64,000 bases of DNA, taken from positions 1 to 64,000 of the forward strand of contig JADFYM010000002.1 of assembly GCA_015233035.1 (NCBI GenBank), given 5' to 3'. This document shows, piece by piece, positions 1 through 64,000 of the stretch. A program made the translations under genes and the position numbers. Every line of letters begins with the position of its first letter. Within the stretch, counting starts at the first letter, position 1. The notes beneath the pieces were generated by a model. The model had not been told where the DNA came from and did not search any database. It saw only the letters and a program-made list of their open reading frames with translations. The DNA comes from Magnetococcales bacterium. GTDB lineage: Bacteria > Pseudomonadota > Magnetococcia > Magnetococcales > Magnetaquicoccaceae.

Positions 1-151
1 GTGGGTCCCCTGGCGGGGGGGGGGGAGAACCGCCTCCCCAGCCCCCCCCACCTTTTTTTTTTAGAAATTTTCAGGGGGGTCCGGGGGGGATTATCCCCCC
101 GGGTGGGGTCCAGGGGCGAAGCCCCTGGTGGGGTTGGGGGCGAAGCCCCCA
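1..151. repeat. Composite G-rich intergenic palindromic repeat, copy 1
   Basis: No gene lies here. The stretch has two modules. The first (about 13-62) is a palindrome of the type GGGAG-AACCGCC-TCCCC followed by a pyrimidine tract and a run of T. The second (73-151) is a chain of three palindromes: GGGTCC-rich with a central ATTA, then CCAGGGGCGAAGCCCCTGG, then GGGGGCGAAGCCCCC. The same architecture recurs at least nine times in the window. The first module with its T-run could act as an intrinsic terminator. It sits just downstream of the minus-strand gpsA gene. Confidence 0.85.
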
Positions 152-162
152 CTTTTGAACCA

Positions 163-1206
163 CTACGGACCCGTCTGGCCAGCCCCCTGTTCCCATTTCA
201 ACCCGCGTTCCATCAACTCTTTCACAACCGACCGGGGATCCCGGTCTTCATACAAAATTTCATACACCGCCCCGGCGATGGGCATCTCGATGCCCATCCT
301 GGCCGCCAACCGCCGGACGCTCAAGGCGGTCTTGACCCCTTCGGCCACCTCCCGCGAACCGCTCTGGATGGCTTCCAGACGCTCGCCCTGGCCCAACCGC
401 CAACCGACGCTATAATTGCGTGACAGGGTGGAGGTGGCGGTCAGCAGCAGATCGCCCATCCCGGACAGTCCGGAAAAGGTCTCCGCCTGGGCCCCCATGC
501 CCACCCCCAACCGCACAATTTCCACCAGACCACGGGTGAGCAGGGCCGCGCGGGCCCCATTGCCAAATCCCAACCCATCACTGATGCCCGCCGCCAGGGC
601 GATCACATTTTTCAGGGCACCGCCCAACTCCACGCCGATCACATCCTCACTGCCATAGGTGCGAAACGAGGGGGTATGAAAGAGTGTCTGTATCTGCCGT
701 ACCACCTCGGCATTCTGTCCGGCAATCGCCACGGCGGTGGGCAATCCCTGCAACACCTCCCGTGCAAACGAAGGGCCCGACAAGAAACAGGCCCGGTCCA
801 TTCTCTCCGCCCCGAACAGTTCGGCATAAATGTCGGAGATCAAGGTCAGGGTTTCAACCTCCACCCCCTTGCTGGCGAAGACGAACAGCGTGTCCGGGGT
901 GACCACATCCACCAGGGTGCGCAAGACGCGACGGGTGAATTGGGTCGGGACCACCAGGATCAAAATCCGATGCCCGGTGGCCACCCGGACCAGATCGGTC
1001 TCGGCCCGCAGGGTCTCCGGCAGCAAAAATTCCGATACATAGAGCGGATTGCGGTGGTCGCGATTGATCCCCGCCGCCACTTCCGCTTCCAGACACCATA
1101 AGGTCACCTGCGGCAACTTGGAGGCCAACAAGGCCGCCAACGCCGTGCCCCAGGAACCGGCACCGATGACGGCAACCTGGGTGGGAGAGGAGGAGGGTAG
1201 GGGCAT
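163..1206 (-). CDS. gpsA: Glycerol-3-phosphate dehydrogenase [NAD(P)+]
   Basis: Converts dihydroxyacetone phosphate to sn-glycerol 3-phosphate for phospholipid synthesis, in the cytoplasm. The 347-residue protein has the N-terminal Rossmann motif GAGSWGTALA. Its C-terminal half carries the family signature around GALKNVIALAAGISDG and GFGNGARAALLTRG. The frame stays open upstream to 1350, but that part encodes only translated G-rich repeat. I therefore chose the ATG at 1206, a few residues before the Rossmann strand, as in homologues. It is the last gene of a leftward run after tsaD, separated by copy 2 of the intergenic repeat, so read-through from tsaD is doubtful. Confidence 0.95.
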   Translation of the reverse strand: MPLPSSSPTQVAVIGAGSWGTALAALLASKLPQVTLWCLEAEVAAGINRDHRNPLYVSEFLLPETLRAETDLVRVATGHRILILVVPTQFTRRVLRTLVDVVTPDTLFVFASKGVEVETLTLISDIYAELFGAERMDRACFLSGPSFAREVLQGLPTAVAIAGQNAEVVRQIQTLFHTPSFRTYGSEDVIGVELGGALKNVIALAAGISDGLGFGNGARAALLTRGLVEIVRLGVGMGAQAETFSGLSGMGDLLLTATSTLSRNYSVGWRLGQGERLEAIQSGSREVAEGVKTALSVRRLAARMGIEMPIAGAVYEILYEDRDPRSVVKELMERGLKWEQGAGQTGP

Positions 1207-1265
1207 GGCAAAACCTCTCTGCGGGATAGGGGGTGGGACAACACAGCGCATGGTGGGCGGTGCCT

Positions 1266-1389
1266 GTGGGGGCTTCGCCCCCAACCCCACCAGGGGCTTC
1301 GCCCCTGGACCCCACCGGGGGGGATAATCCCCCCCGGACCCCCTTGACAATTTTTACAAAAAAAGGGGGAAGGGTTTGGGGAGGCGGTC
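1266..1389. repeat. Composite G-rich intergenic palindromic repeat, copy 2 (inverted)
   Basis: Inverse orientation to copy 1. GGGGGCTTCGCCCCC is followed by CCAGGGGCTTCGCCCCTGG, then the CCGGGGGGGATAATCCCCCCCGG-type palindrome, an AT-rich linker with an A-run, and the GGGAGGCGG half-module. It separates tsaD from gpsA. Confidence 0.85.
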
Positions 1390-1403
1390 CAACAACCCGA
1401 GTG

Positions 1404-2429
1404 TCAGGCGTACAACTCGGCAACCGGCCAACGGGGTCGCACATTCAAGGACCAGTCACTGCGTTGACCCAGCAACAAGCGATGCCAGCCAGCCAAGGCA
1501 ATCATCGCGCCATTATCCGTACACAACGACAAGGGAGGCACCCACACCTGTATCTGCCCGGCACGCTGTGCCAACACCGTGCGCAGTCGCTGATTGGCTC
1601 CCACACCGCCAGCCACCAACAGCCGCTGACACCCCACGGCGCGACAGGCCGCCAGAGCTTTGACCACCAACACCTCGACCAACGCCTCCTGATAGGAGGC
1701 CGCCACATCCCGGTGGACCTGACTCTCTTCCGCCGCCAAAGGATGGGTCAACAGGTGGGTGCGCAGGGCCGTCTTCAGCCCGGAAAAAGAAAAATCAAAC
1801 CGGTCCCGCTCCAGCCAGGCTCGTGGAAAACGGACGGCCTGCGGATCACCCCCCTGGGCCAAGGCGGCGATGGCCGGACCACCCGGATAGGCCAGACCCA
1901 ACATGCGTGCCCCCTTGTCGAAGGCCTCCCCGGCGGCATCATCCCGGGTCTGGCCCAGCAGATGATACAACCCGAACCGCTCGGCATGAAGCAGCAAGGT
2001 ATGTCCCCCGGAGACCAGCAGGGCGACGAACGGAAAATCACAGTCGGGGATGGGTTCATCCTGGGTGCGCAGGAAGGGACTCATCAAATGTCCTTCCATG
2101 TGATGAATGCCGATCAGCGGTTTGGCCAGGGCCAGGGCCATGCCCTTGGCGACGGTCAAACCGACCAGCAACCCCCCAATCAGGCCAGGGCCAACCGTGA
2201 CCGCAATGCCGTCCAATTGTTGTGCGGTCCGGTTTGACTGGTGCAAGGCGGCGGATACCACCGCAGAAATATGGCGAATATGGGCACGACTGGCCAGTTC
2301 CGGCACAACCCCCCCATATTCCGCATGACACTCCACCTGTCCCTGGACGACATTGGAACAGACCACCCCCCCGGCTACAACCGCCGCCGATGTTTCGTCG
2401 CAACTGGTTTCAATGCCCAGAATGTTCAT
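1404..2429 (-). CDS. tsaD: tRNA N6-adenosine threonylcarbamoyltransferase
   Basis: Transfers the threonylcarbamoyl group to A37 of ANN-decoding tRNAs (t6A), working with TsaB, TsaC and TsaE, none of which is in this window. The protein has 341 residues. It starts MNILGIETSCDET, the classic ASKHA-fold opening, and carries the metal-binding segment HHMEGHL and the conserved VSGGHT. Although the frame continues to 2525, the ATG at 2429 gives the canonical N-terminus. This start overlaps the 3' end of the upstream receiver gene by 20 bp, suggesting translational coupling. Confidence 0.96.
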   Translation of the reverse strand: MNILGIETSCDETSAAVVAGGVVCSNVVQGQVECHAEYGGVVPELASRAHIRHISAVVSAALHQSNRTAQQLDGIAVTVGPGLIGGLLVGLTVAKGMALALAKPLIGIHHMEGHLMSPFLRTQDEPIPDCDFPFVALLVSGGHTLLLHAERFGLYHLLGQTRDDAAGEAFDKGARMLGLAYPGGPAIAALAQGGDPQAVRFPRAWLERDRFDFSFSGLKTALRTHLLTHPLAAEESQVHRDVAASYQEALVEVLVVKALAACRAVGCQRLLVAGGVGANQRLRTVLAQRAGQIQVWVPPLSLCTDNGAMIALAGWHRLLLGQRSDWSLNVRPRWPVAELYA

Positions 2430-2802
2430 GGCCCGCCTGGAGCACGCGCTCAACCGCCGCCAACAATTCGGTGCGTACAAACGGTTTGGCCAGGGATTCA
2501 AAGGCTCCCATTTTGCGTGCGACATGCAGGCTGGTTTCTGCCGTCAGAATCATGCCACCACCAGAGAGGGCAATGATCTTGATGTCAGGGGCAATCGTCA
2601 GCAGTTCCCGAATGACCGCCAGGCCATCGGTGCCGGGCATCAAAATATCGGTAATGACCACATCAATGGCATGGTTGCGAAACAAACGCAGCCCCTCATC
2701 GCCACCACCTGCGAGCAAAACCTGATATCCCGCATGTTCCAGGATGGTCTTGACCAGGTAGCAACTCGCTGGATCATCATCGATCACCAGGATAGAGATC
2801 AC
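2410..2802 (-). CDS. Stand-alone response-regulator receiver (REC) protein
   Basis: A 130-residue protein consisting only of a receiver domain. It has the acidic pocket IDDD (residues 7-10), the phosphoacceptor Asp52 in TDILMPGTDG, and the late Lys in LAKPF. There is no output domain, so it probably acts by protein contact or as a phosphate sink, like CheY or Spo0F. Its start overlaps the end of the OmpR-type gene by 4 bp (ATGA type). An HPt protein lies upstream, and no histidine kinase is present nearby. Confidence 0.9.
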   Translation of the reverse strand: MISILVIDDDPASCYLVKTILEHAGYQVLLAGGGDEGLRLFRNHAIDVVITDILMPGTDGLAVIRELLTIAPDIKIIALSGGGMILTAETSLHVARKMGAFESLAKPFVRTELLAAVERVLQAGHEHSGH

Positions 2803-3551
2803 GCCCGACCTCCATTTTTTTCAACGCGGGCGGATAATACATAACCCAGGCTGCGCACGGTCTTGATCAATTCGGGTGTTTTGGGATCTTCCTTCAAGCG
2901 GCGGCGCAAACGGCTGACCTGCATGTCGATGGTGCGATCATAGGTCTCACCCTCTTTGCCATATGAATAATCCAGCAGTTGCTCCCTTGAGAGTACCTGG
3001 TTGGGAAAATTCAAGAATATGCGCAACATGGCAAATTCACTGCCACTCAGGAAAATTTTTTCTCCCTGGGGAGAGTATAATTGTCGGGTGGGGACATCCA
3101 GCACCCAGCCCGCAAAATGGTAGGAGACATCCTCCTCTCCCTTGCCGGGTTTGTCGGGCAGGGGCACACCCCGGGTGCGACGCAACACACTGCGTACCCG
3201 CGCCAGCAATTCCCGAGGATGAAACGGTTTGGGCAAATAGTCATCGGCCCCCATTTCCAGACCAATGATGCGGTCCACATCCTCCCCCCGGGCACTCAAA
3301 ATGATGACCGGTACATTGGAGGAGGCCCGCAAGGTGCGACACAGAACCAGACCGTCTTCATCCGGGAGCATCAAGTCCAGGACAATCAGGTCCACGGTGG
3401 TTTGGTGCAGAATGGCCCACAACCCCTTGCCGTCGGTGACGGCACTGACGCGAAACCCGTTTTTTTCAAAAAAACGGCTGACCAGAGTGCAGATTTCGGG
3501 ATCGTCATCGACGATCAAAATATGGTCCGTAGTGGTCATCATCCATTCCAA
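2799..3551 (-). CDS. OmpR/PhoB-family response regulator
   Basis: Two-component transcription factor with an N-terminal receiver and a C-terminal winged-helix DNA-binding domain. The phosphoacceptor is Asp59 in VLDLMLPDEDG and the switch Lys lies in LPKPFHPRELLARV. The DNA-binding half ends with the typical EDPKTPELIKTVRSLGYV. Its sequence is OmpR/CpxR-like, but its target is unknown. The start is uncertain among codons at 3551, 3542 and 3539; the later two bring a better-spaced purine-rich GGAATGG in front. It follows the HPt gene and precedes a lone receiver, so the three likely form one phosphorelay transcript. Confidence 0.93.
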   Translation of the reverse strand: MEWMMTTTDHILIVDDDPEICTLVSRFFEKNGFRVSAVTDGKGLWAILHQTTVDLIVLDLMLPDEDGLVLCRTLRASSNVPVIILSARGEDVDRIIGLEMGADDYLPKPFHPRELLARVRSVLRRTRGVPLPDKPGKGEEDVSYHFAGWVLDVPTRQLYSPQGEKIFLSGSEFAMLRIFLNFPNQVLSREQLLDYSYGKEGETYDRTIDMQVSRLRRRLKEDPKTPELIKTVRSLGYVLSARVEKNGGRA

Positions 3552-3577
3552 CAGGTGACAGGTTGCATGTGTTGCCC

Positions 3578-3889
3578 TTATACGTAGAGGATTGTGATGC
3601 GACCAAGATAGGCATCCAACGCGGCAACACAGACCGCCGCGTCTGCCGACGATTGATCTTTGGCGGCCTGTTCCAGTCGATTGCCAATATCACTAATAGC
3701 ATCCAACCCATATCCCGATCCCGATCCTTTCATGCGGTGGCCCAGGACTCGCATGGCGTCAAACGCCTCTTCCTCCAGCATTTCAGAGAGTGCCACCACA
3801 TCCTTGCGCCGATTTTCCAGATAAGCCGGGACAATTTCTTCCAGTTCACAATCGATACGGACGATCATTTTTTCAGAATCTTCAGTCAT
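3578..3889 (-). CDS. HPt-domain histidine phosphotransfer protein
   Basis: A 103-residue, mostly helical protein. His51 lies in the HRMKGSGSGYG motif, which matches the HPt consensus HxLKGxxxxxG. Such proteins shuttle phosphate between receivers in multi-step phosphorelays. A strong Shine-Dalgarno AGGAGGG sits 6 bases before the ATG. It heads the HPt, OmpR-regulator, receiver gene set, and its likely partners are those two receivers. The donor hybrid kinase must be encoded elsewhere. Confidence 0.85.
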   Translation of the reverse strand: MTEDSEKMIVRIDCELEEIVPAYLENRRKDVVALSEMLEEEAFDAMRVLGHRMKGSGSGYGLDAISDIGNRLEQAAKDQSSADAAVCVAALDAYLGRITILYV

Positions 3890-4177
3890 CTTACCCTCCT
3901 GTCAGGCATGTGACCGTGGGCCCTCCCCCTGCCGGATACCGGCACTACACCCATTCATCATTGCGCACATTTCGTCATAATAATACAATTTCCGGCGAGC
4001 GGAAACCCTTTTCAGCGCATTTGTAACAAATTTTATGAATAGGTGTCTACGTATGGTGCCTCAAACGACACTCTTTTTGTGTCGTCGCAGAGATCTCCCC
4101 TTGCCTCCTTGGCAAAAATCCCCCATTGTCCGACTGTCTCGTGGATGCACATTCAACCCGTCTCACCGCAAGCAAAC

Positions 4178-4888
4178 ATGGCCACCATCAAACCGCAGTT
4201 GCTCTCCTTCTCTCCTCGTGTGTGGCACCACTGGCTGTTCTGGGTGGTGCTCTTTTTGCCAGTTGGTCTGTTTGCCGCCGACTCTGCCGACCCGCCGTCC
4301 CTGGCCGATCCCGTGCAACGGTTGCAAGATTTTTTAAACCAAACCAAAACCTGGGAGGCCGATTTTTTACAGCAGATCGAGGCCCCCGAGGCGGGTGTCC
4401 CGGCGGAAAGTGCGGGTCACATTGCCACCGCCAAACCGGGCCGGTTTCGTTGGGATTATCGTACCCCAACCCTGCAAACCATTGTCTCCGATGGTCAAAC
4501 CATCTGGTTTTATGAACCGGACCTGGCCCAGGTGACGGTTGGCAAGGCTTCCCGGTTGGACAACACACCGGCTTTGCTCTTGTCATCCAGCGCACCGCTC
4601 CAAACCGTGTTTACCTGGGAGGTGTCGGTGGATGAGTCGTTGAATCTGCCCGCCGTTCATCTCCGCCCCCGGAAGAGTGGGACCATTCAGGAGATCATTC
4701 TGATCCTGTACCCGGATCGGGATGAATTGTTGAAATTGACCACGCGGGACTCGCTGGGGCATATATCCCATTTTACCTTTCGCAACATGCGCATCAATCA
4801 ACCCGTTGCGGGCGACCGTTTTCAGTTTAAAATTCCTCCCAACGTGGATATAATCGAGGATCGTGCCCAGCCGTCCGAGGCACCCTGA
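4178..4888 (+). CDS. lolA: Outer-membrane lipoprotein carrier protein LolA
   Basis: Periplasmic chaperone that takes lipoproteins from LolCDE to LolB at the outer membrane. The 236-residue form has a signal peptide with core HWLFWVVLFLPVGLFAADS. The mature part has LolA hallmarks: RLQDFLNQTKTWEADFLQ, GRFRWDY, DGQTIWFYEPDLAQVTV and a C-terminal beta-strand region. The frame is open from 4043. I chose the ATG at 4178 because it gives a normal signal peptide, although ATG 4145 cannot be excluded and no clear Shine-Dalgarno decides it. It is divergent from the HPt gene. Confidence 0.9.
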   Translation: MATIKPQLLSFSPRVWHHWLFWVVLFLPVGLFAADSADPPSLADPVQRLQDFLNQTKTWEADFLQQIEAPEAGVPAESAGHIATAKPGRFRWDYRTPTLQTIVSDGQTIWFYEPDLAQVTVGKASRLDNTPALLLSSSAPLQTVFTWEVSVDESLNLPAVHLRPRKSGTIQEIILILYPDRDELLKLTTRDSLGHISHFTFRNMRINQPVAGDRFQFKIPPNVDIIEDRAQPSEAP

Positions 4889-4951
4889 TCCGGCCTGGGG
4901 GATGATCCTCCAGGACGCGCAACAGGTAAGAACTTTTCCAAGGAGTTGCCC

Positions 4952-5440
4952 ATGCCCTCTTTCGATATTGTCTCTGAAACCGATCTCCAGGAAGTGGATA
5001 ATGCCCTCAATCAGGTGACCAAGGAGATTGGTACACGCTACGATTTCAAGGGATCCAAGAGTAAAATCGTGCGCAAGGATGCGGAACTCACCCTTCATGC
5101 CGATGACGATTACAAGCGGGAACAGGTCATTGAAATATTGAAGGAAAAGCTGGTGCGCCGCAAGGTGGACATTCGTGTCCTTGCCTTTGGGACGGTGGAA
5201 CCGGCCTCGGGTGGGATGGTGCGGCAGGTGGTGACGGTGCGCCAGGGGATTGAGGCGGATCTGGCGCGGCAGTTGGTCAAAACCATCAAGGAGTCCAAAA
5301 TCAAGGTGCAGACCGCGATCCAGGGGGTGGAATTGCGGGTGACCGGCAAAAAACGGGATGAGCTGCAAGAGGTGATTGCCCTCCTCAAGGCGGATCCGAC
5401 GGTGGAACAGCCGTTACAATTTACCAATTTTCGGGAATAA
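4952..5440 (+). CDS. YajQ-family nucleotide-binding protein (UPF0234)
   Basis: A 162-residue cytoplasmic protein of the YajQ family, some members of which bind cyclic di-GMP and modulate transcription factors. It begins MPSFDIVSETDLQEVDNA and contains the family signature TRYDFKGSKSKI. Its C-terminal half includes the characteristic GVELRVTGKKRDELQEVI. The ATG at 4952 follows AAGGAG by 6 bases, so it is preferred to the in-frame TTG at 4946. It lies between lolA and rimO, 5 bases upstream of the latter, so the two are likely co-transcribed. Confidence 0.95.
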   Translation: MPSFDIVSETDLQEVDNALNQVTKEIGTRYDFKGSKSKIVRKDAELTLHADDDYKREQVIEILKEKLVRRKVDIRVLAFGTVEPASGGMVRQVVTVRQGIEADLARQLVKTIKESKIKVQTAIQGVELRVTGKKRDELQEVIALLKADPTVEQPLQFTNFRE

Positions 5441-5445
5441 TCGGC

Positions 5446-6804
5446 ATGACGGGGTCGGATCCAGGCAGGCGGGTGGGGGTTGTCTCTTTGGGATGCCCCA
5501 AAAATTTGGTGGACACCGAAAAAATGCTGGGGCGGTTTTTGCAACAGGGATATACCCTGACGGCTGACCCCGAAGCGGCGGATCTGTTGGTGGTCAACAC
5601 CTGTGGTTTCAAGGCCGATGCCGAAACGGAGTCGCGGGAGGCCATTCTGGCCATGGCCGAGATCAAGGCCCGCCATCCCGGCCAACGGTTGGTGGTCACC
5701 GGTTGTCTGGCGCAACGGTATGGCGCGCTCCTGGCGCAGGAGATGCCCGATATTGATGTACTGATCGGTGCGGACCAATATGAGCAACTGATTCCACTGC
5801 TGGAAGCCAACCAGGTCAACGGAGAGGTTGTGCGTGCCGTGGCACCCATTGCCTGTCCCGCTCCCCCGGATCCCGAAGAACCCGCCCGTTTTTTGACCAC
5901 GCCCGCGCACACGGCCTATGTCAAGATTGCCGAAGGATGCAACAATCCGTGCGCCTTTTGCATCATTCCGCAGTTGCGCGGTCGCTTTCGTTCCCGCAGC
6001 CTGGAGGAGATTGAGGCAGAGGTTATCCAACTCAGTCAACAGGGGGTGGTGGAGATCAATCTGGTCGCGCAGGATACCACCCTCTATGGGCGGGATTTGA
6101 CCCCTCGGGTCTCGTTGGCCCTGTTGTTGCGCCGTTTGGCGCGGGTGGAGGGGATTGCCTGGATTCGGCCCCTGTATCTGTATCCGACGCTCGTCACCCC
6201 GGAATTGCTGGCGGTCATGGGCAGCGAGGCCAAGGTGTTGCCCTATTTTGATCTGCCCTTGCAGCACAGCCATTCGGCGGTGTTGGCCCGCATGAAGCGT
6301 GTCGAGCGCGCCCGCTCCATTCGACGGTTGTTGCAAGAGATTCGCCGCGAGGTGCCGCAGGCTGTCGTGCGTACCACCTTCATTGTCGGTTTTCCGGGCG
6401 AGACCAAAAAGGAATTCCGGCATCTGTACCGTCTGGTTGGCCAGGGTTGGTTCGATCATGTGGGTGTTTTTACCTATTCCGATGAGCAGGGCACGGCGGC
6501 TTATCATTTTCCAGACAAGGTGGCCGCCAAAACGGCGCGCAAGCGGCAAAAGGCCCTCATGCTGCTGCAACAGCGGATCAGTCGGAAAAAATTGCGGCGT
6601 CAGGTGGGGCGGACGTTGCCGGTGTTGGTGGATGGGGTGGCAGAGGAGCATCCCGGCCTGGTGTTGGGGCGTTGGATGGGGCAAGCCCCCGAGGTGGATG
6701 GTTTGGTTTATATCAATGCCGGTCAGCCCCAGCCGGGTACCATTGTCCCGGTGACTGTCACGGCAAGTCATGAGTATGATTTGGTGGGGTATTCTGGATC
6801 TTGA
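5446..6804 (+). CDS. rimO: Ribosomal protein S12 methylthiotransferase RimO
   Basis: Radical-SAM enzyme that adds a methylthio group to the beta-carbon of the conserved Asp of ribosomal protein S12. The 452-residue protein has the full three-domain layout. First is an N-terminal UPF0004 domain opening VSLGCPKNLVDTE with its cluster cysteines. Next comes the radical-SAM motif C165-x3-C169-x2-C172 in EGCNNPCAFCIIPQ. Last is a C-terminal TRAM domain. The phrase GCPKNLVD separates RimO from the tRNA-modifying MiaB. The start follows the yajQ-family gene by 5 bases. Confidence 0.96.
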   Translation: MTGSDPGRRVGVVSLGCPKNLVDTEKMLGRFLQQGYTLTADPEAADLLVVNTCGFKADAETESREAILAMAEIKARHPGQRLVVTGCLAQRYGALLAQEMPDIDVLIGADQYEQLIPLLEANQVNGEVVRAVAPIACPAPPDPEEPARFLTTPAHTAYVKIAEGCNNPCAFCIIPQLRGRFRSRSLEEIEAEVIQLSQQGVVEINLVAQDTTLYGRDLTPRVSLALLLRRLARVEGIAWIRPLYLYPTLVTPELLAVMGSEAKVLPYFDLPLQHSHSAVLARMKRVERARSIRRLLQEIRREVPQAVVRTTFIVGFPGETKKEFRHLYRLVGQGWFDHVGVFTYSDEQGTAAYHFPDKVAAKTARKRQKALMLLQQRISRKKLRRQVGRTLPVLVDGVAEEHPGLVLGRWMGQAPEVDGLVYINAGQPQPGTIVPVTVTASHEYDLVGYSGS

Positions 6805-6817
6805 GTATTGTTTCGGC

Positions 6818-7072
6818 CACCAGGGGCTTTGCCCCTGGACCCCACCGGGGGGGATAATCCCCCCCGGACCCCCTTGATATACTGCGCACGGTCACAATTG
6901 ATACGTATCGTCATTCCCGCGCAGGCGGGAATCCAGGAGGTCCAACAAGCCCAATGGATTCCCGCCTGCGCGGGAATGACGGAACAGGAAATGCCACTTA
7001 TGACCGCGTGCAGTATAATAATGATTTAAAAAAAAGGGTGGGGGGGTCTGGGTGGGGCGGTTCACCGCCCCC
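6818..7072. repeat. Composite G-rich repeat, copy 3, split by a MITE-like element
   Basis: The left half (6818-6875) carries CCAGGGGCTTTGCCCCTGG and the GGGGGGGATAATCCCCCCC palindrome. The right half (about 7018-7072) carries an A-run and the GGGGCGGTTCACCGCCCC palindrome. Between them sits a 140-bp element bounded by TATACTGC inverted ends. Removing the insert restores the usual AT-rich linker of the other copies. Confidence 0.8.
6878..7017. mobile_element. MITE-like element, family B (TATACTGC ends)
   Basis: A 140-bp non-coding element. Its termini form an imperfect inverted repeat: TATACTGCGCACGGTCA on the left against TATACTGCACGCGGTCA read from the right. Inside, two CGTCATTCCCGC-type palindromic units face each other. 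The flanking TA dinucleotides are compatible with TA target duplication, as used by IS630/Tc1-mariner elements (inference). No transposase is present. Confidence 0.65.
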
Positions 7073-7134
7073 CAGTAATGGCCGACCGGACGATCAAGGC
7101 CAACTCTTGTCATGCGCCGCGGGGGGGGCGTGCC

Positions 7135-8508
7135 ATGGATCTGAGCAATGGCCATAGAATCGGAATCATCGGCGGCGGACCAGCGGGAGCCTTGACCGCC
7201 TATTATCTGCTCCATCTGTCGCAACGGGTCGGCCTCCACCTGGAGGTGGATATCTATGAACCCAAATCTTTTATCGCAGCGGGCGCGTCGGGATGCAATC
7301 ATTGCGGTGGGGTGATTTCGGAAACCTTGATCCAGATGTTGGCCCTGGAAGGCATCATCTTTCCGCCGGGCATTCTCCAAAGCACCATCGATTCCTATAC
7401 GCTGCATACCGAATCCGGTGCGGTGCGCATTCAGGCTCCGTTGCAAGAGATGCGTATCGCCACCATTTTTCGTGGGGGCGGACCCAGAATCCCGCTGATA
7501 CCGGGCGCACCGGCAATCTTGAGCTTTGACCATTTTTTGTTGCAGCGGGCGTGTGCCATCGGTGCCCGGCACATTCCAGAGAAAGTGGTGGAAATTCGCC
7601 GGGAGGGAGATCGACCACAGGTGGTCGGCAAATCGGGCACAGCAACGACGTATGACTTTCTGGTCGGCGCGACGGGTATTATGGGTTCCGCCACGACTCT
7701 TTTGGAAAAGGGGGTTGCGGGGTATCGCCCGCCGGTCAAAGGTTCCTCTTATGTCTGTGAATTTTATCTGGGCCCGGACGTGGTCGAAGAACGGATCGGC
7801 CATGATATGCACATATTTTTCTTGAACATTCCCGGTATTCAACATGCTTCCATCATGCCGAAAGGGGCCATTGTCACGGTCTGTCTGGTCGGCGATGCGG
7901 TTGACAAGGCCATGGTGGACCATTTTCTGGCGCACCCGGAGGTCACAAAATGTTTTCCGGTCGCCTGGGTGCGTCCCCCGGACAAGGACTCTTGTGCCTG
8001 TACCCCCAAAATCAGCCTGGGCAGTGCCAGTATGCTGTTCGGCCATCGGGTGGCTTTTACCGGAGATTGTGGCGTAACCCGCCTGTACAAGGATGGCATC
8101 GGTGCCGCCTATCGCACAGCGCGTGCCTGTGCCACAACTTTGGTGTTCTGGGGAATCTCTCCGGCGGTGTTGGAACGTTATTTTCAGCCGGTCTGTGCGG
8201 CTATTGCGGCAGATAATCGGTTGGGTCGCTGGGTGTTCCATCTGTTTGAACTGTTTCGCACGCAGCGTTTTCTCAATCGGGCCGTCCTGGCCGTGACCCG
8301 CTGGGAACAGGGCAGGCCGCCTGAGCAGCGGTTGATGTCCATGACACTGTGGGATGTGTTTTCCGGGTCGGCGACATACCGTCTTATTTTTAAACGCCTG
8401 TTTTTAAATCCGGTGTTTTTGGTGCGCTTTGCCGGGGCTGTTTTGCTGGCCCTGATGGTGGAACTGGGGGTGGGGCCATGGGCCTTTTGGCGCAAAATGC
8501 GTCGCTGA
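7135..8508 (+). CDS. FAD-dependent oxidoreductase with CNHC and CxC cysteines, paralogue 1
   Basis: A 457-residue flavoprotein with a dinucleotide-binding N-terminus (IGIIGGGPAGALTAYY) and a later FAD-contacting segment. There, TGDCGVTRLYKDG replaces the usual GDAA. Two cysteine pairs stand out: C54/C57 in GCNHCGG and C287/C289 in SCAC. A paralogue at 34499 conserves both pairs at the same spacing. The general fold resembles geranylgeranyl-reductase/PHBH-type flavoproteins, but the substrate is unknown. The ATG at 7135 aligns the first cysteine pair exactly with the paralogue, so I prefer it to 7078. A cNMP-domain gene follows after 13 bases. Confidence 0.8.
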   Translation: MDLSNGHRIGIIGGGPAGALTAYYLLHLSQRVGLHLEVDIYEPKSFIAAGASGCNHCGGVISETLIQMLALEGIIFPPGILQSTIDSYTLHTESGAVRIQAPLQEMRIATIFRGGGPRIPLIPGAPAILSFDHFLLQRACAIGARHIPEKVVEIRREGDRPQVVGKSGTATTYDFLVGATGIMGSATTLLEKGVAGYRPPVKGSSYVCEFYLGPDVVEERIGHDMHIFFLNIPGIQHASIMPKGAIVTVCLVGDAVDKAMVDHFLAHPEVTKCFPVAWVRPPDKDSCACTPKISLGSASMLFGHRVAFTGDCGVTRLYKDGIGAAYRTARACATTLVFWGISPAVLERYFQPVCAAIAADNRLGRWVFHLFELFRTQRFLNRAVLAVTRWEQGRPPEQRLMSMTLWDVFSGSATYRLIFKRLFLNPVFLVRFAGAVLLALMVELGVGPWAFWRKMRR

Positions 8509-8521
8509 GAGGGGGGAGGGC

Positions 8522-9562
8522 ATGTTTTTCAAGAAATTTTTTGGCCAATCCAGACAACCACCGCCCCTTGCCAGGGCGGGTTTGCTGAAACAGTCTGCGC
8601 CCAATCTGGGTAAACTGTACCAGGATGGCGAACGGATTATCCGGGAAGGCGAGGTGGTGGAAAATCTGTATGTGATTCAGACGGGTTGCGTCAGCCTGTT
8701 CCGGGAGGATGCCCATGGCCATAAAATCCCGCTCAACACCTTGCAGGCTGGCGACATGATTTCCGACTTGTGTGTCTTTGATCGGGCACCCAATCTGGTT
8801 TCCGCCTGTGCCGTGGGGGAGGCGCGGGTGCTCACCATTGACAAAAGAACTCTGGTGCAAAGAGTTTATGAAGATCCCGCCCTGATTTTATACCTGTTTG
8901 AACGCATGGCGACGCATACCAGACATCTCCATGAAGAGCTGGTCAGTTATATCTCGGTTTCTCATCGTCTGGTCGATTTGATGGGCCATTTGTGGGGCCA
9001 ATCCACCGCTACACCGTTGCAGCGCATGACCCTGCAAATCGTGGAAAAGCTGCGTGAATGGAACTGTTTTCCCCATGAGCTTGGCAACAGATGGTCGACA
9101 GATTTGCATGTGGCCTGCCTGTTGTATGATATTGGCAATGCGGGCATTGCCAAGGAACTTTTGGAGAGCCATCAGAAACTGACCCCGGAGGCGTTTCTGT
9201 CCGTGCAACGGCATGTGACCATCGGGGCCAAAATATTGATGCAGGCGGCGCAACAGAGCGATCATTTAAGCTGTTTCAGTCTGGCCGCCGAGGTGGCTGA
9301 GTTTCATCATGAGCGTTATGATGGTTCGGGTTACCACGGTATTGTCGGGGAGTCCATCCCGCTGAGTGCCCGCATCATTGCCGTGGTGGATGTGTATCAT
9401 GCCCTGTGTGCTGACCGTCCCCACCGTCCGGCCTGGTCGCGGGCGCAGGCGATTGAATTTATTGGGGATCATCAGGGTGTTTTTTTCGATCCGCGTGTGG
9501 TGGAGGCCTTTCTGGCGGTCATGGACGCGGGGGATGTTGGGGAGGATGCGCTCGTCTCATGA
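8522..9562 (+). CDS. cNMP-binding domain fused to a degenerate HD-GYP-like domain
   Basis: A 346-residue protein. Residues about 25-125 form a CAP_ED-type cyclic-nucleotide domain, but its phosphate-binding loop (MISDLCVFDRAPNLVSACAV) lacks the usual Gly-Glu and Arg. Residues about 150-335 resemble HD-GYP phosphodiesterases. There the metal-binding HD is Y202-D203 (LLYDIGNAG) and the GYP triad reads GYH (HHERYDGSGYHG, 262-273). It is probably a non-catalytic sensor or binding protein. It follows the flavoprotein gene closely, and the second flavoprotein locus at 34-37 kb also has cNMP genes, so a functional pairing is likely. Confidence 0.8.
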   Translation: MFFKKFFGQSRQPPPLARAGLLKQSAPNLGKLYQDGERIIREGEVVENLYVIQTGCVSLFREDAHGHKIPLNTLQAGDMISDLCVFDRAPNLVSACAVGEARVLTIDKRTLVQRVYEDPALILYLFERMATHTRHLHEELVSYISVSHRLVDLMGHLWGQSTATPLQRMTLQIVEKLREWNCFPHELGNRWSTDLHVACLLYDIGNAGIAKELLESHQKLTPEAFLSVQRHVTIGAKILMQAAQQSDHLSCFSLAAEVAEFHHERYDGSGYHGIVGESIPLSARIIAVVDVYHALCADRPHRPAWSRAQAIEFIGDHQGVFFDPRVVEAFLAVMDAGDVGEDALVS

Positions 9563-9575
9563 ACAGACGCCACGT

Positions 9576-9757
9576 TAAACCGCACCTATTTCGGAATGCG
9601 TAGTTTCCGTCATCCCCGCGAAAGCGGGGATCCAGGTTTCGCAGTCTCCGTCATCCCCGCGTAGGCGGGGATCCAGATCTCGCAGGTACCACCTGGATTC
9701 CCGCCTGCGCGGGAATGACGTTTGAAAAACTACGCATCCCATGCTGGGTGCGGTTTA
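9576..9757. mobile_element. MITE-like element, family A, long copy (182 bp)
   Basis: Bounded by imperfect inverted repeats of about 31 bp. The left end opens TAAACCGCACC and closes GGAATGCGTAGTTT; the right end, read inward, opens TAAACCGCACC and closes GGGATGCGTAGTTT. Inside are palindromic units GTCATCCCCGC-GCGGGGATCCAG and an opposing GGATTCCCGCC-GGGAATGACG. Compared with the 141-bp copy at 46500, this copy has one extra 41-bp internal unit. Flanking TA is consistent with TA target duplication. The element is non-coding and has no transposase. Confidence 0.75.
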
Positions 9758-9974
9758 GTTCGGTCGTCGGGTAGAGTCCAGACGTTACTCCCCCCCTTTT
9801 TTTCCTATGTGTTTTGCCCCCATCTACAGGCAACGGCACCCCTTTCCCGTCAATTCTGGCCCTTCCTGCCGACGGTGGCTTGCTTTTCCGCCGACAAGCC
9901 CGCAAAATGTGCTATTCGGGTTTACTTCCCAGGCGAGGCCATGGCACGATCCTGGGCTTATGAGGCGTGACGGA
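9758..9974. other. Leader region before the lolD-like gene, no gene seen
   Basis: Together with the MITE this leaves about 410 bases without a gene. A C-run/T-run tract lies near 9790. The lolD-like frame is open through part of this stretch from 9807, but the predicted sequence is unlike the family, so it is treated as untranslated. Confidence 0.5.
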
Positions 9975-10664
9975 ATGCAGCAAATACTCCTGGAAGCACG
10001 TGCAGTGCGCAAATCTTTCCGTTCTCTCAGTCAGGATCTGGAGGTCTTGCGTGGCGTCGACCTGACCCTCGCCAAGGGCGAAATGGTCGCCCTGCTCGGC
10101 GTCTCCGGCACCGGCAAGAGCACCCTGGTCCAAATTCTGGGTGCCCTGGATCGACCCAGCAGCGGTACCGTGATGGTGGATGGGGTGGATCTCTTTGCCT
10201 TGTCACAAGAAAAATGCGCCGCCTTCCGCAACCGGCGGGTCGGTTTTATCTATCAGTCCCATCGTCTGTTGCCGGAATTTACGGCCCTGGAAAATGTCCT
10301 GCTGCCCCTGCTGATTGGTCGCATTCCCCGCAAGGAGGCCCTGCCGAGGGCCGAACAGGCCTTGCATGAGGTGGAATTGACCCATCGCCTGACCCATCGC
10401 CCTGGTCAAATGTCGGGTGGCGAACAACAGCGCGTGGCCATCGCCCGCGCCGTGGTCACCAATCCCGACCTGTTGCTGGCCGATGAACCCACCGGCAATC
10501 TGGATCGCAAGACTGCCCAGGGGGTTTTCAACCTGCTGAAAAATTTGAACCGCACCCGCAGTTTGACCTGCCTGATGGTGACGCACAACCGGGATCTGGC
10601 CAACGATCTGGATCGACGCATCCATCTGGTGGACGGTCTGTTGGTAGAAGATCTCCATGAATGA
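9975..10664 (+). CDS. lolD: LolD-type ABC transporter ATP-binding protein
   Basis: A 229-residue ATPase of the LolD/MacB/FtsE group. It has Walker A GVSGTGKST, signature MSGGEQQRVAIARA, Walker B LLLADEPTGNLD and the switch His in VTHNRDLA. In the LolCDE complex such a protein powers release of lipoproteins from the inner membrane to LolA, which is encoded at 4178. No lolC or lolE permease gene is adjacent, so the assignment rests on sequence type alone. ATG 9975 gives the usual short N-terminus, and the frame upstream to 9807 is not family-like. It overlaps the next gene by 8 bp. Confidence 0.8.
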   Translation: MQQILLEARAVRKSFRSLSQDLEVLRGVDLTLAKGEMVALLGVSGTGKSTLVQILGALDRPSSGTVMVDGVDLFALSQEKCAAFRNRRVGFIYQSHRLLPEFTALENVLLPLLIGRIPRKEALPRAEQALHEVELTHRLTHRPGQMSGGEQQRVAIARAVVTNPDLLLADEPTGNLDRKTAQGVFNLLKNLNRTRSLTCLMVTHNRDLANDLDRRIHLVDGLLVEDLHE

Positions 10665-11334
10665 GACGGTGTACAGCATTCTGGTCTGGGCACCCGGGGT
10701 CATTTTTGCCATTACGTTGCACGAGTGGGCCCATGGCTTTGTGGCCTTTCTGCATGGCGATGATACTGCCGCACGTCTGGGACGGTTGACGCTCAATCCC
10801 TTGCCCCACATTGATCCGGTCATGACCCTGCTGGTGCCTGGTCTGATCCTGGCCACCTCGCTGGCCACGCTGGGAACACCGTTTATCTTCGGCAGTGCCA
10901 AACCGGTGCCCATTAATCCGAACAATTTTCGGTACAAACGGGGTGGGGTGCGAAAGGGGGGTGCCCAGCGCATGGCCATGTTCTGGGTGGCGGCCGCCGG
11001 GCCGTTCGTCAATTTTTTGTTGGCCCTGGCGTGTGCCGGGGTCTTGCGGGTTACCCTGGCCATGACGGCTGCCCCGCCCATGTTCCTGGTTGGCATGTTG
11101 CTGGCTGCCATCAAAATGAATGTGATCCTGGGGGTGTTCAACCTGTTTCCGGTGCCTCCCCTGGATGGCGGACGGATGATGACGGCCCTGTTGCCGCCCC
11201 CCCTGGATCGGACGTTGGCTGCATTGGAACGTGCCGGTTTGGGGTTGGTCCTGTTGCTCGCCTTCTCTGGTGTGCTGTCGCCCATTCTGTCGGGAGCGAT
11301 TCGTTTTTTTGTGGGTATGGCCGTCTCTTTGTAA
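10657..11334 (+). CDS. Site-2 protease family (M50) membrane metalloprotease
   Basis: A 225-residue polytopic membrane protein. It has the zinc-binding HExxH as LHEWAHG near residue 22 and the third ligand motif NLFPVPPLDGGR near residue 167. Both lie in hydrophobic segments, as in the compact FtsH-independent M50B 'YwhC-like' group. No PDZ domain is present, so this is not RseP. The substrate is unknown. It overlaps the lolD-like gene by 8 bp and precedes trpS, an arrangement also reported for this family in other proteobacteria. Confidence 0.9.
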   Translation: MNETVYSILVWAPGVIFAITLHEWAHGFVAFLHGDDTAARLGRLTLNPLPHIDPVMTLLVPGLILATSLATLGTPFIFGSAKPVPINPNNFRYKRGGVRKGGAQRMAMFWVAAAGPFVNFLLALACAGVLRVTLAMTAAPPMFLVGMLLAAIKMNVILGVFNLFPVPPLDGGRMMTALLPPPLDRTLAALERAGLGLVLLLAFSGVLSPILSGAIRFFVGMAVSL

Positions 11335-11396
11335 AGCCGGTCTCTTGTTTCGGGTGCTTTGCCCCCGCCTGTTTTGTCCATGGAGCCTTTTGAACC

Positions 11397-12416
11397 TTGA
11401 ACGCATCCCCCCGTTCCACCGTATTCAGTGGCGCACAGCCCTCCGGACAACTGACCCTGGGCAACTATCTGGGTGCCATGCGTACCTGGGTGCAGATGCA
11501 GGACGATTATGACTGCATTTTTTGTGTCGTTGACCTGCACGCCCTGACGGTGCGGCAGGATCCCGCACAACTGCGCGCGCATATCTTCGAATTGACTGCT
11601 CTGTATCTGGCCTGTGGCATTGATCCGGCCAGGAGTACCATTTTTTTGCAGAGCCATGTCCCGGCCCATGCGGAACTGGCCTGGTTGTTGGCCACCTTTA
11701 CCCAGATGGGTGAGTTGGAGCGGATGACCCAGTTCAAGGACAAGTCCCAACAACACAAGCACAACATCAATGCCGGTCTGTTTACCTATCCCATTCTGAT
11801 GGCAGCGGATATTTTGCTCTATCACACCCACCGGGTGCCAGTGGGGGAGGATCAAAAACAACATCTGGAACTGGCGCGGGATATTGCCATTCGTTTCAAT
11901 GGGTTGTACGGCCCGGTCTTCCGGGTGCCCGAACCGTTGATTGCCAGGGATGGCGTGGCCCGCGTCAAGGATTTGCAAAATCCGACCAAAAAAATGTCCA
12001 AAAGTGCCGAGTCGGAATTGGCCCGGGTGATGCTCCTGGATGCGCCGGAAGCCATCCTGAAAAAATTCAAGAAGGCCGTGACCGATGCCTTGGGCGTCAT
12101 TCGGTATGATGAAGAAGGCCAGCCGGGGGTGGCCAATCTGCTCAATATCTGGTGTGCCGCCACCGGGCAGAGCCGGGAACAGGCGTTGGCCCATTTCAGT
12201 CATCACCAGTATGGCAAGCTCAAGGTGGAGACGGCGGAGGCGGTTAATGCCATCTTGCAGCCCATTCGTACCCGGTTTCAGGAGCTGAATGCCGATCGGG
12301 AAATGTTGCAGACCGTGTTGGCTTCTGGGGCGGAACAGGCCCGCCGGCGGGCGGATGCGGTGATGGAAAAAGTGTTGGATGCGTTGGGTCTGCCGGTGGC
12401 ACGGTCCCGGTTTTAA
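11397..12416 (+). CDS. trpS: Tryptophan--tRNA ligase
   Basis: Charges tRNA-Trp with tryptophan. The 339-residue class I synthetase has the HIGH-region variant PSGQLTLGNYLGA near residue 15 and the KMSKS loop (KKMSKSAESE) near residue 200, normal length for the family. The start codon appears to be TTG at 11397, preceded by GGAG about 11 bases upstream. The next in-frame ATG would remove the nucleotide-binding motif. Confidence 0.96.
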   Translation: MNASPRSTVFSGAQPSGQLTLGNYLGAMRTWVQMQDDYDCIFCVVDLHALTVRQDPAQLRAHIFELTALYLACGIDPARSTIFLQSHVPAHAELAWLLATFTQMGELERMTQFKDKSQQHKHNINAGLFTYPILMAADILLYHTHRVPVGEDQKQHLELARDIAIRFNGLYGPVFRVPEPLIARDGVARVKDLQNPTKKMSKSAESELARVMLLDAPEAILKKFKKAVTDALGVIRYDEEGQPGVANLLNIWCAATGQSREQALAHFSHHQYGKLKVETAEAVNAILQPIRTRFQELNADREMLQTVLASGAEQARRRADAVMEKVLDALGLPVARSRF

Positions 12417-12467
12417 CGCCTGTCAGGGTGTACCGAGAACAGTTTTAAACAAAAACAGGAGAATATC

Positions 12468-14021
12468 ATGTCGAATCATTTTGTCGGCAATTTGTCTGTT
12501 ACAGTAAAAATTCGCCTCATCATTGCTTTGGCGGTGCTGGGGATGTGTTCCATCGGCTGGTTTGCAGCGCAGACGCTCTACCAGGTGATGTTGGAGGATC
12601 ACAAGATAAAAACGAAAAATGTCGTGGATTCCGTTTATGGAACCCTGTCTCATTTTGAATCGCTTGAAAAAACGGGCAAGTTGACACACGAGCAGGCACA
12701 GGCGTCGGCCATTGATGTGATCAAAACCTTGCGCTATGAAGGGGATAATTATTTTTGGATAAACGACATGAGCCCGGCCATGGTGATGCATCCCATCAAG
12801 CCGGAACAGGACGGCAAGGATATGGCCAAGGTTACCGATCCAGCGGGCAAGTTGTTGTTTATCGCCTTTGTGGAGGAGGTCAAGAAAAACAAGGAAGGGT
12901 TCGTCAGCTACCTCTGGCCCAAGCCCAATTTTGCCAAACCGGTTCCCAAGGTTTCGTTCGTGAAAGGGTTTGCCCCCTGGGGGTGGGTGATCGGTTCCGG
13001 CATCTATCTGGATGATGTCGATGCCCTTTTCAATGATCTGCTCCGGTCTTTGTTGTACATAGTGGGGGGGGTTGGGCTCATACTTATTCTGGTCTCACAA
13101 ATGATCGCGCGGCAAATTGCCCAGTCGTTGGAGGCGTGCAAGCGGATGTTTGCGCGTTTGTCCGAGGGGGATCTTTCCGCCACCATTGACATCGAGCAAG
13201 GGGGTGAATTTGGCCAGTTGGCGATGGTGATGCGAGAGATGGTGGCCAAGTTGCGGCAGGTCATTGAAGAGGTCTCAACGGTCGCCGAGCAGGTATCGAT
13301 GGGCAGCAGTGCCATTTCCGATTCTGCGCACAGTCTGTCCCAGGGAGCGACCGAACAGGCGACTTCTGTGGAAACGACCTCGGCGGCCATGGAAGCCATG
13401 ACCGGGAGTTGCCAACTCAACACGGACAGTTCCAACACCACGCAAAATCTTGCGCTGAAGGCTTCGCAGGATGCGGCCCAGGGGGGGCAGGCGGTTGATC
13501 AGGCTGTTTTGGCCATGCGGGCGATTGCGTCCAAGATTGGCATTATCGAAGAAATTGCCCGGCAGACCAACCTGTTGGCCTTGAATGCGGCCATCGAGGC
13601 TGCACGGGCGGGTGAACATGGCAAGGGTTTTGCCGTGGTGGCCGCCGAGGTGAGAAAATTGGCGGAACGCAGCCAAGTCGCTGCCGGGGAAATCAGCCAT
13701 TTGTCCGCCTCCAGTGTCGATACAGCCGAACAGGCGGGTACGATCATCGGCAAGTTGGTGCCGGACATCAAAGAGACGGCGGATCGGATCCAGGGCATTG
13801 CGGATTGCAGTCGGCAACAACGCGAGGGTATCACGCAGATTGGGCATTCGCTCCAGCAACTGGACCGTGTGGTGCAACAGAACGCATCGGCCTCGGAAGA
13901 ACTGGCATCGACGGCGGAAGAGTTGAGCGCGCAAGCCAACAGAATGAATCAGGCCATGGCGTTTTTCACCTTTGGTCAAGCGGATGGTGCCTCCCGGCGG
14001 CGGGCGATCCAGTTGGCATAG
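12468..14021 (+). CDS. Methyl-accepting chemotaxis protein with a periplasmic single-Cache domain
   Basis: A 517-residue receptor. TM1 lies at about residues 15-35. A periplasmic sCache_2-type sensor (about 40-185) contains [14 protein letters not shown] and [15 protein letters not shown]2 lies at about 188-210, then a HAMP region and a cytoplasmic signalling domain. The hairpin tip [42 protein letters not shown] is canonical for binding CheA and CheW (residues about 362-402). sCache_2 sensors often bind small organic acids, but the ligand here is unknown. AGGAGA precedes the ATG. No che genes are adjacent. Confidence 0.95.
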
Positions 14022-14048
14022 ACATCGCAAAAAGTTGTTATTATTCAT

Positions 14049-14127
14049 GGGGGTCCGGGGGAGATTATCTCCCCCGGTGGGGTCCAGGGGCAACGCCCCT
14101 GGTGGGGTCCGGGTGCTTCGCCCCGGA
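14049..14127. repeat. G-rich palindromic repeat, copy 4
   Basis: GGGGGTCCGGGGGAGATTATCTCCCCCGG, CCAGGGGCAACGCCCCTGG and a third GGGTGCTTCGCCCC unit, in tandem. It faces copy 5 (14209-14285) in inverted orientation, and together they fill the 305-bp gap between the convergent chemoreceptor and rlmD genes. Confidence 0.8.
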
Positions 14128-14208
14128 AAACCAAGACCCTGGAGTTGGAACCACCAACGTGTTGCTACTGTGTCACTTTTTTAATCCACAGCCCCTTGAT
14201 GCCTCGAT

Positions 14209-14285
14209 CCAGGGCTCCGCCCCGAACCCCGCCAGGGGCTTTGCCCCTGGACCCCACCAGGGGGATAATCCCCCTGGACCCCTGC
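14209..14285. repeat. G-rich palindromic repeat, copy 5 (inverted)
   Basis: Same units as copy 4 read on the other strand: GGGCTCCGCCCC, CCAGGGGCTTTGCCCCTGG and CCAGGGGGATAATCCCCCTGG. Lying between two convergent genes, the pair may form bidirectional termination structures (inference). Confidence 0.8.
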
Positions 14286-14326
14286 CAATATTAACGACTT
14301 GTTGAGATGTGTGTAATGGAATGGGT

Positions 14327-15619
14327 TTAACGTCCAAACAACGCGACCAGTTCCACATGTGCGGTCTGGGGAAACAGATCAATCGGTTGCACCCGCTGCA
14401 ACCCAAAACCGCCGTGGACCAGGATGGCCGCGTCCCGCGCAAAGGTGGCCGGGTTGCAGGAGACATAGACCAATCGCCGAACCGGTTGGGTGACCAACCA
14501 TTTGACCAAAGCCAGCGCGCCTTCCCGTGGCGGGTCCAGCAGGACCAGATCGGCGGGTTGCTCGGTGGCCAGACGGGCAACCTCCTGCTCCTGGAACAGA
14601 TCCAGTGACCGAAAATGGACGCTGGCCGTCTGGCAGTGCGCGGCATTGGCGGTCGCTCGCTGCAAGGTCGGGGCATATCCCTCCACGCCCAGGACGTGGG
14701 TAAACCGTTGTGTCAACGGCAGAGTAAAATTGCCCACACCACAGAACAAATCCCAGGCGACCGCCCCGGTGCCGCCCTGCCGCATCGCCTCATCCACCAG
14801 CAGCCGATTGCCCGCCTGATGGGCCTGAATAAAATCGCCCGGATGAAAAGTCAGCGTGTGGGGTTCGACGCGATAGAACAGTTCGGCCTCGTGGACGAGA
14901 GATTGCATCCCCGTCTTGCGTCCCCGCTGCAACCATAACTGGACCACCCCCTGCTGGTGGGCAAACTGGCGCAGGGCGTCCAGGTCACGCTTGGCCGGGG
15001 CGGCCAGGAGGTGAAAAATCAACCCGATGCCCGACTCTCCCACCACGGCATCCACCTGCGGCAATCGATGGCGCACGGCAAGATCGGCAATCAATTGGCG
15101 CAGGGGAGCCAGCAGGCGGTCCAAACGGGCGTCCAGGACGGGGCAGGGGGTGGTCAAATCGGCGATATGATGCGAGGCGGTCTGAAAAAAGCCCAGCAAC
15201 AAGCGGGATCCCACCCAACGCACCTTGAAACCGGCCCGGCACCGATAGCCCTCCGTCTGGGTGCTGGCCTCGGTGGCCAGGGGGATCACCTCCCGCAGGT
15301 TGGGAAAGCGGGTCAGGGTTTCCCGTATAAAGGTTTCCTTGATCGTCCGTTGGAAAGAGCCGCTCAGATGGCGCAGTTGGCAACCGCCACACCGGGTAAA
15401 CAGGGCACACGTTGGGTCGATGCGCTCGGGACCGGGTTCCAGGATTTGCACACACCGGGCAAACCAGTGACCCGCTTTTTGGCTGGTCACCTCGGCCAGA
15501 ATGCGATCTCCGGGGGCGGTGAAGGGGACAAAGACCGCTGTTCCGGCATGAAAGCCCAAGCCCAGCCCTTGCGGGACCATTTTCTCAATCTGTAGGGTAA
15601 TGACTTCCTGGTCGGGCAC
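14327..15619 (-). CDS. rlmD: 23S rRNA (uracil-1939-C5)-methyltransferase
   Basis: SAM-dependent methyltransferase of the RumA/TrmA family with 430 residues. A TRAM domain (1-60) is followed by the iron-sulfur cysteines CALFTRCGGCQL. The catalytic domain contains FCGVGNFTLPL (SAM site), LLDPPREGA and the nucleophile region VSCNPATFARD. The intact [4Fe-4S] cysteines and the order of motifs favour RlmD over TrmA. It is the last gene of a leftward series nfu-ampD-mpl-algH-rlmD. Confidence 0.93.
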   Translation of the reverse strand: MPDQEVITLQIEKMVPQGLGLGFHAGTAVFVPFTAPGDRILAEVTSQKAGHWFARCVQILEPGPERIDPTCALFTRCGGCQLRHLSGSFQRTIKETFIRETLTRFPNLREVIPLATEASTQTEGYRCRAGFKVRWVGSRLLLGFFQTASHHIADLTTPCPVLDARLDRLLAPLRQLIADLAVRHRLPQVDAVVGESGIGLIFHLLAAPAKRDLDALRQFAHQQGVVQLWLQRGRKTGMQSLVHEAELFYRVEPHTLTFHPGDFIQAHQAGNRLLVDEAMRQGGTGAVAWDLFCGVGNFTLPLTQRFTHVLGVEGYAPTLQRATANAAHCQTASVHFRSLDLFQEQEVARLATEQPADLVLLDPPREGALALVKWLVTQPVRRLVYVSCNPATFARDAAILVHGGFGLQRVQPIDLFPQTAHVELVALFGR

Positions 15620-15663
15620 GGGCGGTTTCTCCTGGTTGGTATCCTGGGATTGCGGGCGTCTCC

Positions 15664-16248
15664 TCAGTTGATCAAGCCCCGGCCCGGATCGATCAAATGC
15701 AGCGGATCGATGCCCAGCAGACGGATGGCCGCATCCCAGCGGGCATCGACCGGCAGGTCAAACAACAGGGTGCGATCCAACCCACCGACCAGCCAGACAT
15801 TATCGCGCAGTTCCGTCTCCAGTTGCCCGCTGGCCCAACCGGAATAGCCCAGGGCAAACAAAAACCGCCCATGATCCCTCGATTGGACCAGATAGCGCAA
15901 TATTTCCGGATTGGTTCCCAAATAGACATGCTCGCAAATGCGCACATGACCGGGATAATGCAAATCGGCCTCATACAGCATAAAACCCCGATCCGGTGCC
16001 ACAGGTCCGCCCTGGTAGACAATCGGCCGTTCTGGACGCCCCCATTCCAGACCCAGCGGCGTCAACACCTCAGACATGTCGGCAATATGAGGCTGATTGA
16101 TCACCAGTCCCAAGGCACCCTCCTTGTTGTGGGTGCAGACAAATAAAACTGTCTTTTCGAACTGGCCATCCTGCAACCCCGGCATGGCAATCAAAAACTT
16201 GCCCGCCAAGCCCCGTCCCGTCGGCATGCTGTCGCGCTCGGCGTTCAT
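15664..16248 (-). CDS. YqgE/AlgH family protein (DUF179)
   Basis: A 194-residue protein with the family signatures GKFLIAMPGLQDGQFEKTV, CTHNKEGALGLVINQP, YQGGPV and FALGYSGWASGQLE. AlgH affects alginate regulation in Pseudomonas, but the biochemical role of the family is not known. Its start overlaps the 3' end of mpl by 4 bp (ATGA type), so it is translated from the same message. Confidence 0.95.
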   Translation of the reverse strand: MNAERDSMPTGRGLAGKFLIAMPGLQDGQFEKTVLFVCTHNKEGALGLVINQPHIADMSEVLTPLGLEWGRPERPIVYQGGPVAPDRGFMLYEADLHYPGHVRICEHVYLGTNPEILRYLVQSRDHGRFLFALGYSGWASGQLETELRDNVWLVGGLDRTLLFDLPVDARWDAAIRLLGIDPLHLIDPGRGLIN

Positions 16249-17648
16249 GTTGGCGTGAGTTCCTGCCGCAGCTTTTGATGAATACCGTCAAAGCCCCCAT
16301 TGCTCATGATCACCACATGATCTCCCGGCAAACAGGATCGGCCCAGCAGATGTACCGCCTCGTTGGCATCGGTCACCACCACCGCCGTGGGGATGTCGCC
16401 CGGTTGTCTCCGTTGATTCAGTTGTGCCACAACAGCTTCCACATCCAGCATCTCCGCTGCCGTCAGATTGCGCGCCTGTGGTCGGGCCAGAATGACATGG
16501 TCCGCCGCCGCAAAGGCCGGTGCCAGACGTTCCTGATGGACCCGCGTGCGCATGGTATTGGAACGTGGTTCCAACACCACCCACAACCGTGCCTGACCAA
16601 TACGGGCCCGCAACCCCGCCAACGTGGTGGCAATCGCCGTGGGATGATGGGCAAAATCATCGTAGACCGCCACCCCATTGGCCTCGAAATGCAGTTGCAG
16701 ACGACGCGCCACCCCCTGGAACTGTTCCAGGCCTGCCAAGACCCGTTCGGGCGGAATACCATTGACCAAAGCCGCCGTGGCCGCCGCCAGCCCGTTGAGC
16801 ACATTGTGGGTACCCAGTTGCTGCCACTGCACCGTAAACAGCGCGACGCCCTCCCGGTACAAGGTCCAACAGCGGCCGTCCGCCTGTTCCAGTTTGGCCA
16901 TGAAAGGCTGCGTTGTGGTCAGACCATAGGTGACCACCCGACTGAATGCCAACGGCAACAAGGCCACCACCTCGGGATCATCGCCATTGGCGATCAGGTG
17001 ACCGGAGGCCGGCACCGAACGCAACAATAAACGAAACTGGCGGCGAATGGCCTCCAGATCGGGATAGATGTCGGCATGGTCAAATTCCAGGTTGTTGACG
17101 ATCACGGTTCTGGGGCGATAATGCAAAAACTTGGGCCTTTTGTCAAAAAAGGCGGTGTCATATTCATCCCCTTCCACCATCACCCAGGGGCCCTGGGGCA
17201 GGCGGGCACCACAGCCAAAATCCAGAGGAATGCCGCCGATCAAAAAGCCGGGATGCAGTCCGGCCGCCTCCCAGATGGCGGCCAGCATACTGGTCGTGGT
17301 GGTCTTGCCATGGGTGCCACTGGCCACCACGGCATGTCGTCCTTCCAGCACCTGCTCAAACAGCCACTGCGCGCCAGAACGATAAGGAATATCCCGGTCC
17401 AGCACCGCCTCCAGTTCCGGGTTGCCACGGGAAATGGCATTGCCCACCAGGACCAGATCGGGCCTTGGCTCGAGATTTTCGGGACGAAATCCCTCCATCA
17501 AGGGAATACCCAAGCCCTCCAGCAGGGTGCTCATGGGGGGATAAATGCCACTGTCGGAGCCGGTCACCCGCAGGCCCAACTCGTTGGCCATCGTCGCCAA
17601 TCCCGCCATCGCTGTGCCACAAATACCGATAATGTGTAGATGGGTCAT
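16245..17648 (-). CDS. mpl: UDP-N-acetylmuramate:L-alanyl-gamma-D-glutamyl-meso-diaminopimelate ligase
   Basis: Peptidoglycan recycling enzyme of the Mur ligase family. It reattaches the recovered tripeptide to UDP-MurNAc. The 467-residue protein opens THLHIIGICGTAMAGLA and carries the ATP-binding GTHGKTTTTSML. It also has the VEGDEYDTAFFDKRPKFLHY segment typical of Mpl rather than MurC. The upstream gene is ampD, which produces the free tripeptide, so the operon encodes consecutive recycling steps. Confidence 0.96.
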   Translation of the reverse strand: MTHLHIIGICGTAMAGLATMANELGLRVTGSDSGIYPPMSTLLEGLGIPLMEGFRPENLEPRPDLVLVGNAISRGNPELEAVLDRDIPYRSGAQWLFEQVLEGRHAVVASGTHGKTTTTSMLAAIWEAAGLHPGFLIGGIPLDFGCGARLPQGPWVMVEGDEYDTAFFDKRPKFLHYRPRTVIVNNLEFDHADIYPDLEAIRRQFRLLLRSVPASGHLIANGDDPEVVALLPLAFSRVVTYGLTTTQPFMAKLEQADGRCWTLYREGVALFTVQWQQLGTHNVLNGLAAATAALVNGIPPERVLAGLEQFQGVARRLQLHFEANGVAVYDDFAHHPTAIATTLAGLRARIGQARLWVVLEPRSNTMRTRVHQERLAPAFAAADHVILARPQARNLTAAEMLDVEAVVAQLNQRRQPGDIPTAVVVTDANEAVHLLGRSCLPGDHVVIMSNGGFDGIHQKLRQELTPT

Positions 17649-17693
17649 GATCTGGTCTTCCGTTCCGGCGTCAGGAGAGTTGCAGGGGAGATG

Positions 17694-18287
17694 TCAGGGC
17701 CAAACGACCGGCCATTGAGTGGGTCTGGCACGACGCAACTGCGTCCACAGCACATCCCAGGCAAAAAAAGGGCCCGGATCCCATTTGCGTCCGGGGGCAA
17801 TTTGTGCATGACCCACCATGTTTTGCGGCGTGAGCGCGCCCCAGTCACGCTGCACCAGGCCCTGGTGTACCGTTTTGATCAGGCTGGCCAACCGCCGATA
17901 CTGGACCGGCTCGAAAGGGGTGTGGGCATCCCCTTCCAGTTCAATCCCCAGGGAAAAATCGTTGCACCGTGGGCGTTCCTGCCACACACTGACACCCGCA
18001 TGCCAAGCCCGCTCCGCCACCGGAACATATTGGGTGATGTGGCCCAACCGATTGATCAAAAAGTGGGCCGACACCCGCAAGGCCACCACCTCTTCGTAAA
18101 AAGACGGCTTTGCCGGTCCCCAATCGCGTTGCGCCAGTTGTCCCAGAAACAGATCATCAATCACCGTACCGCCAAAACAGCCAGGGGGCAGACTGATGGC
18201 GTGTATCACCAACAGGTCGATGCGGGTGGCCGGAGGACGCGCATCAAAAAAAGGCGAAGGCAAAAAACGAAACGGAACCGACGGCAT
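17694..18287 (-). CDS. ampD: 1,6-anhydro-N-acetylmuramyl-L-alanine amidase AmpD
   Basis: Cytosolic zinc amidase that cleaves the stem peptide from anhydro-muropeptides imported during wall recycling. The 197-residue protein has no signal peptide. Zinc-site regions are VIHAISLPPG, AWHAGVS and GHAQIAPGRKWDPG, and NDFSLGIELEG is highly typical of AmpD. The gene lies 45 bp upstream of mpl and 9 bp downstream of the nfu gene, in one leftward operon. Confidence 0.95.
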   Translation of the reverse strand: MPSVPFRFLPSPFFDARPPATRIDLLVIHAISLPPGCFGGTVIDDLFLGQLAQRDWGPAKPSFYEEVVALRVSAHFLINRLGHITQYVPVAERAWHAGVSVWQERPRCNDFSLGIELEGDAHTPFEPVQYRRLASLIKTVHQGLVQRDWGALTPQNMVGHAQIAPGRKWDPGPFFAWDVLWTQLRRARPTQWPVVWP

Positions 18288-18296
18288 GGAGCACGA

Positions 18297-18533
18297 TCAA
18301 ACAGCAAACCGGGGCACGTTTTCCACCGCCACGATTTCCGGGATGCGCTGTTTCATGGTGCGTTCAATGCCACTCTTGAGGGTCATGGTGGCTCCAGGAC
18401 ACGAACCACACGCCCCCTGCAAACGTACCTGGACCACATTGTCGGCGGTCACATCCACCAGTTCCACATCACCGCCATCCCGTTGCAAGAAAGGCCGGAT
18501 TTCGTCCAGCACCTTTTGAACCCGCTCGCGCAT
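18297..18533 (-). CDS. NifU C-terminal-like iron-sulfur scaffold protein
   Basis: A 78-residue Nfu domain. [16 protein letters not shown] is followed by the cluster-binding CxxC in [18 protein letters not shown]. Proteins of this kind carry [4Fe-4S] clusters to apo-targets; rlmD and other cluster enzymes in this window are possible clients (inference). ATG 18533 is preceded by AAGGAG at correct spacing. The frame continues upstream to 18626, but that part translates repeat DNA. Confidence 0.93.
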
Positions 18534-18573
18534 TGTATCCACTCCTTGAATAAAAGCCACAATAGAACCATTT

Positions 18574-18713
18574 TCTGGGGGAGGGCGGTGAACCGCCCCC
18601 CCCAGCCTCCCCTTTTTTTCAATCAATTATGATCAAGGGGGTCCGGGGGGGATTATCCCCCCCGGTGGGGTCCAGGGGCAACGCCCCTGGTGGGGCAGGG
18701 GGCAACGCCCCCA
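18574..18713. repeat. Composite G-rich repeat, copy 6 (uninterrupted)
   Basis: The best intact copy. GGGCGGTGAACCGCCC with a pyrimidine/T-run is followed by an AT-rich linker (CAATCAATTATGATCAA), then the GGGGGGGATTATCCCCCCC palindrome, CCAGGGGCAACGCCCCTGG and GGGGGCAACGCCCCC. It lies upstream of the nfu gene and downstream of the tolC-family gene. Confidence 0.85.
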
Positions 18714-18739
18714 ACGACCAGCAAAGAAAGCTCCCCGCA

Positions 18740-20053
18740 TTATGGACCCGAAGGCCCTGCCAAAACAAGCTCCTCCAACGTCAACCGCCCTACAACCGCC
18801 AACATTTGAAACTGCGCCAGGGCCAACCCATAACGATTCTTGGCCAGATCTGCTTGATTGGCAAACAGTTCGTGCTCGGCATCCAGCAGATCCAGGGCGG
18901 TGCGTGCTCCCACATGAAACTCCTGTTCCACGCCATCGCGGGCCAGTTTGGAGGCCGCCACCGTGCTGTTGAGCGCGGTGGCCAAGGCCTGGCTGCTTTG
19001 CAAATCCAGATAAGCCTTTTCAATCTCACGATGCACCTGGCGATACAGGCGGTCCTGTTCGGCCCACTGGGCATCCCGTTTGGCCTGTGCCTCGGCGGTT
19101 TTGGAGAGGGTCATGCCACCGGCAAAGAGCGGCAGTTCCATTTTCATGCCCAGGGTATAGCTGTCCACCTCTCCGGACGAGGTTGCGACCAGGGGTGCCC
19201 CGCCCTTCTGCCAGATATGGCTGGCACTGGAGGTCAAAGCCACGGTTGGCCAGTGTCCCGCCCGCTCCTGTTCGATGGTTGATTCGGCGATACCCAACCG
19301 CTTGTGGATGGCGCGCAGATCGGGCCGTTGTTCCTGTTGCGCCAACCAGGTTTCCAAAGCACCTTCGCCCGGAGGCTGACGAAATTTCGGCAGGGCCAGC
19401 GTAGCCGGGGGCAGTGCTCCCACCACCTCGAAAAATTGCGCCTGCGCCACGGCCACATCGTTGTCGGCCCGCATTTTGTCGGCCCGGGCGGCGGCCAAAC
19501 GGGCCTCGGCCTGGCTGACATTGGTGCGGGTGATTTCACCCACCTCATAACGGGATTGCGTGTCCGTCAGATGGTGCTGCATCACCTGCTGGTTGTTCTC
19601 GGCCAGGTGGGCAATCTCCCGCGCCTGCAACAGATCCACAGTCGCTTTGGCCGCCTTGAAAAAGACGCCCTGCACGGTCCCATCCAGATCGTCGGCAAAG
19701 GCACCAATCCAGGGCGTGGTCTGCGCAAAGGCGATCAGGGCTGGTCGGTTGTACACCATTTGCGACAGCGTCACCCCCGCCACGAGCGACCGTTCCGAGA
19801 CCCCACCGCCCGGCCAGTCGCTGTGGTTGTTGTTGGGTGTCACACCCAGAGCCACATTGGGCAGCAGCACGGCCCGACTTTGCGGCAACCGTTCCTGGGC
19901 CGCCATCAGATTGGCCTGGGCCGTCTTGATCTCGGGATTATGGTCCAAAGCCAGGTTGAGCATCTGGATAAACGGATCCGCCTCCCCGGCGCAAGAGCCA
20001 GTGGGCCACCCACAGAGCAGCAGCAGCAGTAAAAGGAGAGGTCTCAGGTTCAT
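18740..20053 (-). CDS. TolC-family outer-membrane efflux protein
   Basis: A 437-residue protein with an N-terminal signal sequence (NLRPLLLLLLLLCGWPTGSCAG). Two repeats of long helical hairpins follow, typical of OEP/TolC channels. Family landmarks are DHNPEIKTAQANLMAAQERL, RYEVGEITRTNVSQAEARLAAARA and FHVGARTALDLLDAEHEL. It would form the outer-membrane duct of a type I or RND/ABC exporter, but no partner genes are adjacent. ATG 20053 lies just after the parE stop; 20071 is an alternative. Upstream extension to 20128 would overlap parE. Confidence 0.9.
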   Translation of the reverse strand: MNLRPLLLLLLLLCGWPTGSCAGEADPFIQMLNLALDHNPEIKTAQANLMAAQERLPQSRAVLLPNVALGVTPNNNHSDWPGGGVSERSLVAGVTLSQMVYNRPALIAFAQTTPWIGAFADDLDGTVQGVFFKAAKATVDLLQAREIAHLAENNQQVMQHHLTDTQSRYEVGEITRTNVSQAEARLAAARADKMRADNDVAVAQAQFFEVVGALPPATLALPKFRQPPGEGALETWLAQQEQRPDLRAIHKRLGIAESTIEQERAGHWPTVALTSSASHIWQKGGAPLVATSSGEVDSYTLGMKMELPLFAGGMTLSKTAEAQAKRDAQWAEQDRLYRQVHREIEKAYLDLQSSQALATALNSTVAASKLARDGVEQEFHVGARTALDLLDAEHELFANQADLAKNRYGLALAQFQMLAVVGRLTLEELVLAGPSGP

Positions 20054-20075
20054 GGCAGGTTGCACGGGCATACTA

Positions 20076-22037
20076 TCAAATATCCAGATGATTCTGGGCA
20101 AAAGGGGCTTTTTCTTGAATGAAGGCATACCGTGACGCCGAATGCTTGCCCATCAGACGGTCGAACGAATCATCCGTCTGCTGTAGATCATCCACATACA
20201 CCCGCAGCAGGCGACGGGTGGCCGGATTCATCGTCGTATCCCGCAACTGATGTGGATCCATCTCCCCCAACCCCTTGAAACGGGAAATTTCCACCTTGGC
20301 CTGACTCCGCTTGTGCCGGATCTTCTCGATCATGCGGTCCCGCTCCACCTCATCCAGGGCATAAAAACTGTCACTGCCAACCGTCACCCGGAACAAGGGC
20401 GGTTGCGCCAAAAACAGATGCTGATGACGGATCAACTCCGGCATGAAACGATAGAAAAAGGTCAACAACAGGCTGGCAATATGGGCCCCATCCACATCGG
20501 CGTCGGTCATGATGATCACCCGCCCATAACGCAGCTTGCGCAAATCAAACAACGGCCCACAACCCGTGCCAATGGCCGTGACCAGATTTTGCACCTCAAT
20601 ATTTTTTTCAAATTTTTCCAGGTTGGCCTGTTCCACGTTCAGGATTTTGCCTCGCAGCGGCAAAATGGCCTGATTGTGGCGATTGCGGGCCTGCTTGGCG
20701 GATCCTCCGGCGGAATCCCCCTCCACAATAAACAATTCGGCTGATTTGGCATCGGAAATGATACAGTCGGTCAGTTTGCCCGGCAGGGTAAGGCGACTGG
20801 TGGCCGTCTTGCGGTTGACCGGTGCCACCACTTTTTTGCGATTGATCCGTTGCTGCGCCCGCTCCACCATGCTCATCAACAAGGAAGTGGCCTGCTCGGG
20901 ATGACCATGCAACCAATGGTCGAGATGATCCTTGAGAATCCCCTCTACCCGTCGGGCCACCCCCGCATTGCTGAGTTTTTCTTTGGTTTGACCGAAAAAT
21001 TGCGGGTTGCCCAGAAAAACGGAGAGTACCGCAAACAGACCGTCCAGAACATCCTCAATGGCCAGCACCACCCCCTTGGGCAGCAAATGCTTGGCGTCGG
21101 CATATTCCCGCATGGCCCGCACCAGGGCGGTGCGCAAGCCGGTTTCATGCACCCCACCCAACGGGGTCGGGATGGTGTTGCAGTAGGAGAGAACCCGACA
21201 CGCCTCTTCCGTCGTCCAGGTCATGGCCCACTCCATGCGGAGATATTCCTCGGACTGCTCGACCATGCTGCCCGCAAAAAGGGCCGGAATGACACGATCC
21301 GCACTGGCAACCGTGTGGCGTACAAAATCTTCCAACCCGTTGGGAAAATGGAACGCCAACTCCTCGCCACTCTGCTCCACCTTGACCCGAATCACCACCC
21401 CCCGATTCAGGTAGGCCTTGGCCCGACACATCTCCACCACCCGTTCCACCTGAAAGATGGTATCGGGAAAAATGTCCGGGTCCGGCAGAAAAGTGACCTG
21501 CGTGCCGTGGCGGCGAGACACTTCCAGTTGTTCCAGAGGGGCCGCCGGCTTGCCCCGGGAAAAACATTGCCGCCATTTGTGTCCGTCCCGCTCCACCACC
21601 ACTTCGGTCCAGAGGGAAAGGGCATTGACCACCGAGGCCCCCACGCCGTTCAACCCCCCCGCCGTGGCATACGCCTTGTCGTGAAACTTGCCCCCCGCAT
21701 GGAGCGTGGTAAAAATAATCTCCAGAGCCGAGCGGCCTGGATAACGGGCCAGCGGATCCACCGGAATGCCCCGGCCATTATCCCGCACGGAAACCGACCC
21801 ATCCGTCGCCATGACCAGGGTGATACGGTCGGCATGACCGGCCACGGCCTCATCCATGGCATTATCCAGGAGTTCGGCTACCAAGTGATGCAGTGCCCGC
21901 TCATCCGTCCCACCGATATACATGCCCGGACGGCGGCGCACGCCCTCCAGACCTTCCAGAACTTCGATGTGGGAGGCGTTGTAGAGCGTCGCTGTCTTAC
22001 TTGTGGCGATAAGAGATGCGTCCTTTGGAAAGGTCAT
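20076..22037 (-). CDS. parE: DNA topoisomerase IV subunit B
   Basis: ATPase subunit that decatenates daughter chromosomes with ParC. The 653-residue protein has the GHKL ATP site ([19 protein letters not shown]), the [13 protein letters not shown] loop, and the [21 protein letters not shown]. Length and the sequence [13 protein letters not shown] favour ParE over the longer GyrB, although GyrB cannot be fully excluded. Its ATG lies inside the end of infA (41-nt overlap) with no clear Shine-Dalgarno, so translation is probably coupled. Confidence 0.92.
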
Positions 22038-22215
22038 AGGGGGTCAGTTGTACAGTTACCTTATCACCCGGCAGGATCCGAATATAATGTTTGCGCATTC
22101 GGCCTGAAATATGGCACAGCAGCTTATGTTTGTTTTCCAGTTCCACCTGAAACATGGCATTGGGCAGGTTCTCCAGAACCGTCCCCTCCATTTCAATCAC
22201 ATCTTCCTTACTCAC
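21997..22215 (-). CDS. infA: Translation initiation factor IF-1
   Basis: A 72-residue S1-fold protein that occupies the ribosomal A site during initiation. It reads [19 protein letters not shown] and ends [14 protein letters not shown], nearly invariant in the family. The start is GTG at 22215, preceded by GGAGGA with 7 bases of spacing. The longer frame from 22251 has no family support. It shares 41 nt with the start of parE. Confidence 0.96.
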
Positions 22216-22362
22216 AGATTCATCCTCCGTCCAACTGGCATACGGTCGCAATCACTACGCCGCATCCACCTCCGAAACAATGGCCCAACGACCACATCAA
22301 AGGCGAAAGTGGAACAGGATAGTACGATTTTTTGTAAAGTCAATGACAACACTGGCAACCGG

Positions 22363-23250
22363 TCATTTAAACAAGGTGCCCACCCTGGGCAAAAACTCCT
22401 TGGTGAAGGCTTCCGCCGGGAACGGTCGCGCTTTGAGCGACCCCAGTTGCCAGGTGGCCGCATAAGGATTCCGGGGTCCGCCCGTGGCCTGCATCACCTC
22501 GGGACGCGGAAAACCAAAGAGATTGCTCACCTTGTCAAAGGTGACCGTTTTCAGCAGGATGCCGTTTGCACCATACTGTTGCAGCGATTTGGGCAACAAC
22601 AGCTTGCGGTCAACGCGCAAAATCTGCTTCGTGTAGGGCAGGCGCGCATCCCGGGGCAGCAGTTCCAGCAGGTAGGAGTCCGCCGCCTCCTCCAGGAGAG
22701 TGGCCTTGTAGTCCACCGCCAAATCGGTCAGCAGCAGATCCGCATTGTTGAAAGCCCCCGTCCCCGCAGTCGTGCCCATCAAGACATGATTCAGGGCCGT
22801 GGGGCGCAGTTCCAACTCGCCGGGCACGTGCATCCACACCTCATCCTCCAGACGCAGAATGGCGCGACCGGCCAGATGGTCGGGGGAGAGAATCAGGGCC
22901 GCCGACTGTTTGCCTTTGCCCCGGACGACATAGAGGGAGAGCTGGCTGGTGCGCCCATTGGGTAACTGGCTGGTCACCTGGGCAAACAGCTCAAAAGATT
23001 CGGGATGCAGCTTGCGATCCACCTGGGCGAGCATTTTTCCGGCATCGACCGGCGGTTTTTTTTCTGCCACCGTCTCTTTGTCTGCGCCCGCCTTGTCGTC
23101 CGTCGGCTTTTCGGCCACGGCGGGGGGTGTGCCACCGGAGTCCGCCCGCACCCCGCTGGCTGGCCACCAGAGCAGCCAAACCAACAGACCCAGGGTCACA
23201 CCCCGTCCGATTGTCCGCCAAACCCGCATTGCATTCTGCGCCATGCCCAT
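22363..23250 (-). CDS. LolA-like outer-membrane lipoprotein-sorting protein
   Basis: A 295-residue exported protein. A signal peptide with core VTLGLLVWLLWWPASGVRA is followed by an acidic/Lys-rich linker (about 38-75). The rest is a beta-rich domain of the 'outer membrane lipoprotein-sorting protein' type (PF17131-like), with LILSPDHLAGRAILRLEDEVWMHVPG and the closing NPYAATWQLGSLKARPF. These are distant LolA/LolB-fold relatives, often encoded with transporters, and their cargo is unclear. A true LolA is encoded separately at 4178. It follows pepN in the same direction across repeat copy 7. Confidence 0.85.
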   Translation of the reverse strand: MGMAQNAMRVWRTIGRGVTLGLLVWLLWWPASGVRADSGGTPPAVAEKPTDDKAGADKETVAEKKPPVDAGKMLAQVDRKLHPESFELFAQVTSQLPNGRTSQLSLYVVRGKGKQSAALILSPDHLAGRAILRLEDEVWMHVPGELELRPTALNHVLMGTTAGTGAFNNADLLLTDLAVDYKATLLEEAADSYLLELLPRDARLPYTKQILRVDRKLLLPKSLQQYGANGILLKTVTFDKVSNLFGFPRPEVMQATGGPRNPYAATWQLGSLKARPFPAEAFTKEFLPRVGTLFK

Positions 23251-23279
23251 TGTGATCCTTTTTTAAAAATCATTATCAA

Positions 23280-23357
23280 GGGGGTCCAGGGGAGGATTAT
23301 CCCCCCCGGTGGGGTCCAGGGGCAACGCCCCTGGTGGGGTCCGGGGCGAAGCCCCGC
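23280..23357. repeat. G-rich palindromic repeat, copy 7
   Basis: GGGGTCCAGGGGAGGATTATCCCCCCC, CCAGGGGCAACGCCCCTGG and GGGGCGAAGCCCC units in tandem. It is preceded by a T/A-rich linker (TTTTTTAAAAATCATTATCAA), the same linker that is found before copies 6 and 9. Confidence 0.8.
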
Positions 23358-23387
23358 AGGCCTGAGCCATAATCATGGTCCATCATT

Positions 23388-26114
23388 CTAATGCTTAAGG
23401 CTTTTCGACACAATCTCAAAAACGTCACGGGACAAATTTGCCGTCTGCTCAATCTGTTGCAACGCGGTTTGCATCTTGGTCCGGCGGATGGGCTCCAGCT
23501 TGCGCCAACCCCGGAAGGCGGCGACCAGACGAGCCGCCACCTGGGGATTGAGGGGATCCAGGGTCAACACCTGTTTGGCCAGCCATTGATAGCCCTTGCC
23601 CGATGGTTGATGAAAGGCCAGGGGATTGTCATGGCAAAAAGATCCCAGCAGCGCACGCACGCGGTTGGGATTTTTCAGGCTGAACAGGGGATGTTTCTGC
23701 AATTGTCGTACACGGCGCAGGCTCTTTTCGTCGGGTATCCGGGCCTGCATGGCAAACCATTTATCCATGACCAGGCTGTTTTTTTGCCACTGCTCGGCGA
23801 AGGCGGCCAGGGCGGCTTCGGCATCCGGGCTGGCGGAATAGAGCAGGTCGGTCAGCGCGGCCAAACGGTCGGTCATGTTGTCTGCCTTGTAAAACTGCCG
23901 CACCGCCAGTTGCCAGAATTCGGCCCATTGCAGGCTGACCAGATAATCCAGACACAAATTTTTGAACGCCCGCCGACCCGCCAGCATGGGATGATAACGA
24001 CCGAACACCGCCGCCTCCGGGTCGGAATAGTGGTCATAGGTCTGCAACAGCACCTCGTGCAGACGGGTGGCGAGTGTCTGCCGCACAAAGAGGCGGGCGG
24101 TGTGCAAGGCACCGGGGTCGGCCTCGGCCATCTGTTCCAGCAAGGCCGTCGCGCTGGGCAGGGTCAAAATCATGGCCGTGGTGGCGGGATCCAGATCCCG
24201 GGTGCGCAGCACCTGGGCAAAACTCTCCACAAAAAAATCGGCCAACAGCAGAGGACGGTTGGCCTGGCAATCGACCGCCAGGCGCAACAGCAGATCGGTG
24301 GTCAGTCGCTGTCCGGCACTCCAGCGGTTGAACGGGTCGGGATCGTGAGCCCAGAGAAAGGCCAACTCCTCGTCGGTCAGATCGGTCTGGAGGATGACCG
24401 GGGCGGAAAAATGGCGCAACAGCGAAGGAATCGGTTTTTGGGCCACGCCGGTAAAGACAACTTCCTCCACTGCCTGCCGAATCTCCAGGACCCGTGCGGT
24501 GGGCGGTGCGCTCTCCTGTCCACGGATTGCGGACTCCGATTCTCCCGCCAACCGCAACGGCAGCGACTGACCCGATCTGCCCAGCAGACCGACCGTCAGG
24601 GGAATATGCAAGGGGAACTTGTCCGGTTGACCCGGCGTGGGAGGGCAGGTTTGGGTAATGTGCAGGCGCAGGGTTTGCGCCATTGCGTCATGGTGGGTGG
24701 TCACGCTGACCACCGGAGTGCCCGCCTGGTGGTACCAGCGACGGAATTGTCGCAAATCCCGCCCGGAGGCGTCCTCCATGGCGCGCACAAACTCTTCCAC
24801 TGTCACCGCCTGACCATCATGGCGGGCAAAATAGAGATCCATGCCCCGGCGAAACAAGGCCGCACCCAGCAGGGTATGGATCATGCGTACCACTTCGGCC
24901 CCTTTGTCGTAGACCGTCACGGTGTAAAAATTATTGATCTCCAGATAGGCGTCCGGTTGCACGGGGTGGGCCGTTGGCCCGGCATCTTCGGCAAACTGCT
25001 GGGTCCAGATCAGACGGGCATCCTGTACCCGCTGCACGGCGGGGGAGCGGCTCTCCTCGGAAAAAAGTTGATCCCGAAAAACGGTCAACCCCTCCTTGAG
25101 GCTCAACTGGAACCAGTCCCGGCAGGTGATCCGATTGCCCGTCCAGTTATGAAAATATTCGTGGGCAATAATGTTTTCAATCTGCTGAAAATCCTGGTCC
25201 GTGGCACTGTCCCGGTCGGCCAGGACATATTTGGCGTTAAAAATATTGAGTCCTTTGTTTTCCATGGCCCCCATGTTGAAATCGTTGACGGCCACAATCA
25301 TATAGGTGTCCAGATCATATTCCCGGCCAAACCGCTCTTCATCCCAGGCCATGGCTTTTTTGAGCGCGTCCATGGCGTGGGCGGACTGTCCGCCGGACTC
25401 CAGATCGGGCGAGGCGAGCGACAGGAGGGCGGCAGGTGTTTCGACATAGATCTCCAGCGAGACCAATCGCCCGGAACGGGTGGTGAAGAGATCCCGATGA
25501 CAGGCCAGTTTGCCCGCCACCAGCGCGAAGAGATAACACGGCTTGCGATGCGGATCCACCCAGGTGACAAAATGTTTGCCCTCCGCCAGTTCGCCGCTGT
25601 CGGTCCGGTTGCCGTTGGAGAGCAGGGTCGGAAACAGCTTCCGGTCGGCAATCAGGGTGGTCGTAAACCGGGCCATGACATCCGGTCGGTCCGGGTAATA
25701 AAGTATCTTGCGAAACCCTTCCGCCTCACACTGAGTGCAGAGCAGGGAACCCGACACATACAGCCCTTCCAACGCGGTATTGGCCGCCGGATGGATCCGG
25801 GTCTGCATCTCCAGGATACAGGCCTCCGGCACCTCCGGGATGATCAGGCGATCTTCTTCCACCCGATACCGTTTGGCGGAGAGCAGCGCGCCGTCCAGGG
25901 CAATATGGAGCAGTTCCAACCCTTGCCCATCCAACTGCAAGGGGGGGGCTGCCACAAAGGTCTTGTCTGGATTGCGGCGCAAGGCGAGCCGCGCATGGAC
26001 CAGGGTTGCCTTGGGATCCAGTTCGAAGGTCAGCGCGACCGTATCCACCAGAAAGTCCGGGGGGGTATAATCTTTCAGATATTTGGTCTGGTTATCTTTT
26101 CTTTGGGCGTCCAT
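23388..26114 (-). CDS. pepN: Aminopeptidase N (M1 family)
   Basis: Zinc aminopeptidase that removes N-terminal residues from peptides, usually cytoplasmic in proteobacteria. The 908-residue protein has the exopeptidase motif FNMGAMENKGLNIF, the zinc motif HEYFHNWTGNRI and the four-domain length of E. coli PepN (870). ATG 26114 gives MDAQRKDNQTKYLKDYTPPDF, matching PepN N-termini. The extra 81 codons upstream are the rluB gene in another frame. The 5' end overlaps rluB by 23 bp. Confidence 0.95.
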   Translation of the reverse strand: MDAQRKDNQTKYLKDYTPPDFLVDTVALTFELDPKATLVHARLALRRNPDKTFVAAPPLQLDGQGLELLHIALDGALLSAKRYRVEEDRLIIPEVPEACILEMQTRIHPAANTALEGLYVSGSLLCTQCEAEGFRKILYYPDRPDVMARFTTTLIADRKLFPTLLSNGNRTDSGELAEGKHFVTWVDPHRKPCYLFALVAGKLACHRDLFTTRSGRLVSLEIYVETPAALLSLASPDLESGGQSAHAMDALKKAMAWDEERFGREYDLDTYMIVAVNDFNMGAMENKGLNIFNAKYVLADRDSATDQDFQQIENIIAHEYFHNWTGNRITCRDWFQLSLKEGLTVFRDQLFSEESRSPAVQRVQDARLIWTQQFAEDAGPTAHPVQPDAYLEINNFYTVTVYDKGAEVVRMIHTLLGAALFRRGMDLYFARHDGQAVTVEEFVRAMEDASGRDLRQFRRWYHQAGTPVVSVTTHHDAMAQTLRLHITQTCPPTPGQPDKFPLHIPLTVGLLGRSGQSLPLRLAGESESAIRGQESAPPTARVLEIRQAVEEVVFTGVAQKPIPSLLRHFSAPVILQTDLTDEELAFLWAHDPDPFNRWSAGQRLTTDLLLRLAVDCQANRPLLLADFFVESFAQVLRTRDLDPATTAMILTLPSATALLEQMAEADPGALHTARLFVRQTLATRLHEVLLQTYDHYSDPEAAVFGRYHPMLAGRRAFKNLCLDYLVSLQWAEFWQLAVRQFYKADNMTDRLAALTDLLYSASPDAEAALAAFAEQWQKNSLVMDKWFAMQARIPDEKSLRRVRQLQKHPLFSLKNPNRVRALLGSFCHDNPLAFHQPSGKGYQWLAKQVLTLDPLNPQVAARLVAAFRGWRKLEPIRRTKMQTALQQIEQTANLSRDVFEIVSKSLKH

Positions 26115-26994
26115 GGTCTGTTCCAAATTTTCCGGGACGGGGTTGACGGGTGGTCTGCTCGGGCAGATGACGGGAGCGCACGGGGGGGCGACCGGGGTTG
26201 ACCCGATGGGCGGCGGGTTTGGCAACCGGGGTCTCCTCCTGCTGCAAGGCGAGCAACCGCCCGGCCTCCTTGAGGGGGGTGAGCAGGCGGGTGATTTCGG
26301 TGGCTGGCAACGCCCGCCATTCCCCTCGGGGCAAGTCGCCCAGGGAACAGGGGCCATACTGGGTCCGAATCAGGCGGGAGACTTCCATGCTGACCGTCTC
26401 AAAAATGCGCCGCACCAGCCGATTGCGACCTTCGGTCAAGGTGATGGTCACCCAACTGTTGGCCCCCGGCACATAGTCCAGTTCCAATTTCAAGGGACCG
26501 GTGGGGCCATCGTCCAGCAGCACCCCCGCCTGCAACTTGGCCAGCAACGGGGCATCGATCCGCCCATGTACGCGCACGCGGTAGGTGCGGGGGACCTGAT
26601 TGCTGGGGTGCATCAGTTGGTGGGCGAGATCGCCATTGTTGGTAAAGAGGATCAGTCCCTCTGATTGATAATCGAGGCGGCCCACGCTGATCAACCGGGC
26701 GTGGGTGTTGCCCAGCAGGTCAAAGACGGTGCGTCTGTTTTCCGGATCCCGGCGGGTGCAGACGACACCGGGTGGCTTGTTCAGCATGAGGACGACCAAC
26801 GGTTCCCGGGGGGGGATGACCAGTCGGCCATCGACCAGGACCTGATCCTTGCGGCTCACCTTGGTCCCCAGTTGGGTCACCACCGTGCCATTGACCACTA
26901 CGCGACCGGCGGCAATCCAGGTGTCTCCTTCGCGGCGGGAGCACAATCCCGCTGCTGCCAGCCATTTTTGCAACCGAATTGATTCTGTGGGCAT
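26092..26994 (-). CDS. rluB: Pseudouridine synthase of the RsuA/RluB/RluF family
   Basis: A 300-residue enzyme with an N-terminal S4 RNA-binding domain (RLQKWLAAAGLCSRREGD). The catalytic domain has its Asp in SVGRLDYQSEGLILFTNNGDLA. The C-terminal EGRNRLVRRIFETVSMEVSRL is typical. RluB (23S rRNA U2605) is the most likely member, given the basic C-terminal tail of about 50 residues (HRVNPGRPPVRSRHLPEQ...). ATG 26994 matches the family start. It is co-directional with rsmA upstream and overlaps pepN downstream. Confidence 0.88.
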   Translation of the reverse strand: MPTESIRLQKWLAAAGLCSRREGDTWIAAGRVVVNGTVVTQLGTKVSRKDQVLVDGRLVIPPREPLVVLMLNKPPGVVCTRRDPENRRTVFDLLGNTHARLISVGRLDYQSEGLILFTNNGDLAHQLMHPSNQVPRTYRVRVHGRIDAPLLAKLQAGVLLDDGPTGPLKLELDYVPGANSWVTITLTEGRNRLVRRIFETVSMEVSRLIRTQYGPCSLGDLPRGEWRALPATEITRLLTPLKEAGRLLALQQEETPVAKPAAHRVNPGRPPVRSRHLPEQTTRQPRPGKFGTDHGRPKKR

Positions 26995-27071
26995 GAATTG
27001 GGATCCTGAGCGTAGTAAAAACGGTTGTCCTGTCGTCCCCCGGCGTGGGCCGGGGTGGTAGTCAGGCGATG

Positions 27072-27116
27072 TGAACCTTTTGCAGGGCCTGCCTGGCTCG
27101 AAACAGCAAAAGGTTC
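27072..27116. promoter_or_regulatory. Stem-loop between rsmA and rluB
   Basis: A perfect 11-bp inverted repeat (GAACCTTTTGC / GCAAAAGGTTC) with a loop of about 22 bases, in the 232-bp gap between two minus-strand genes. It has no T-run on the minus strand, so a processing site or attenuator-like role is as likely as termination. Function is unknown. Confidence 0.45.
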
Positions 27117-27226
27117 TCCATTGCAGCAGGTCCGGGCACCAGGCTGGGGCATTTTGCGGGCTTGTCACCGGAAAAGCAAGCGATGGTGGCAGGGGGGCAG
27201 AATGGTGGTGAGGTTTTCAATGGCTA

Positions 27227-28036
27227 TTATCGAACATTGGCCAACCGGACAAATTCAACGACCGCCAGCGTCTCCCCGCGCCGTTGCGGATCAATATCCG
27301 CCCGCGACAACCAGGCTTCCGGGGAGGGGTCGATGACCTTCAAGGCATTGAGCAAGGTCTTGCGCCGTTGACCAAAGGCCGCCCGCACTACCAGCCGGAA
27401 AAAATCGGGATCGTCCACCTGGGCCAGAGGGGCGGCGCGCCGCACCAGACGAATCACGCTGGAATCCACCTTGGGCGACGGATAAAACGCCTTGGGTGGT
27501 ACGGCAAACAAGGGTTCGACCGCCATCCACAATTGGCTGTGGACCGACAGAATGCCATATGTCTTGCCGCCAGGTGGGGCGGCAATCCGCTCCGCCACCT
27601 CTTTCTGGAACATGAGAATCATCGCGCCGACTGCTGCGCCCTGTGCCAGCAAGTGAAACAAAATCGGTGTGCTGACGTGATAGGGCAGGTTGGCCACAAT
27701 GGTCAGCGGGCGGCCCAGTCGCTCGGCCCATTGGCGAAAATCGACCAGCAAGGCATCGCCCTGTTCCACCACCAATTGTCCCAGCCCCTCGGTGCGGGTG
27801 CGCAACAGGGGGAGCAGGGCGGCATCCTGTTCCACCGCCCACACCTGTTGGGCGCGCCGCAACAGCGGCAGGGTCAGACTGCCGATGCCTGGTCCAATTT
27901 CCACCAGCGGACCTTGTGCCTGCGCCCAGGCGGCCTCTGCAATCTGTTCGGCGATGCCATCGTCGACCAAAAAATTTTGCCCCAACCCTTTTTTGGGCCG
28001 CAGACCACTCATTTTTAACAGATGAATCAAAGACAT
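27227..28036 (-). CDS. rsmA: 16S rRNA dimethyladenosine transferase RsmA (KsgA)
   Basis: Dimethylates A1518 and A1519 of 16S rRNA, a late step of 30S assembly. The 269-residue protein has PKKGLGQNFLVDDGI, the SAM site VEIGPGIGSLTLPLL and the catalytic motif NLPYHVSTPILF, all canonical. The start at 28036 gives MSLIHLLKMSGLRPKKGLGQ; a later Met is possible. Repeat copy 8 lies immediately upstream. Confidence 0.96.
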   Translation of the reverse strand: MSLIHLLKMSGLRPKKGLGQNFLVDDGIAEQIAEAAWAQAQGPLVEIGPGIGSLTLPLLRRAQQVWAVEQDAALLPLLRTRTEGLGQLVVEQGDALLVDFRQWAERLGRPLTIVANLPYHVSTPILFHLLAQGAAVGAMILMFQKEVAERIAAPPGGKTYGILSVHSQLWMAVEPLFAVPPKAFYPSPKVDSSVIRLVRRAAPLAQVDDPDFFRLVVRAAFGQRRKTLLNALKVIDPSPEAWLSRADIDPQRRGETLAVVEFVRLANVR

Positions 28037-28066
28037 TTTAATGCAGTTCCGCGTGTTTGACTATTA

Positions 28067-28122
28067 AGGGGGTCCGGGGGGGATTATCCCCCCCGGTGGG
28101 GTCCAGGGGCAAAGCCCCTGGT
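28067..28122. repeat. G-rich palindromic repeat, copy 8
   Basis: GGGGGTCCGGGGGGGATTATCCCCCCC followed by CCAGGGGCAAAGCCCCTGG. It lies between the divergent rsmA and dciA genes. Confidence 0.8.
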
Positions 28123-28190
28123 GGCCGCCAGATCCGTCCGCCTGTTTTTTTTATGGTATTGCGGACCAAAACAGCATAGCATCCAGTCGC

Positions 28191-28688
28191 ATGAGCGAAC
28201 CATCCAAAAACAGTGGCTACACCCCCGTCGGGACGATCCTTCAGCACGTTGCCGGTCGTTTACTGGCGCAACCGCGCAGCCAGGCGCAAAAACTTTGCTG
28301 GGCGTGGTCCCAGTCGGCGGGGGAGCAGGTGGCCCAACACTCCGAACCGACCCGGTTGACCAACGGCGTGTTGACCGTCCGTGTGGACTCCCCGGTCTGG
28401 AACAGTCAATTGCACCATCTCAAGGCGGAGCTGCTGGCCAAGATGCAAAGCCATCTGCCGCCGGGGTCATTGCGTGAGATTCGTTTCCGGCAAGGGTCGC
28501 TGCGCTCGCTGCCCGCCTGGCTTCTGCCCAAGCCATCACCGCCACCTCTCCCGGCCCCGTGCGCCGAAGACGAACAAGAGGCCGCCCACCGGGTTGCCCA
28601 GGTCAGCGATCCCGAATTGCGGGAGGTGTTACGTCGCCTTGTTCTGACACATCTGACCCGTGTGCGCAATGAGGCGTGTCGGGAGTGA
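28191..28688 (+). CDS. DciA-like replicative helicase loader (DUF721)
   Basis: A 165-residue protein. The N-terminal DUF721 domain (about 10-100) shows TPVGTILQHVAGRL, WSQSAGEQVAQHSEPTRLTNGVLTVRVDSPVWNSQLHHLK and a closing IRFRQG. In bacteria without DnaC or DnaI, DciA loads DnaB. The C-terminal 60 residues are Pro- and charge-rich and not conserved. It stands alone, divergent from rsmA. Confidence 0.85.
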   Translation: MSEPSKNSGYTPVGTILQHVAGRLLAQPRSQAQKLCWAWSQSAGEQVAQHSEPTRLTNGVLTVRVDSPVWNSQLHHLKAELLAKMQSHLPPGSLREIRFRQGSLRSLPAWLLPKPSPPPLPAPCAEDEQEAAHRVAQVSDPELREVLRRLVLTHLTRVRNEACRE

Positions 28689-28773
28689 GTTGTATTTCGT
28701 TCGCTGCGGGGCACTCTCTTCCTCGGACGGGTTCTGTTCGATTGGAGTCGGTGTTTATTGAGGAAGCCTGAAG

Positions 28774-31700
28774 ATGCAGTTTGTCACGAATGGTCCCGAC
28801 ATTCCCGAACGGTTATTGCAGGCGCATGAGAATGGGCAGGTTGTCTTTTTCTGTGGCGCGGGTGTCTCGTATCCTGCGGGTCTCTGCGGTTTCGACGATC
28901 TGGTGAAAGAAATTTACGCCGGGTTGCATGAGGAACAAGACGACATCGAACAGGCCGCTTTCAGGGTTGGTCAGTTTGATACGGTCATCGGGTTGTTGGA
29001 GGGACGTATTGTCGGTGGGCGTAAACGGGTGCGGGAGCAACTGTCTCGTGTGTTGACGCCGGATCTGGCATTGCCGCAGGCCCTTGCCACCCATCGAGCC
29101 ATTCTGACTCTGGCGCGCCATCCTGAGAAAGGTGTTCGGCTCATCACCACCAACTTTGATCGTTTGTTCGAGGAGGTGATTGCCGCCGATAGACTCACGA
29201 TCAACACCGACCAGGCACCCTTGTTGCCCGTGCCCAAGAATCGGTGGAATGGATTGGTGTATCTGCACGGTCTGTTGGCACCTGCGCCAACAGCAACCGA
29301 CCTTGACCATTTGGTCGTCTCCAGTGGTGATTTTGGCCTTGCCTATCTGGTGGAGCGTTGGGCCGCCCGTTTTGTCAGTGAGTTGTTTCGTAATTACACA
29401 GTATGCTTTATCGGGTATAGCATTAACGATCCGGTGTTGCGTTATATGCTGGATGCCTTGGCTGCGGATCGTTTGCGTGGCGAATCGCCGAACGAAATGT
29501 TTGCGTCTGGCCCTTTTTCAAAGGGCAAGGAAAAGCAGTCTGCCACAGCGTGGCGGAAAAAAAACGTGACACCCATTCTCTATCGGGAATACAGAAAGCA
29601 CTACTATTTGCACAATACATTAAGAAGATGGGCCGGAACCTTCCGGGATGGTGTACTCGGCAAAGAGTATATCGTAGCGCAGTACGCGACCACCAAGCCG
29701 CTGCCAGGTACCCTCCAGGATTTCGTTGGGCGAATGCTTTGGGCCTTGAGTGACAAAAGCGGTTTGCCTGCCAAACGTTTTGCTGACCACAACCCGGTGC
29801 CATCCTTGGACTGGCTGGCACCGCTTTGCGAGAACCGTTATCGATATGCCGATCTTGATCGTTTTGGCGTGCCATCCCAGCCTGTCGAGGACGACAAGCT
29901 GACCTTCAGTTTGATGTGCCGGCCAACTCCCTGTGACCGTGCGCCACGCATGATGCTGGTTGAAGCGGGTGCTGCTGGTAGAAGGTGGGATGACGTCATG
30001 TTTCAACTGGCACACTGGTTGACCCGGCACCTGGATGACCCGACACTGATCCTGTGGCTTGCCAATCGCGGGGGCAAACTGCATAACCACTTTGCTGGGT
30101 TGATTGAAAACCGTCTGGATGAACTCGTCAAGCTGGAACGTGACGGCGAACACGACAAACTCAAACAGATCCAGGTCGATGCACCCAATGCAATCCCGTG
30201 TCCGTCCATGCGCACCCTGTGGAGACTGTTCCTGACCGGATGTGTACAGTCGCCACAGAACAGTTTGGACCTTTCCCAATGGTACCGCCACCTTAATCGT
30301 GACGGTTTCACGGCTACCCTGCGTCTGGAACTGCGCGAGATGCTGACCCCGCGTGTAGTCCTGCGCGATCCGTTCCGTTGGGGCGAGGCCATGCCCAAAA
30401 CCACTGGGACAAGACGGATCAAAGACCTTGTTGGATGGGAGATTGTGCTGTCTGCGGACAGTGTGCATTCCAATCTGGAAGATCTGAAGGAAAATATGAG
30501 TTGGTGCGCGGCATCATGGCCAGATTGGCTTGTCGATGCCACCGCCTTGTTACGTGACGCGCTGGATTTAATGCGCGAACTGGATGGTATTGATGATCGA
30601 CAAGACAGATCCTACATAGCCCAGCCTTCCATCAGCGAACATCGACAAAACAATAAGATCCACGATTGGACGGCGTTGATTGATCTCACTCGGGATGCCT
30701 GGCTCGCTACCGCCGCGCGTTGGCCTGATCGGGCGCGACTGGTTGCCGCAAACTGGTGGCAGGTACCGTATCCGTTGTTCAAGCGGTTGGCCTTTTTCGC
30801 AGCCGCTCAGGCCAACGTCATCCCGCATCGACTGGCACTCGACTGGCTGCTGGCCGATGACCATTGCTGGTTATGGTCGGTGGAAACGCAGAGGGAGGTT
30901 GTGCGACTGCTGGTTGCCTTGGCACCCAACTGGGATGGGGCGGAGTTGGCCGAATTGGAACAGGTCATCCTGGTTGGACCGTCTTGTCCGATATTTGGGG
31001 ACGACACCGAAGCGGAAGAGTGGACCTGGCAGATGGAGAGGAACATCTGGTTCAGGCTGGCCAAGTTGGATGCGGCTGGTGCGGCCATGGGAACGACGGC
31101 CAAGGCAAGGCTCACTGAATTGTATGCCCGGCATCCTACGTGGCAACTTGCCGCAGATGAGAGTGATGAGTTTCCGTTCTGGGTGGGGCATGATGGCTCA
31201 AGGCAGATGAATATTACCCCGAAAAACAAGGAAGATTTAATCAACTGGCTCAAAGAGTACGCGACACCGCGCTATCGACAGGAGGATGATTGGCGGGATC
31301 GTTGTCGAGATGATTTTTTGGCCACGACTGATGCCTTGAAAGAATTGTCTCGTGCTGGCGAGTGGCCGATAAGGCGATGGAGCGAAGCCTTGCAGGCATG
31401 GTTTGGGGAACCGCATTTAAAACAGTCATGGGGTACCATGAGCGCAGTGTTGGATGGTGCGCCGGATGACATCCTCAAGGAACTGGTGTATCCGCTCGGT
31501 ATGTGGTTGCAATGTGTTGCCAATACGCTGGAAGAGAGTGATCCCATTTTTTTCAATCTTGTTCAACGAGTTCTGGCGTTTGAGGACGATAATGGGGAGG
31601 AAAAAGATCCTGTATCGCGCGCGCTCAACCACCCCGTGGGCTTGGTTACTGGGGCAGTGCTGCATTGGTGGTATCGACAATCTCTCGAGGATGGCCAAGG

Positions 31701-32541
31701 TTTGTCCAGTGAGATCAAATCGTTGTTTACCAACCTGTGCAATCCGCAGGTCGTTCGCTTCCGGCACGGTCGGATAGTCCTGGCGGCCAGTGTCATCGCG
31801 CTCTTTCGCGTCGATCAAGACTGGTCTGTGCAGCATTTGTTGCCCTTGTTCGATTGGCAACGGCCAGGAGCAGAGCCTTTGGCCATGTGGCAAAGTTGCC
31901 TCGGATCGCTCTATCTCTATCGGCCTTTGCTGGAGGCGATCAAACAGCCGTTTTTGGCTGCGGCAGAGCATTACGCACAACTTGGCATGTCCGGTAACCA
32001 ATATGCCGGTTTATTGACATTTGCCGCACTGGAAGGCGGTGGTCCTTTTTTGACCAAGGAACTGGCTACCGCAACCAGGTTACTCCCCCTGGAGGGGTTG
32101 CGCAGTGTTGCACAGACATTGGTGAATGCCCTTGACGGTTCTGGTGCACAACACAAGGAATATTGGCACAATCGTGTGTCGCCGTATCTTAAATCGATCT
32201 GGCCACAGTCACCCGATGCCAGGAAACCCGCAGCGGAAACGATTGCTCGGCTCTACGTGGCCGCAGGGGAGGCTTTCCCGGAGGCGGTGGGTGACATGCG
32301 GGACTGGTTACAACCGGTGGAGCATCCAGACAATATTGCGTATTTGGCATCCCAAGCGAAACACCCTGAACATTTTCCCGAAGAGACGTTGGATTTCCTG
32401 CGCATCGTGGTTGGTGATGGTACACAGTGGTTGTCCAACAGCCTTAGAGGGTGCCTCCAAGCGATACGGACGGCCAAACCAGGGCTTGAAGAGGATGATC
32501 GATTCAAGAAATTAGATCAATATCTCCGCAAATACGAGTAA
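28774..32541 (+). CDS. SIR2-domain protein, probable anti-phage defence sirtuin (Dsr1-like)
   Basis: A 1,255-residue protein with a SIR2 domain in residues 1-300. It has the nucleotide-binding loop FFCGAGVS (C27-S32), TTNFD (125-129), catalytic His165 in VYLHGL and a closing CFIGYSINDPVLRYMLDAL. In known defence sirtuins this domain destroys NAD+ on phage sensing, causing abortive infection. The remaining ~950 residues are helical, rich in Trp and Leu, with no P-loop, so it is not a STAND/Avs protein. Length and N-terminus resemble Dsr1, an inference from memory. Its codon use and AT content look less biased than its neighbours. A nuclease gene converges on its 3' end, 41 bp away. Confidence 0.82.
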   Translation: MQFVTNGPDIPERLLQAHENGQVVFFCGAGVSYPAGLCGFDDLVKEIYAGLHEEQDDIEQAAFRVGQFDTVIGLLEGRIVGGRKRVREQLSRVLTPDLALPQALATHRAILTLARHPEKGVRLITTNFDRLFEEVIAADRLTINTDQAPLLPVPKNRWNGLVYLHGLLAPAPTATDLDHLVVSSGDFGLAYLVERWAARFVSELFRNYTVCFIGYSINDPVLRYMLDALAADRLRGESPNEMFASGPFSKGKEKQSATAWRKKNVTPILYREYRKHYYLHNTLRRWAGTFRDGVLGKEYIVAQYATTKPLPGTLQDFVGRMLWALSDKSGLPAKRFADHNPVPSLDWLAPLCENRYRYADLDRFGVPSQPVEDDKLTFSLMCRPTPCDRAPRMMLVEAGAAGRRWDDVMFQLAHWLTRHLDDPTLILWLANRGGKLHNHFAGLIENRLDELVKLERDGEHDKLKQIQVDAPNAIPCPSMRTLWRLFLTGCVQSPQNSLDLSQWYRHLNRDGFTATLRLELREMLTPRVVLRDPFRWGEAMPKTTGTRRIKDLVGWEIVLSADSVHSNLEDLKENMSWCAASWPDWLVDATALLRDALDLMRELDGIDDRQDRSYIAQPSISEHRQNNKIHDWTALIDLTRDAWLATAARWPDRARLVAANWWQVPYPLFKRLAFFAAAQANVIPHRLALDWLLADDHCWLWSVETQREVVRLLVALAPNWDGAELAELEQVILVGPSCPIFGDDTEAEEWTWQMERNIWFRLAKLDAAGAAMGTTAKARLTELYARHPTWQLAADESDEFPFWVGHDGSRQMNITPKNKEDLINWLKEYATPRYRQEDDWRDRCRDDFLATTDALKELSRAGEWPIRRWSEALQAWFGEPHLKQSWGTMSAVLDGAPDDILKELVYPLGMWLQCVANTLEESDPIFFNLVQRVLAFEDDNGEEKDPVSRALNHPVGLVTGAVLHWWYRQSLEDGQGLSSEIKSLFTNLCNPQVVRFRHGRIVLAASVIALFRVDQDWSVQHLLPLFDWQRPGAEPLAMWQSCLGSLYLYRPLLEAIKQPFLAAAEHYAQLGMSGNQYAGLLTFAALEGGGPFLTKELATATRLLPLEGLRSVAQTLVNALDGSGAQHKEYWHNRVSPYLKSIWPQSPDARKPAAETIARLYVAAGEAFPEAVGDMRDWLQPVEHPDNIAYLASQAKHPEHFPEETLDFLRIVVGDGTQWLSNSLRGCLQAIRTAKPGLEEDDRFKKLDQYLRKYE

Positions 32542-32582
32542 TGTGTAGTCGCATTGTCCGCAGCTATGCGATGTTCTTGGCA

Positions 32583-33578
32583 TCACACCCCGTCCGAAAA
32601 GACACTCTCCAGCGTTTGGGCGTCCAAGATTCGCAGACTCCATTCCTCCAGGGAGGCGGTGTCGGCTTTGGCGATTTTTTCACTGGCCCACGTCGGTACT
32701 CCACCAAAGCGGCGTTGCAACTGGTGCGTCAACATTGTGGCCTTGCCTTTTCGCTCGCCAATCTGAATGCCATCCTGGCGACCTTTTTGCTCACCCGCCA
32801 GCAACCCATCTTGTCTGCCTTTGGCCAACATGTCTCGTGCAAATAAGGACATCATTTTCTCTTCCTCCTCGGGACGTACCCTGTGAATGATTTCTCGGAT
32901 GATCGTTTCATCGTAGTCTTGAAATGTTTCGATAATATAATGAATAATAACCCGGAAGTCATCTGTGGCCTCTGCCAACATGGCAATCAGCAACTCTTTG
33001 ACGGTGATTTGTTCTCCTGTTCGCGTGGCATATTTTGCCACCAACAACCAGGCCCGCAACCGGGGTTGTTGTGACAATTTTCTGTCAGGGATCTTGCCAA
33101 TGTCCATCACCGTATACTGAAAATTTAACAGATAGGGACGCCAACCTGCTTCGGCATCCACCAACGCCATAAATTCATTCGGTATCTTCCATTCTCGTTT
33201 CCCTTGATAGAGAACAAAAGGCACAATGGCAGGAAGAAATTTCCATCTTGGATTCTCCCGAACCCATTGTTCCAGGGATCGCAGCATATACCGGTGTAAT
33301 TGCCATGCCGTGCGCCGTTTTGGAAAACTTTTATGCTCGATCAAGCAGTACAACAACGCCACCCGACCAGAAATTGTCTTCGCCAAAAACAGCCGATCGG
33401 TCAAATGTTTTTGCAATGCCTCGTCTACAAATGACCCTTCCACCAACACGGGCGGCTCCAGTGACAGCAGATCCGATATTTCCTTCGGCAAGCGTTCCCG
33501 CAAAAGCGTTCCCGCCATTTCCGGGTTGGAGAGCAAAGATCGGACAAAGTTGTCATGGGGGTGGGAGATGTCAGACAT
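32583..33578 (-). CDS. Rpn/YhgA-like PD-(D/E)xK nuclease (transposase_31 family)
   Basis: A 331-residue protein of the recombination-promoting nuclease family. Landmarks are SHPHDNFVRSLLSNPEMAGTLLRERLP, an active-site-like Asp in LTDRLFLAK, then ALLYCLIEHKS (E-x-K-like), HRYMLRSLEQWV and PFVLYQGKREW. E. coli Rpn proteins promote RecA-independent recombination and nick DNA. The C-terminus has a short charged repeat (GRQDGLLAGEQKGRQDGIQIGERKG) common in the family. ATG 33578 is preferred over 33653. It converges on the sirtuin gene and hints at an accessory island. Confidence 0.88.
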   Translation of the reverse strand: MSDISHPHDNFVRSLLSNPEMAGTLLRERLPKEISDLLSLEPPVLVEGSFVDEALQKHLTDRLFLAKTISGRVALLYCLIEHKSFPKRRTAWQLHRYMLRSLEQWVRENPRWKFLPAIVPFVLYQGKREWKIPNEFMALVDAEAGWRPYLLNFQYTVMDIGKIPDRKLSQQPRLRAWLLVAKYATRTGEQITVKELLIAMLAEATDDFRVIIHYIIETFQDYDETIIREIIHRVRPEEEEKMMSLFARDMLAKGRQDGLLAGEQKGRQDGIQIGERKGKATMLTHQLQRRFGGVPTWASEKIAKADTASLEEWSLRILDAQTLESVFSDGV

Positions 33579-33883
33579 GCCATAAACCAAACATTTCGAG
33601 CAGCCTCCGGGTTTCTGGGTTCTCCAATCGTTGGAAGAGAATACCATGTCCAACTGTGCAAGTCACCATCGCTGTATTTCTGGGCACCTGTGCTGGCATG
33701 ACGCAGGAAAAGCGGGTGTACCACAATCAAAGTGCTGCGTTTTGGAAAAAATGGCCAGGACGATTGCCTTGCCAACAATCAATAAACCTCTTGACACGCC
33801 GTCCAAAATCGGAAAGTCTCACAGGCGACCGGGTGCACAACCGGTCAATGGGTTCGCCAGAGACAACCGGAGCGTGAAGGGTC

Positions 33884-34492
33884 ATGTATTGTTCGTGGGT
33901 CAAACCCAATGCCGCCGTCGTCAATACCATCCTGGACACCTTGACCCAGGCCGCATTCACCTATCCCGAGGTGGGGGCCTCCCGGCTGGGTGGGCAACAC
34001 CAGGACACCCTCTCCCGCCACTACCACGTGCTGCACCGTCGCTACCTGCTGGGCACCGGTGAGACGGTCTACCAACAGGCCAAGGCCGCCTTTGCCCGCT
34101 GGCAGATGTATCAACTGCCGTGGGTGGCCTTTTGCTGGCCGGAAATCCCTCTGGTCCCAGACACCAATATGGTCATCCTGGCCAACGTTCTGGGCCTGTG
34201 GTGGATCAATGTCTGCCGGGTTGTGTACACCATGCAAGAGGAGGGGGCCGTGGAACGGTTCGGCTTTGCAGTGGGATCCCTGCAAGGCAATACCATCCGT
34301 GGCGAAGAGCGCGTCTTCGTGGAATGGAACCGGCGGGATGATGCCGTGTATTATGACTTTTTCTCTTTTTCCAAGGCCAATTTGCTGGTGACGAAACTCT
34401 CGGGTGGCTACCTGCGCATCTTGCAGGAACGGTTTGCCCGGGAATCGGCCCAGGTGATCCACGATATGGCCAATGGCCGGCGCAAGGACTGA
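33884..34492 (+). CDS. DUF1990 family protein
   Basis: A 202-residue protein. It shows the DUF1990/UPF0548 pattern: TYPEVGASR at the front, LGTGETVYQQAKAAFARWQMY, WINVCRVVY, a RFGFAVGSLQGNTIRGEERVFVEW core and a closing FFSFSKANLLVTKLSGGYLRILQERF. The family's function is unknown. Six bases separate it from the flavoprotein gene, making it the likely first gene of a four-gene operon with two cNMP-domain genes. AAGGG precedes the ATG. Confidence 0.82.
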   Translation: MYCSWVKPNAAVVNTILDTLTQAAFTYPEVGASRLGGQHQDTLSRHYHVLHRRYLLGTGETVYQQAKAAFARWQMYQLPWVAFCWPEIPLVPDTNMVILANVLGLWWINVCRVVYTMQEEGAVERFGFAVGSLQGNTIRGEERVFVEWNRRDDAVYYDFFSFSKANLLVTKLSGGYLRILQERFARESAQVIHDMANGRRKD

Positions 34493-34498
34493 TGCTCC

Positions 34499-35881
34499 AT
34501 GGAACTGACGCACCATTCCCGTGTCGCCATTGTGGGTGGGGGTCCGGCCGGCTCCCTCACCGCCTATTTTATGCTGGATATTGCCCGCAGTCTGGACATT
34601 CACATCAATGTCGAAATCTACGAACCGGCCCAGTTTGCCGCGCCGGGCCCCAAAGGCTGTAACCATTGCGGCGGCATTATTTCCGAAACCCTGGTGCAAA
34701 TGCTGGCCATGGACGGCATCACCCTGCCCCCGGAAGTGGTGCAACGGGGATTGGATTCGTATGCCCTGCACACCGAGGTGGGCTCGGTCCGTATCCACAG
34801 TCATCTGCCGGAAATGCGCATTGCCTCCCTCTATCGCGGCTCCGGCCCCCTCCATCGGACCACGGGGGAAGAGGGGGAGAAGGTGGTCTATCAGAGTTTT
34901 GACGGTTATCTGCTCGGACTGGCCGTGGCAAAAGGGGCCACGGTCCATCCCTACCGGGTGACCCGGGTCTTTCGCCAGGGCAACCTGCCCGTGGTGTCCG
35001 CCAAGGGGATCGAGGATCGCACCTATGATCTGGTGGTCGGAGCCGTGGGTGTCAACGGCGGCGGACTCAAGGTGTTCGACCCCTCGGCACTCCCCTTCAC
35101 CCCCCCAAAAACCACCAAGGCCTTTGTCACCGAGGTTTATCTGGGGTGGGAGGGGGTGAACCAGTATTTCGGCAACACCATGCACGTCTTTTTGTTGCGG
35201 ATGCCCCGCGTGGATTTTTCCGCCATCATTCCCAAGGGGGAATATGTCACCGTGGTCATGCTGGGCAAAGATCTGAACAAGGAGATCGCGACCCAATTTT
35301 TGGCCCATCCCACGGTCAGAGCCTGTTTTCCCGCTGAGGTTGATCTCAGCCTGAAGGCGTGTCAATGTCTGCCCGATGTCAGTCTGGGCATGGCCGCGCC
35401 GCCTTTTGCCGACCGGGTGGTGCTGGTGGGCGATGCCGCCGTGAGTCGACTCTACAAAGACGGTAACGGGGCTGCCTACCGCACCGCCAAGGCCCTGGCC
35501 ATCACCGCCATGATCCACGGCATCTCCAAGGCCGCCTTTACCCGTTATTATCGGCCCGCCTGTCGGGCATTATACTGGGACAATGTGATTGGCACCGCCG
35601 TGTTTCTGTCGGTCAATCTGTTCAAGCGGGTTCCCCTGCTCACGCGGGGCCTGTTGCGTCTGGTGCGACAGGAACAAGCTGCGTCGATTGCCAATAAAAA
35701 AATGTCCCTGGTTTTGTGGGATACGTTTACCGGTTCCAACAGCTACCGTTCCATCTTTCTGCGCTGTCTGCATCCCGTTTTTCTGGCCCGTCTCGGTCGG
35801 GCCAGTCTGCGCCCGGCGGGTGATGCGGTGGCGGATCCGCCGGAACCCCCAACGACCCTTGCGGGAGGATCCGCCGGATGA
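34499..35881 (+). CDS. FAD-dependent oxidoreductase with CNHC and CxC cysteines, paralogue 2
   Basis: A 460-residue flavoprotein. The GxGxxG motif VAIVGGGPAGSLTAYF is followed by C54/C57 in GCNHCGG. Next come ADNP-like segments, C288/C290 in ACQC, and the FAD-contacting GDAAVSRLYKDGNGAAYRTAK. Paralogue 1 at 7135 has the same cysteine pairs and the same LYKDG-GAAYRTA block. Four conserved Cys could bind a metal or cluster, or form redox disulfides (inference). The last 30 residues are Pro/Ala-rich. Its stop overlaps the start of the next gene by 4 bp. Confidence 0.82.
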   Translation: MELTHHSRVAIVGGGPAGSLTAYFMLDIARSLDIHINVEIYEPAQFAAPGPKGCNHCGGIISETLVQMLAMDGITLPPEVVQRGLDSYALHTEVGSVRIHSHLPEMRIASLYRGSGPLHRTTGEEGEKVVYQSFDGYLLGLAVAKGATVHPYRVTRVFRQGNLPVVSAKGIEDRTYDLVVGAVGVNGGGLKVFDPSALPFTPPKTTKAFVTEVYLGWEGVNQYFGNTMHVFLLRMPRVDFSAIIPKGEYVTVVMLGKDLNKEIATQFLAHPTVRACFPAEVDLSLKACQCLPDVSLGMAAPPFADRVVLVGDAAVSRLYKDGNGAAYRTAKALAITAMIHGISKAAFTRYYRPACRALYWDNVIGTAVFLSVNLFKRVPLLTRGLLRLVRQEQAASIANKKMSLVLWDTFTGSNSYRSIFLRCLHPVFLARLGRASLRPAGDAVADPPEPPTTLAGGSAG

Positions 35882-36279
35882 GACAAAATCAACTGGGTCG
35901 CCTGTACCACGACGGCGACATTATTGTGCGCAAGGGCGACAAGGGCGATTGCATGTTTCTGTTGCAAAAAGGGAAGCTGGAGGTGGTCATCGGTGCCAAC
36001 GAGGATCGGGTGGTGGCCACCCTGGACTCCGGCGACTTTTTTGGCGAAATGAGCCTGTTTACCGGAGAGCCCCGTTCTGCCACCGTGCGTTCCCACGGCG
36101 AAAGCCGGGTGTTGACCATTGACGAACCCGCCTTCATCCATCGCCTGCGGATGGATCCCATGCTGGCCTTCCATGTCCTGAAAACCATGTACCACCGTCT
36201 GCGCGGTTTGAACCGGCAACGGGCCGGATATGCGGGCTACCAGTGGGGCCTCTCCGAACTCGATCCGTCCTCATCATAG
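35878..36279 (+). CDS. Single-domain cyclic-nucleotide-binding protein
   Basis: A 133-residue protein that is essentially one CAP_ED domain. The phosphate-binding cassette FFGEMSLFTGEPRSATV keeps the Gly-Glu and Arg that contact the cyclic phosphate, so nucleotide binding is plausible. There is no DNA-binding or enzymatic domain. It overlaps the flavoprotein gene by 4 bp, suggesting that it forms a regulatory subunit or sensor for that enzyme. Confidence 0.88.
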   Translation: MRQNQLGRLYHDGDIIVRKGDKGDCMFLLQKGKLEVVIGANEDRVVATLDSGDFFGEMSLFTGEPRSATVRSHGESRVLTIDEPAFIHRLRMDPMLAFHVLKTMYHRLRGLNRQRAGYAGYQWGLSELDPSSS

Positions 36280-36290
36280 GGAGAAGCACC

Positions 36291-36677
36291 GTGTTCCCCT
36301 CTTTTTTTCGTTCCTTTCACGCGATCCCCCTGCGCACCTATCGTGACGGGCAGGTGGTGCTGATGCAGGGCGATACCAGTTCCTCCTTTGGTCTCCTCAT
36401 GCGGGGCCAGGTGGAGGTGTATCACAAGACCGTGGATGGCGAGGACACCGTCTACCGTGTCTTGCAGGCCCCCGATATTTTCGGTATTCACTCCCTGATG
36501 GAAACCATGCCGCGCCATTCCGGCATCCGTGCCCTGGGCACGGCCCGCATCCTGTTGCTGGACCGGGTGGGCTTTCTCCGTACCGTCCATGAACATCCCC
36601 AAATGGCCTTCCAGGTCTTGAAAAAAGTCAGCCTGATCATTAAACGGTTGTCAGACGAGTTGAAACAAAGACCTTGA
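36291..36677 (+). CDS. Second single-domain cNMP-binding-fold protein, degenerate cassette
   Basis: A 128-residue CAP_ED-fold protein. The phosphate-binding loop reads IFGIHSLMETMPRHSGIRAL. The Glu of the consensus is replaced, though an Arg remains, so binding may be altered. GTG 36291 is preceded by AGGGAGA at good spacing; the in-frame GTG at 36243 would overlap the upstream gene without such a signal. It is the last gene of the DUF1990-flavoprotein-cNMP-cNMP set. Confidence 0.8.
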   Translation: MFPSFFRSFHAIPLRTYRDGQVVLMQGDTSSSFGLLMRGQVEVYHKTVDGEDTVYRVLQAPDIFGIHSLMETMPRHSGIRALGTARILLLDRVGFLRTVHEHPQMAFQVLKKVSLIIKRLSDELKQRP

Positions 36678-37236
36678 CCATCGTGGCGGTCACCCGGAGC
36701 GAGGATTCCCCTGGCGCAGTGAACCGGATACAGGGTCCAGGAGGTCTCAGAAAGCAGGTGTATCCCCACTCCAGAAAATGGCGGAGGATGCACCATGCTT
36801 TGAGTCGGTGATCGTCGGAAAAAGGTTCATAAACGCCTGCTTGTCTAAAAAAGGGAGATCCGCGCATTCTCTTGTTTGCATCTTCCAAATCCCTGTGTTA
36901 CCCTCGGTCGGACTAGCAAGGCCTGCGCCTGTTGGGGGGGGTGTGCGTCCAAAAAAGGCTGCCTGTGCGGGATGCGGGTGGCAGGATGGTTGTCGTGCGG
37001 TGGGCGCGATGCTGGGCGATTTTGTATTTAACATTTATTATCAGTAATTTCGTTATGTTTTGGCGAATACCTGCCGAGAGCAGGTGGTTGTCAGGGCGGT
37101 CGGTGTGGGCAAGAGGTACATTCAGGCGTTATTTCTAATGGATACCAACAATCGATTTGCAATCCATTGAGCTGTTGGTTCGCCTTACCCTTCTGGACAG
37201 CGGAAGGGTCAACAAACAAGGGAGGAAGGGATTGTC
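36678..37236. other. 559-bp intergenic region before the sdhABE operon
   Basis: No convincing gene. Short open frames exist, but none has a ribosome-binding site and family-like sequence. The right part is AT-richer (TTTGTATTTAACATTTATTA near 37020-37040) and may hold the sdh promoter. Two stem-loops follow in the presumed leader. Confidence 0.6.
37145..37209 (+). promoter_or_regulatory. Two consecutive stem-loops in the sdhA leader
   Basis: Hairpin 1 (37145-37178) pairs CCAA, CAAT and GATT with AATC, ATTG and TTGG around a TGC loop. Hairpin 2 (37187-37209) pairs ACCCTTC with GAAGGGT. They end 27 bases before the ATG, and a strong GGGAGGAAGGG ribosome-binding site follows. A regulatory leader is possible. 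No known riboswitch was recognised. Confidence 0.4.
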
Positions 37237-38928
37237 ATGAAAAGCCACGATTTACTTATCGTTGGTGCCGGACTTTCAGGGATGCGGGCCGCCCTGGAGG
37301 GGGCCAAGGCTGGGATTGATGTCGCGGTGGTGAGCAAGGTCCATCCGTTGCGCAGCCATTCCTGTGCGGCTCAAGGTGGGATCAATGCCGCCATCGATGC
37401 ACGGGACAAGTGGGAAGTACATGCCTATGACACGGTGAAAGGGTCGGATTTTATCGGCGATGAAGACGCCATCGACCTGATGTGCCAGGAGGCTCCGGGC
37501 ATTATCCATGAAATGGACCGGATGGGGACGCCCTTTTCCCGCACCGAGCGGGGGGATATTGCCCAACGGCCCTTTGGCGGGGCCAGTTTTGATCGTACCT
37601 GTTATGCGGCGGATCGGACCGGCCAGGTGCTGCTCCATACCCTCTGGGAACAACTGGTCAAGGCGGGTGTGCATGTCTACGAAGAGTGCCATGTGTTCCG
37701 TCTGGTCACGTCGGCGGACGGTCATGTGGCGGGTTTGATCGTCTATGACATCAAAACGGGACAGCTTTTCCCGTTGCGCTCCAAGGGGGTGTTGTTGGCC
37801 ACCGGGGGGTATGGTCGGGTTTTTCTCTCTTCCACCAATGCAACGACCAGTACCGGTGACGGTATGGCTTGTGCTTATCGGGCCGGTGCCCCGTTGGGGG
37901 ACATGGAGTTTGTGCAGTTTCACCCCACGGGCCTGCGTACCTCCGGTATTCTGGTCACGGAAGGGTGCCGGGGCGAGGGTGGCTATCTGATCAACGCCAG
38001 TGGCGAACGGTTTATGGGTCGCTATGCCCCGCAAAAATGGGAACTGGCTTCCCGTGATGTGGTTTCCCGCGCCGAGCAGACCGAAATCATTGAGGGTCGG
38101 GGCACGAACGGGGCCATTTTCCTCGATCTGCGTCACCTGGGCCGGGAGCGAATTCTGGAGCGTCTGCCGCAGGTTCGGCAGTTGGCCATCGACCTGGAAG
38201 GGGTGGATCCCATCTTTGAGCCCATTCCCGTGCGTCCCACGGTCCACTATTCCATGGGCGGTATTCGCACCGACAAATTCGGGGCTTCGCCGTTGCCTGG
38301 TCTGTTTGCCTCGGGCGAGGCGGCGTGTACCTCGGTCCATGGGGCCAACCGGTTGGGTGGCAACTCTCTGCTGGATACCATTGTGTTTGGCAAGGTGACG
38401 GGTGGCCATGCCAGCCAGTATGTGCGCAAAGAGGGTCTGCGGGATTTTCCGCCCCAGGCCATGCAGGAAGAGCAGGCCCGCATTGCCGATCTCAAAGGCC
38501 GTGCTGGTCAGGGTGTGCGTCCCTTCGACCTTCGCAACCGGATGGCCGAGGACATGAATACCTATTGCGGGGTGTACCGGGAGCCGGTGGGCATGGCCAA
38601 AATGGCCGAGACGTTGCCCGGATTGCGCCAGGACTACGATAAAATCCATCTGGACGACAAGTCCGAGCCCTTCAACACGGACCTGTTGCGGGCGGTGGAG
38701 TTGCGCAATCTCATGGACTTGGCGGAGTGTATCGTCAAGGGTGCCCTGGCGCGTGAGGAATCACGCGGTGCCCATTATCGCATCGATCAGCCTGAGCGGG
38801 ATGATGTCAATTGGCGCAAGCACACCTTGGCCCATTGGGATGCCAGCAGTGAGACCGCGCGTCTTTCCTACGAGCCGGTGCGCACGGTGGGCAATCCCGA
38901 ATACACCCCCAAGACACGGACCTATTGA
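37237..38928 (+). CDS. sdhA: Succinate dehydrogenase/fumarate reductase flavoprotein subunit
   Basis: A 563-residue FAD subunit that interconverts succinate and fumarate. It has the Rossmann motif LLIVGAGLSGMRAALE, the FAD-attachment region HSCAAQGGINAA, the active-site QFHPTG, and RPTVHYSMGGI with catalytic His/Arg. Size and sequence match the SdhA of 'SdhABE' (type E) complexes found in archaea, epsilonproteobacteria and some other bacteria. A strong Shine-Dalgarno precedes the ATG. The next two genes encode the iron-sulfur and CCG-domain subunits. Confidence 0.93.
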   Translation: MKSHDLLIVGAGLSGMRAALEGAKAGIDVAVVSKVHPLRSHSCAAQGGINAAIDARDKWEVHAYDTVKGSDFIGDEDAIDLMCQEAPGIIHEMDRMGTPFSRTERGDIAQRPFGGASFDRTCYAADRTGQVLLHTLWEQLVKAGVHVYEECHVFRLVTSADGHVAGLIVYDIKTGQLFPLRSKGVLLATGGYGRVFLSSTNATTSTGDGMACAYRAGAPLGDMEFVQFHPTGLRTSGILVTEGCRGEGGYLINASGERFMGRYAPQKWELASRDVVSRAEQTEIIEGRGTNGAIFLDLRHLGRERILERLPQVRQLAIDLEGVDPIFEPIPVRPTVHYSMGGIRTDKFGASPLPGLFASGEAACTSVHGANRLGGNSLLDTIVFGKVTGGHASQYVRKEGLRDFPPQAMQEEQARIADLKGRAGQGVRPFDLRNRMAEDMNTYCGVYREPVGMAKMAETLPGLRQDYDKIHLDDKSEPFNTDLLRAVELRNLMDLAECIVKGALAREESRGAHYRIDQPERDDVNWRKHTLAHWDASSETARLSYEPVRTVGNPEYTPKTRTY

Positions 38929-38979
38929 ATCTTGTCGACATGTCCCTCCGTCTGTGTGAGGGCATGAAAGGAGACCACC

Positions 38980-39963
38980 ATGGCGTTACAAAAGTATACC
39001 TTTCGCATTCAACGTAGCATTCCGGTTCAGGGTGGGGGAGTGCAAACCAAGTGGCAGGATTTTCCGGTGGAGTCGGAACCCAATGTCACGGTGCTCACTC
39101 TGCTGGAGGAGATCAAGGGTCAACAGGATGGTACGCTCGTTTTTCGGCAATCCTGTCGTTCGGCCATCTGCGGTTCCTGTGCGATGTGGATCAGTGGTCG
39201 CACCCGCCTGGCCTGCAAGACCCATGTGGGGGCGGTGGCCAAAAATGGCGTGGTAGAGATTGCCCCCCAAAAGAATCAACCCGTGCTGAAAGATCTGGCC
39301 ATTGATATTCGCCCGTTCTTCAAGCGGGTGCATGGCATTACGCCCTATCTTCTGGATGGGCCGGAACAAAACAGCACGGTGACCAAATCCGCTTACGATC
39401 AGGTCAACCATGTCACCCAGTGCATCCTCTGCGGTGCCTGCTACTCGGACTGCACCATGGCCGAGGTCAGTCCGGCGTTTGTGGGTCCGGCCGCCCTGGC
39501 CAAGGCCTTCCGCTTTGTCTCCGACCCCCGGGAAGGGCGCAAGAGCCAGCGGTTGGCGGATCTGTGCCAACCCAGTGCCATTTGGAGTTGCACCCGGTGC
39601 ACCATGTGCGTGGATGTGTGTCCCAAGGAAGTGGCTCCCATGGAGGCCATTGTCAAGTTGCGCACCCGGGCGATGGCCAGGGGGTACACCGGATCTGCCG
39701 GTGCCAAGCACGCCTTGGCTTTTCATGAGGATATTCGTCGGGGTGGTCACCTCAACGAATTCACCCTGATGATGCGTACCCTGGGCATCTGGGAAACCCT
39801 GAAGGAGACCGGTACGGCCCTGCATCTGGCCAAAAAAGGCAAGGTGCCTTCGCCTTTTCCCCATACCGTAGCCGGGGTGGAGGAGTTGCGCCGGATGTAT
39901 GACCATCTGGAGCAGTTTCCCATTGAAGTGGAAACCAAGGCCAAAGAGGCCGTGCCCGAATAA
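38980..39963 (+). CDS. sdhB: Succinate dehydrogenase/fumarate reductase iron-sulfur subunit
   Basis: A 327-residue electron-transfer subunit. The N-terminal ferredoxin domain has CRSAICGSCAMWISGRTRLAC for the 2Fe-2S centre. The C-terminal domain has CILCGACYSDC and CTRCTMCVDVCP for two further clusters. Its C-terminal extension beyond the clusters is longer than in classical SdhB and is typical of the type E group. It lies 51 bp after sdhA with its own ribosome-binding site. Confidence 0.93.
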   Translation: MALQKYTFRIQRSIPVQGGGVQTKWQDFPVESEPNVTVLTLLEEIKGQQDGTLVFRQSCRSAICGSCAMWISGRTRLACKTHVGAVAKNGVVEIAPQKNQPVLKDLAIDIRPFFKRVHGITPYLLDGPEQNSTVTKSAYDQVNHVTQCILCGACYSDCTMAEVSPAFVGPAALAKAFRFVSDPREGRKSQRLADLCQPSAIWSCTRCTMCVDVCPKEVAPMEAIVKLRTRAMARGYTGSAGAKHALAFHEDIRRGGHLNEFTLMMRTLGIWETLKETGTALHLAKKGKVPSPFPHTVAGVEELRRMYDHLEQFPIEVETKAKEAVPE

Positions 39964-39998
39964 ACCTGAGCAGCCACATCTGTCTGGAGGATATCACC

Positions 39999-40880
39999 AT
40001 GTCTTTGGAATTCGCCTTTTACCCCGGTTGCGCGGCCCAACAAGTTCAAAAGGAGGCCGATTGGGCAGCCAGGGCGGTCTGCCAGGAGTTGGGCATCATC
40101 CTGCATTCCATGCCGCGTGCCTCGTGCTGCGGCGCGGTCAGCCTGCGGGAAACCAAGCCCGCCTTTTCTCTGGCAGTGGCCGCCCGCATCCTTTCCGAGG
40201 CAGAGGCCATGGGCAAGGATCTGGTCACGATTTGCAACACCTGTTTGCAAACATTGACCCATGCCAACCATCGCTTCCAAAACGAGCCTGAGTTGTTGGA
40301 GAAGATTAATAGTGTTCTGCGCGACGCCGGGGTTCGTCCTTACGGAGCCACCATCAAGACCCATCACCTGTTGTGGGTGGTGACGGATCAGGTGGATCCC
40401 AAGGTATTGCAAGCCAAGATTATTCGACCCCTCAAGGGTCTGCGGGTGGCACCCTTCCATGGTTGCCATAATTTGCGTCCAGCCGAAATTTACGAGCAAC
40501 AGGAAGGCAAGGAGCACCATCTGAACCGGCTGATTCGGTCCATGGGCGGTGTTCCGGTGGACTACCCGGATCAGGAGCGTTGTTGCGGTTTTCATGTCAT
40601 GCTGTCGGACAAGAAGGAAGTGCATGAAATGTCAGCCAAAAACTGCCTGAGTGCCAAGGCGGCGGGGGCGCAGGTGATGATCACCCCCTGCACCCTGTGC
40701 GATATGGTCATGGGCTCGATGCAGGAGATGGCCGAAAAGACCATCCAGAAGCCCATCCAGTTGCCGGAAATGAGTTTTTCCCAATTGCTGGGTCTGACCA
40801 TGGGCATTCCTGCGGATCGTCTGGGCATTTCCCGGTTGCACATCAACCCGGCTGTCGTGTTGACAACTGTGGGGTTGTGA
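39999..40880 (+). CDS. sdhE: CCG-domain subunit SdhE / HdrB-like (heterodisulfide reductase B-like)
   Basis: A 293-residue protein with two CCG domains. The first has YPGCAAQQ, ASCCGAVS and CNTC; the second has FHGCHNLRP, ERCCGFH and CTLC. In heterodisulfide reductase HdrB such motifs ligate unusual 4Fe-4S clusters. In SdhABE and methylmenaquinol:fumarate reductase (MfrABE) complexes, this subunit replaces the SdhC/D membrane anchor and handles quinone-side electrons. Its immediate location after sdhA and sdhB supports this role. No sdhC, sdhD or sdhF gene follows. Confidence 0.9.
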   Translation: MSLEFAFYPGCAAQQVQKEADWAARAVCQELGIILHSMPRASCCGAVSLRETKPAFSLAVAARILSEAEAMGKDLVTICNTCLQTLTHANHRFQNEPELLEKINSVLRDAGVRPYGATIKTHHLLWVVTDQVDPKVLQAKIIRPLKGLRVAPFHGCHNLRPAEIYEQQEGKEHHLNRLIRSMGGVPVDYPDQERCCGFHVMLSDKKEVHEMSAKNCLSAKAAGAQVMITPCTLCDMVMGSMQEMAEKTIQKPIQLPEMSFSQLLGLTMGIPADRLGISRLHINPAVVLTTVGL

Positions 40881-40886
40881 GGACGG

Positions 40887-40914
40887 CCTGGCCGAGAATG
40901 GTTTCTCGGCCAGG
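40887..40914 (+). terminator. Terminator-like hairpin after sdhE
   Basis: Perfect 12-bp inverted repeat CCTGGCCGAGAA / TTCTCGGCCAGG with a 4-base loop, beginning 6 bases past the sdhE stop and followed by GTTTATG. The T-tract is short, so termination may be partial. Confidence 0.65.
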
Positions 40915-41062
40915 GTTTATGAAAATGCCTTGTTGCTTTTCCAGTATTGAGGTATGGTGATGGATGGGCTGCAGGTGGGGTCCAAAACTCTTTTGGTGCG
41001 GCGGTCTGTCTCGTTGTTGGCTGTCGGGCCATGATTTACACTTGAGTGGGAGGGTATACAGC

Positions 41063-41413
41063 ATGAATAGCGAAGAAATCACCAAAAAAATGACAGACAC
41101 GACCCGGATGATGATTGATTCCATCGCCGAGTTGCAAAAGATCAACGATGCTACCGTGCGGGCATTGGCCAAGCAACAACTGGATGCCATTGAAGAATTC
41201 AATTCGGTTGGTTCCAAGCGGCTCGAAGAACTGACGTCTGCCAAGACGCCCAAAGAACTGTTGAACACCCAGACCAAGATGGCGGCCGAAATGGCCAAGG
41301 ATTTAAAATCCAGCACCGTGCGCGCCATCGAAGTTTTGACCCAGGGCCAAAAGGAACTGAAGGCGTTTCTTGAGAAGAATGTGAAAGATTTCATAGAGAA
41401 AACAAAGAGTTAA
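41063..41413 (+). CDS. Phasin family protein
   Basis: A 116-residue, wholly helical, amphipathic protein with phasin-type sequence (QLDAIEEFNSVGSKRLEELTSAKTPKELLNTQTKMAAEMAKDLK). Phasins coat polyhydroxyalkanoate granules and control their size. ATG 41063 follows GGGAGGG with good spacing, so the upstream extension of the frame to 40964 is rejected. No PHA synthase is in the window. The neighbouring acetyl-CoA genes fit a link to carbon storage (inference). Confidence 0.85.
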   Translation: MNSEEITKKMTDTTRMMIDSIAELQKINDATVRALAKQQLDAIEEFNSVGSKRLEELTSAKTPKELLNTQTKMAAEMAKDLKSSTVRAIEVLTQGQKELKAFLEKNVKDFIEKTKS

Positions 41414-41495
41414 TATTTGGCGAGTCAGGAACCGTTCGGCCATTTTTGGAACTGTGGGGTCGGCAAGTCGCCCCCACAGATTCCCTTCCCGCTGT

Positions 41496-43379
41496 TCATC
41501 CCACCAAATCAATCTCATAGCAGGTCGTGCCATCGTCCAGCCAGTGACGAAACGGCAGTCCAGCGCGTTGGAATACCCGCTGCATTTGAATATTGCCTGG
41601 CAGAACATCGGCGGTAAAACGGGTGATGCCGTTGCGTCGGGCGATGCCCGCCAGGGTGTGAAACATGTGGCTGCCGATGCCATGTCGTTGCCAGTTGTCA
41701 TGGATCAAAAAGGCCACCTCGGCACTGTTGGAATGGGGTTCCAAATGGTAGCCAGCCAACGCGATCAATCCATCGCGGCCCAGGCCCGGCACAAACCCGC
41801 CGATGGCGGCTGCCACCCGTTGATCTACATACACCAGATCCATGATTTGTTTAAAAGAGAGACGCTTGAGCGGGGCCATGAAACGATAGTAGACGGTCTG
41901 CGGGGAGAGGGCATGGAACCGTTTGCGCACGATATGGTCATCGGAAGGCTGGATAAACCGAAACTCAACGCTGCGGCCATCCGCCAGGTGCAGGGTACTG
42001 CTGAACTGCATGCGGGGAAAAATTTGTCGGCCCTGGACATCGGACAACTCGGGGTGGACAAAATGGGCTGCGATGGCCTCGGACAGGAGTTGTTCCTGAA
42101 AGTCGGGGTGGGCAATGCCGATCAAGGAGAGGGCGCGTTCCTGGATGTTTTTGCCATACAGATAGGCGGTTCCAAACTCGGTGACGACATAATGGACATC
42201 GGACCGCATGATTTCCACCCCGGCTCCGCGGGCCAGATGGGTGACAATGCGGGAGACCCGGCCGTTGTCAGCGGTGGAGGTGAGGGCGACGATGGCCTTG
42301 CCGCCTGGTGCCCGGCAGGCCCCGCGATTAAAATCGACCCGTCCACTGGGACCGGAAAACGAGCGCATCCCGATGGAACTGGTGCATACCTGGCCGGTCA
42401 GGTCGATCTCGATGGCGGAACTGACGGCCACCATGCGGTGTTGCTTGCCGATGACCAGAGGATCGCTGACATATTCGGTAGGATGCAGATTGACCAGTGG
42501 ATTGTTGTGGAGGAGATCGTAGAGCGGGCGGTTGCCCAGGCAATAACTGGCCACGATGCGTTCGGGGTCCAGACTTTTGGCCCGTCCGGTAAAAATGCCA
42601 TCGCGAATGGGTTGCAGGTAGGCACTGGTGATCATTTCCGAGTGAATGCCCAAATCCCGCTTGGTGCCCAGATGGGACAGGACCGCCTGGGGGATTTCGC
42701 CAATGTCCACGCTGAGGGTGGAACCATTTTCGATCAGAGAAGCCACCTGTTGTGCCACCTGGTGGTCCACGGCACTCGGTGTCGGAGGATGATATTCGGT
42801 CAATGGGTTGTCGGCTGCTACCAACCAGTCCAGATCCTCAATGGTCACAAAGGAATTTCCGAGCACTCTCGGCATGTTGACATTGACCTGGGCAATCACC
42901 AGTCGGGCTTGATGGATGGCCGCCGGAATGATATCCACCGAAACACCCAGACTGAAACGTCCCTGGCGATCGGGTGGGCTGACCTGAATCAGGGCCACAT
43001 CCAGGTGAATATGCTCGGAAGATAACAAGCGGGGAATGTCCGACAGAGATACCGGGGTGTATGTGCCCAGTCCCTGTTCGATTATATCACGTACATTATC
43101 TGATATAAAAAAAGTGCTTACATGGATGTTGTCCGTAATGTCACGCCGGGCGTAAGGGGCATCGCCCAGGGTGAACAGGTCCACGATTTCATTATTGGCC
43201 AGGGTTGTGGAGCGGCCCACCAGTGAAATGACCAGTGGAGTGGGCTGGGCGCAGCCGGTACCCAGGAAAATATGCTGCCCGGATTGAATCAAGCCGATGG
43301 CTTTTTCCATGGCAATCATCTTGTCCTGATATTTATCCTGCCAGTTCGGGTCAAAAGGTGCAGCACTATCACAAAACAT
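41496..43379 (-). CDS. Acetyl-CoA hydrolase/transferase fused to a GNAT acetyltransferase
   Basis: A 627-residue fusion. Residues 1-430 match the acetyl-CoA hydrolase/CoA-transferase (Cat1/ACH1-like) family, with GTGCAQPTPLV near the start, VDIGEIPQAVLSHLG, and the second-domain AVSSAIEIDLTGQVCTSSIG and GSGGA-like SGPSGRVDFNRGACRAPGGKAI. Residues 450-627 form a GNAT domain with EFRFIQPSDD and the acetyl-CoA loop DNWQRHGIGSHMF. The fusion could form acetate or transfer CoA and acetylate a protein. The adjacent acsA product, a classical target of acetyl-lysine control, is a natural candidate. Confidence 0.88.
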   Translation of the reverse strand: MFCDSAAPFDPNWQDKYQDKMIAMEKAIGLIQSGQHIFLGTGCAQPTPLVISLVGRSTTLANNEIVDLFTLGDAPYARRDITDNIHVSTFFISDNVRDIIEQGLGTYTPVSLSDIPRLLSSEHIHLDVALIQVSPPDRQGRFSLGVSVDIIPAAIHQARLVIAQVNVNMPRVLGNSFVTIEDLDWLVAADNPLTEYHPPTPSAVDHQVAQQVASLIENGSTLSVDIGEIPQAVLSHLGTKRDLGIHSEMITSAYLQPIRDGIFTGRAKSLDPERIVASYCLGNRPLYDLLHNNPLVNLHPTEYVSDPLVIGKQHRMVAVSSAIEIDLTGQVCTSSIGMRSFSGPSGRVDFNRGACRAPGGKAIVALTSTADNGRVSRIVTHLARGAGVEIMRSDVHYVVTEFGTAYLYGKNIQERALSLIGIAHPDFQEQLLSEAIAAHFVHPELSDVQGRQIFPRMQFSSTLHLADGRSVEFRFIQPSDDHIVRKRFHALSPQTVYYRFMAPLKRLSFKQIMDLVYVDQRVAAAIGGFVPGLGRDGLIALAGYHLEPHSNSAEVAFLIHDNWQRHGIGSHMFHTLAGIARRNGITRFTADVLPGNIQMQRVFQRAGLPFRHWLDDGTTCYEIDLVG

Positions 43380-43791
43380 GCGTCAGTATCCCCTCGGTCA
43401 AAAAAATATACAGTTGCCCTGCTGGTGTGTGGCAGTCCTGGTCATCGTTGCGGCCGCCAGAACTTGGTTCGTGCCATGCTGTTCGACTCAGGGTGCGTGG
43501 TGTTTGCATCCTGGGCCAAACAGGAGGATCCGGGCATGATAGCATGAATAATGGGGAAATCACCCAAAAAACGCAGGCGCGCAACAGTCTGCAAACACCC
43601 TCCATTTTGTTGCTTTTTTATCTTTGTTTGGGGAAAGAAAGGGCCGGGCTGGTTACGTTGGTCGATTTTTCATTGCATATTGGTGGGCCCATGTTATCCT
43701 TTGTCAAATGGGCTTGTTTTCCCGCAGGTAATATTGATTCTGATGCGTGTCTTTAATGGCAACCAACATCAAGTAAAAAGGAGCAATTTTT
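43380..43791. other. 412-bp divergent intergenic region with a phasin-like 5' fragment
   Basis: It separates the hydrolase-GNAT gene (minus) from acsA (plus), so both promoters should lie here. None is strong enough to call. At 43543 the frame MNNGEITQKTQ resembles the start of the phasin at 41063 (MNSEEITKKMT), preceded by a similar AGC. Similarity then stops. This may be a decayed copy or chance. Confidence 0.4.
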
Positions 43792-45732
<1,941 letters not shown>

Positions 45733-45771
45733 TGCCAGACAGCAAACGTCTGCTCAATCGTATGTGAAACC

Positions 45772-45810
45772 TGGGGGGGCAATGCACCGCCCCCCCAGCC
45801 CTCCGTTTGT
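45772..45810 (+). terminator. G/C hairpin and T-rich tail after acsA
   Basis: GGGGGGC and GCCCCCC pair around an 8-base loop, followed by AGCCCTCC and GTTTGTTTATT. This is the first module of the composite intergenic repeat on its own. It lies between the convergent acsA and cobO genes. Confidence 0.6.
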
Positions 45811-45863
45811 TTATTCTTTGGCAACTCAACAGGGTCAGAACCACCCGGCTGATTCATTCATCT

Positions 45864-46415
45864 TCAAAACTCGATCCCTTTGGCCGCACGCACCCCTTGC
45901 TGAAAGGCGTGTTTGATGGAGACCATTTCAGTCACGGTGTCTGCCACCGCGATAATCTCTGCCGGGGCGTTGCGTCCGGTGAGAATCACGTGCAACGCCG
46001 GTGGTTTTTCCTGTTGCAGGCACGCCACCACCGCATCAATGGCCAACCATCCCCAGGCCAGCACGGTATTGATTTCGTCCAGGACGATCAAATCGTAGGT
46101 GGCGGCGATTATTTTTTCCCGGCACAAGGTCCAGATGCCTTGACTGGTGGCGCGATCCCGTTCCAGATTGGGGCTGTTCCAGGTAAAGCCGTCGCCCAGG
46201 GTCAACCATTCGATGCCCAGCCGTCGAGCGGCCTGCTCTTCACCGGTTTGGCGGGTCGCCTTTTTGAGAAACTGGATAACGCAAACGCGCTGTCCCCAAC
46301 CGGCCGCGCGCAGGGCCACGCCGAAGGCACTGGTGGATTTGCCTTTGCCATCGCCCGTCAGGACCAGCAGGCGGCCAACCCGATTTTTTGCTGCCACACG
46401 CCCCTCCTCTATCAA
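45864..46415 (-). CDS. cobO: Cob(I)yrinic acid a,c-diamide adenosyltransferase
   Basis: A 183-residue P-loop enzyme of the CobA/CobO/BtuR family that adds the adenosyl group to corrinoids in B12 synthesis or salvage. It has Walker A TGDGKGKST, GWGQRVCVIQFLK, YDLIVLDEIN and the closing HAFQQGVRAAKGIEF, which binds the corrinoid. No other cobalamin genes are in the window. Confidence 0.95.
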   Translation of the reverse strand: MIEEGRVAAKNRVGRLLVLTGDGKGKSTSAFGVALRAAGWGQRVCVIQFLKKATRQTGEEQAARRLGIEWLTLGDGFTWNSPNLERDRATSQGIWTLCREKIIAATYDLIVLDEINTVLAWGWLAIDAVVACLQQEKPPALHVILTGRNAPAEIIAVADTVTEMVSIKHAFQQGVRAAKGIEF

Positions 46416-46455
46416 TCAGGGTGACAAAGCGAATCAGACAGGTTGGATCCCTTTT

Positions 46456-46730
46456 CTGGGAAGGCGGAGAACCGCCTCCCCAGACCCTCCATCTTTTTCT
46501 AAACCGCACCTGTTTCGGAATGCGTAGTTTCCGTCATCCCCGCGTAGGCGGGGATCCAGATCTCGCAGGTACCACCTGGATTCCCGCCTGCGCGGGAATG
46601 ACGTTTGAAAAACTACGCATCCCATGCTGGTTGCGGTTTAGAATCATTATCAAGGGGGTCCGGGGGGGATTATCCCCCCCGGTGGGGTCCAGGGGCAAAG
46701 CCCCTGGTGGGGCTGGGGGCAAAGCCCCCA
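46456..46730. repeat. Composite G-rich repeat, copy 9, split by a MITE
   Basis: First module GGCGGAGAACCGCC with CTTTTTCT (about 46456-46499), then the family A element (46500-46640), then the linker GAATCATTATCAA. The second module follows (46653-46730): GGGGGGGATTATCCCCCCC, CCAGGGGCAAAGCCCCTGG and GGGGGCAAAGCCCCC. Confidence 0.8.
46500..46640. mobile_element. MITE-like element, family A, short copy (141 bp)
   Basis: Ends TAAACCGCACC and GGTTGCGGTTTA in inverted orientation, with inner GGAATGCGTAGTTT and AAACTACGCATCCC. The interior has one CCCCGCGTAGGCGGGG palindrome and one opposing CCCGCCTGCGCGGG palindrome. Apart from one missing 41-bp unit and a few bases, it equals the copy at 9576. 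It is inserted in the AT-rich linker of a G-rich repeat. Confidence 0.75.
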
Positions 46731-47461
46731 AAAGACATCCACCTGTCCAATCTGCCCGGTTGACCCAACCAGTGCCGAAACGAGCAAGATGCCAGCACAC
46801 CTTCCCCCTGTCAACCAGGAGCGATGGACTGTGGTTGCCGGGCCACTATCCAGAAGCCACCCTCCCCGCTTCTGCCCCCTGCTTGCGCATTCGTCAAACC
46901 GTTGGCACTGGTCTGCCCGTGTTGGCCATGTGTTGGTGGCACTGCTGACTTGGGCGAGACACCGCCAATCACGCGGATATCATGGCAGGAACATTGCCCA
47001 TCCATACCCACAGGAACGGCTGCCCGGTCTGGGTTGTCATGCCATGCGTGACTCGTCCCCCCTTGAAACCGGCCTTCGCCACGGATATTTTTCCCCGCAA
47101 CCCATCGCCTGCGCCCGCCGGTTTACCCGTCATCCCCAACCGCAACATCCTTCTGCCATAATTCCAGCAAACCAAAGAGTAAACTTGACAGGAGGCCCTG
47201 GATCAGGGATGATCACCCCCTGAGGGAAAGAGGGCGGAACCAACCGAACTTGTTAAAGAAACCTACCCCTGTGTCACACAGTCGGCGTAGCGGATGAGAA
47301 ACCGGTCGTTGGCAACCCGTCACGCGCCGTGACACCGTTCTGGCATGTTGCTTGACGGCATGGATTGCCAACTGTCAGTAACGTGGCAATCCCTTGTTGT
47401 GCTGGACGGGTTGTCAATAATTATCCTTTGACTTTCAATCTGTTAGGAAACCAGGGCTGAC
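46731..47461. other. Long non-coding stretch upstream of the D,D-carboxypeptidase gene
   Basis: About 730 bases without a convincing gene. A 144-codon frame (46789-47223) has repetitive low-complexity content, no ribosome-binding site and no family resemblance. A short inverted pair (CCCTGGATCAGGG, CCCCCTGAGGG) lies near 47190-47226. No tRNA, tmRNA, 4.5S, 6S or RNase P RNA signature was recognised. Confidence 0.5.
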
Positions 47462-47480
47462 TTGGCAACATAATTGCTAT
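47462..47480 (+). promoter_or_regulatory. Possible sigma-54 promoter
   Basis: TTGGCAACATAATTGCTAT fits the -24/-12 pattern TGGCA-N6-TTGC, with GG and GC separated by 10 bases. It lies about 157 bases before the carboxypeptidase ATG. This is a single unverified match, and no enhancer-binding site is recognised. Confidence 0.35.
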
Positions 47481-47636
47481 CGGCAGATATAACGAAAAAC
47501 ACATCCTCTGGGCTCTGTTGGGTTTGTATTCAGGTGTGCATCTGAATGTCAACGGCGTCGTCGGAAAGGCCGGTTTTTCGCCGATCGATTGCACAATTGT
47601 GTCAACCCGAAAACCATAACAGTGGGAAAACGAGCC

Positions 47637-48746
47637 ATGCTGCCATTATGTCGCCGGACCGGAATTGTAAGAGTTTTTTTGGTTTTCCTGCTGTTGACCG
47701 GGGTGTTGAGTCCTTTTTCCGCCGATGCGACCACCAAACACCGTCGATCCACCCATAAGCATCAAAGATCTTCCCACTCGTCGAACACATTTCGTCCTGG
47801 TAAATTCGGGTCCAAGCACCAAAAAGCAGGCCGGACTCGTTCCGGTGGATTGAAAATGGCCAGGCATTATCGGCCTGCGGTGGATGCCTCGGCCAATTAT
47901 GCCGATCTGGTGATCGACACCAGGACAGGCCGCGTCCTGCATGCCACCAGCCCGGACGAACTGCGTCATCCGGCCTCTCTGACCAAGATGATGACCCTCT
48001 ACTTGGCATTCCAGGCCCTGAAGAGCGGCCAACTGCGTCTGGACCAATATTTGCCGGTCTCGCAGAATGCCGCTGGCCAGGAACCTTCCAAATTGGGGTT
48101 GCGGGCGGGCCAACAGATTCGGGTCGAAGATGCGCTGCTGGGACTCGTGACCAAATCGGCCAATGATGCGACGGTCGTGGTGGCTGAGGCCCTGGGTGGC
48201 ACCGAGGAGCAGTTTGCCCGCATGATGACCAACAAGGCACGGGCGTTGGGGATGAGCCACACGGTCTTCCGCAATCCGTCCGGTCTGCCCAATCCCGAGC
48301 AGGTGACCACGGCGCGGGATATGGCCATTCTGGGTTATGCCCTTGTCTATCATCACCCGCAATATTATCCCTATTTCAGTCGCGATGGCTTTACCTATGC
48401 CGGGGTGCATCACCACAACCACAACCATTTGATGAGCCGTTACCGGGGGATGGATGGCATCAAAACCGGCTATATCCGTGCTTCCGGGTTTAATCTGGTG
48501 GCCTCCACGGTACGCGGTCCGACGCGGTTGATTGGCGTGGTCTTTGGCGGTCACTCTGCCGTGGCCCGGGACAACAAAATGGCTGCCTTGCTGGATCAAG
48601 CCTTTGCCCAACTGCACAACGGCCAGGCGTTACAACGGATGGCCTCTGCCGATGATGGTGCGACGGATTATGTGGCTGTGCCGGAGAAGGAACCGACCGT
48701 TCTGCCCGTGCAACATATCGCAGTGGCCTCACGCGGTGGCTTATAA
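47637..48746 (+). CDS. D-alanyl-D-alanine carboxypeptidase (S11 family penicillin-binding protein)
   Basis: A 369-residue exported serine peptidase that trims the terminal D-Ala of peptidoglycan stem peptides. A signal peptide (GIVRVFLVFLLLTGVLSPFSADA) is followed by a basic His/Ser-rich linker (about 32-70) and the catalytic domain. Motifs are SLTK (Ser114, Lys117), SAN and KTG (GIKTGYIRASG). The C-terminal PBP5 beta-domain is reduced. ATG 47637 gives a normal signal peptide; a TTG at 47589 is possible. Without the membrane-anchoring tail it is probably soluble or loosely attached. Confidence 0.92.
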   Translation: MLPLCRRTGIVRVFLVFLLLTGVLSPFSADATTKHRRSTHKHQRSSHSSNTFRPGKFGSKHQKAGRTRSGGLKMARHYRPAVDASANYADLVIDTRTGRVLHATSPDELRHPASLTKMMTLYLAFQALKSGQLRLDQYLPVSQNAAGQEPSKLGLRAGQQIRVEDALLGLVTKSANDATVVVAEALGGTEEQFARMMTNKARALGMSHTVFRNPSGLPNPEQVTTARDMAILGYALVYHHPQYYPYFSRDGFTYAGVHHHNHNHLMSRYRGMDGIKTGYIRASGFNLVASTVRGPTRLIGVVFGGHSAVARDNKMAALLDQAFAQLHNGQALQRMASADDGATDYVAVPEKEPTVLPVQHIAVASRGGL

Positions 48747-48759
48747 AAAACCTTTCGGC

Positions 48760-49125
48760 TATGTTTGGGGTGGCGGCACGCTGCCTCCCCAGCCCCCTCC
48801 CTCCTTTCTTGGGGTTGTCCTGTTCATTATTGCGGGTCCAGGGGGATCATCCCCCTGGTGGGGTCCCTACCCTATGCACACATCTTTATGCTGACAAAAA
48901 ATCCGAAGCATATTGTGTGGTTATAGGGGTCCAGGGGGATTATCCCCCTGGTGGGGTCCAGGGGCAAAGCCCCTGGTGGGGTCCGGGGCAAAGCCCCGTG
49001 AGGAACACAATATCAATACGTTGGGGGCTTCAGCCCCCAAACCCCCACCGGGGAGCGTGCCAGTCCCCGGCCCCCTGCAAAAGTTGTGTGCATAGGGTAG
49101 GGTGGGGTCCAGGGGCAAAGACCCC
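48760..49125. repeat. Cluster of G-rich palindromic repeats, copy 10
   Basis: Several units fill the gap between the carboxypeptidase and the GGDEF gene. GGGGTGGCGGCACGCTGCC is followed by a C/T tract near 48767-48810. GGGGGATCATCCCCC lies near 48840. A fuller copy (48925-48999) has CCAGGGGGATTATCCCCCTGG, CCAGGGGCAAAGCCCCTGG and GGGGCAAAGCCCC. GGGGGCTTCAGCCCCC lies near 49022. GTGCATAGGGTA also appears inverted (TACCCTATGCAC at 48868-48879). Confidence 0.8.
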
Positions 49126-49188
49126 ACAATCGGCCTGAATCAAACCCCCAGCAACCGCCGCATTCCTTCCCCGTACAGAGGTCCTTTC

Positions 49189-50733
49189 ATGTCCATCTCG
49201 GTATTGTTTTTGGAGGATGACCAAGACATACTGGATCTATTGCTACCAGAATATCGGTCTCTCGACTACACGGTTTATCAAGCCCTCTCTGGTCATGAAG
49301 CCCTGGCGATTCTCCAGGCACACCCCATCGACATTCTCGTGACCGTTCTGCACACACCGGACATGGATGGACTGACCTGGATCCAACAGGCCATCGACCA
49401 GAAAAACGATTTGCAAATCATTCTGATGTGTACCCTGGAGGATCGCTTGTTGGCCGTGCAGGCGATGGCCCATCACGCTGTCATCGCCGTGCAAAAACCG
49501 GTGCATCGGGATGAACTCCGCATCCACATGGAACGGTGCCGTGAGATCAAGAAAACCCAGAAAACGCTGCGCCAGAAAGAGGCGTTGCTGACCATTGAGG
49601 CAATGGACCTCAAGCAGGCGGAAAAAATAGCTGAGCGGGCATTGACCATCCGCATCGCCATCAGTGCGCTGCTGGAAACCAGCCTGGAACCGCTCTCGCT
49701 CGAAAAACATGTCGCAGTAATCCTGGAGATCATTCTGGCGGTGCCCTGGCTCTCCGGTTTGCGCATGGGGGCACTGTTCCTGATGGATGAAATAACGGGC
49801 ACCCTCCAGATGGTCGGTCAGAAAAATTTACCCGAACCGCTGCTGACGCTGTGTGCCGAGGTACCACTGGGAAAATGTCTGTGTGGCCAGGCGGGACAGT
49901 CTCATGAACTGATTTTTACCGATCAGGTGGATGCACGGCATGAAATTGGTTTCGCTGCCATGACACCACATGGCCATTATTGTGTACCGATTGTCAACAA
50001 GGAACGTCTGCTCGGTGTATTGTGTCTGCACATGCCCGCTGGCCATCAGCACAAGCAAGACGAAGACGCCTTGCTGAGCACGATCAGCAACACCCTGGCA
50101 CTCATTCTCGAACACCGGCGCACCGAGTCTGATCTCCGCAAGGCGGAAGAACGCCTGCGCTTCATGGCCTACCATGATCCGCTGACCGGCTTGCGCAATC
50201 GCCAATTTTTTGATACCGCGTTCGGCAAGATATTCACCATTCTGCAGAATGTCGGTCGCCGGCAACACGAACGCCCGTTCCAGGGAGCCTTTTTGGCCAT
50301 GCTGGACATCGACCATTTCAAGAAGGTCAACGACACCTACGGCCATCTGATGGGCGATGAGGTGTTGGTCCTGTTTGCCCGCATCATGACCGAGTGTTTC
50401 CGGGACAAGGATGCGACCTTTCGCTTTGGCGGTGAGGAGTTTGTGGTCCTGTTGAACGACATCTCCCCGGAAACGGCGGAGGTGGTCTTGAACCGTTTTC
50501 GCAAGGCCGTCGAGTCCTATGCGTTTCCCCAGGTCGGGCGGGTCACGGTCAGCATCGGTGCCGTGCAGATTGAGGCCGGGGAACTGGCGGGCACCCTCAT
50601 CGAGAAGGCCGACCTGGCCCTGTACCACTCCAAGAGCAATGGCCGCAACCAGGTCAACTTATACCATATGCTGGTGGCAGCCGGTCATCTGGAGGCGGTC
50701 AGCCATGGAACGGAAGAGATTGATCTATGGTGA
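49189..50733 (+). CDS. REC-GAF-GGDEF diguanylate cyclase
   Basis: A 514-residue protein that probably makes cyclic di-GMP. The N-terminal receiver domain (1-120) has Val53 where the phosphoacceptor Asp should be (DILVTVLHTPDMDG), although the switch Lys is kept (AVQKPV). A GAF domain follows at about 170-320, with CGQAGQ and YCVPIVNKERLLGVLCL. The GGDEF domain (345-510) has the intact active site GGEEF (414-418). Its inhibitory site RDKD (405-408) is exactly five residues upstream. The GAF domain is thus the more likely sensor. It converges on the next gene, with a 9-bp overlap. Confidence 0.9.
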   Translation: MSISVLFLEDDQDILDLLLPEYRSLDYTVYQALSGHEALAILQAHPIDILVTVLHTPDMDGLTWIQQAIDQKNDLQIILMCTLEDRLLAVQAMAHHAVIAVQKPVHRDELRIHMERCREIKKTQKTLRQKEALLTIEAMDLKQAEKIAERALTIRIAISALLETSLEPLSLEKHVAVILEIILAVPWLSGLRMGALFLMDEITGTLQMVGQKNLPEPLLTLCAEVPLGKCLCGQAGQSHELIFTDQVDARHEIGFAAMTPHGHYCVPIVNKERLLGVLCLHMPAGHQHKQDEDALLSTISNTLALILEHRRTESDLRKAEERLRFMAYHDPLTGLRNRQFFDTAFGKIFTILQNVGRRQHERPFQGAFLAMLDIDHFKKVNDTYGHLMGDEVLVLFARIMTECFRDKDATFRFGGEEFVVLLNDISPETAEVVLNRFRKAVESYAFPQVGRVTVSIGAVQIEAGELAGTLIEKADLALYHSKSNGRNQVNLYHMLVAAGHLEAVSHGTEEIDLW

Positions 50734-53172
50734 TGACATCCTGAGCAGGCGCAAGCCCAGATAGAGAAACCGATGGCTCGGATCATCGACAAAACGATTG
50801 GCCGAACGCGCACCGGCCGGGACATTGTACCAACTGCCCCCTCGTATCACCCGACCGGAACCGGCAGACGGTCCCTGGGGATTTGCCTGGGGGGAACGGC
50901 CATAATAGTGTTCGTCATACCAGTCCGCCACCCACTCCCAGACATTGCCGCTCATATCGTACAAGCCCAACCCATTGGGCCGCTTCTGCCCCACAGGGTG
51001 TGTCAAGCCGCCACTGTTGCTGGCATACCACGCCACCCGGTCAATGTCGTCCCCCCCCGCATACCGTTCCTTTCTCCCGCCACTCCGACAGGCATATTCC
51101 CATTCAGCCTCCGTCGGCAACCGATATTTGCCCTCGCCCCGGTCGTTCAGCTTTTTGATGAATTGCTGCCCATCCTCCCAGGAGACCTGCTCGACCGGAT
51201 AATCGTCCCCCTTTTTGAAGTAGGATGGATTGCTCCCCATAATCTTTTGCCACTCGCCTTGCCGGACGGGAAATTTGCCCAACCAGAACCCATCCAGTTG
51301 AACTTCATGCACGGGTTTTTCGTCACGCCGTCCATCGCCAAACAGATCGCCCATCTGGAACGTGCCTTCCGGGACCCAAACAAACACCATACCCGTCAGC
51401 GGACAACACCACTCGCCCCGGAGCGGCACCTCCTCGCTCCAGTCATTCTCGACCGGCACGGTTTGATGCGGGATCGGCAATTCCCAGAAATGTGCCTCCA
51501 TGAAAAAGGCCCTGTGCCGAATATATTTCAAGGTTGGCAATTCTGAAAACATTTTTTCCAAATGGACCTGTTGGAACAAATGGAGCACATTCTGCTCCTC
51601 GCTCTCTACCACCCGGCATTTTTCCAGATACCATGCATCCAGTTCTCTCACCCGTTTTTCCAGTGCTTCCTCCACCCCTTTGTGTTTGGCTTGCGCCTCA
51701 GACAGGGCATTGGATAACAGATTGATCTCTCTTTCCAGCTTGTTTTTCTCATCGTCAAAGAGCATATCATCCGTCTTTTTTTGGGCCGAGAACAGCCAAG
51801 CCCAGAATCCCATCTGCTCTCCCTGGTGCGGGATCTCCTTGTCGCGCACCCGCTGGGCCAATTCTGTCTGGATATGGCCCTGTGTTTTGGCCAGATTTTG
51901 CCGATCCTGTTCCATCAGGTTGGAGATGTCCTGTTTTTCCTGAGCGATGCGCATGGCCAGGGTCTGTTTCCCCTCGGCGGCCCAGGAAAACCATTGATCA
52001 CATTTTTTGATCTGCACCAGAAGGGTATGCAAATCCTGTATATCAGCCAATCTCTGGCCCATATCGGCATATCCCTCTTCCCGGCCCTGAATGGCAGCGG
52101 CTTCCTGCTCCAATTGCAGCAAAATCTCCTTCAACACCGGATGCCACACCACCGCCTCGGTCTGCCGCAAAACCTGCCTGCATTCATCCAACGCCGCCGC
52201 CAGGGTGCTGGCACGTTGTTGCGCCAGAGAGGCCAACCAGGAAAACACCCGTTCCTGCACCGGAGCCAAGACCGGCTCCACGGCGGCCCGGGCAAAAAAA
52301 CGGCCATCCAGGTGAATCGCCTGCGCCAGCCCATGCCACGCCTCCTCCCACAGATCGACCAGGGCGGCATAACAGGCCGAGAGGAACAACTGCTCAACGG
52401 CTTGACTCTTTTCATAAGCACGACGGGCAAACGCATAAGCCTGTAGAGGATCGGCCTGCGCATAGGCAACCCGCGACATGGCCCACAGGGTACGGGCCTG
52501 CGCCCCCTTGTCCAGCCCTTCCGGCAGCGTCAACGCCTTGTTGAAAAACAACAGGGCACCCGCCTCATCCTCCTTGCGTATGGCGATGTAACCCAAATTG
52601 GTCAACACCTGATAATCGGTGCTGTCCCGCTTCAGGGCACGCCGAAAGCGTTGTTCCGCCTCCTGGTATTCACCATTGACATAATGGCGCACACCTTGCC
52701 GGAGCAATCGTTGCACCGCATTGGTCTGATGTTGGCAGGAAATGCCCAGAACGGTTTCCGGGGTGCCCCCGCCCCCCCCTTGTTGTGCCACCCACCATTT
52801 GATTTCCGCCAGTTCAAAGCACAACGCCCTTTCCTGGCCGAAGAGAAATTCGGTCATCTCGTTGGGCGTCGAGGCCATGCCCTGGATCGTCTCACTGGCA
52901 ACGGTATCGATGGCATTGGCCAGGATTGCCGCTTGCTGCGCCACTTCTGCCGCAACCTGTTTGGCTCCGGCCACGCCGCTTGCGGCCATGGCCCGACTCG
53001 CCGCCTGTTGTGCAGCAATCTGCTGGCGCACCAGAGCAATCATCCTGTTCTGCTGTTCGGCACCATCAACCGGCAGCGCGTCGATGCTCTGCGTCTCCAT
53101 CTGCTCCCCGTCACCGGACACCCTCTGTTCGGCCAAACCATATGTATACCGCTCCCACAACGATGGCATGTC
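50725..53172 (-). CDS. TPR / coiled-coil protein with a C-terminal FGE-sulfatase (SUMF1) domain
   Basis: An 815-residue protein. An Ala/Gln-rich helical N-terminus is followed by TPR-like repeats (about 165-320, e.g. VNGEYQEAEQRFRRALKRD). Then comes coiled coil (about 400-540) and a formylglycine-generating-enzyme fold (585-815) with MVFVWVPEGTFQMGD, YRLPTEAEWEYACR, NVWEWVADW and VIRGGSWYN. The paired catalytic Cys of true FGE is missing, so a binding rather than catalytic role is likely. ATG 53172 has GGGGAA upstream; GTG 53196 does not. It follows the TAXI gene by 13 bases. Confidence 0.85.
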   Translation of the reverse strand, partial: DMPSLWERYTYGLAEQRVSGDGEQMETQSIDALPVDGAEQQNRMIALVRQQIAAQQAASRAMAASGVAGAKQVAAEVAQQAAILANAIDTVASETIQGMASTPNEMTEFLFGQERALCFELAEIKWWVAQQGGGGGTPETVLGISCQHQTNAVQRLLRQGVRHYVNGEYQEAEQRFRRALKRDSTDYQVLTNLGYIAIRKEDEAGALLFFNKALTLPEGLDKGAQARTLWAMSRVAYAQADPLQAYAFARRAYEKSQAVEQLFLSACYAALVDLWEEAWHGLAQAIHLDGRFFARAAVEPVLAPVQERVFSWLASLAQQRASTLAAALDECRQVLRQTEAVVWHPVLKEILLQLEQEAAAIQGREEGYADMGQRLADIQDLHTLLVQIKKCDQWFSWAAEGKQTLAMRIAQEKQDISNLMEQDRQNLAKTQGHIQTELAQRVRDKEIPHQGEQMGFWAWLFSAQKKTDDMLFDDEKNKLEREINLLSNALSEAQAKHKGVEEALEKRVRELDAWYLEKCRVVESEEQNVLHLFQQVHLEKMFSELPTLKYIRHRAFFMEAHFWELPIPHQTVPVENDWSEEVPLRGEWCCPLTGMVFVWVPEGTFQMGDLFGDGRRDEKPVHEVQLDGFWLGKFPVRQGEWQKIMGSNPSYFKKGDDYPVEQVSWEDGQQFIKKLNDRGEGKYRLPTEAEWEYACRSGGRKERYAGGDDIDRVAWYASNSGGLTHPVGQKRPNGLGLYDMSGNVWEWVADWYDEHYYGRSPQANPQGPSAGSGRVIRGGSWYNVPAGARSANRFVDDPSHRFLYLGLRLLRMSSP

Positions 53173-53185
53173 AAGAATTCCCCTT

Positions 53186-54124
53186 TCAATACCCACTGAG
53201 ACAATGCGACCTTAAAAAGTTTTTGCCACTGTTGTCCACATACTCGAAATCCACCTTCTGCCATTGCGCATGACCATTGGTTCGCAGCCAGAGAAGATTT
53301 TTTTTCAGAACATCCGAAAATTTAATTAATCTTTGGCAAACAGGCATATCTTGCACATAATCATAGGTGGCCAACAGGACCTTGACAGAGACCGTCTGGA
53401 CCGCTTCTTTTTGCCATACATAGGTATTGACTGGGATTTCAGCGGGCATATAAACCGGATCAGCATGGGTAAGCACCACGGGGAGCAGGTGGTACCCTTT
53501 ATTTTCCAACGATTGCAGCAGCACCACCGGATAACCGGAGACCATGGCCACGGCATCGACCTCCCCGGCATACAGTTTGGCCAAAGCCTCCGCACCGGAG
53601 ACAGGTATCGACTCAACCTGAATATTTTCTTGTTGAAAAATATTGCCCATGGTCAGGAAAGCACCCGATTTTTGTGCCCCCGTCGCCACTTTATGCCCCC
53701 GCAACTCTGTCAGGGAACGAATGCCCTGCCGTGCCACGATTTGCACCATTTCATCGTAGAGAGGATAATATGTCCTGACCTTCACCAAAAATTTACGCAT
53801 ATTATTGCCCGGACGATCACTCTGTCTGAGGCGACCCGCAATCCAGGAGGGGATATCCGCCTGCACAAAGGCCATATTGACCTCATCATCGTTGACAATA
53901 GACATCAAATTGTCCAAAGAACCCGCCGAAGGCTTGACGATAATATCAAACCCGTACATCTGGCCCAGCCTTTTTAAATCATCACTGAATTGGTGATACA
54001 CCCCATTGGCATCGCCAGCGACCAGAACCAGCTGACCGTTGGGAAACGGCACCTCCGCCCTGGCAGCAAACGGTTCCGCTGTCATCGCGAGCAACAACAA
54101 GAAGAATCCGCACCACACGCGCAT
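53186..54124 (-). CDS. TAXI-family solute-binding protein
   Basis: A 312-residue exported protein. A signal peptide with core FFLLLLAMTAEPFAARA is followed by a periplasmic binding fold of the TAXI (NMT1_3) group. Landmarks are LVAGDANGVYHQFSDDL, GSLDNLMSIVNDDEVNMAFVQADI and AGEVDAVAMVSGYP. TAXI proteins normally feed TRAP transporters (often glutamate-like or C4 substrates). Here no TRAP permease is adjacent, and the partner gene encodes a TPR/FGE-fold protein, so a sensing role is possible. Confidence 0.87.
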   Translation of the reverse strand: MRVWCGFFLLLLAMTAEPFAARAEVPFPNGQLVLVAGDANGVYHQFSDDLKRLGQMYGFDIIVKPSAGSLDNLMSIVNDDEVNMAFVQADIPSWIAGRLRQSDRPGNNMRKFLVKVRTYYPLYDEMVQIVARQGIRSLTELRGHKVATGAQKSGAFLTMGNIFQQENIQVESIPVSGAEALAKLYAGEVDAVAMVSGYPVVLLQSLENKGYHLLPVVLTHADPVYMPAEIPVNTYVWQKEAVQTVSVKVLLATYDYVQDMPVCQRLIKFSDVLKKNLLWLRTNGHAQWQKVDFEYVDNSGKNFLRSHCLSGY

Positions 54125-54171
54125 GAGCCTGTATCCGCAGAGAATGGAGTTGTTCTTGATAAAAGCTTAAC

Positions 54172-54366
54172 TTATGTAGATTTTGTCTCTTTGTCCGGCG
54201 TAAAATGCACGGAGGCAATCTCGTCCATAATGTCTTTGGGCATCACCAGTGTGGCATCGGTTCCCTCTTCGTCCTCTTCCTCTTCTGCATCATCATCCAT
54301 ACGCTCAGCTTGATTGAGATCACCGTCTGTGCTTTTCCTGTTGCTTGTCATCCATTCTTCGCCCAT
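54172..54366 (-). CDS. Small acidic protein with a DATLV motif
   Basis: A 64-residue protein. A strongly acidic middle (MDDDAEEEEDEEG) runs directly into TDATLVMPKDIMDEI. ATG 54366 is preceded by AAGGGGAT, a good ribosome-binding site. The family was not recognised. The DAT-Leu/Val segment matches motifs at the N-terminus of the FHA protein at 56131 and the tandem repeats at 63872. It may therefore be a phosphothreonine target of the divergently encoded kinase (inference). Confidence 0.6.
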   Translation of the reverse strand: MGEEWMTSNRKSTDGDLNQAERMDDDAEEEEDEEGTDATLVMPKDIMDEIASVHFTPDKETKST

Positions 54367-54502
54367 AATTATCCCCTTGTGTCCATTTTTTTCTACCGTA
54401 GGTTGGCTGTGTTTCCAACACAACGGCCATTTAATCGCTGATATTCTTTCGAGAAGATTCTATTTCTCGCAAGGTTGTCCGCACCAACAACCAATCGATC
54501 CC

Positions 54503-55924
54503 ATGATAAACACACCCCTTTCCCTTGTCACCGGTTTTTTGCAGACACTGGACGGTTTTTGTGATCTGGATGCACAAGGACTCCGTGCCGTCGCGGCAGA
54601 GTGCCCGGTCAAATCCTTTGCCCCGGAGGAATACCTGATGCGCAAGGGGGAGGCGGGGGATGTCATGTATATTCTCATGGATGGCCAGGTACGGGTGCCG
54701 GTTACCGACACAACGGGCGAGATTTTATCGACCCTGCTCCTGGGACCACGGGAGGTGGTAGGCGAAATGGCCCTGCTGACCGACGAACCACGCCGCGCCG
54801 ATGTGATTGCCTATACCGCCGTGTCGGCCCTGGCCATGGAAAAAAAGCAGATGGACCACCTGCTGCATCGGTACCCCTCCTGGGCCAATTTTTTGACCAG
54901 CATCCTGGTCAAACGCATCCAGTCGGTCAACGGCTTCCAAAAAATCGGCAAATACCAGTTGCTGAATGAACTGGGGACCGGCAGTACCGCCCGGGTCTAT
55001 GATGGCATCCATCAATACCTGGGACGCCCCGTTGCCATCAAAATGCTCAACCATGCCCTGGTCTATAACGACCTGTTCCGCGAACGCTTTGAGACAGAGG
55101 CCCGCATTATTGCCGGGTTGTCCCATCCCAATATTATCCAGGTTTATGATACAGAGCAGATGCATGGCACATTCTTTATCATCATGGAAAAACTGCCTGG
55201 CAACGACCTGAAAAAAATGCTCAAGCGGGTCAAAAAATTTCCCCCGGAAGAGGTGATTCTGATTCTCCATCAGGTGGCCCGCGCCTTGGAGTATGCCCAT
55301 CAGCAGGGCATTTTGCACCGGGATGTCAAACTCGCCAATTGCATCATGACCGAGAGCGGTCAGGTAAAACTGATGGATTTCGGCTTGTCCCAGCCGCGTG
55401 GCGTCTCGGAGACAACCCATATCGAGGGATCGCCCGAATATCTGGCCCCGGAAATCATCCGTGGCGCACCGCCTGATGAGCGGTCCGATATTTATGCGTT
55501 GGGCATCATGGCGTTTGCCCTGTTGACCGGCCGCTCCCCGTTTTATGCCAAGAGTGTACGAGAGGTATTGGTCAACCACCTCAACAAACCCGTGCCCGAC
55601 ATCGCGGCTCTGGTCCCTGGCATCCCCAAAAAATTGTTGACCTTTATCCAGGGCACCTTGACCAAGGATCCCGGCCAGCGTCTGGCCCATTGGCCGACCA
55701 TTTTTTCTCTGCTGGAAAGACGCGGCACCCGAAAAAGTGCCGACCAGACCATCCCCACCTCTCCCGCGTATCACTCCCTTGTCCTGACCTGTCCGACGGC
55801 ATCCTCCCCCCTCCTGCTGGATGCCCTGCAGCAATTGGCAACCCGCATCAACGGCCTGACCTGGTCCGATGCCAGCCAACCGGGTGCAGAACCCGACCGG
55901 GACAGCAGCATAAAAACAGTGTGA
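54503..55924 (+). CDS. Serine/threonine protein kinase with N-terminal cNMP-binding domain
   Basis: A 473-residue soluble protein. Residues about 10-130 form a CAP_ED domain with an intact phosphate-binding cassette VVGEMALLTDEPRRADV. Residues 150-410 form a Hanks-type kinase: glycine loop ELGTGSTARVYDG, Lys180 in VAIKML, HRDVKLAN (His272-Asp274), DFG from Asp292 and the APE motif YLAPE. This layout parallels eukaryotic cGMP-dependent kinases, suggesting control by cyclic nucleotides (inference). ATG 54503 is chosen because upstream codons overlap the divergent small gene. FHA-domain genes follow. Confidence 0.9.
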   Translation: MINTPLSLVTGFLQTLDGFCDLDAQGLRAVAAECPVKSFAPEEYLMRKGEAGDVMYILMDGQVRVPVTDTTGEILSTLLLGPREVVGEMALLTDEPRRADVIAYTAVSALAMEKKQMDHLLHRYPSWANFLTSILVKRIQSVNGFQKIGKYQLLNELGTGSTARVYDGIHQYLGRPVAIKMLNHALVYNDLFRERFETEARIIAGLSHPNIIQVYDTEQMHGTFFIIMEKLPGNDLKKMLKRVKKFPPEEVILILHQVARALEYAHQQGILHRDVKLANCIMTESGQVKLMDFGLSQPRGVSETTHIEGSPEYLAPEIIRGAPPDERSDIYALGIMAFALLTGRSPFYAKSVREVLVNHLNKPVPDIAALVPGIPKKLLTFIQGTLTKDPGQRLAHWPTIFSLLERRGTRKSADQTIPTSPAYHSLVLTCPTASSPLLLDALQQLATRINGLTWSDASQPGAEPDRDSSIKTV

Positions 55925-56038
55925 TCACAAACAAACCGTCATGCCATGTGACCGTTTTCCCCGGACACCCCCTTTCTCCTGTCTTTTGGCACCAACCGGA
56001 TTTTGTCGGGCAGGACCGCCTTCACCATCGCCTATCGG

Positions 56039-56067
56039 TTGACAACGACCATCAACTCTGCTGTCAT
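56039..56067 (+). promoter_or_regulatory. Possible sigma-70 promoter before the FHA gene
   Basis: A perfect -35 TTGACA and a -10 TGTCAT are separated by 17 bases. An upstream TGn gives an extended -10. The FHA ATG lies 64 bases downstream of the -10 box. Confidence 0.4.
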
Positions 56068-56130
56068 CTGCTCCATCCAGGAGGATGCGGAAAGGGTAGA
56101 GAACCAAACAGCCTTTGACAGGATTATTTT

Positions 56131-57492
56131 ATGACAGCGGATGAAGATGCCACGGTGATGATGGGCCACAACGTGGTGGAAGAGAAGGATGACGATGCCA
56201 CGCTCATGGTGGGCCAGGCGGTGGGTGGCCGGATCAATGGCGGTTTACCACCCCCCCCCAAAGCCAGGCTGGTTTGTCTGGATGATACGCTGCTGGATCC
56301 GAAACAGAAGGGACTGGTGATTGCCCTGGACGGGGGCGTCCACATTCTGGGGCGCAACCCGAACAACACGACGGATCCCATTCTCTATCAGGGCGTCTCC
56401 AGCAGGCACGCCCGCCTGTTCACTGCGCAGGATAAATGGGCCATTGAGGATCTGCAATCCACCAACGGCATCTGGATCAATGGCGTGCGCGCGGAACATG
56501 CCTTTCTGGTACCAGGCGACTTGGTCAAAATCGGGGCGATTCCCTTTCAATTCATACTGGCAGACCCGGCGCATCCTGCCCCGGTGGTGACGGCCAGCGG
56601 GGATGAGACCATGGTCCTTGGCGGGGAAGGTGGGCACGCCGATGCGGCCAGGCGGATTGTGGAACTGCCTGCCATGGCCCCAGCGGAAAAGGCCATGGCC
56701 GAAGAGAAAAAGGGGGCGGCGGTCAGGACCAATGCGGCCAACCCACTCTCCAGGAACGCATTGACGGGGACGCAGACGTCCCCACCCCAAAAATCCAGCA
56801 AAAAAATCCTGCTGTTCGCGCTGCTGTCGGTACTGCTGGTCGGGGGCGGCCTGGGGGTATACCTGCTCCAGAAGGGACCGGGCGGCAGCGACAAGGTGCA
56901 GTTGCATCAGAAAGAGATCAAACAGTTTTCCGACGCGCACGAAACCGCCAAGGGCACCCTCTCCCAGGAAGCGTTGCAGGCACAAGTCGAACAGATCGGG
57001 ATCCTGCTCCAACCCCTGTCTGCCGATGTGGAACACTATCCAGACAATCAGGAATTGAAGGAATGGTTGGTCCGGCTGCGCTTTCTGCTCCTGGAGCGGC
57101 AGTTTTTGCTCCTCGCACAGGCGGGAAAGTTGCAACAAGTGGAACCCATGCTCCGTGATCTCGTGGCATTTGTGTCAGCCGATTGGACCAGAACCTCGCT
57201 CAAGCAGACCTGGCTGAAAGATATGCGGGGCGTGCTGGACCTGGTGCAAGGGGTCGCCACAGCGAAACAGTTTCGTCAGCAATATCCCCAACCGTCCAAA
57301 ACGGCCCCGGATCGTCCCAGTCGGGACCAATTGGCGGCGATCAACAAGGTCAGCGAAAATATTGTGCGCCAGAAAAAAGATTCCGGGATCAATATTCTGT
57401 TGAGTGTGCAGTTTCCCCTGTTCGGGCACGTGGTTGCCCAGGTGGATGGGGAGGATTTGCCCACCATCCGTTTGTGGAACGAGTCTCTATAG
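56131..57492 (+). CDS. FHA-domain membrane protein with N-terminal DAT motifs
   Basis: A 453-residue protein. Two acidic Thr motifs open it: EDATVMMG (residues 5-12) and DDATLMVG. An FHA domain follows (about 45-135) with HILGRNPNN, VSSRHARLF and LQSTNGIWING, which bind phosphothreonine peptides. After a DETMVLGG motif and a linker there is one transmembrane helix (about 225-245). The C-terminal region of about 205 residues, probably periplasmic, is helical and unrecognised. Such proteins sense kinase output at the membrane. The kinase gene lies just upstream. Confidence 0.87.
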   Translation: MTADEDATVMMGHNVVEEKDDDATLMVGQAVGGRINGGLPPPPKARLVCLDDTLLDPKQKGLVIALDGGVHILGRNPNNTTDPILYQGVSSRHARLFTAQDKWAIEDLQSTNGIWINGVRAEHAFLVPGDLVKIGAIPFQFILADPAHPAPVVTASGDETMVLGGEGGHADAARRIVELPAMAPAEKAMAEEKKGAAVRTNAANPLSRNALTGTQTSPPQKSSKKILLFALLSVLLVGGGLGVYLLQKGPGGSDKVQLHQKEIKQFSDAHETAKGTLSQEALQAQVEQIGILLQPLSADVEHYPDNQELKEWLVRLRFLLLERQFLLLAQAGKLQQVEPMLRDLVAFVSADWTRTSLKQTWLKDMRGVLDLVQGVATAKQFRQQYPQPSKTAPDRPSRDQLAAINKVSENIVRQKKDSGINILLSVQFPLFGHVVAQVDGEDLPTIRLWNESL

Positions 57493-57569
57493 CAGCGGCG
57501 GTCCAGTCACCATCCTGGACACCAAAAGAGTAGATATTTCTTGAGTTTCTTTAAAATAAATCTTCCTCA

Positions 57570-57588
57570 GACACCCCGACAGGGTGTC
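57570..57588 (+). other. Small stem-loop upstream of the secretin gene
   Basis: GACACCC and GGGTGTC pair around CGACA. An A-run follows, so on the plus strand it is not a standard terminator. It lies in the 200-bp gap before the secretin gene. Confidence 0.4.
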
Positions 57589-57692
57589 AAAAAACTTTCC
57601 CCTGTCAAAAATATGCTGTATAACTCGAGCGTGGTGGTGGCAGAGGCTATGGGTTGAGTTAAGTTGCAATAATAACTTCGTGCTGGCAGGCG

Positions 57693-59816
57693 ATGGGGGT
57701 TTGCGTGGTCGTGCATCGATTCAAGAAAGGGTTCCAGATCGGCCTGTTGGCGATGATTCTGCTGGTGGTGGGGCTGAACGTCTGGGGTGGTTTTCCCCTG
57801 GCCTGGGCGGAAGAGTTGAAATGGAAGGAGGAAATTTTTGATGTCACCTTTGTCGATGCGGATGTCCGGGATGTGCTGACGGATGTCCTGAAGCGCAACG
57901 GCAAGACGGCGGTGTTTTTGCCGGGGGTGACGGGGACGGTCACCTTTGACTTTCGCAGCAATCCGATGCCCATTGAGGCCGCCTTCAACAAAATTCTCGC
58001 CGAAAACAATCTGACCCACATGTTTGATGCGGCCAACAAAGCAGTCAAGGTCATGCCCGCCTCCGCTTCGGCCATATCGGACGATCTTTTTACCCCCAAA
58101 TATTCCGATTTGAAAAGCATTCTGGATGCCTTCGCCCGGTTTGGTCTGGGCAGTGGGGTGACCATCACGGCGGATCATATTACCAACGTCTTGTTTTTCC
58201 ATGGCACGCAGGCCGATGTTGCCACGCTGAAACGGGTGGCAACCGAAATCGACGAGTCGATGCAAAACATGCAGGCGCGTCGGTTGAAGGATACGGAGCA
58301 GCAGTCGAAAGAACTGGAGCAGCAACGGTTGAAGCATTCTGTTTCGGTGGAGGAGCAGCGTGCACAATTGGAAAAAGACAAGATTGAGGATGAGCGGTCG
58401 GTGACGGTCGAGGTCATCCCGTTGCGTTATACCAGCGTGGCCCCTTCGACGACCTCGTTTCTGGGTGAAAAGATCACCCTGCCGGGTATTCTGGACTCGT
58501 TGCGGGCCTTTGTGGGACCGATCACGGTGTTGGATGCCAGCAAGGACGAGAGCGAGGATAAAGGGGTCAAGGAGGCCAAACATCCTGCCCCGACGGATAC
58601 CCGCAACAAACCGCTGGTCTCCGTGGATGTCCGCACCAATTCAATCGTCGTGCAAGGATCACCGACGCAGATCAAGCGGGTCGCCGATGTGGTCAAAAAG
58701 TTGGACAAGGAAGTGCCTCTGATCGAGATTGAGGTGATGGTGGTGGCGGGTTCGGTGGATACCTCCAAATCGTTTGGCGTCCAGTTGGGCGTGACCAGCC
58801 CGTTTGGGGCCAATGCCAATTTGTTGATACCATCGGACAAGGGTACCTTGACCAATCTGGGCTTCACACCCGCCAATCCTGCCACCAACCCAACCATTCT
58901 CCAGGATCAGTTCAATGTTGCGCAAGCGACCGATGCTCTCAACGCGGCCAAGGCGCGTACTGATGCGGGTGCGGGTGCTGCGGTCTCTGCCGCTCAGACA
59001 GCCATGAATGTCGCCAACGCAAACCTTGCCCATGCTACCGCCAATGCGTCCGTCTTGCCTACCAAGCAAGGTTTGGGTCAACTCATGTCTACCCAGGGCG
59101 GCTTGGGTGCCCAATTCCTGTATCGGGGCACACGCGAAGTGCTGGAATCGGCGATTACCGCCATGGCCAGCGATGGCAAGGCGCACAAGGTGGCCTCGCC
59201 ACGGGTGGTGACACTCAACAACCTGGCGGCCCATGTCAGCAACACGACCAAAATAACCAACCTGGCGGTCAATTCTGTCACCATAGGCAACCAGTCCTCG
59301 TCCAGTCAGGGCCAGTCTTCCTCCGCAGAGGCGGGCACTACTCTGGTGATCATCCCTTCGGTGATCAAGACGGAGGAGGAGGATGGTTCCCGTCTGGTGC
59401 GGATGAACATTGATGCCAAAAACACCGCGCTGTCACCCATCGGCGGTGGTCTCGTCCAGACCGATGGTCAGGGTTTGCAGACCAACATTATTATTCCTGA
59501 CGGGGCCACCTTTGTAATGGGCGGTTTATTCAACACCGTGCGCAACGAAAGCCATACCGGCATTCCGCTGTTGATGGATATACCGGTGGTGGGTAATCTG
59601 TTCGGCACCAAAAGCTCCGACGATCAAAAAACGGAGACGGTCTTTTTTATCACGCCAAAGGTCTTTTCCTACAAAGATATTGTCACCACCCAGGGTGTGC
59701 GGGCCAAGGATTATATAGAGGGCCAACGCTCTTCCTTGATACAGGAACAGAAAGGGTTGGAGAAAGAGAGCCAGCTTTTGTCTATGCCGCAGATGAAAGT
59801 TTCCGAGGACGAGTAG
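57693..59816 (+). CDS. Type II/III secretion or type IV pilus secretin
   Basis: A 707-residue outer-membrane channel protein. A signal sequence (to about residue 40, ending AWA) is followed by an STN/N0-like domain (FVDADVRDVLTDVLKRNG). A charged coiled-coil spacer occupies about 187-235. An N1/N3-like domain (VDVRTNSIVVQGSPTQIKRVADVV) precedes the C-terminal secretin domain, with SPRVVTLNNLAA and the signature GIPLLMDIPVVGNLFG (about 622-638). An Ala-rich insert (about 406-453) interrupts the secretin region. No ATPase or platform gene is nearby, so the exact machine (T4P, T2SS, MSHA-like) is not determined. Confidence 0.88.
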   Translation: MGVCVVVHRFKKGFQIGLLAMILLVVGLNVWGGFPLAWAEELKWKEEIFDVTFVDADVRDVLTDVLKRNGKTAVFLPGVTGTVTFDFRSNPMPIEAAFNKILAENNLTHMFDAANKAVKVMPASASAISDDLFTPKYSDLKSILDAFARFGLGSGVTITADHITNVLFFHGTQADVATLKRVATEIDESMQNMQARRLKDTEQQSKELEQQRLKHSVSVEEQRAQLEKDKIEDERSVTVEVIPLRYTSVAPSTTSFLGEKITLPGILDSLRAFVGPITVLDASKDESEDKGVKEAKHPAPTDTRNKPLVSVDVRTNSIVVQGSPTQIKRVADVVKKLDKEVPLIEIEVMVVAGSVDTSKSFGVQLGVTSPFGANANLLIPSDKGTLTNLGFTPANPATNPTILQDQFNVAQATDALNAAKARTDAGAGAAVSAAQTAMNVANANLAHATANASVLPTKQGLGQLMSTQGGLGAQFLYRGTREVLESAITAMASDGKAHKVASPRVVTLNNLAAHVSNTTKITNLAVNSVTIGNQSSSSQGQSSSAEAGTTLVIIPSVIKTEEEDGSRLVRMNIDAKNTALSPIGGGLVQTDGQGLQTNIIIPDGATFVMGGLFNTVRNESHTGIPLLMDIPVVGNLFGTKSSDDQKTETVFFITPKVFSYKDIVTTQGVRAKDYIEGQRSSLIQEQKGLEKESQLLSMPQMKVSEDE

Positions 59817-59832
59817 ACGAGAGGATCTCGAC

Positions 59833-60267
59833 ATGGAAAGAGTTTTAATTCCCCTGAACTGGGCGTGCGGCACCCTGCTGCTGATCGTGGCACTGGCTTA
59901 TCCTATGCTGGACGGCAAGTTTTTTACCGGCGGCAAAAAACTGGTGGCGCAGGAACGGGTGGAGCGCATTGCGCAGTGGGAAACGAATTATTATCAGACA
60001 CATAATCAGGATCAATATCTGCTCTTTTCCGCCGAGGAGATGCCGGAAGCCATTCGCGATGAGTTGGGTCTGCGGACAAAAGATGATTTTGTGTATGATG
60101 TTTTTCTGGATAATGGGCAACTGGTCATCCGTGCGCAGGCCTCACCAGACAGTATACGTTCCGGTTCGCTGCCACCCTTGATCTATACCGTGCGGAAAGG
60201 TGCCAACGATGCGCCGAGTCAGGGAAGCTGGGCCCCCCTCTCTGGCCAAAGTCCGGGGCTGTTTTAG
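59833..60267 (+). CDS. Pilin-like protein without a classical prepilin cleavage site
   Basis: A 144-residue protein. A hydrophobic N-terminal helix (LNWACGTLLLIVALAYPML) leads into an amphipathic helix (RVERIAQWETNYYQTHNQDQYLLFS). A small beta-rich part follows (DDFVYDVFLDNGQLVIRAQA, IYTVRKG). The layout and the Glu-Tyr-Tyr spacing resemble minor type IV pilins, but the G-FxxxE cleavage site is absent. The family was not recognised. It starts 16 bases after the secretin stop and precedes a lipoprotein gene. Confidence 0.6.
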   Translation: MERVLIPLNWACGTLLLIVALAYPMLDGKFFTGGKKLVAQERVERIAQWETNYYQTHNQDQYLLFSAEEMPEAIRDELGLRTKDDFVYDVFLDNGQLVIRAQASPDSIRSGSLPPLIYTVRKGANDAPSQGSWAPLSGQSPGLF

Positions 60268-60304
60268 GTTTATATCTTGTATTGGGGATGGGAGTAACCA
60301 ATCG

Positions 60305-60958
60305 ATGTCATTGCACTTTCCCAACGCTTTTTCCTGGACGGTCCGGCTTGCGCTGCTGGGTGTACTGGGCGGTTGCGCCGTGTCTGGTCCTGCCGTCCAG
60401 GATCCGGTGGTCACCACCCAGGAACTGGCCGCTCCGGCGCGCGATTTCGCCCAATTTCCACCCTGGCAGTTGGGCAGCACCTGGGAATACAGCGATGGCT
60501 ACACCTTGCAAGTCACGGAAACAGATGGCAGGACCGCAACGTTGAAACGCACAGATCGGTCGAGTGACTGGTTCAAGCGCGAGGGCTTTTTCAAGATGGA
60601 TTCCCAGGAAGAGGGTGTGCGGCGGCAGGTGGTCTATCAATCCCCCAATCCTGCGACCCTGTTTCCCCTGGCGATGGGCAAGACCGTCTCTTTTGCCCGT
60701 GAATATTTGATCGACAAAAAGCTCTACGTCCACCAAACCTCCTGGAGTGTCGTGGGTCGGGAGACCATTGAAGTGCCCGCTGGCAAGTTTGACTGCTGGG
60801 TGCTGGTCTGGAACACCCGCAGCCAAAAAAGTAACTGGAGTGGCTACGAGAAATGGTGGTATAGTCCCGAGGTGGGCAACTATGTGCGCCTGGAATACCG
60901 CTATGGCAAGGCACCGGACTCGTCGCGCGTGTTGATGCGGTACAAGAAAGGCGAGTGA
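60305..60958 (+). CDS. Predicted lipoprotein of unknown function
   Basis: A 217-residue protein with a lipoprotein signal (LALLGVLGGCAVSG, lipobox Cys at about residue 20). The mature beta-rich domain has repeated Trp/Tyr strands (WQLGSTWEYSDGYTLQV, NWSGYEKWWYSPEVGNYVRLEYRYG). It resembles generic 'DUF-type' beta-sandwich lipoproteins, and no family can be named. Its place in the secretin cluster suggests a pilotin or accessory role (inference only). The frame is open upstream to 60200, but ATG 60305 gives the lipobox. Confidence 0.75.
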   Translation: MSLHFPNAFSWTVRLALLGVLGGCAVSGPAVQDPVVTTQELAAPARDFAQFPPWQLGSTWEYSDGYTLQVTETDGRTATLKRTDRSSDWFKREGFFKMDSQEEGVRRQVVYQSPNPATLFPLAMGKTVSFAREYLIDKKLYVHQTSWSVVGRETIEVPAGKFDCWVLVWNTRSQKSNWSGYEKWWYSPEVGNYVRLEYRYGKAPDSSRVLMRYKKGE

Positions 60959-61159
60959 TTTTTGGGCGTTAATGAGGCGACCGGTTTGTGTTTCGTCTCT
61001 TCGTTTCTTTGAGCTTATTTCGAGTACTGTTCGTCGTGGATGTTTGCCAAAATGTTTCATTTATTCTAAAAGTGGCTGACCAGGGGCAGTCGGGGTGCCG
61101 CATCCAGTGGGGCTGGTCGTGGGGCTTGATCAAACAAACCATAATAAAAGGGGAAAATA

Positions 61160-61798
61160 ATGACAATGATCACAACACGGGGAAATCTCCCTGTTCGGCA
61201 AGCACGTCGGGGTGAAGGGGGCTTTACGCTGATCGAATTGATGGTGGTGGTGGCCATCATTGCCATCCTGGCGTCGATTGGGATACCGAAGATGACCGCC
61301 TTTATCAAAACATCGGAAACGGCTGAGGCTGTGGAACAAATGGGGAGAATCTCCCAGGCCTTGCGCGGCTACATAGACAGTCATCCGAGCATGACCACCG
61401 CTGATGTTGTCACTGCCCTGGCCAGCAACAACGCGCTGACGGCCCAGGGGTCCACCAATATTGGTGTTGGCAGCCTGTCCACCCTGATTCCGCATCTCAC
61501 ACTCGCCAGTACGGCAAAGTTTAACTATGTGGCCAATGTAGCGGCGGTAAGTGCGGACAGCACAGTGGCTCCCGGCGTGAAAAAAGATGACCTGGCAATC
61601 TGTATCGAAGCACGCAACGCCACGACGGATACGGCGACCACCAATAAGGCCGGTTTGATCTGGTCCTTGATCAAACCAGTAGCCAATGCTTCCTTATGGG
61701 AAGAAAACGTTTACCGCTCCTCATATGTTAACAACAATTTGACATACCAATCCGGCGGTGAATGCTCGGCGGCTGGCGCGGCACAAGATCCCTCGTAA
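61160..61798 (+). CDS. Type IV prepilin / type II pseudopilin-like protein
   Basis: A 212-residue prepilin. A basic leader ends EGG and is followed by the mature start FTLIELMVVVAIIAILASIGIP, with Glu at position 5. PilD-type peptidase would cut after the last Gly. The globular C-terminal part contains two Cys (CIEARN, GGECS) that could form a disulfide. AAGGGG precedes the ATG. It shares the cluster with the secretin, but no pilus ATPase, PilC or PilD gene is visible. Confidence 0.9.
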   Translation: MTMITTRGNLPVRQARRGEGGFTLIELMVVVAIIAILASIGIPKMTAFIKTSETAEAVEQMGRISQALRGYIDSHPSMTTADVVTALASNNALTAQGSTNIGVGSLSTLIPHLTLASTAKFNYVANVAAVSADSTVAPGVKKDDLAICIEARNATTDTATTNKAGLIWSLIKPVANASLWEENVYRSSYVNNNLTYQSGGECSAAGAAQDPS

Positions 61799-61845
61799 TC
61801 CCAGGTAAAAACATCTTCGATGTGTGGTCTTTACAGGTATGACGC

Positions 61846-63408
61846 ATGAGCAATGAAGAACGGTACACCGAGTGGAAGGAGGTTGGTCAGGGGGCCTTTG
61901 GCTCGGTGTGCCGGGCCTATGACACCCTCCTGAAACGCAACGTCGCCATCAAACTGCTCAAGCCCGAACATGGCAACAACCGACAGTTGGTCGAGGCTCT
62001 GCAACAGGAGGTGATCATCTCCCGGGATTTGCGTCATGAGTGTATCTGTCCGATCCATGATGTCTATCGGGGGGAGCGTGGCGTCGGTACGGTCATGGAC
62101 TTTATCGATGGCATGGAACTGAGCAAGTGGCAAAAGATCAACCGGGGGCGGTTGCTGGATACCGCCCCGGAACGTCTGGAACTGTTTCGCAAACTGTGCG
62201 ATGCCTTGGCCTTTGCCCACACCCATATTGTCCATCGGGATCTGAAACCGGACAATATTTTTCTGCTCAAAGGCGATCCAACCCGCCCGATGATCATGGA
62301 CTTTGGCACGGCGGTCGTGGGAGCCGCCGCCGATGACGCCAACATTGCGGGGACGCCCAAATATATGTCGCCCGAGCAGTGGAACACCCCCGATGCGGTG
62401 GATCAGCGCGCCGATCTCTTCGCCTTGGGCATTATTGCCTACGAACTCTTTACCGGTCAGGTGCCGCCGACTTCGTTGCGCTATGTGACCAAAACCAAAG
62501 TACCACCCAAGGTGGATTTGGCACTCATCGACAAACCGAGCCAGTATTGCGCCGCTCTGCCCGCCGATCTGGATCGGATTATCATGCAGTTGATGGCCTA
62601 CAACCCGGTGGATCGGCCCCAATCCGCCCGTGATGTGGCGATCGCCTTGGGCTATGTCAAACTCAAGCAGGGCGATCTGCTCGCGGGCGTCGGGCAGGCC
62701 TCCCAGGCCACATTGGCCGCCAACACGGTCCTGATACCGGGGGGCAGCTTTTATCTGGGCTCTACCCAGCAACAGCCCGGCAGCATGGCCCACGAGCGAC
62801 CGCGCAAAAAGATACGCCTCTCGCCGTTCCGCATGGCGATCTGTCCGGTCACGGTCGAGGAATATCGGCAGTTTGTGCAATCCACCGGCTTCACGGCCCC
62901 CGCCTCGCTGGACGATCCGTTGCTGGGTCGGGATGAACAGCCGGTGGTCGGGGTCAGTCATGCGGATGCCCTGGCCTATGCCCGTTGGGCGGGCGGAAAT
63001 TTACCCAGCGAGGCCCAATGGGAATTTGCCGCCAAGGGAGGAGCCGCCTTTCCGCTCTACCCCTGGGGAGACACCCCCACCACCCCCACTACGGCCAATA
63101 TTAACGGCGTCTCCAGTACTCCGTCGCCGGTGGGCAGTTGTCCGGCGGGGGTCAACCCGTTCGGTCTGTTTGACCTGTGCGGTAACGTCTGGGAATGGTG
63201 CCTGGATGTCTGGGATCCCAACTATTATGGTCTGTTGCAGACTGATGCGCTGGATCCGGTCTGTCAGTCCAACGGCGCGGAGCGGGTGTTGCGCGGTGGC
63301 GCATTTGACAGCTTTCCCAGTCAAGGCCGCTGTTCCGCCCGATTTCATGCCTCCCCGGAGGTGCGCAATCGTGCCTTTGGCTTTCGTCTGGTCTTTCCGG
63401 CTGAATAA
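61846..63408 (+). CDS. Serine/threonine kinase fused to an FGE-sulfatase (SUMF1) domain
   Basis: A 520-residue protein of the 'Pkn1' type. The kinase domain (1-265) has the glycine loop VGQGAFGSVCRAYD, Lys36 in VAIKLLK, HRDLKPDN (from His130), MDFGTA and YMSPEQ. The FGE domain (about 292-520) has VLIPGGSFYLGS, LPSEAQWEFAAKGG, CGNVWEWCLDVW and VLRGGAFDSF. In the final segment only one Cys (GRCSARF) replaces the paired catalytic cysteines of FGE, so binding is more likely than Cys oxidation. There is no transmembrane segment. It precedes an FHA-domain gene. Confidence 0.9.
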   Translation: MSNEERYTEWKEVGQGAFGSVCRAYDTLLKRNVAIKLLKPEHGNNRQLVEALQQEVIISRDLRHECICPIHDVYRGERGVGTVMDFIDGMELSKWQKINRGRLLDTAPERLELFRKLCDALAFAHTHIVHRDLKPDNIFLLKGDPTRPMIMDFGTAVVGAAADDANIAGTPKYMSPEQWNTPDAVDQRADLFALGIIAYELFTGQVPPTSLRYVTKTKVPPKVDLALIDKPSQYCAALPADLDRIIMQLMAYNPVDRPQSARDVAIALGYVKLKQGDLLAGVGQASQATLAANTVLIPGGSFYLGSTQQQPGSMAHERPRKKIRLSPFRMAICPVTVEEYRQFVQSTGFTAPASLDDPLLGRDEQPVVGVSHADALAYARWAGGNLPSEAQWEFAAKGGAAFPLYPWGDTPTTPTTANINGVSSTPSPVGSCPAGVNPFGLFDLCGNVWEWCLDVWDPNYYGLLQTDALDPVCQSNGAERVLRGGAFDSFPSQGRCSARFHASPEVRNRAFGFRLVFPAE

Positions 63409-63475
63409 CCGTTCCATGGCCGAAAGGATGATCAAGGCGGTCTGAAACAATAACTTTGCCCCAGGTAGACGTGTG

Positions 63476-64000
63476 ATGACTGTTGCCGATTGTCTCTATT
63501 TCCAAATTCATGACTCGTCCGGGCAGATCACAGAACTGGCCAAGGAGGGTTCCAGCATCGTCATTGGGCGGCGGTCCAAGGTGGGCACCCGTCTGGCGGA
63601 TCTGTTTGTGGACGATCAATATGTCTCCCGTCGGCACAGTCGGGTATTTCGCAACCCAGAGGCCCCCGACCAATGGCTGCTGGAAGATATCGGCAGCAAC
63701 AACGGAACCCGGCTGAGTGGAGTTCCGGTCACGGCGGCAGTACCGATTGAAGAGGGGGCGTGGATTCAAATCGGCACCACCCGCCTCACCTTCAGCCGTC
63801 AGCCCAAATATGCGACACAAGAACCGGAAGCGGCAGCCACCGTTGTCGCGCCCGTTTTATCCATCGATGGCGATGCCACGGTGGTGCGCCCGCGCGATAC
63901 CGACGCCACAGTGGTGCGCCCCCGGGAGGAAGATGCCACGGTGATGCGTCCCCGCGATAGGGATGCCACGATAGTGCGTCCTCGGGAAGAGGATGCCACG
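63476..64000 (+). CDS. FHA-domain protein with tandem DAT repeats (3' end outside window)
   Basis: The frame opens at ATG 63476 and is still open at the right edge (175 codons seen). An FHA domain covers about residues 1-110: IVIGRRSKVGTRLADLFV, VSRRHSRVF and EDIGSNNGTRLSG keep the phosphothreonine-contact Arg, Ser, His and Asn. From residue 133 the chain consists of 10-residue repeats, DAT[VI][VM]RPR[DE]x, four complete and one partial. Each has one Thr in an acidic context, a plausible kinase site. The gene follows the kinase-FGE gene by 67 bases. Confidence 0.85.
   Translation, partial: MTVADCLYFQIHDSSGQITELAKEGSSIVIGRRSKVGTRLADLFVDDQYVSRRHSRVFRNPEAPDQWLLEDIGSNNGTRLSGVPVTAAVPIEEGAWIQIGTTRLTFSRQPKYATQEPEAAATVVAPVLSIDGDATVVRPRDTDATVVRPREEDATVMRPRDRDATIVRPREEDAT
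63872..64000 (+). repeat. 30-bp tandem coding repeat (DATVxRPRxx)
   Basis: Four full 30-bp units and 9 bases of a fifth, starting at 63872, 63902, 63932, 63962 and 63992. Each begins with GATGCCACG or a near match. Third-position differences between units (GAC/GAT, ACA/ACG, CGC/CGT) show that selection keeps the peptide and not merely the DNA. The array continues beyond the window. Confidence 0.9.

Follow-up and report, generated by a model that had tools for sequence, protein, structure and literature searches.

A type IV pilus/T2SS-class motor ATPase with an N-terminal FHA domain and a linker full of threonine motifs is encoded directly after a protein that combines a Ser/Thr kinase with an FGE-fold domain, and we consider it probable that the two form a phosphothreonine-FHA switch built into the motor, in which the kinase-FGE protein would phosphorylate the linker. 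What the sequences show in its favour is how the domains are arranged, a conserved array of motifs, the exclusive linkage of kinase and motor genes, and an FHA domain that has decayed or gone at the loci lacking the kinase. The locus is a self-contained envelope machine of this class.

Gene Content of the Window and Its Contig

The window (the whole 64,000-nucleotide stretch analysed) corresponds to positions 1-64000 of contig C222, which extends to 86,783 bases in a 4.5-Mb genome of 434 contigs. Its edge cuts the FHA-T2SSE ATPase gene 528 bases after its start, and the machine parts continue on the same contig, all on the + strand, directly downstream of the kinase-FGE gene. The original prediction had drawn a kinase-FHA-secretin-pilin cluster at 53172-64000. 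These limits did not hold, as the machine runs on to about 78489, and the TAXI, TPR-FGE, cNMP-kinase and membrane FHA genes lie outside the conserved locus. The features are, in contig coordinates:

50725-53196, minus strand: TPR-FGE protein, the second FGE protein (Pfam)
53186-54124, minus strand: TAXI/NMT1 protein (Pfam)
54314-55924, + strand: cNMP-binding Ser/Thr kinase (Pfam cNMP_binding 4e-18, Pkinase 4e-55)
56131-57492, + strand: membrane FHA protein whose N-terminus carries DATVM/DATLM motifs (FHA 1.5e-11; one TM at 223-247)
57693-59816, + strand: secretin, 707 aa, outer-membrane pore (Pfam Secretin 1e-31, Secretin_N 4e-17, weak N0 domain)
59833-60267, + strand: 144-aa protein of pilin-like shape (no family match; model only)
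60200-60958, + strand: DUF3108-like lipoprotein candidate, a marker of the system (Pfam DUF3108_like 1e-8)
61160-61798, + strand: prepilin pilin1, 212 aa (N_methyl 1.6e-8)
61846-63408, + strand: kinase-FGE, a soluble 520-aa protein joining a Ser/Thr kinase to an FGE-fold domain (Pkinase 2e-35, FGE 9e-54)
63473-66130, + strand (63473-64000 in the window): FHA-linker-PilB/GspE ATPase, 885 aa (FHA 1e-10, T2SSE 7e-125)
63554-63775, + strand: FHA domain of the ATPase (Pfam; beta strands 7-108 in the model)
63872-64150, + strand (63872-64000 in the window): DAT[VI][VM]RPR.. repeat, unit 10 aa/30 bp (eight in register plus one more)
66130-67176, + strand: GspF/PilC platform (Pfam 1e-51)
67236-67826, + strand: p196, a conserved 196-aa protein
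67827-70043, + strand: ExeA-like ATPase with a peptidoglycan-binding domain
70049-70888, + strand: protein with a presumably GspB-like start, MSYVLDALEKSEQER, and an SNase-like end
about 72661-74920, + strand: three prepilin-type proteins
74890-75474, + strand: PilX-like protein
75565-77631, + strand: PilM-N fusion, 688 aa (weak PilM match; second half consistent with PilN)
77635-78489, + strand: PilO-like protein (weak GspC match)

Pfam searches recovered most of the genes originally predicted, namely two kinases, two FHA domains, a secretin, a prepilin, a lipoprotein candidate, two FGE proteins and a TAXI protein. The exception is the 144-aa protein, which had been described as pilin-like. 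It matches no family among the Pfam or NCBIfam models, no prepilin cleavage motif was seen in it, and a pilin fold found no support, as a PDB fold search gave no match at all; its model consists of a long N-terminal helix and a small sheet (pLDDT 78). What had been read as a second FHA protein does contain an FHA domain, but this domain is the N-terminus of the 885-aa ATPase. The ORF of the lipoprotein candidate likely begins upstream of its true start. C222 makes up 1.9% of the genome and holds three of its nine Pkinase genes and two of its six FHA genes, a clustering beyond chance.

A Separate Machine Within the Type IV Filament Superfamily

The locus encodes an extension ATPase, a GspF/PilC platform, prepilins with N-methylation motifs and a secretin, the components that define the type IV filament superfamily (T4P/T2SS/MSH). 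The ATPase, platform protein and prepilin peptidase had been expected to come from elsewhere. This proved true of the peptidase only, for which the genome has one Peptidase_A24 gene (G000:C420), while the ATPase and GspF genes lie directly downstream of the window's kinase-FGE gene. Three more secretins are encoded in this genome, as are at least two other motors of the GspE/PilB type that differ from this one (C199, C55), so the locus represents an additional, separate machine.

None of the NCBIfam equivalog cut-offs of PilQ, MshL, GspD, GspE, PilB or GspF was reached. The top model for the secretin is PilQ, at 166 bits against a cut-off of 284, and PilB scores 484 against 676, so that both markers of a canonical T4aP fall short. 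The T2SS models score similarly low (GspD 125 vs 351, GspE 495 vs 630, GspF 265 vs 424 bits), and the Pfam search found no T2SSG match, indicative of a GspG-type major pseudopilin, on the prepilins. MshL of the MSHA pilus reaches 73 of 250 bits; an ExeA/MshM-like ATPase is present. Judged by these profile scores, the machine is a member of the type IV filament superfamily that attains the cut-off of no subtype. It shares with T4aP, MSHA and T2SS a secretin, extension ATPase, GspF/PilC, PilM-N, PilO, ExeA-like ATPase and several prepilins, and differs from them in these scores and in an ATPase that forms a clade of its own. The motor is of the PilB/GspE type, the TadA-family model scoring 53 bits, and its closest solved structures are PilB and GspE.

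Conservation of the Locus Across the Order

We searched 48 genomes of the order Magnetococcales for the ATPase and compared all cluster proteins with the retrieved loci by tblastn. The motor family was found at thirteen loci in twelve genomes (G000, which carries the window, G042, G025, G037 twice, G026, G022, G004, G035, G021, G047, G029 and G045); most of the genomes are drafts, and several of the thirteen loci end at contig ends. The common order is secretin, 144-aa protein, DUF3108 lipoprotein, prepilin, kinase-FGE, (FHA-)ATPase and GspF, with the ExeA-like and GspB-like proteins, pilins, PilM-N and PilO completing the conserved set in one or two blocks. Secretin orthologues stand first, the 144-aa protein adjoins the secretin in five other loci, the lipoprotein candidate is kept in ten other loci, and pilin1 has its conserved place directly before the kinase. 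In a maximum-likelihood tree with 31 other GspE/PilB proteins, including paralogues from the window genome, the eleven complete-core motors form one clade (SH-aLRT 99).

A conserved gene order among relatives had been proposed as a check on the original prediction, and it is indeed kept across several families of the order. The opposite outcome, in which kinase and pilus genes are never neighbours, is contradicted, as the family of the kinase-FGE protein, taken at E at most 1e-60, has ten copies in nine of the 48 genomes, spread over several families, and all ten adjoin a motor of the clade. The kinase and motor ORFs even overlap by 4 bp in G042. The predicted tie between a kinase/FHA system and a secretin/pilin machine is thus supported for this core and, among the kinase, FHA and FGE genes of the region, sequence comparison places only kinase-FGE and the FHA-ATPase in the conserved locus.

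Outside the order, an N-terminal profile (E 1e-12) run on 351 other genomes of the phylum gave FHA-sized matches only and no FHA-motor of the family. A mobile or plasmid origin was also considered; plasmids yielded no relative that spans the whole N-terminal part, and viral contigs no full-length relative of the motor.

The FHA Domain and Threonine Motifs of the Motor

In the motor model, residues 7-108 form a beta-sandwich, 114-313 are disordered, and a folded N-domain starts at about 318; with a mean pLDDT of 59, the model is reliable for domains only. The pThr-binding residues of the FHA domain are all present (G32 R33, S52 R53 H55, N77 G78 T79). In the Agrobacterium protein Fha, mutation of R30 or S46, the counterparts of the arginine and serine of the motor FHA, abolishes pThr binding (PMC3953482). 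Counting against the switch, H55 is replaced by Q in two motif-rich orthologues.

The linker contains nine copies of DAT[VIM][VML], eight of them spaced exactly 10 residues apart, and the rest of the protein has none. Shuffled sequences are expected to yield 0.04 copies, a comparison inflated by tandem duplication. Because the array in the window arose by such duplication, comparison across species is the stronger argument: strict copies number four in G042, seven in G025, four in G037a and six in G026, and the spacers between them have diverged (EDEATIVRVPDAAG, AEEATMLARPSHGG, DDDEATIMAPAAVV and REDDATMVRSRDDD). Within the window motor, the motif codons of adjoining units differ by conservative or synonymous steps only, and the last spacer residues vary freely. 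A DNA pattern of two motifs at period 30 matches this motor family alone in the 48 genomes.

Motif-rich linkers, with four to nine copies, occur at five loci, a variant EEQSTVV form occurs in G022, and they are found only where kinase and FHA domain are both present. Three loci lack the kinase: the G047 motor has no motifs, and its FHA domain has H in place of N in the pThr-binding site, and G029 and G045 have no detectable FHA domain. G029 encodes a WD40 plus nucleotide-cyclase protein after GspF, and G045 a protein of similar size in the equivalent place. Other loci count against the switch. In G035, G037b and G021 the kinase is kept, but the FHA domain is gone, as are almost all of the motifs, and G004 has kinase and FHA domain without the motif. 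In these lineages, therefore, either the kinase probably acts on some second target or the switch is in decay.

The Kinase-FGE Protein

The catalytic K/HRD/DFG residues of the kinase-FGE protein are intact, and its DFG is followed by Thr. This DFG+1 residue is Thr, Val, Ile or Ala in orthologues; six of the eight kinases that retain HRD/DFG have Thr, Val or Ile and the other two Ala, and the G021 kinase has HLD/DFT in place of HRD/DFG. A beta-branched DFG+1 residue goes with a preference for threonine (PMC3898841). With Thr at DFG+1, the kinase-FGE protein of the window is predicted to be Thr-preferring.

Its FGE domain has a single Cys in the motif RGGAFDSFPSQGRC, at what we take to be the position of the catalytic Cys pair of formylglycine-generating enzymes. 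Lacking the usual pair, the domain is likelier to have a sensor or binding role than to synthesise formylglycine. Diversification of the FGE domain by a diversity-generating retroelement was also considered, and no template/variable repeat was found near 63.2-63.4 kb. No phosphatase gene lies within the locus; PP2C-type phosphatase genes are present elsewhere in the genome.

A Proposed Phosphothreonine Switch in the Motor and Its Alternatives

In the mechanism that we propose, the FGE-fold domain of the kinase-FGE protein would sense some signal, and the kinase would phosphorylate threonines of [DE]AT[VILM][VILM] motifs in the disordered linker of the motor. The N-terminal FHA domain would then bind one or more of the linker pThr sites; with four to nine sites to a single FHA domain, the contacts would most likely link adjacent subunits of the hexamer. 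Such binding might alter motor assembly or docking to GspF/PilM-N and so gate extension of the pilus or pseudopilus, and the switch could be reset by a PP2C phosphatase whose gene lies outside the locus. A more encompassing version, to which we assign an even chance, has the motor gated in cis by multisite Thr phosphorylation, with its own FHA reader and a dedicated kinase-FGE sensor. Across the order, one unchanging machine would then receive its regulatory input from interchangeable modules: a kinase-FGE paired with an FHA motor, a kinase together with FGE-TIR, or a WD40-nucleotide cyclase paired with a motor that has no FHA domain.

The same parts could act with the opposite sign, the FHA domain folding back on its own phosphorylated linker and turning the motor off. 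GarA and OdhI have this autoinhibitory layout, with an FHA domain and a Thr motif in one chain; the motor resembles them in this respect, and the OdhI model matches its FHA part. They have one or two sites, though, and the four to nine found here favour multivalent or intersubunit binding, so this autoinhibitory form appears a lesser but still serious possibility. The type VI secretion precedent, PpkA/Fha, activates (PMC10433429), for which reason we regard activation as somewhat likelier than inhibition.

It is less probable still that the motor FHA reads pThr on another protein (the autophosphorylated kinase, p196 or the membrane FHA protein) to recruit the motor, the linker repeats being a flexible spacer. 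FHA domains do usually bind in trans, an example being the binding of pTssL by Fha (PMC3953482), and two of the possible partners bear Thr motifs: the N-terminus of p196 has acidic Thr motifs (D-D-T-T-R repeats) conserved in two genomes, and the membrane FHA protein, with its DATVM/DATLM motifs, co-occurs with the locus. Yet a plain spacer would not retain a DAT-hydrophobic motif amid diverging flanks, the motif-rich linkers are confined to loci with kinase and FHA domain, and the membrane FHA protein is normally encoded away from the locus. That kinase/FHA and pilus genes are adjacent merely by chance, or through loose clustering in a regulatory island, seems very improbable. The outer genes (TAXI, TPR-FGE, cNMP-kinase, membrane FHA) are not conserved here and would fit such an origin, but for the core locus it is already contradicted by the fusion of the FHA domain to the motor and by the invariable kinase-motor adjacency in nine genomes of several families.

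Relation to Known Systems

Direct inputs known for PilB/GspE-type motors are mainly c-di-GMP (MshE) and PilZ/FimX and similar partners, and in the PpkA/Fha pathway of type VI secretion TagR is an FGE-fold activator. Like that pathway, the proposed switch would place an envelope machine under the control of a Ser/Thr kinase and an FHA reader (PMC3953482; PMC10433429), together with an FGE-fold partner. The best experimental parallel is the TssL site DLPpTVVEI, which undergoes PpkA-dependent phosphorylation, is bound by the FHA domain of Fha (PMC3953482) and resembles the DATVV linker motif. The present locus differs in that kinase and FGE domain are one soluble protein, and FHA reader and candidate phosphosites are one protein, the motor. 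No match to DotU/TssL was found in the genome, which makes it unlikely that this kinase/FHA pair acts on a T6SS; it may work like the PpkA/Fha pathway while standing outside it.

FHA-bearing CpaF motors of Tad systems are a precedent for an FHA domain on a motor. The class III CpaF proteins likewise have an N-terminal FHA domain, a disordered region and a secretion-superfamily motor (PMC12019362). The motor described here is of the PilB/GspE rather than the CpaF/TadA type; its machine is built with PilM-N, PilO and a secretin, its kinase gene is linked, and its Thr motif is repeated. The section consulted on class III CpaF reports no dedicated kinase or such repeats (PMC12019362). In the ArnA/ArnB control of the Sulfolobus archaellum, an FHA protein and phosphorylation also regulate a type IV pilus-family machine (PMC4858521), but ArnA/ArnB repress expression, whereas the FHA domain here is part of the motor. 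We found no literature on an FHA-PilB/GspE motor among open-licence papers. If the proposed switch is real, phosphothreonine logic of the T6SS type, known mainly from type VI secretion, would extend to the type IV filament superfamily and could explain what purpose an FHA domain has on motors like class III CpaF. For such a switch, candidate sites, kinase and reader are all sharply defined.

Genes Outside the Conserved Locus

The TAXI, TPR-FGE and cNMP-kinase genes were not found by tblastn at the equivalent place in the loci of other genomes; in G042 and further loci, for instance, no cNMP-kinase precedes the secretin. A role in anti-phage defence was considered; the PADLOC matches of the kinases are generic kinase-domain matches, with none for the motor or the membrane FHA protein. 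Orthologues of the membrane FHA protein occur in seven other genomes, always on a contig different from that of the pilus locus; ABC-transporter (exporter) genes were confirmed by Pfam in two of their flanks and are apparent by eye in three more. The protein co-occurs with the locus, being present in six of the nine kinase carriers vs two of the 39 other genomes (Fisher p = 0.0002), and a link in trans is therefore possible.

Variation in putative regulatory genes among pilus loci

The pilus locus occurs twice in G037, a genome of the same order (G037:C9 and G037:C180; L043 and L046). The kinase gene is present in both versions, one of which has the FHA motor and the Thr motifs while the other has neither, which makes the two loci a natural pair in which to set a regulated motor against an unregulated one. 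In two loci that lack the kinase (G029 and G045), GspF is followed by a protein of ~1160-1190 aa, and in G029 this WD40-cyclase protein is a possible replacement regulatory input. Within or adjoining the pilus loci of G042 and G021, FGE-fold domains are joined to other domains:

L051:15146-18622 (G029), after GspF, protein combining WD40 repeats with a guanylate/adenylate cyclase domain
L052:14672-18229 (G045), after GspF, ORF of similar size
L041:4673-6529 (G042), after PilO, caspase (C14)-FGE fusion
L050:11546-12979 (G021), between kinase and ATPase, FGE-TIR fusion

Because its fusion partner is a caspase in G042 and TIR in G021, the FGE domain of the pilus loci is suggested to be an exchangeable sensor, to which a cell-suicide arm is perhaps attached.

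Membrane FHA family and other genes of contig C222

The [DE]xT[VIML]M motif is conserved at the N-terminus across the membrane FHA family, and ABC-exporter genes lie near the membrane FHA gene in the other genomes for which flanks were read. The family is a putative second GarA-like pThr/FHA pair, and may be tied to type I secretion.

Window 56131-57492, membrane FHA protein (relatives L213-L217)
C222:84122-85867 (L006:12122-13867), third Ser/Thr kinase gene of the contig, ~6 kb beyond the pilus genes
C222:70049-70888 and L043:2638-3684, GspB-like protein with SNase-like end, N-terminus MSYVLDALEKSEQER

It is unusual for an ExeA-like ATPase to be partnered by a GspB-like protein with an SNase-like domain at its end.

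DNA repeats

A dispersed repeat of ~60-125 bp is present in at least 10 copies on C222, in both orientations and at ~85-100% identity. Two direct copies of ~370 bp (81% identity) are flanked by an Rpn-like gene and the downstream pilins; this gene is probably an insertion, since it is missing from the pilus locus of G042.

Window 29-152, 1266-1391, 6814-6881, 14038-14113, 18614-18714, 23259-23361, 28062-28127, 46637-46731 and 48923-48998, dispersed repeat
C222:78684-78743, dispersed repeat past the window
C222:71633-72406, the two direct copies of ~370 bp

Follow-up and report, generated by a model that had tools for sequence, protein, structure and literature searches.

A conserved acidic threonine motif linked to FHA proteins in a type IV filament-like gene cluster of a Magnetococcales bacterium: a candidate phosphothreonine switch

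The window analyzed in this study is a stretch of 64,000 nucleotides from a magnetotactic-type Magnetococcales bacterium (C222:1-64000; the genome comprises 4.5 Mb in 434 contigs). An open reading frame for an acidic protein of 64 amino acids lies on the minus strand at 54172..54366, with an AAGGGG sequence of the Shine–Dalgarno type upstream of its ATG that was rated a good ribosome-binding site. The plus strand carries genes for a Ser/Thr protein kinase with a cNMP-binding domain (54503..55924; Pfam cNMP_binding and Pkinase), a membrane FHA protein (56131..57492; FHA domain at 56344..56535), a secretin (57693..59816; Pfam Secretin), a pilin-like protein (61160..61798; N_methyl) and a Ser/Thr protein kinase with a fused FGE-sulfatase domain (61846..63408). 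Directly 3′ of the latter, in an order that is repeated in the related loci L089 and L090, is the gene for a GspE/PilB-like ATPase with a fused FHA domain, which occupies 63473..64000 of the plus strand (FHA domain at 63557..63775) and continues to 66130 on the contig. The complete ATPase has 885 amino acids (C222:63473..66130), with the FHA domain at residues 29–101 and the T2SSE domain at residues 487–879 (Pfam). Although the sequence-only reading arranged these genes around one kinase, the cluster thus contains two, with Pkinase E-values of 3.1e-55 and 1.9e-35 and with HRD and DFG visible in the translations; a third Ser/Thr kinase of the contig (C222:85013..85789, in L002) lies about 19 kb beyond the FHA-ATPase.

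The secretin, the N_methyl pilin-like proteins, the motor ATPase, a GspF platform protein and an ExeA-like ATPase are the parts of a machine of the T2SS/type IV pilus superfamily. The canonical equivalogs were not reached (NCBIfam bits/cut-off: PilQ 166/284, GspD 125/351, GspE 495/630, PilB 484/676), and since both the secretin and the motor ATPase fall under every curated NCBIfam cut-off, the cluster is regarded as a divergent member of the superfamily.

Three proteins of this cluster, the 64-residue protein, the membrane FHA protein and the FHA-ATPase, carry a motif that approximates [D/E]-x-T-[V/I/L/M]-[V/M/L]. In the small protein it reads TDATLVMP (the D codon of DATLVMP is at 54258, minus strand). 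In the membrane FHA protein, two copies stand N-terminal of the FHA domain, DATVMMG within DEDATVMMG (56146..56166, plus strand) and DATLMVG within DDATLMVG (56194..56214, plus strand), and one stands just C-terminal of it, DETMVLG within GDETMVLG (56602..56622, plus strand), which has counterparts in relatives. In the linker of the ATPase the motif forms a tandem array of DATVVRPR units with a 30-bp period (63872..64000, plus strand), which extends beyond the window, where DATMLHP comes next; there are nine motifs in total, comprising eight DAT[VI][VM] units and a last one of DATML, and at the DNA level the array is a 30-bp tandem repeat of 7.6 copies with 81% match. The copies quoted by the sequence-only reading, in the small protein, at the start of the membrane FHA protein and at the right edge of the window, are all present in the translations; its account of the membrane protein was correct for two copies and overlooked the third, GDETMVLG at 56602.

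The extended form [DE]xT[hydrophobic][hydrophobic]x[PG] occurs in three of the 19 genes of the cluster, namely the genes of the two FHA proteins and the 64-residue protein only. Its background is seven per 79,881 residues of crude gene calls, a figure that is not understated because the background set takes in loci fetched for holding the DAT pattern. Common descent of the three motif genes was considered and ruled out, as the likeness ends at the motif core. No earlier description of the motif or of the cluster was found in the open-access literature.

The genome was searched with the DNA pattern GAYGCNACNNTNRTN, followed by reading of the stretches around the matches, in place of a full proteome scan; the pattern demands Ala before Thr and V, I or M at +2, so that DATML and non-Ala variants are missed. 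There were 53 matches in the 4.5-Mb genome, compared with 16 for the reversed control: 11 in the cluster, one at 48165 in a D-alanyl-D-alanine carboxypeptidase-like gene and 41 on other contigs. When read, these 41 proved to lie in housekeeping and other unrelated proteins, in frames that look noncoding and in a dispersed repeat (seven matches). The repeat is found on contigs C33, C177, C216, C266, C401, C404 and C420 of the same genome (G000) and translates as HAREGGHPGEF[VM]DAT[MI]IK. The contigs of these 41 matches contain no kinase or FHA match, and no strict DAT match occurs on those of the six other kinases and the five other FHA matches, which rules out the motif as a general mark of kinase neighbourhoods. 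The enrichment near Ser/Thr kinase and FHA genes envisaged by the sequence-only reading therefore holds for this cluster and fails at the other six kinases and five FHA matches. One of the five other FHA-match proteins has the looser ELTIMGG; it is FHA proteins, and not kinases at large, that the motif accompanies in this genome. A PP2C phosphatase gene adjoins that of a cyclase-like FHA protein with EEELTIMGG before its FHA domain (L049, L121; C35:7450..9068).

The association was also examined in 42 other FHA proteins of the phylum, 39 of which have a detectable FHA core. Ten motifs were observed near the core, compared with 1.9 expected; they are not independent, because six or seven of them belong to one family of short FHA proteins, in which a motif of the [DE]KTM type follows the FHA domain. 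Most of the sampled FHA proteins lack the motif, and the notion of a universal FHA companion motif accordingly holds only partly. The motif is a recurrent companion of FHA domains, neither peculiar to the cluster nor universal.

The membrane FHA protein was aligned with eight relatives (24–57% identity). In the N-terminal tail the sole invariant residue in the nine sequences is the threonine of the DATLMVG motif, Thr24 of the window protein, which is replaced in none of them by Ser, Val or Asp; the tails read MTQGKKEDATMMVG, MSGKEDQTVMMG, MAAEEEMTMMEG, MSEEELTMMG and MSQEENETLLIG. The pocket residues Gly74, Arg75, Ser90, His93, Asn112 and Gly113 are likewise invariant in the nine sequences. 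In a PDB search the FHA domain matched GarA/OdhI structures, one of them labelled Rv1827 pThr22, and the second-best match was the FHA domain of Rv1747 (6cah). The motif of the small protein is kept in three genomes, those of the window, L097 (EEDATLNML, ETDATMIMP) and L119 (DTDQTMVL), and in L097 and L119 its gene occupies a divergent position beside the cNMP-kinase, as it does in the window; this recurrence of motif and position supports the 64-residue reading frame as a real gene. No FHA domain was found in the small protein with Pfam.

The linker of the ATPase behaves similarly. Strict motifs number nine in the window, four in L107 (the same sequence as L089), nine in L109, four in L110 (the same sequence as L090) and seven in L111, all of which are FHA-bearing ATPases; 0.07–0.34 are expected in shuffled linkers, and the observed count was reached in none of 5000 shuffles for each of the five. 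Outside the linker, the motif is absent from these five proteins. The equivalent region of two ATPases with no FHA domain in the reading frame, L112 and L115, contains one motif and none, respectively, and L113, a divergent FHA-bearing ATPase, has no strict motif; the association of motif and FHA domain is strong but not perfect over the eight ATPases. The repeat spacing is ten residues in the window, 18 in L107/L089 and approximately 14 in L110/L090, so that the core has been kept while the repeat units changed. In the ATPase FHA domains the pocket positions G-R, S-R and N-G-T are invariant, and His is replaced by Gln in two relatives. The structure prediction for the linker, made from a two-sequence alignment (mean pLDDT 42), contains no secondary structure, and at this pLDDT the model informs little beyond an unstructured linker. 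The close named relatives of the FHA-ATPase are metagenome-assembled genomes of Magnetococcales.

These comparisons bear directly on whether the likeness might be a coincidence, in which low-complexity acidic tails and a tandem repeat made by slippage happened to produce DATV. The ATPase array is indeed a tandem repeat in the DNA, acidic tails are biased in composition and the reversed DNA control still yields 16 matches. Nevertheless, the shuffled linkers are far poorer in motifs than the real ones, the core persists in relatives whose repeat units are of other lengths, the threonine of the membrane protein is invariant and the small-protein motif is found in three relatives. Coincidence is already contradicted by the linker-shuffle comparison, and we regard it as very improbable. 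The claim that otherwise unrelated proteins share a selected motif is thus borne out by its conservation in orthologues.

The genes fall into two modules. Module A consists of the cNMP-kinase, the small protein and the membrane FHA protein, and module B consists of the kinase with the FGE-sulfatase domain, the FHA-ATPase, GspF and the pilins. The two are separable: in L089 the secretin is preceded by a gene with no relation to module A, and in genome G042 the modules lie on different contigs. The neighbour of the membrane FHA protein in several relatives is a large exporter that combines cNMP-binding, C39-peptidase and ABC domains (Pfam, L097). That two separable modules have the core in common speaks for a shared function rather than for linkage. 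The residues at +3 and +4 after the threonine are mostly M/L/V followed by G in module A and mostly R/A followed by P in module B; these instances were collected by hand and the module counts are descriptive only. A common modifier, as suggested in the sequence-only reading, is plausible, as both kinases keep their catalytic motifs and adjoin motif proteins in relatives. However, given the two separable kinase modules and the differing residues after the threonine, one modifier for all of the proteins is no more than a candidate, and the separability likewise leaves any kinase–target pairing as a candidate.

FHA domains bind phosphothreonine. The computed features, namely a conserved motif that is associated with FHA domains, the conserved pocket residues and the adjacent kinases, indicate a real, selected and FHA-linked motif, which is most simply read as part of a phosphothreonine–FHA switch in a type IV filament-like machine. 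As relatives keep the motif while the surrounding sequence changes, it is probably a phosphorylation tag. We infer phosphorylation, kinase–target pairs, binding and an effect on secretion along the following lines. The Ser/Thr kinases of the cluster would phosphorylate the DAT threonine, and the FHA domains of the secretin-side membrane protein and of the ATPase would bind the phosphothreonine in trans and perhaps in cis. Because the linker of the ATPase has many copies, the membrane protein a few and the small protein a single one, the switch would be multivalent; phosphorylation might thereby recruit or cluster the motor at the secretion or pilus complex, with the 64-residue protein as a ligand that competes or bridges. 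On balance, we consider it rather probable that DAT serves both as a phospho-acceptor and as a docking site for FHA domains, and so gates or clusters the secretion motor. A more specific form, in which the ATPase, the membrane FHA protein and a dedicated 64-residue ligand would be condensed or cross-linked by kinase activity, the copy number tuning the threshold, is put forward only tentatively. Counted against a switch are the ATPase L113 without a strict motif, the lack of the motif in most of the sampled FHA proteins, the contig without a PP2C phosphatase (C222 has none, and the genome's two PP2C_2 matches fall on C103 and C35), the separable kinases, the differing residues after the threonine and the change of His to Gln in two ATPase relatives.

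A different arrangement would be a cis switch of the GarA type, in which each FHA domain would bind its own phosphorylated tail and be shut off, so that the motif would link no different proteins. The motifs closely flank the FHA domain on both sides in the membrane protein and closely follow it in the ATPase, the FHA domain of the membrane protein matches GarA/OdhI structures including Rv1827 pThr22, and the kinase-target motif of GarA is N-terminal of its FHA domain (PMC12321487). However, a cis lock has no need of up to nine copies, and the 64-residue protein bears the motif without an FHA domain, so that at least its copy must act in trans; we consider an exclusively cis arrangement to be unlikely. 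The motif might instead be a docking element for the FHA domain or another partner that is independent of phosphorylation, with the kinases acting elsewhere. While this would fit with a motif that follows FHA proteins and not kinases generally, the threonine is invariant in nine membrane proteins, as that of a phosphothreonine ligand would be, the FHA pocket residues are conserved and, in a tested counterpart, the unphosphorylated peptide DLPTVVEI of TssL failed to bind Fha (PMC3953482). Docking of this kind appears less probable still than the cis arrangement.

The proposed phosphothreonine–FHA switch has its nearest tested counterpart in PpkA–TssL–Fha of the T6SS and its nearest architectural counterpart in the FHA-fused ATPase KilF, in both cases by analogy. 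In the T6SS of Agrobacterium tumefaciens, PpkA-dependent phosphorylation of Thr14 of TssL yields the peptide DLPpTVVEI, which is bound by the FHA domain of Fha (PMC3953482). Both systems have a Ser/Thr kinase, an FHA protein and a secretion component, in TssL with the target threonine in a cytoplasmic tail, and the TssL peptide resembles the DAT motif in its T-V-V core and upstream acidic residue. The machine differs in being T2SS/type IV pilus-like, with a motor ATPase that has an FHA domain and a motif array and with putative phosphorylation; as there is no PP2C in the cluster, it is taken to work like the T6SS TPP switch without being a member of that class. KilF of Myxococcus xanthus is an FHA-fused hexameric ATPase that clusters at contact sites (PMC8460266). 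At the level of architecture, Kil is likewise a machine of the type IV filament family with an N-terminal FHA domain on a T2SSE-family ATPase and with other FHA proteins, but it is Tad-like, whereas the ATPase here is GspE/PilB-like, and the text of PMC8460266 nowhere uses the word `kinase'.

Rv1747 of Mycobacterium tuberculosis is an FHA-bearing exporter with a disordered linker, condensation of which is promoted by the kinase PknF (PMC9312465). It resembles the cluster ATPase in combining FHA with a linker, here predicted to be unstructured, and its FHA structure (6cah) resembles the membrane protein; it differs in being an ABC transporter with two FHA domains. GarA/OdhI also has a kinase-target threonine motif (ETTS) N-terminal of an FHA domain (PMC12321487), but it is a metabolic regulator that binds enzymes, with other motif letters, no array and no secretion machine; the OdhI equivalog scored 29/200 bits, and the tail motif is of the DAT[VL] type, with no ETTS there. 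Chlamydial CdsD, an FHA-bearing protein of the secretion apparatus, is phosphorylated in vitro by the Ser/Thr kinase PknD (PMC2765968); it belongs to a T3SS, and the phosphorylated residues are Ser and Tyr inside the FHA-2 domain. The kind of control proposed here is thus already known; what is unusual is that one motor ATPase bears both the reading domain and a series of candidate ligands.

Bacterial secretion clusters commonly encode FHA domains, but, to our knowledge, the ligands of these domains are rarely known. Here the sequence itself yields a candidate FHA-ligand motif, in which the threonines are conserved and the copy number forms a natural series from four to nine. It thus becomes directly testable whether T2SS/type IV pilus-like motors are under kinase control, and the motif can also be used to search other Pseudomonadota for FHA partners.

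Several neighbouring genes also deserve mention. A TAXI-type solute-binding protein, identified by eye, is encoded at 53186..54124 on the minus strand, co-directional with and 48 bp 3′ of the small acidic reading frame; a relative of it also adjoins the cNMP-kinase in L097 and L119, and the protein may provide the kinase with sensor input. Beyond the TAXI gene, the protein encoded at 50725..53196 (minus strand) has a C-terminus that by eye is FGE-sulfatase-like; the second kinase (61846..63408, plus strand) also has a fused FGE-sulfatase domain (Pfam). An HlyD-like protein (L097:4470..5348) contains ETKTMFGSG, which resembles the motif of the membrane FHA protein; it apparently lies past the membrane segment and would therefore be out of reach of a cytoplasmic kinase. 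Finally, a protein of no known family (L001:5237..5827; C222:67236..67826) has an acidic threonine tail, EDDTTRALDEDDTTRVEVG, with DDDYTRTIDNDSVTRCEVG in its L089 orthologue, which constitutes a second, different acidic threonine motif within the cluster.
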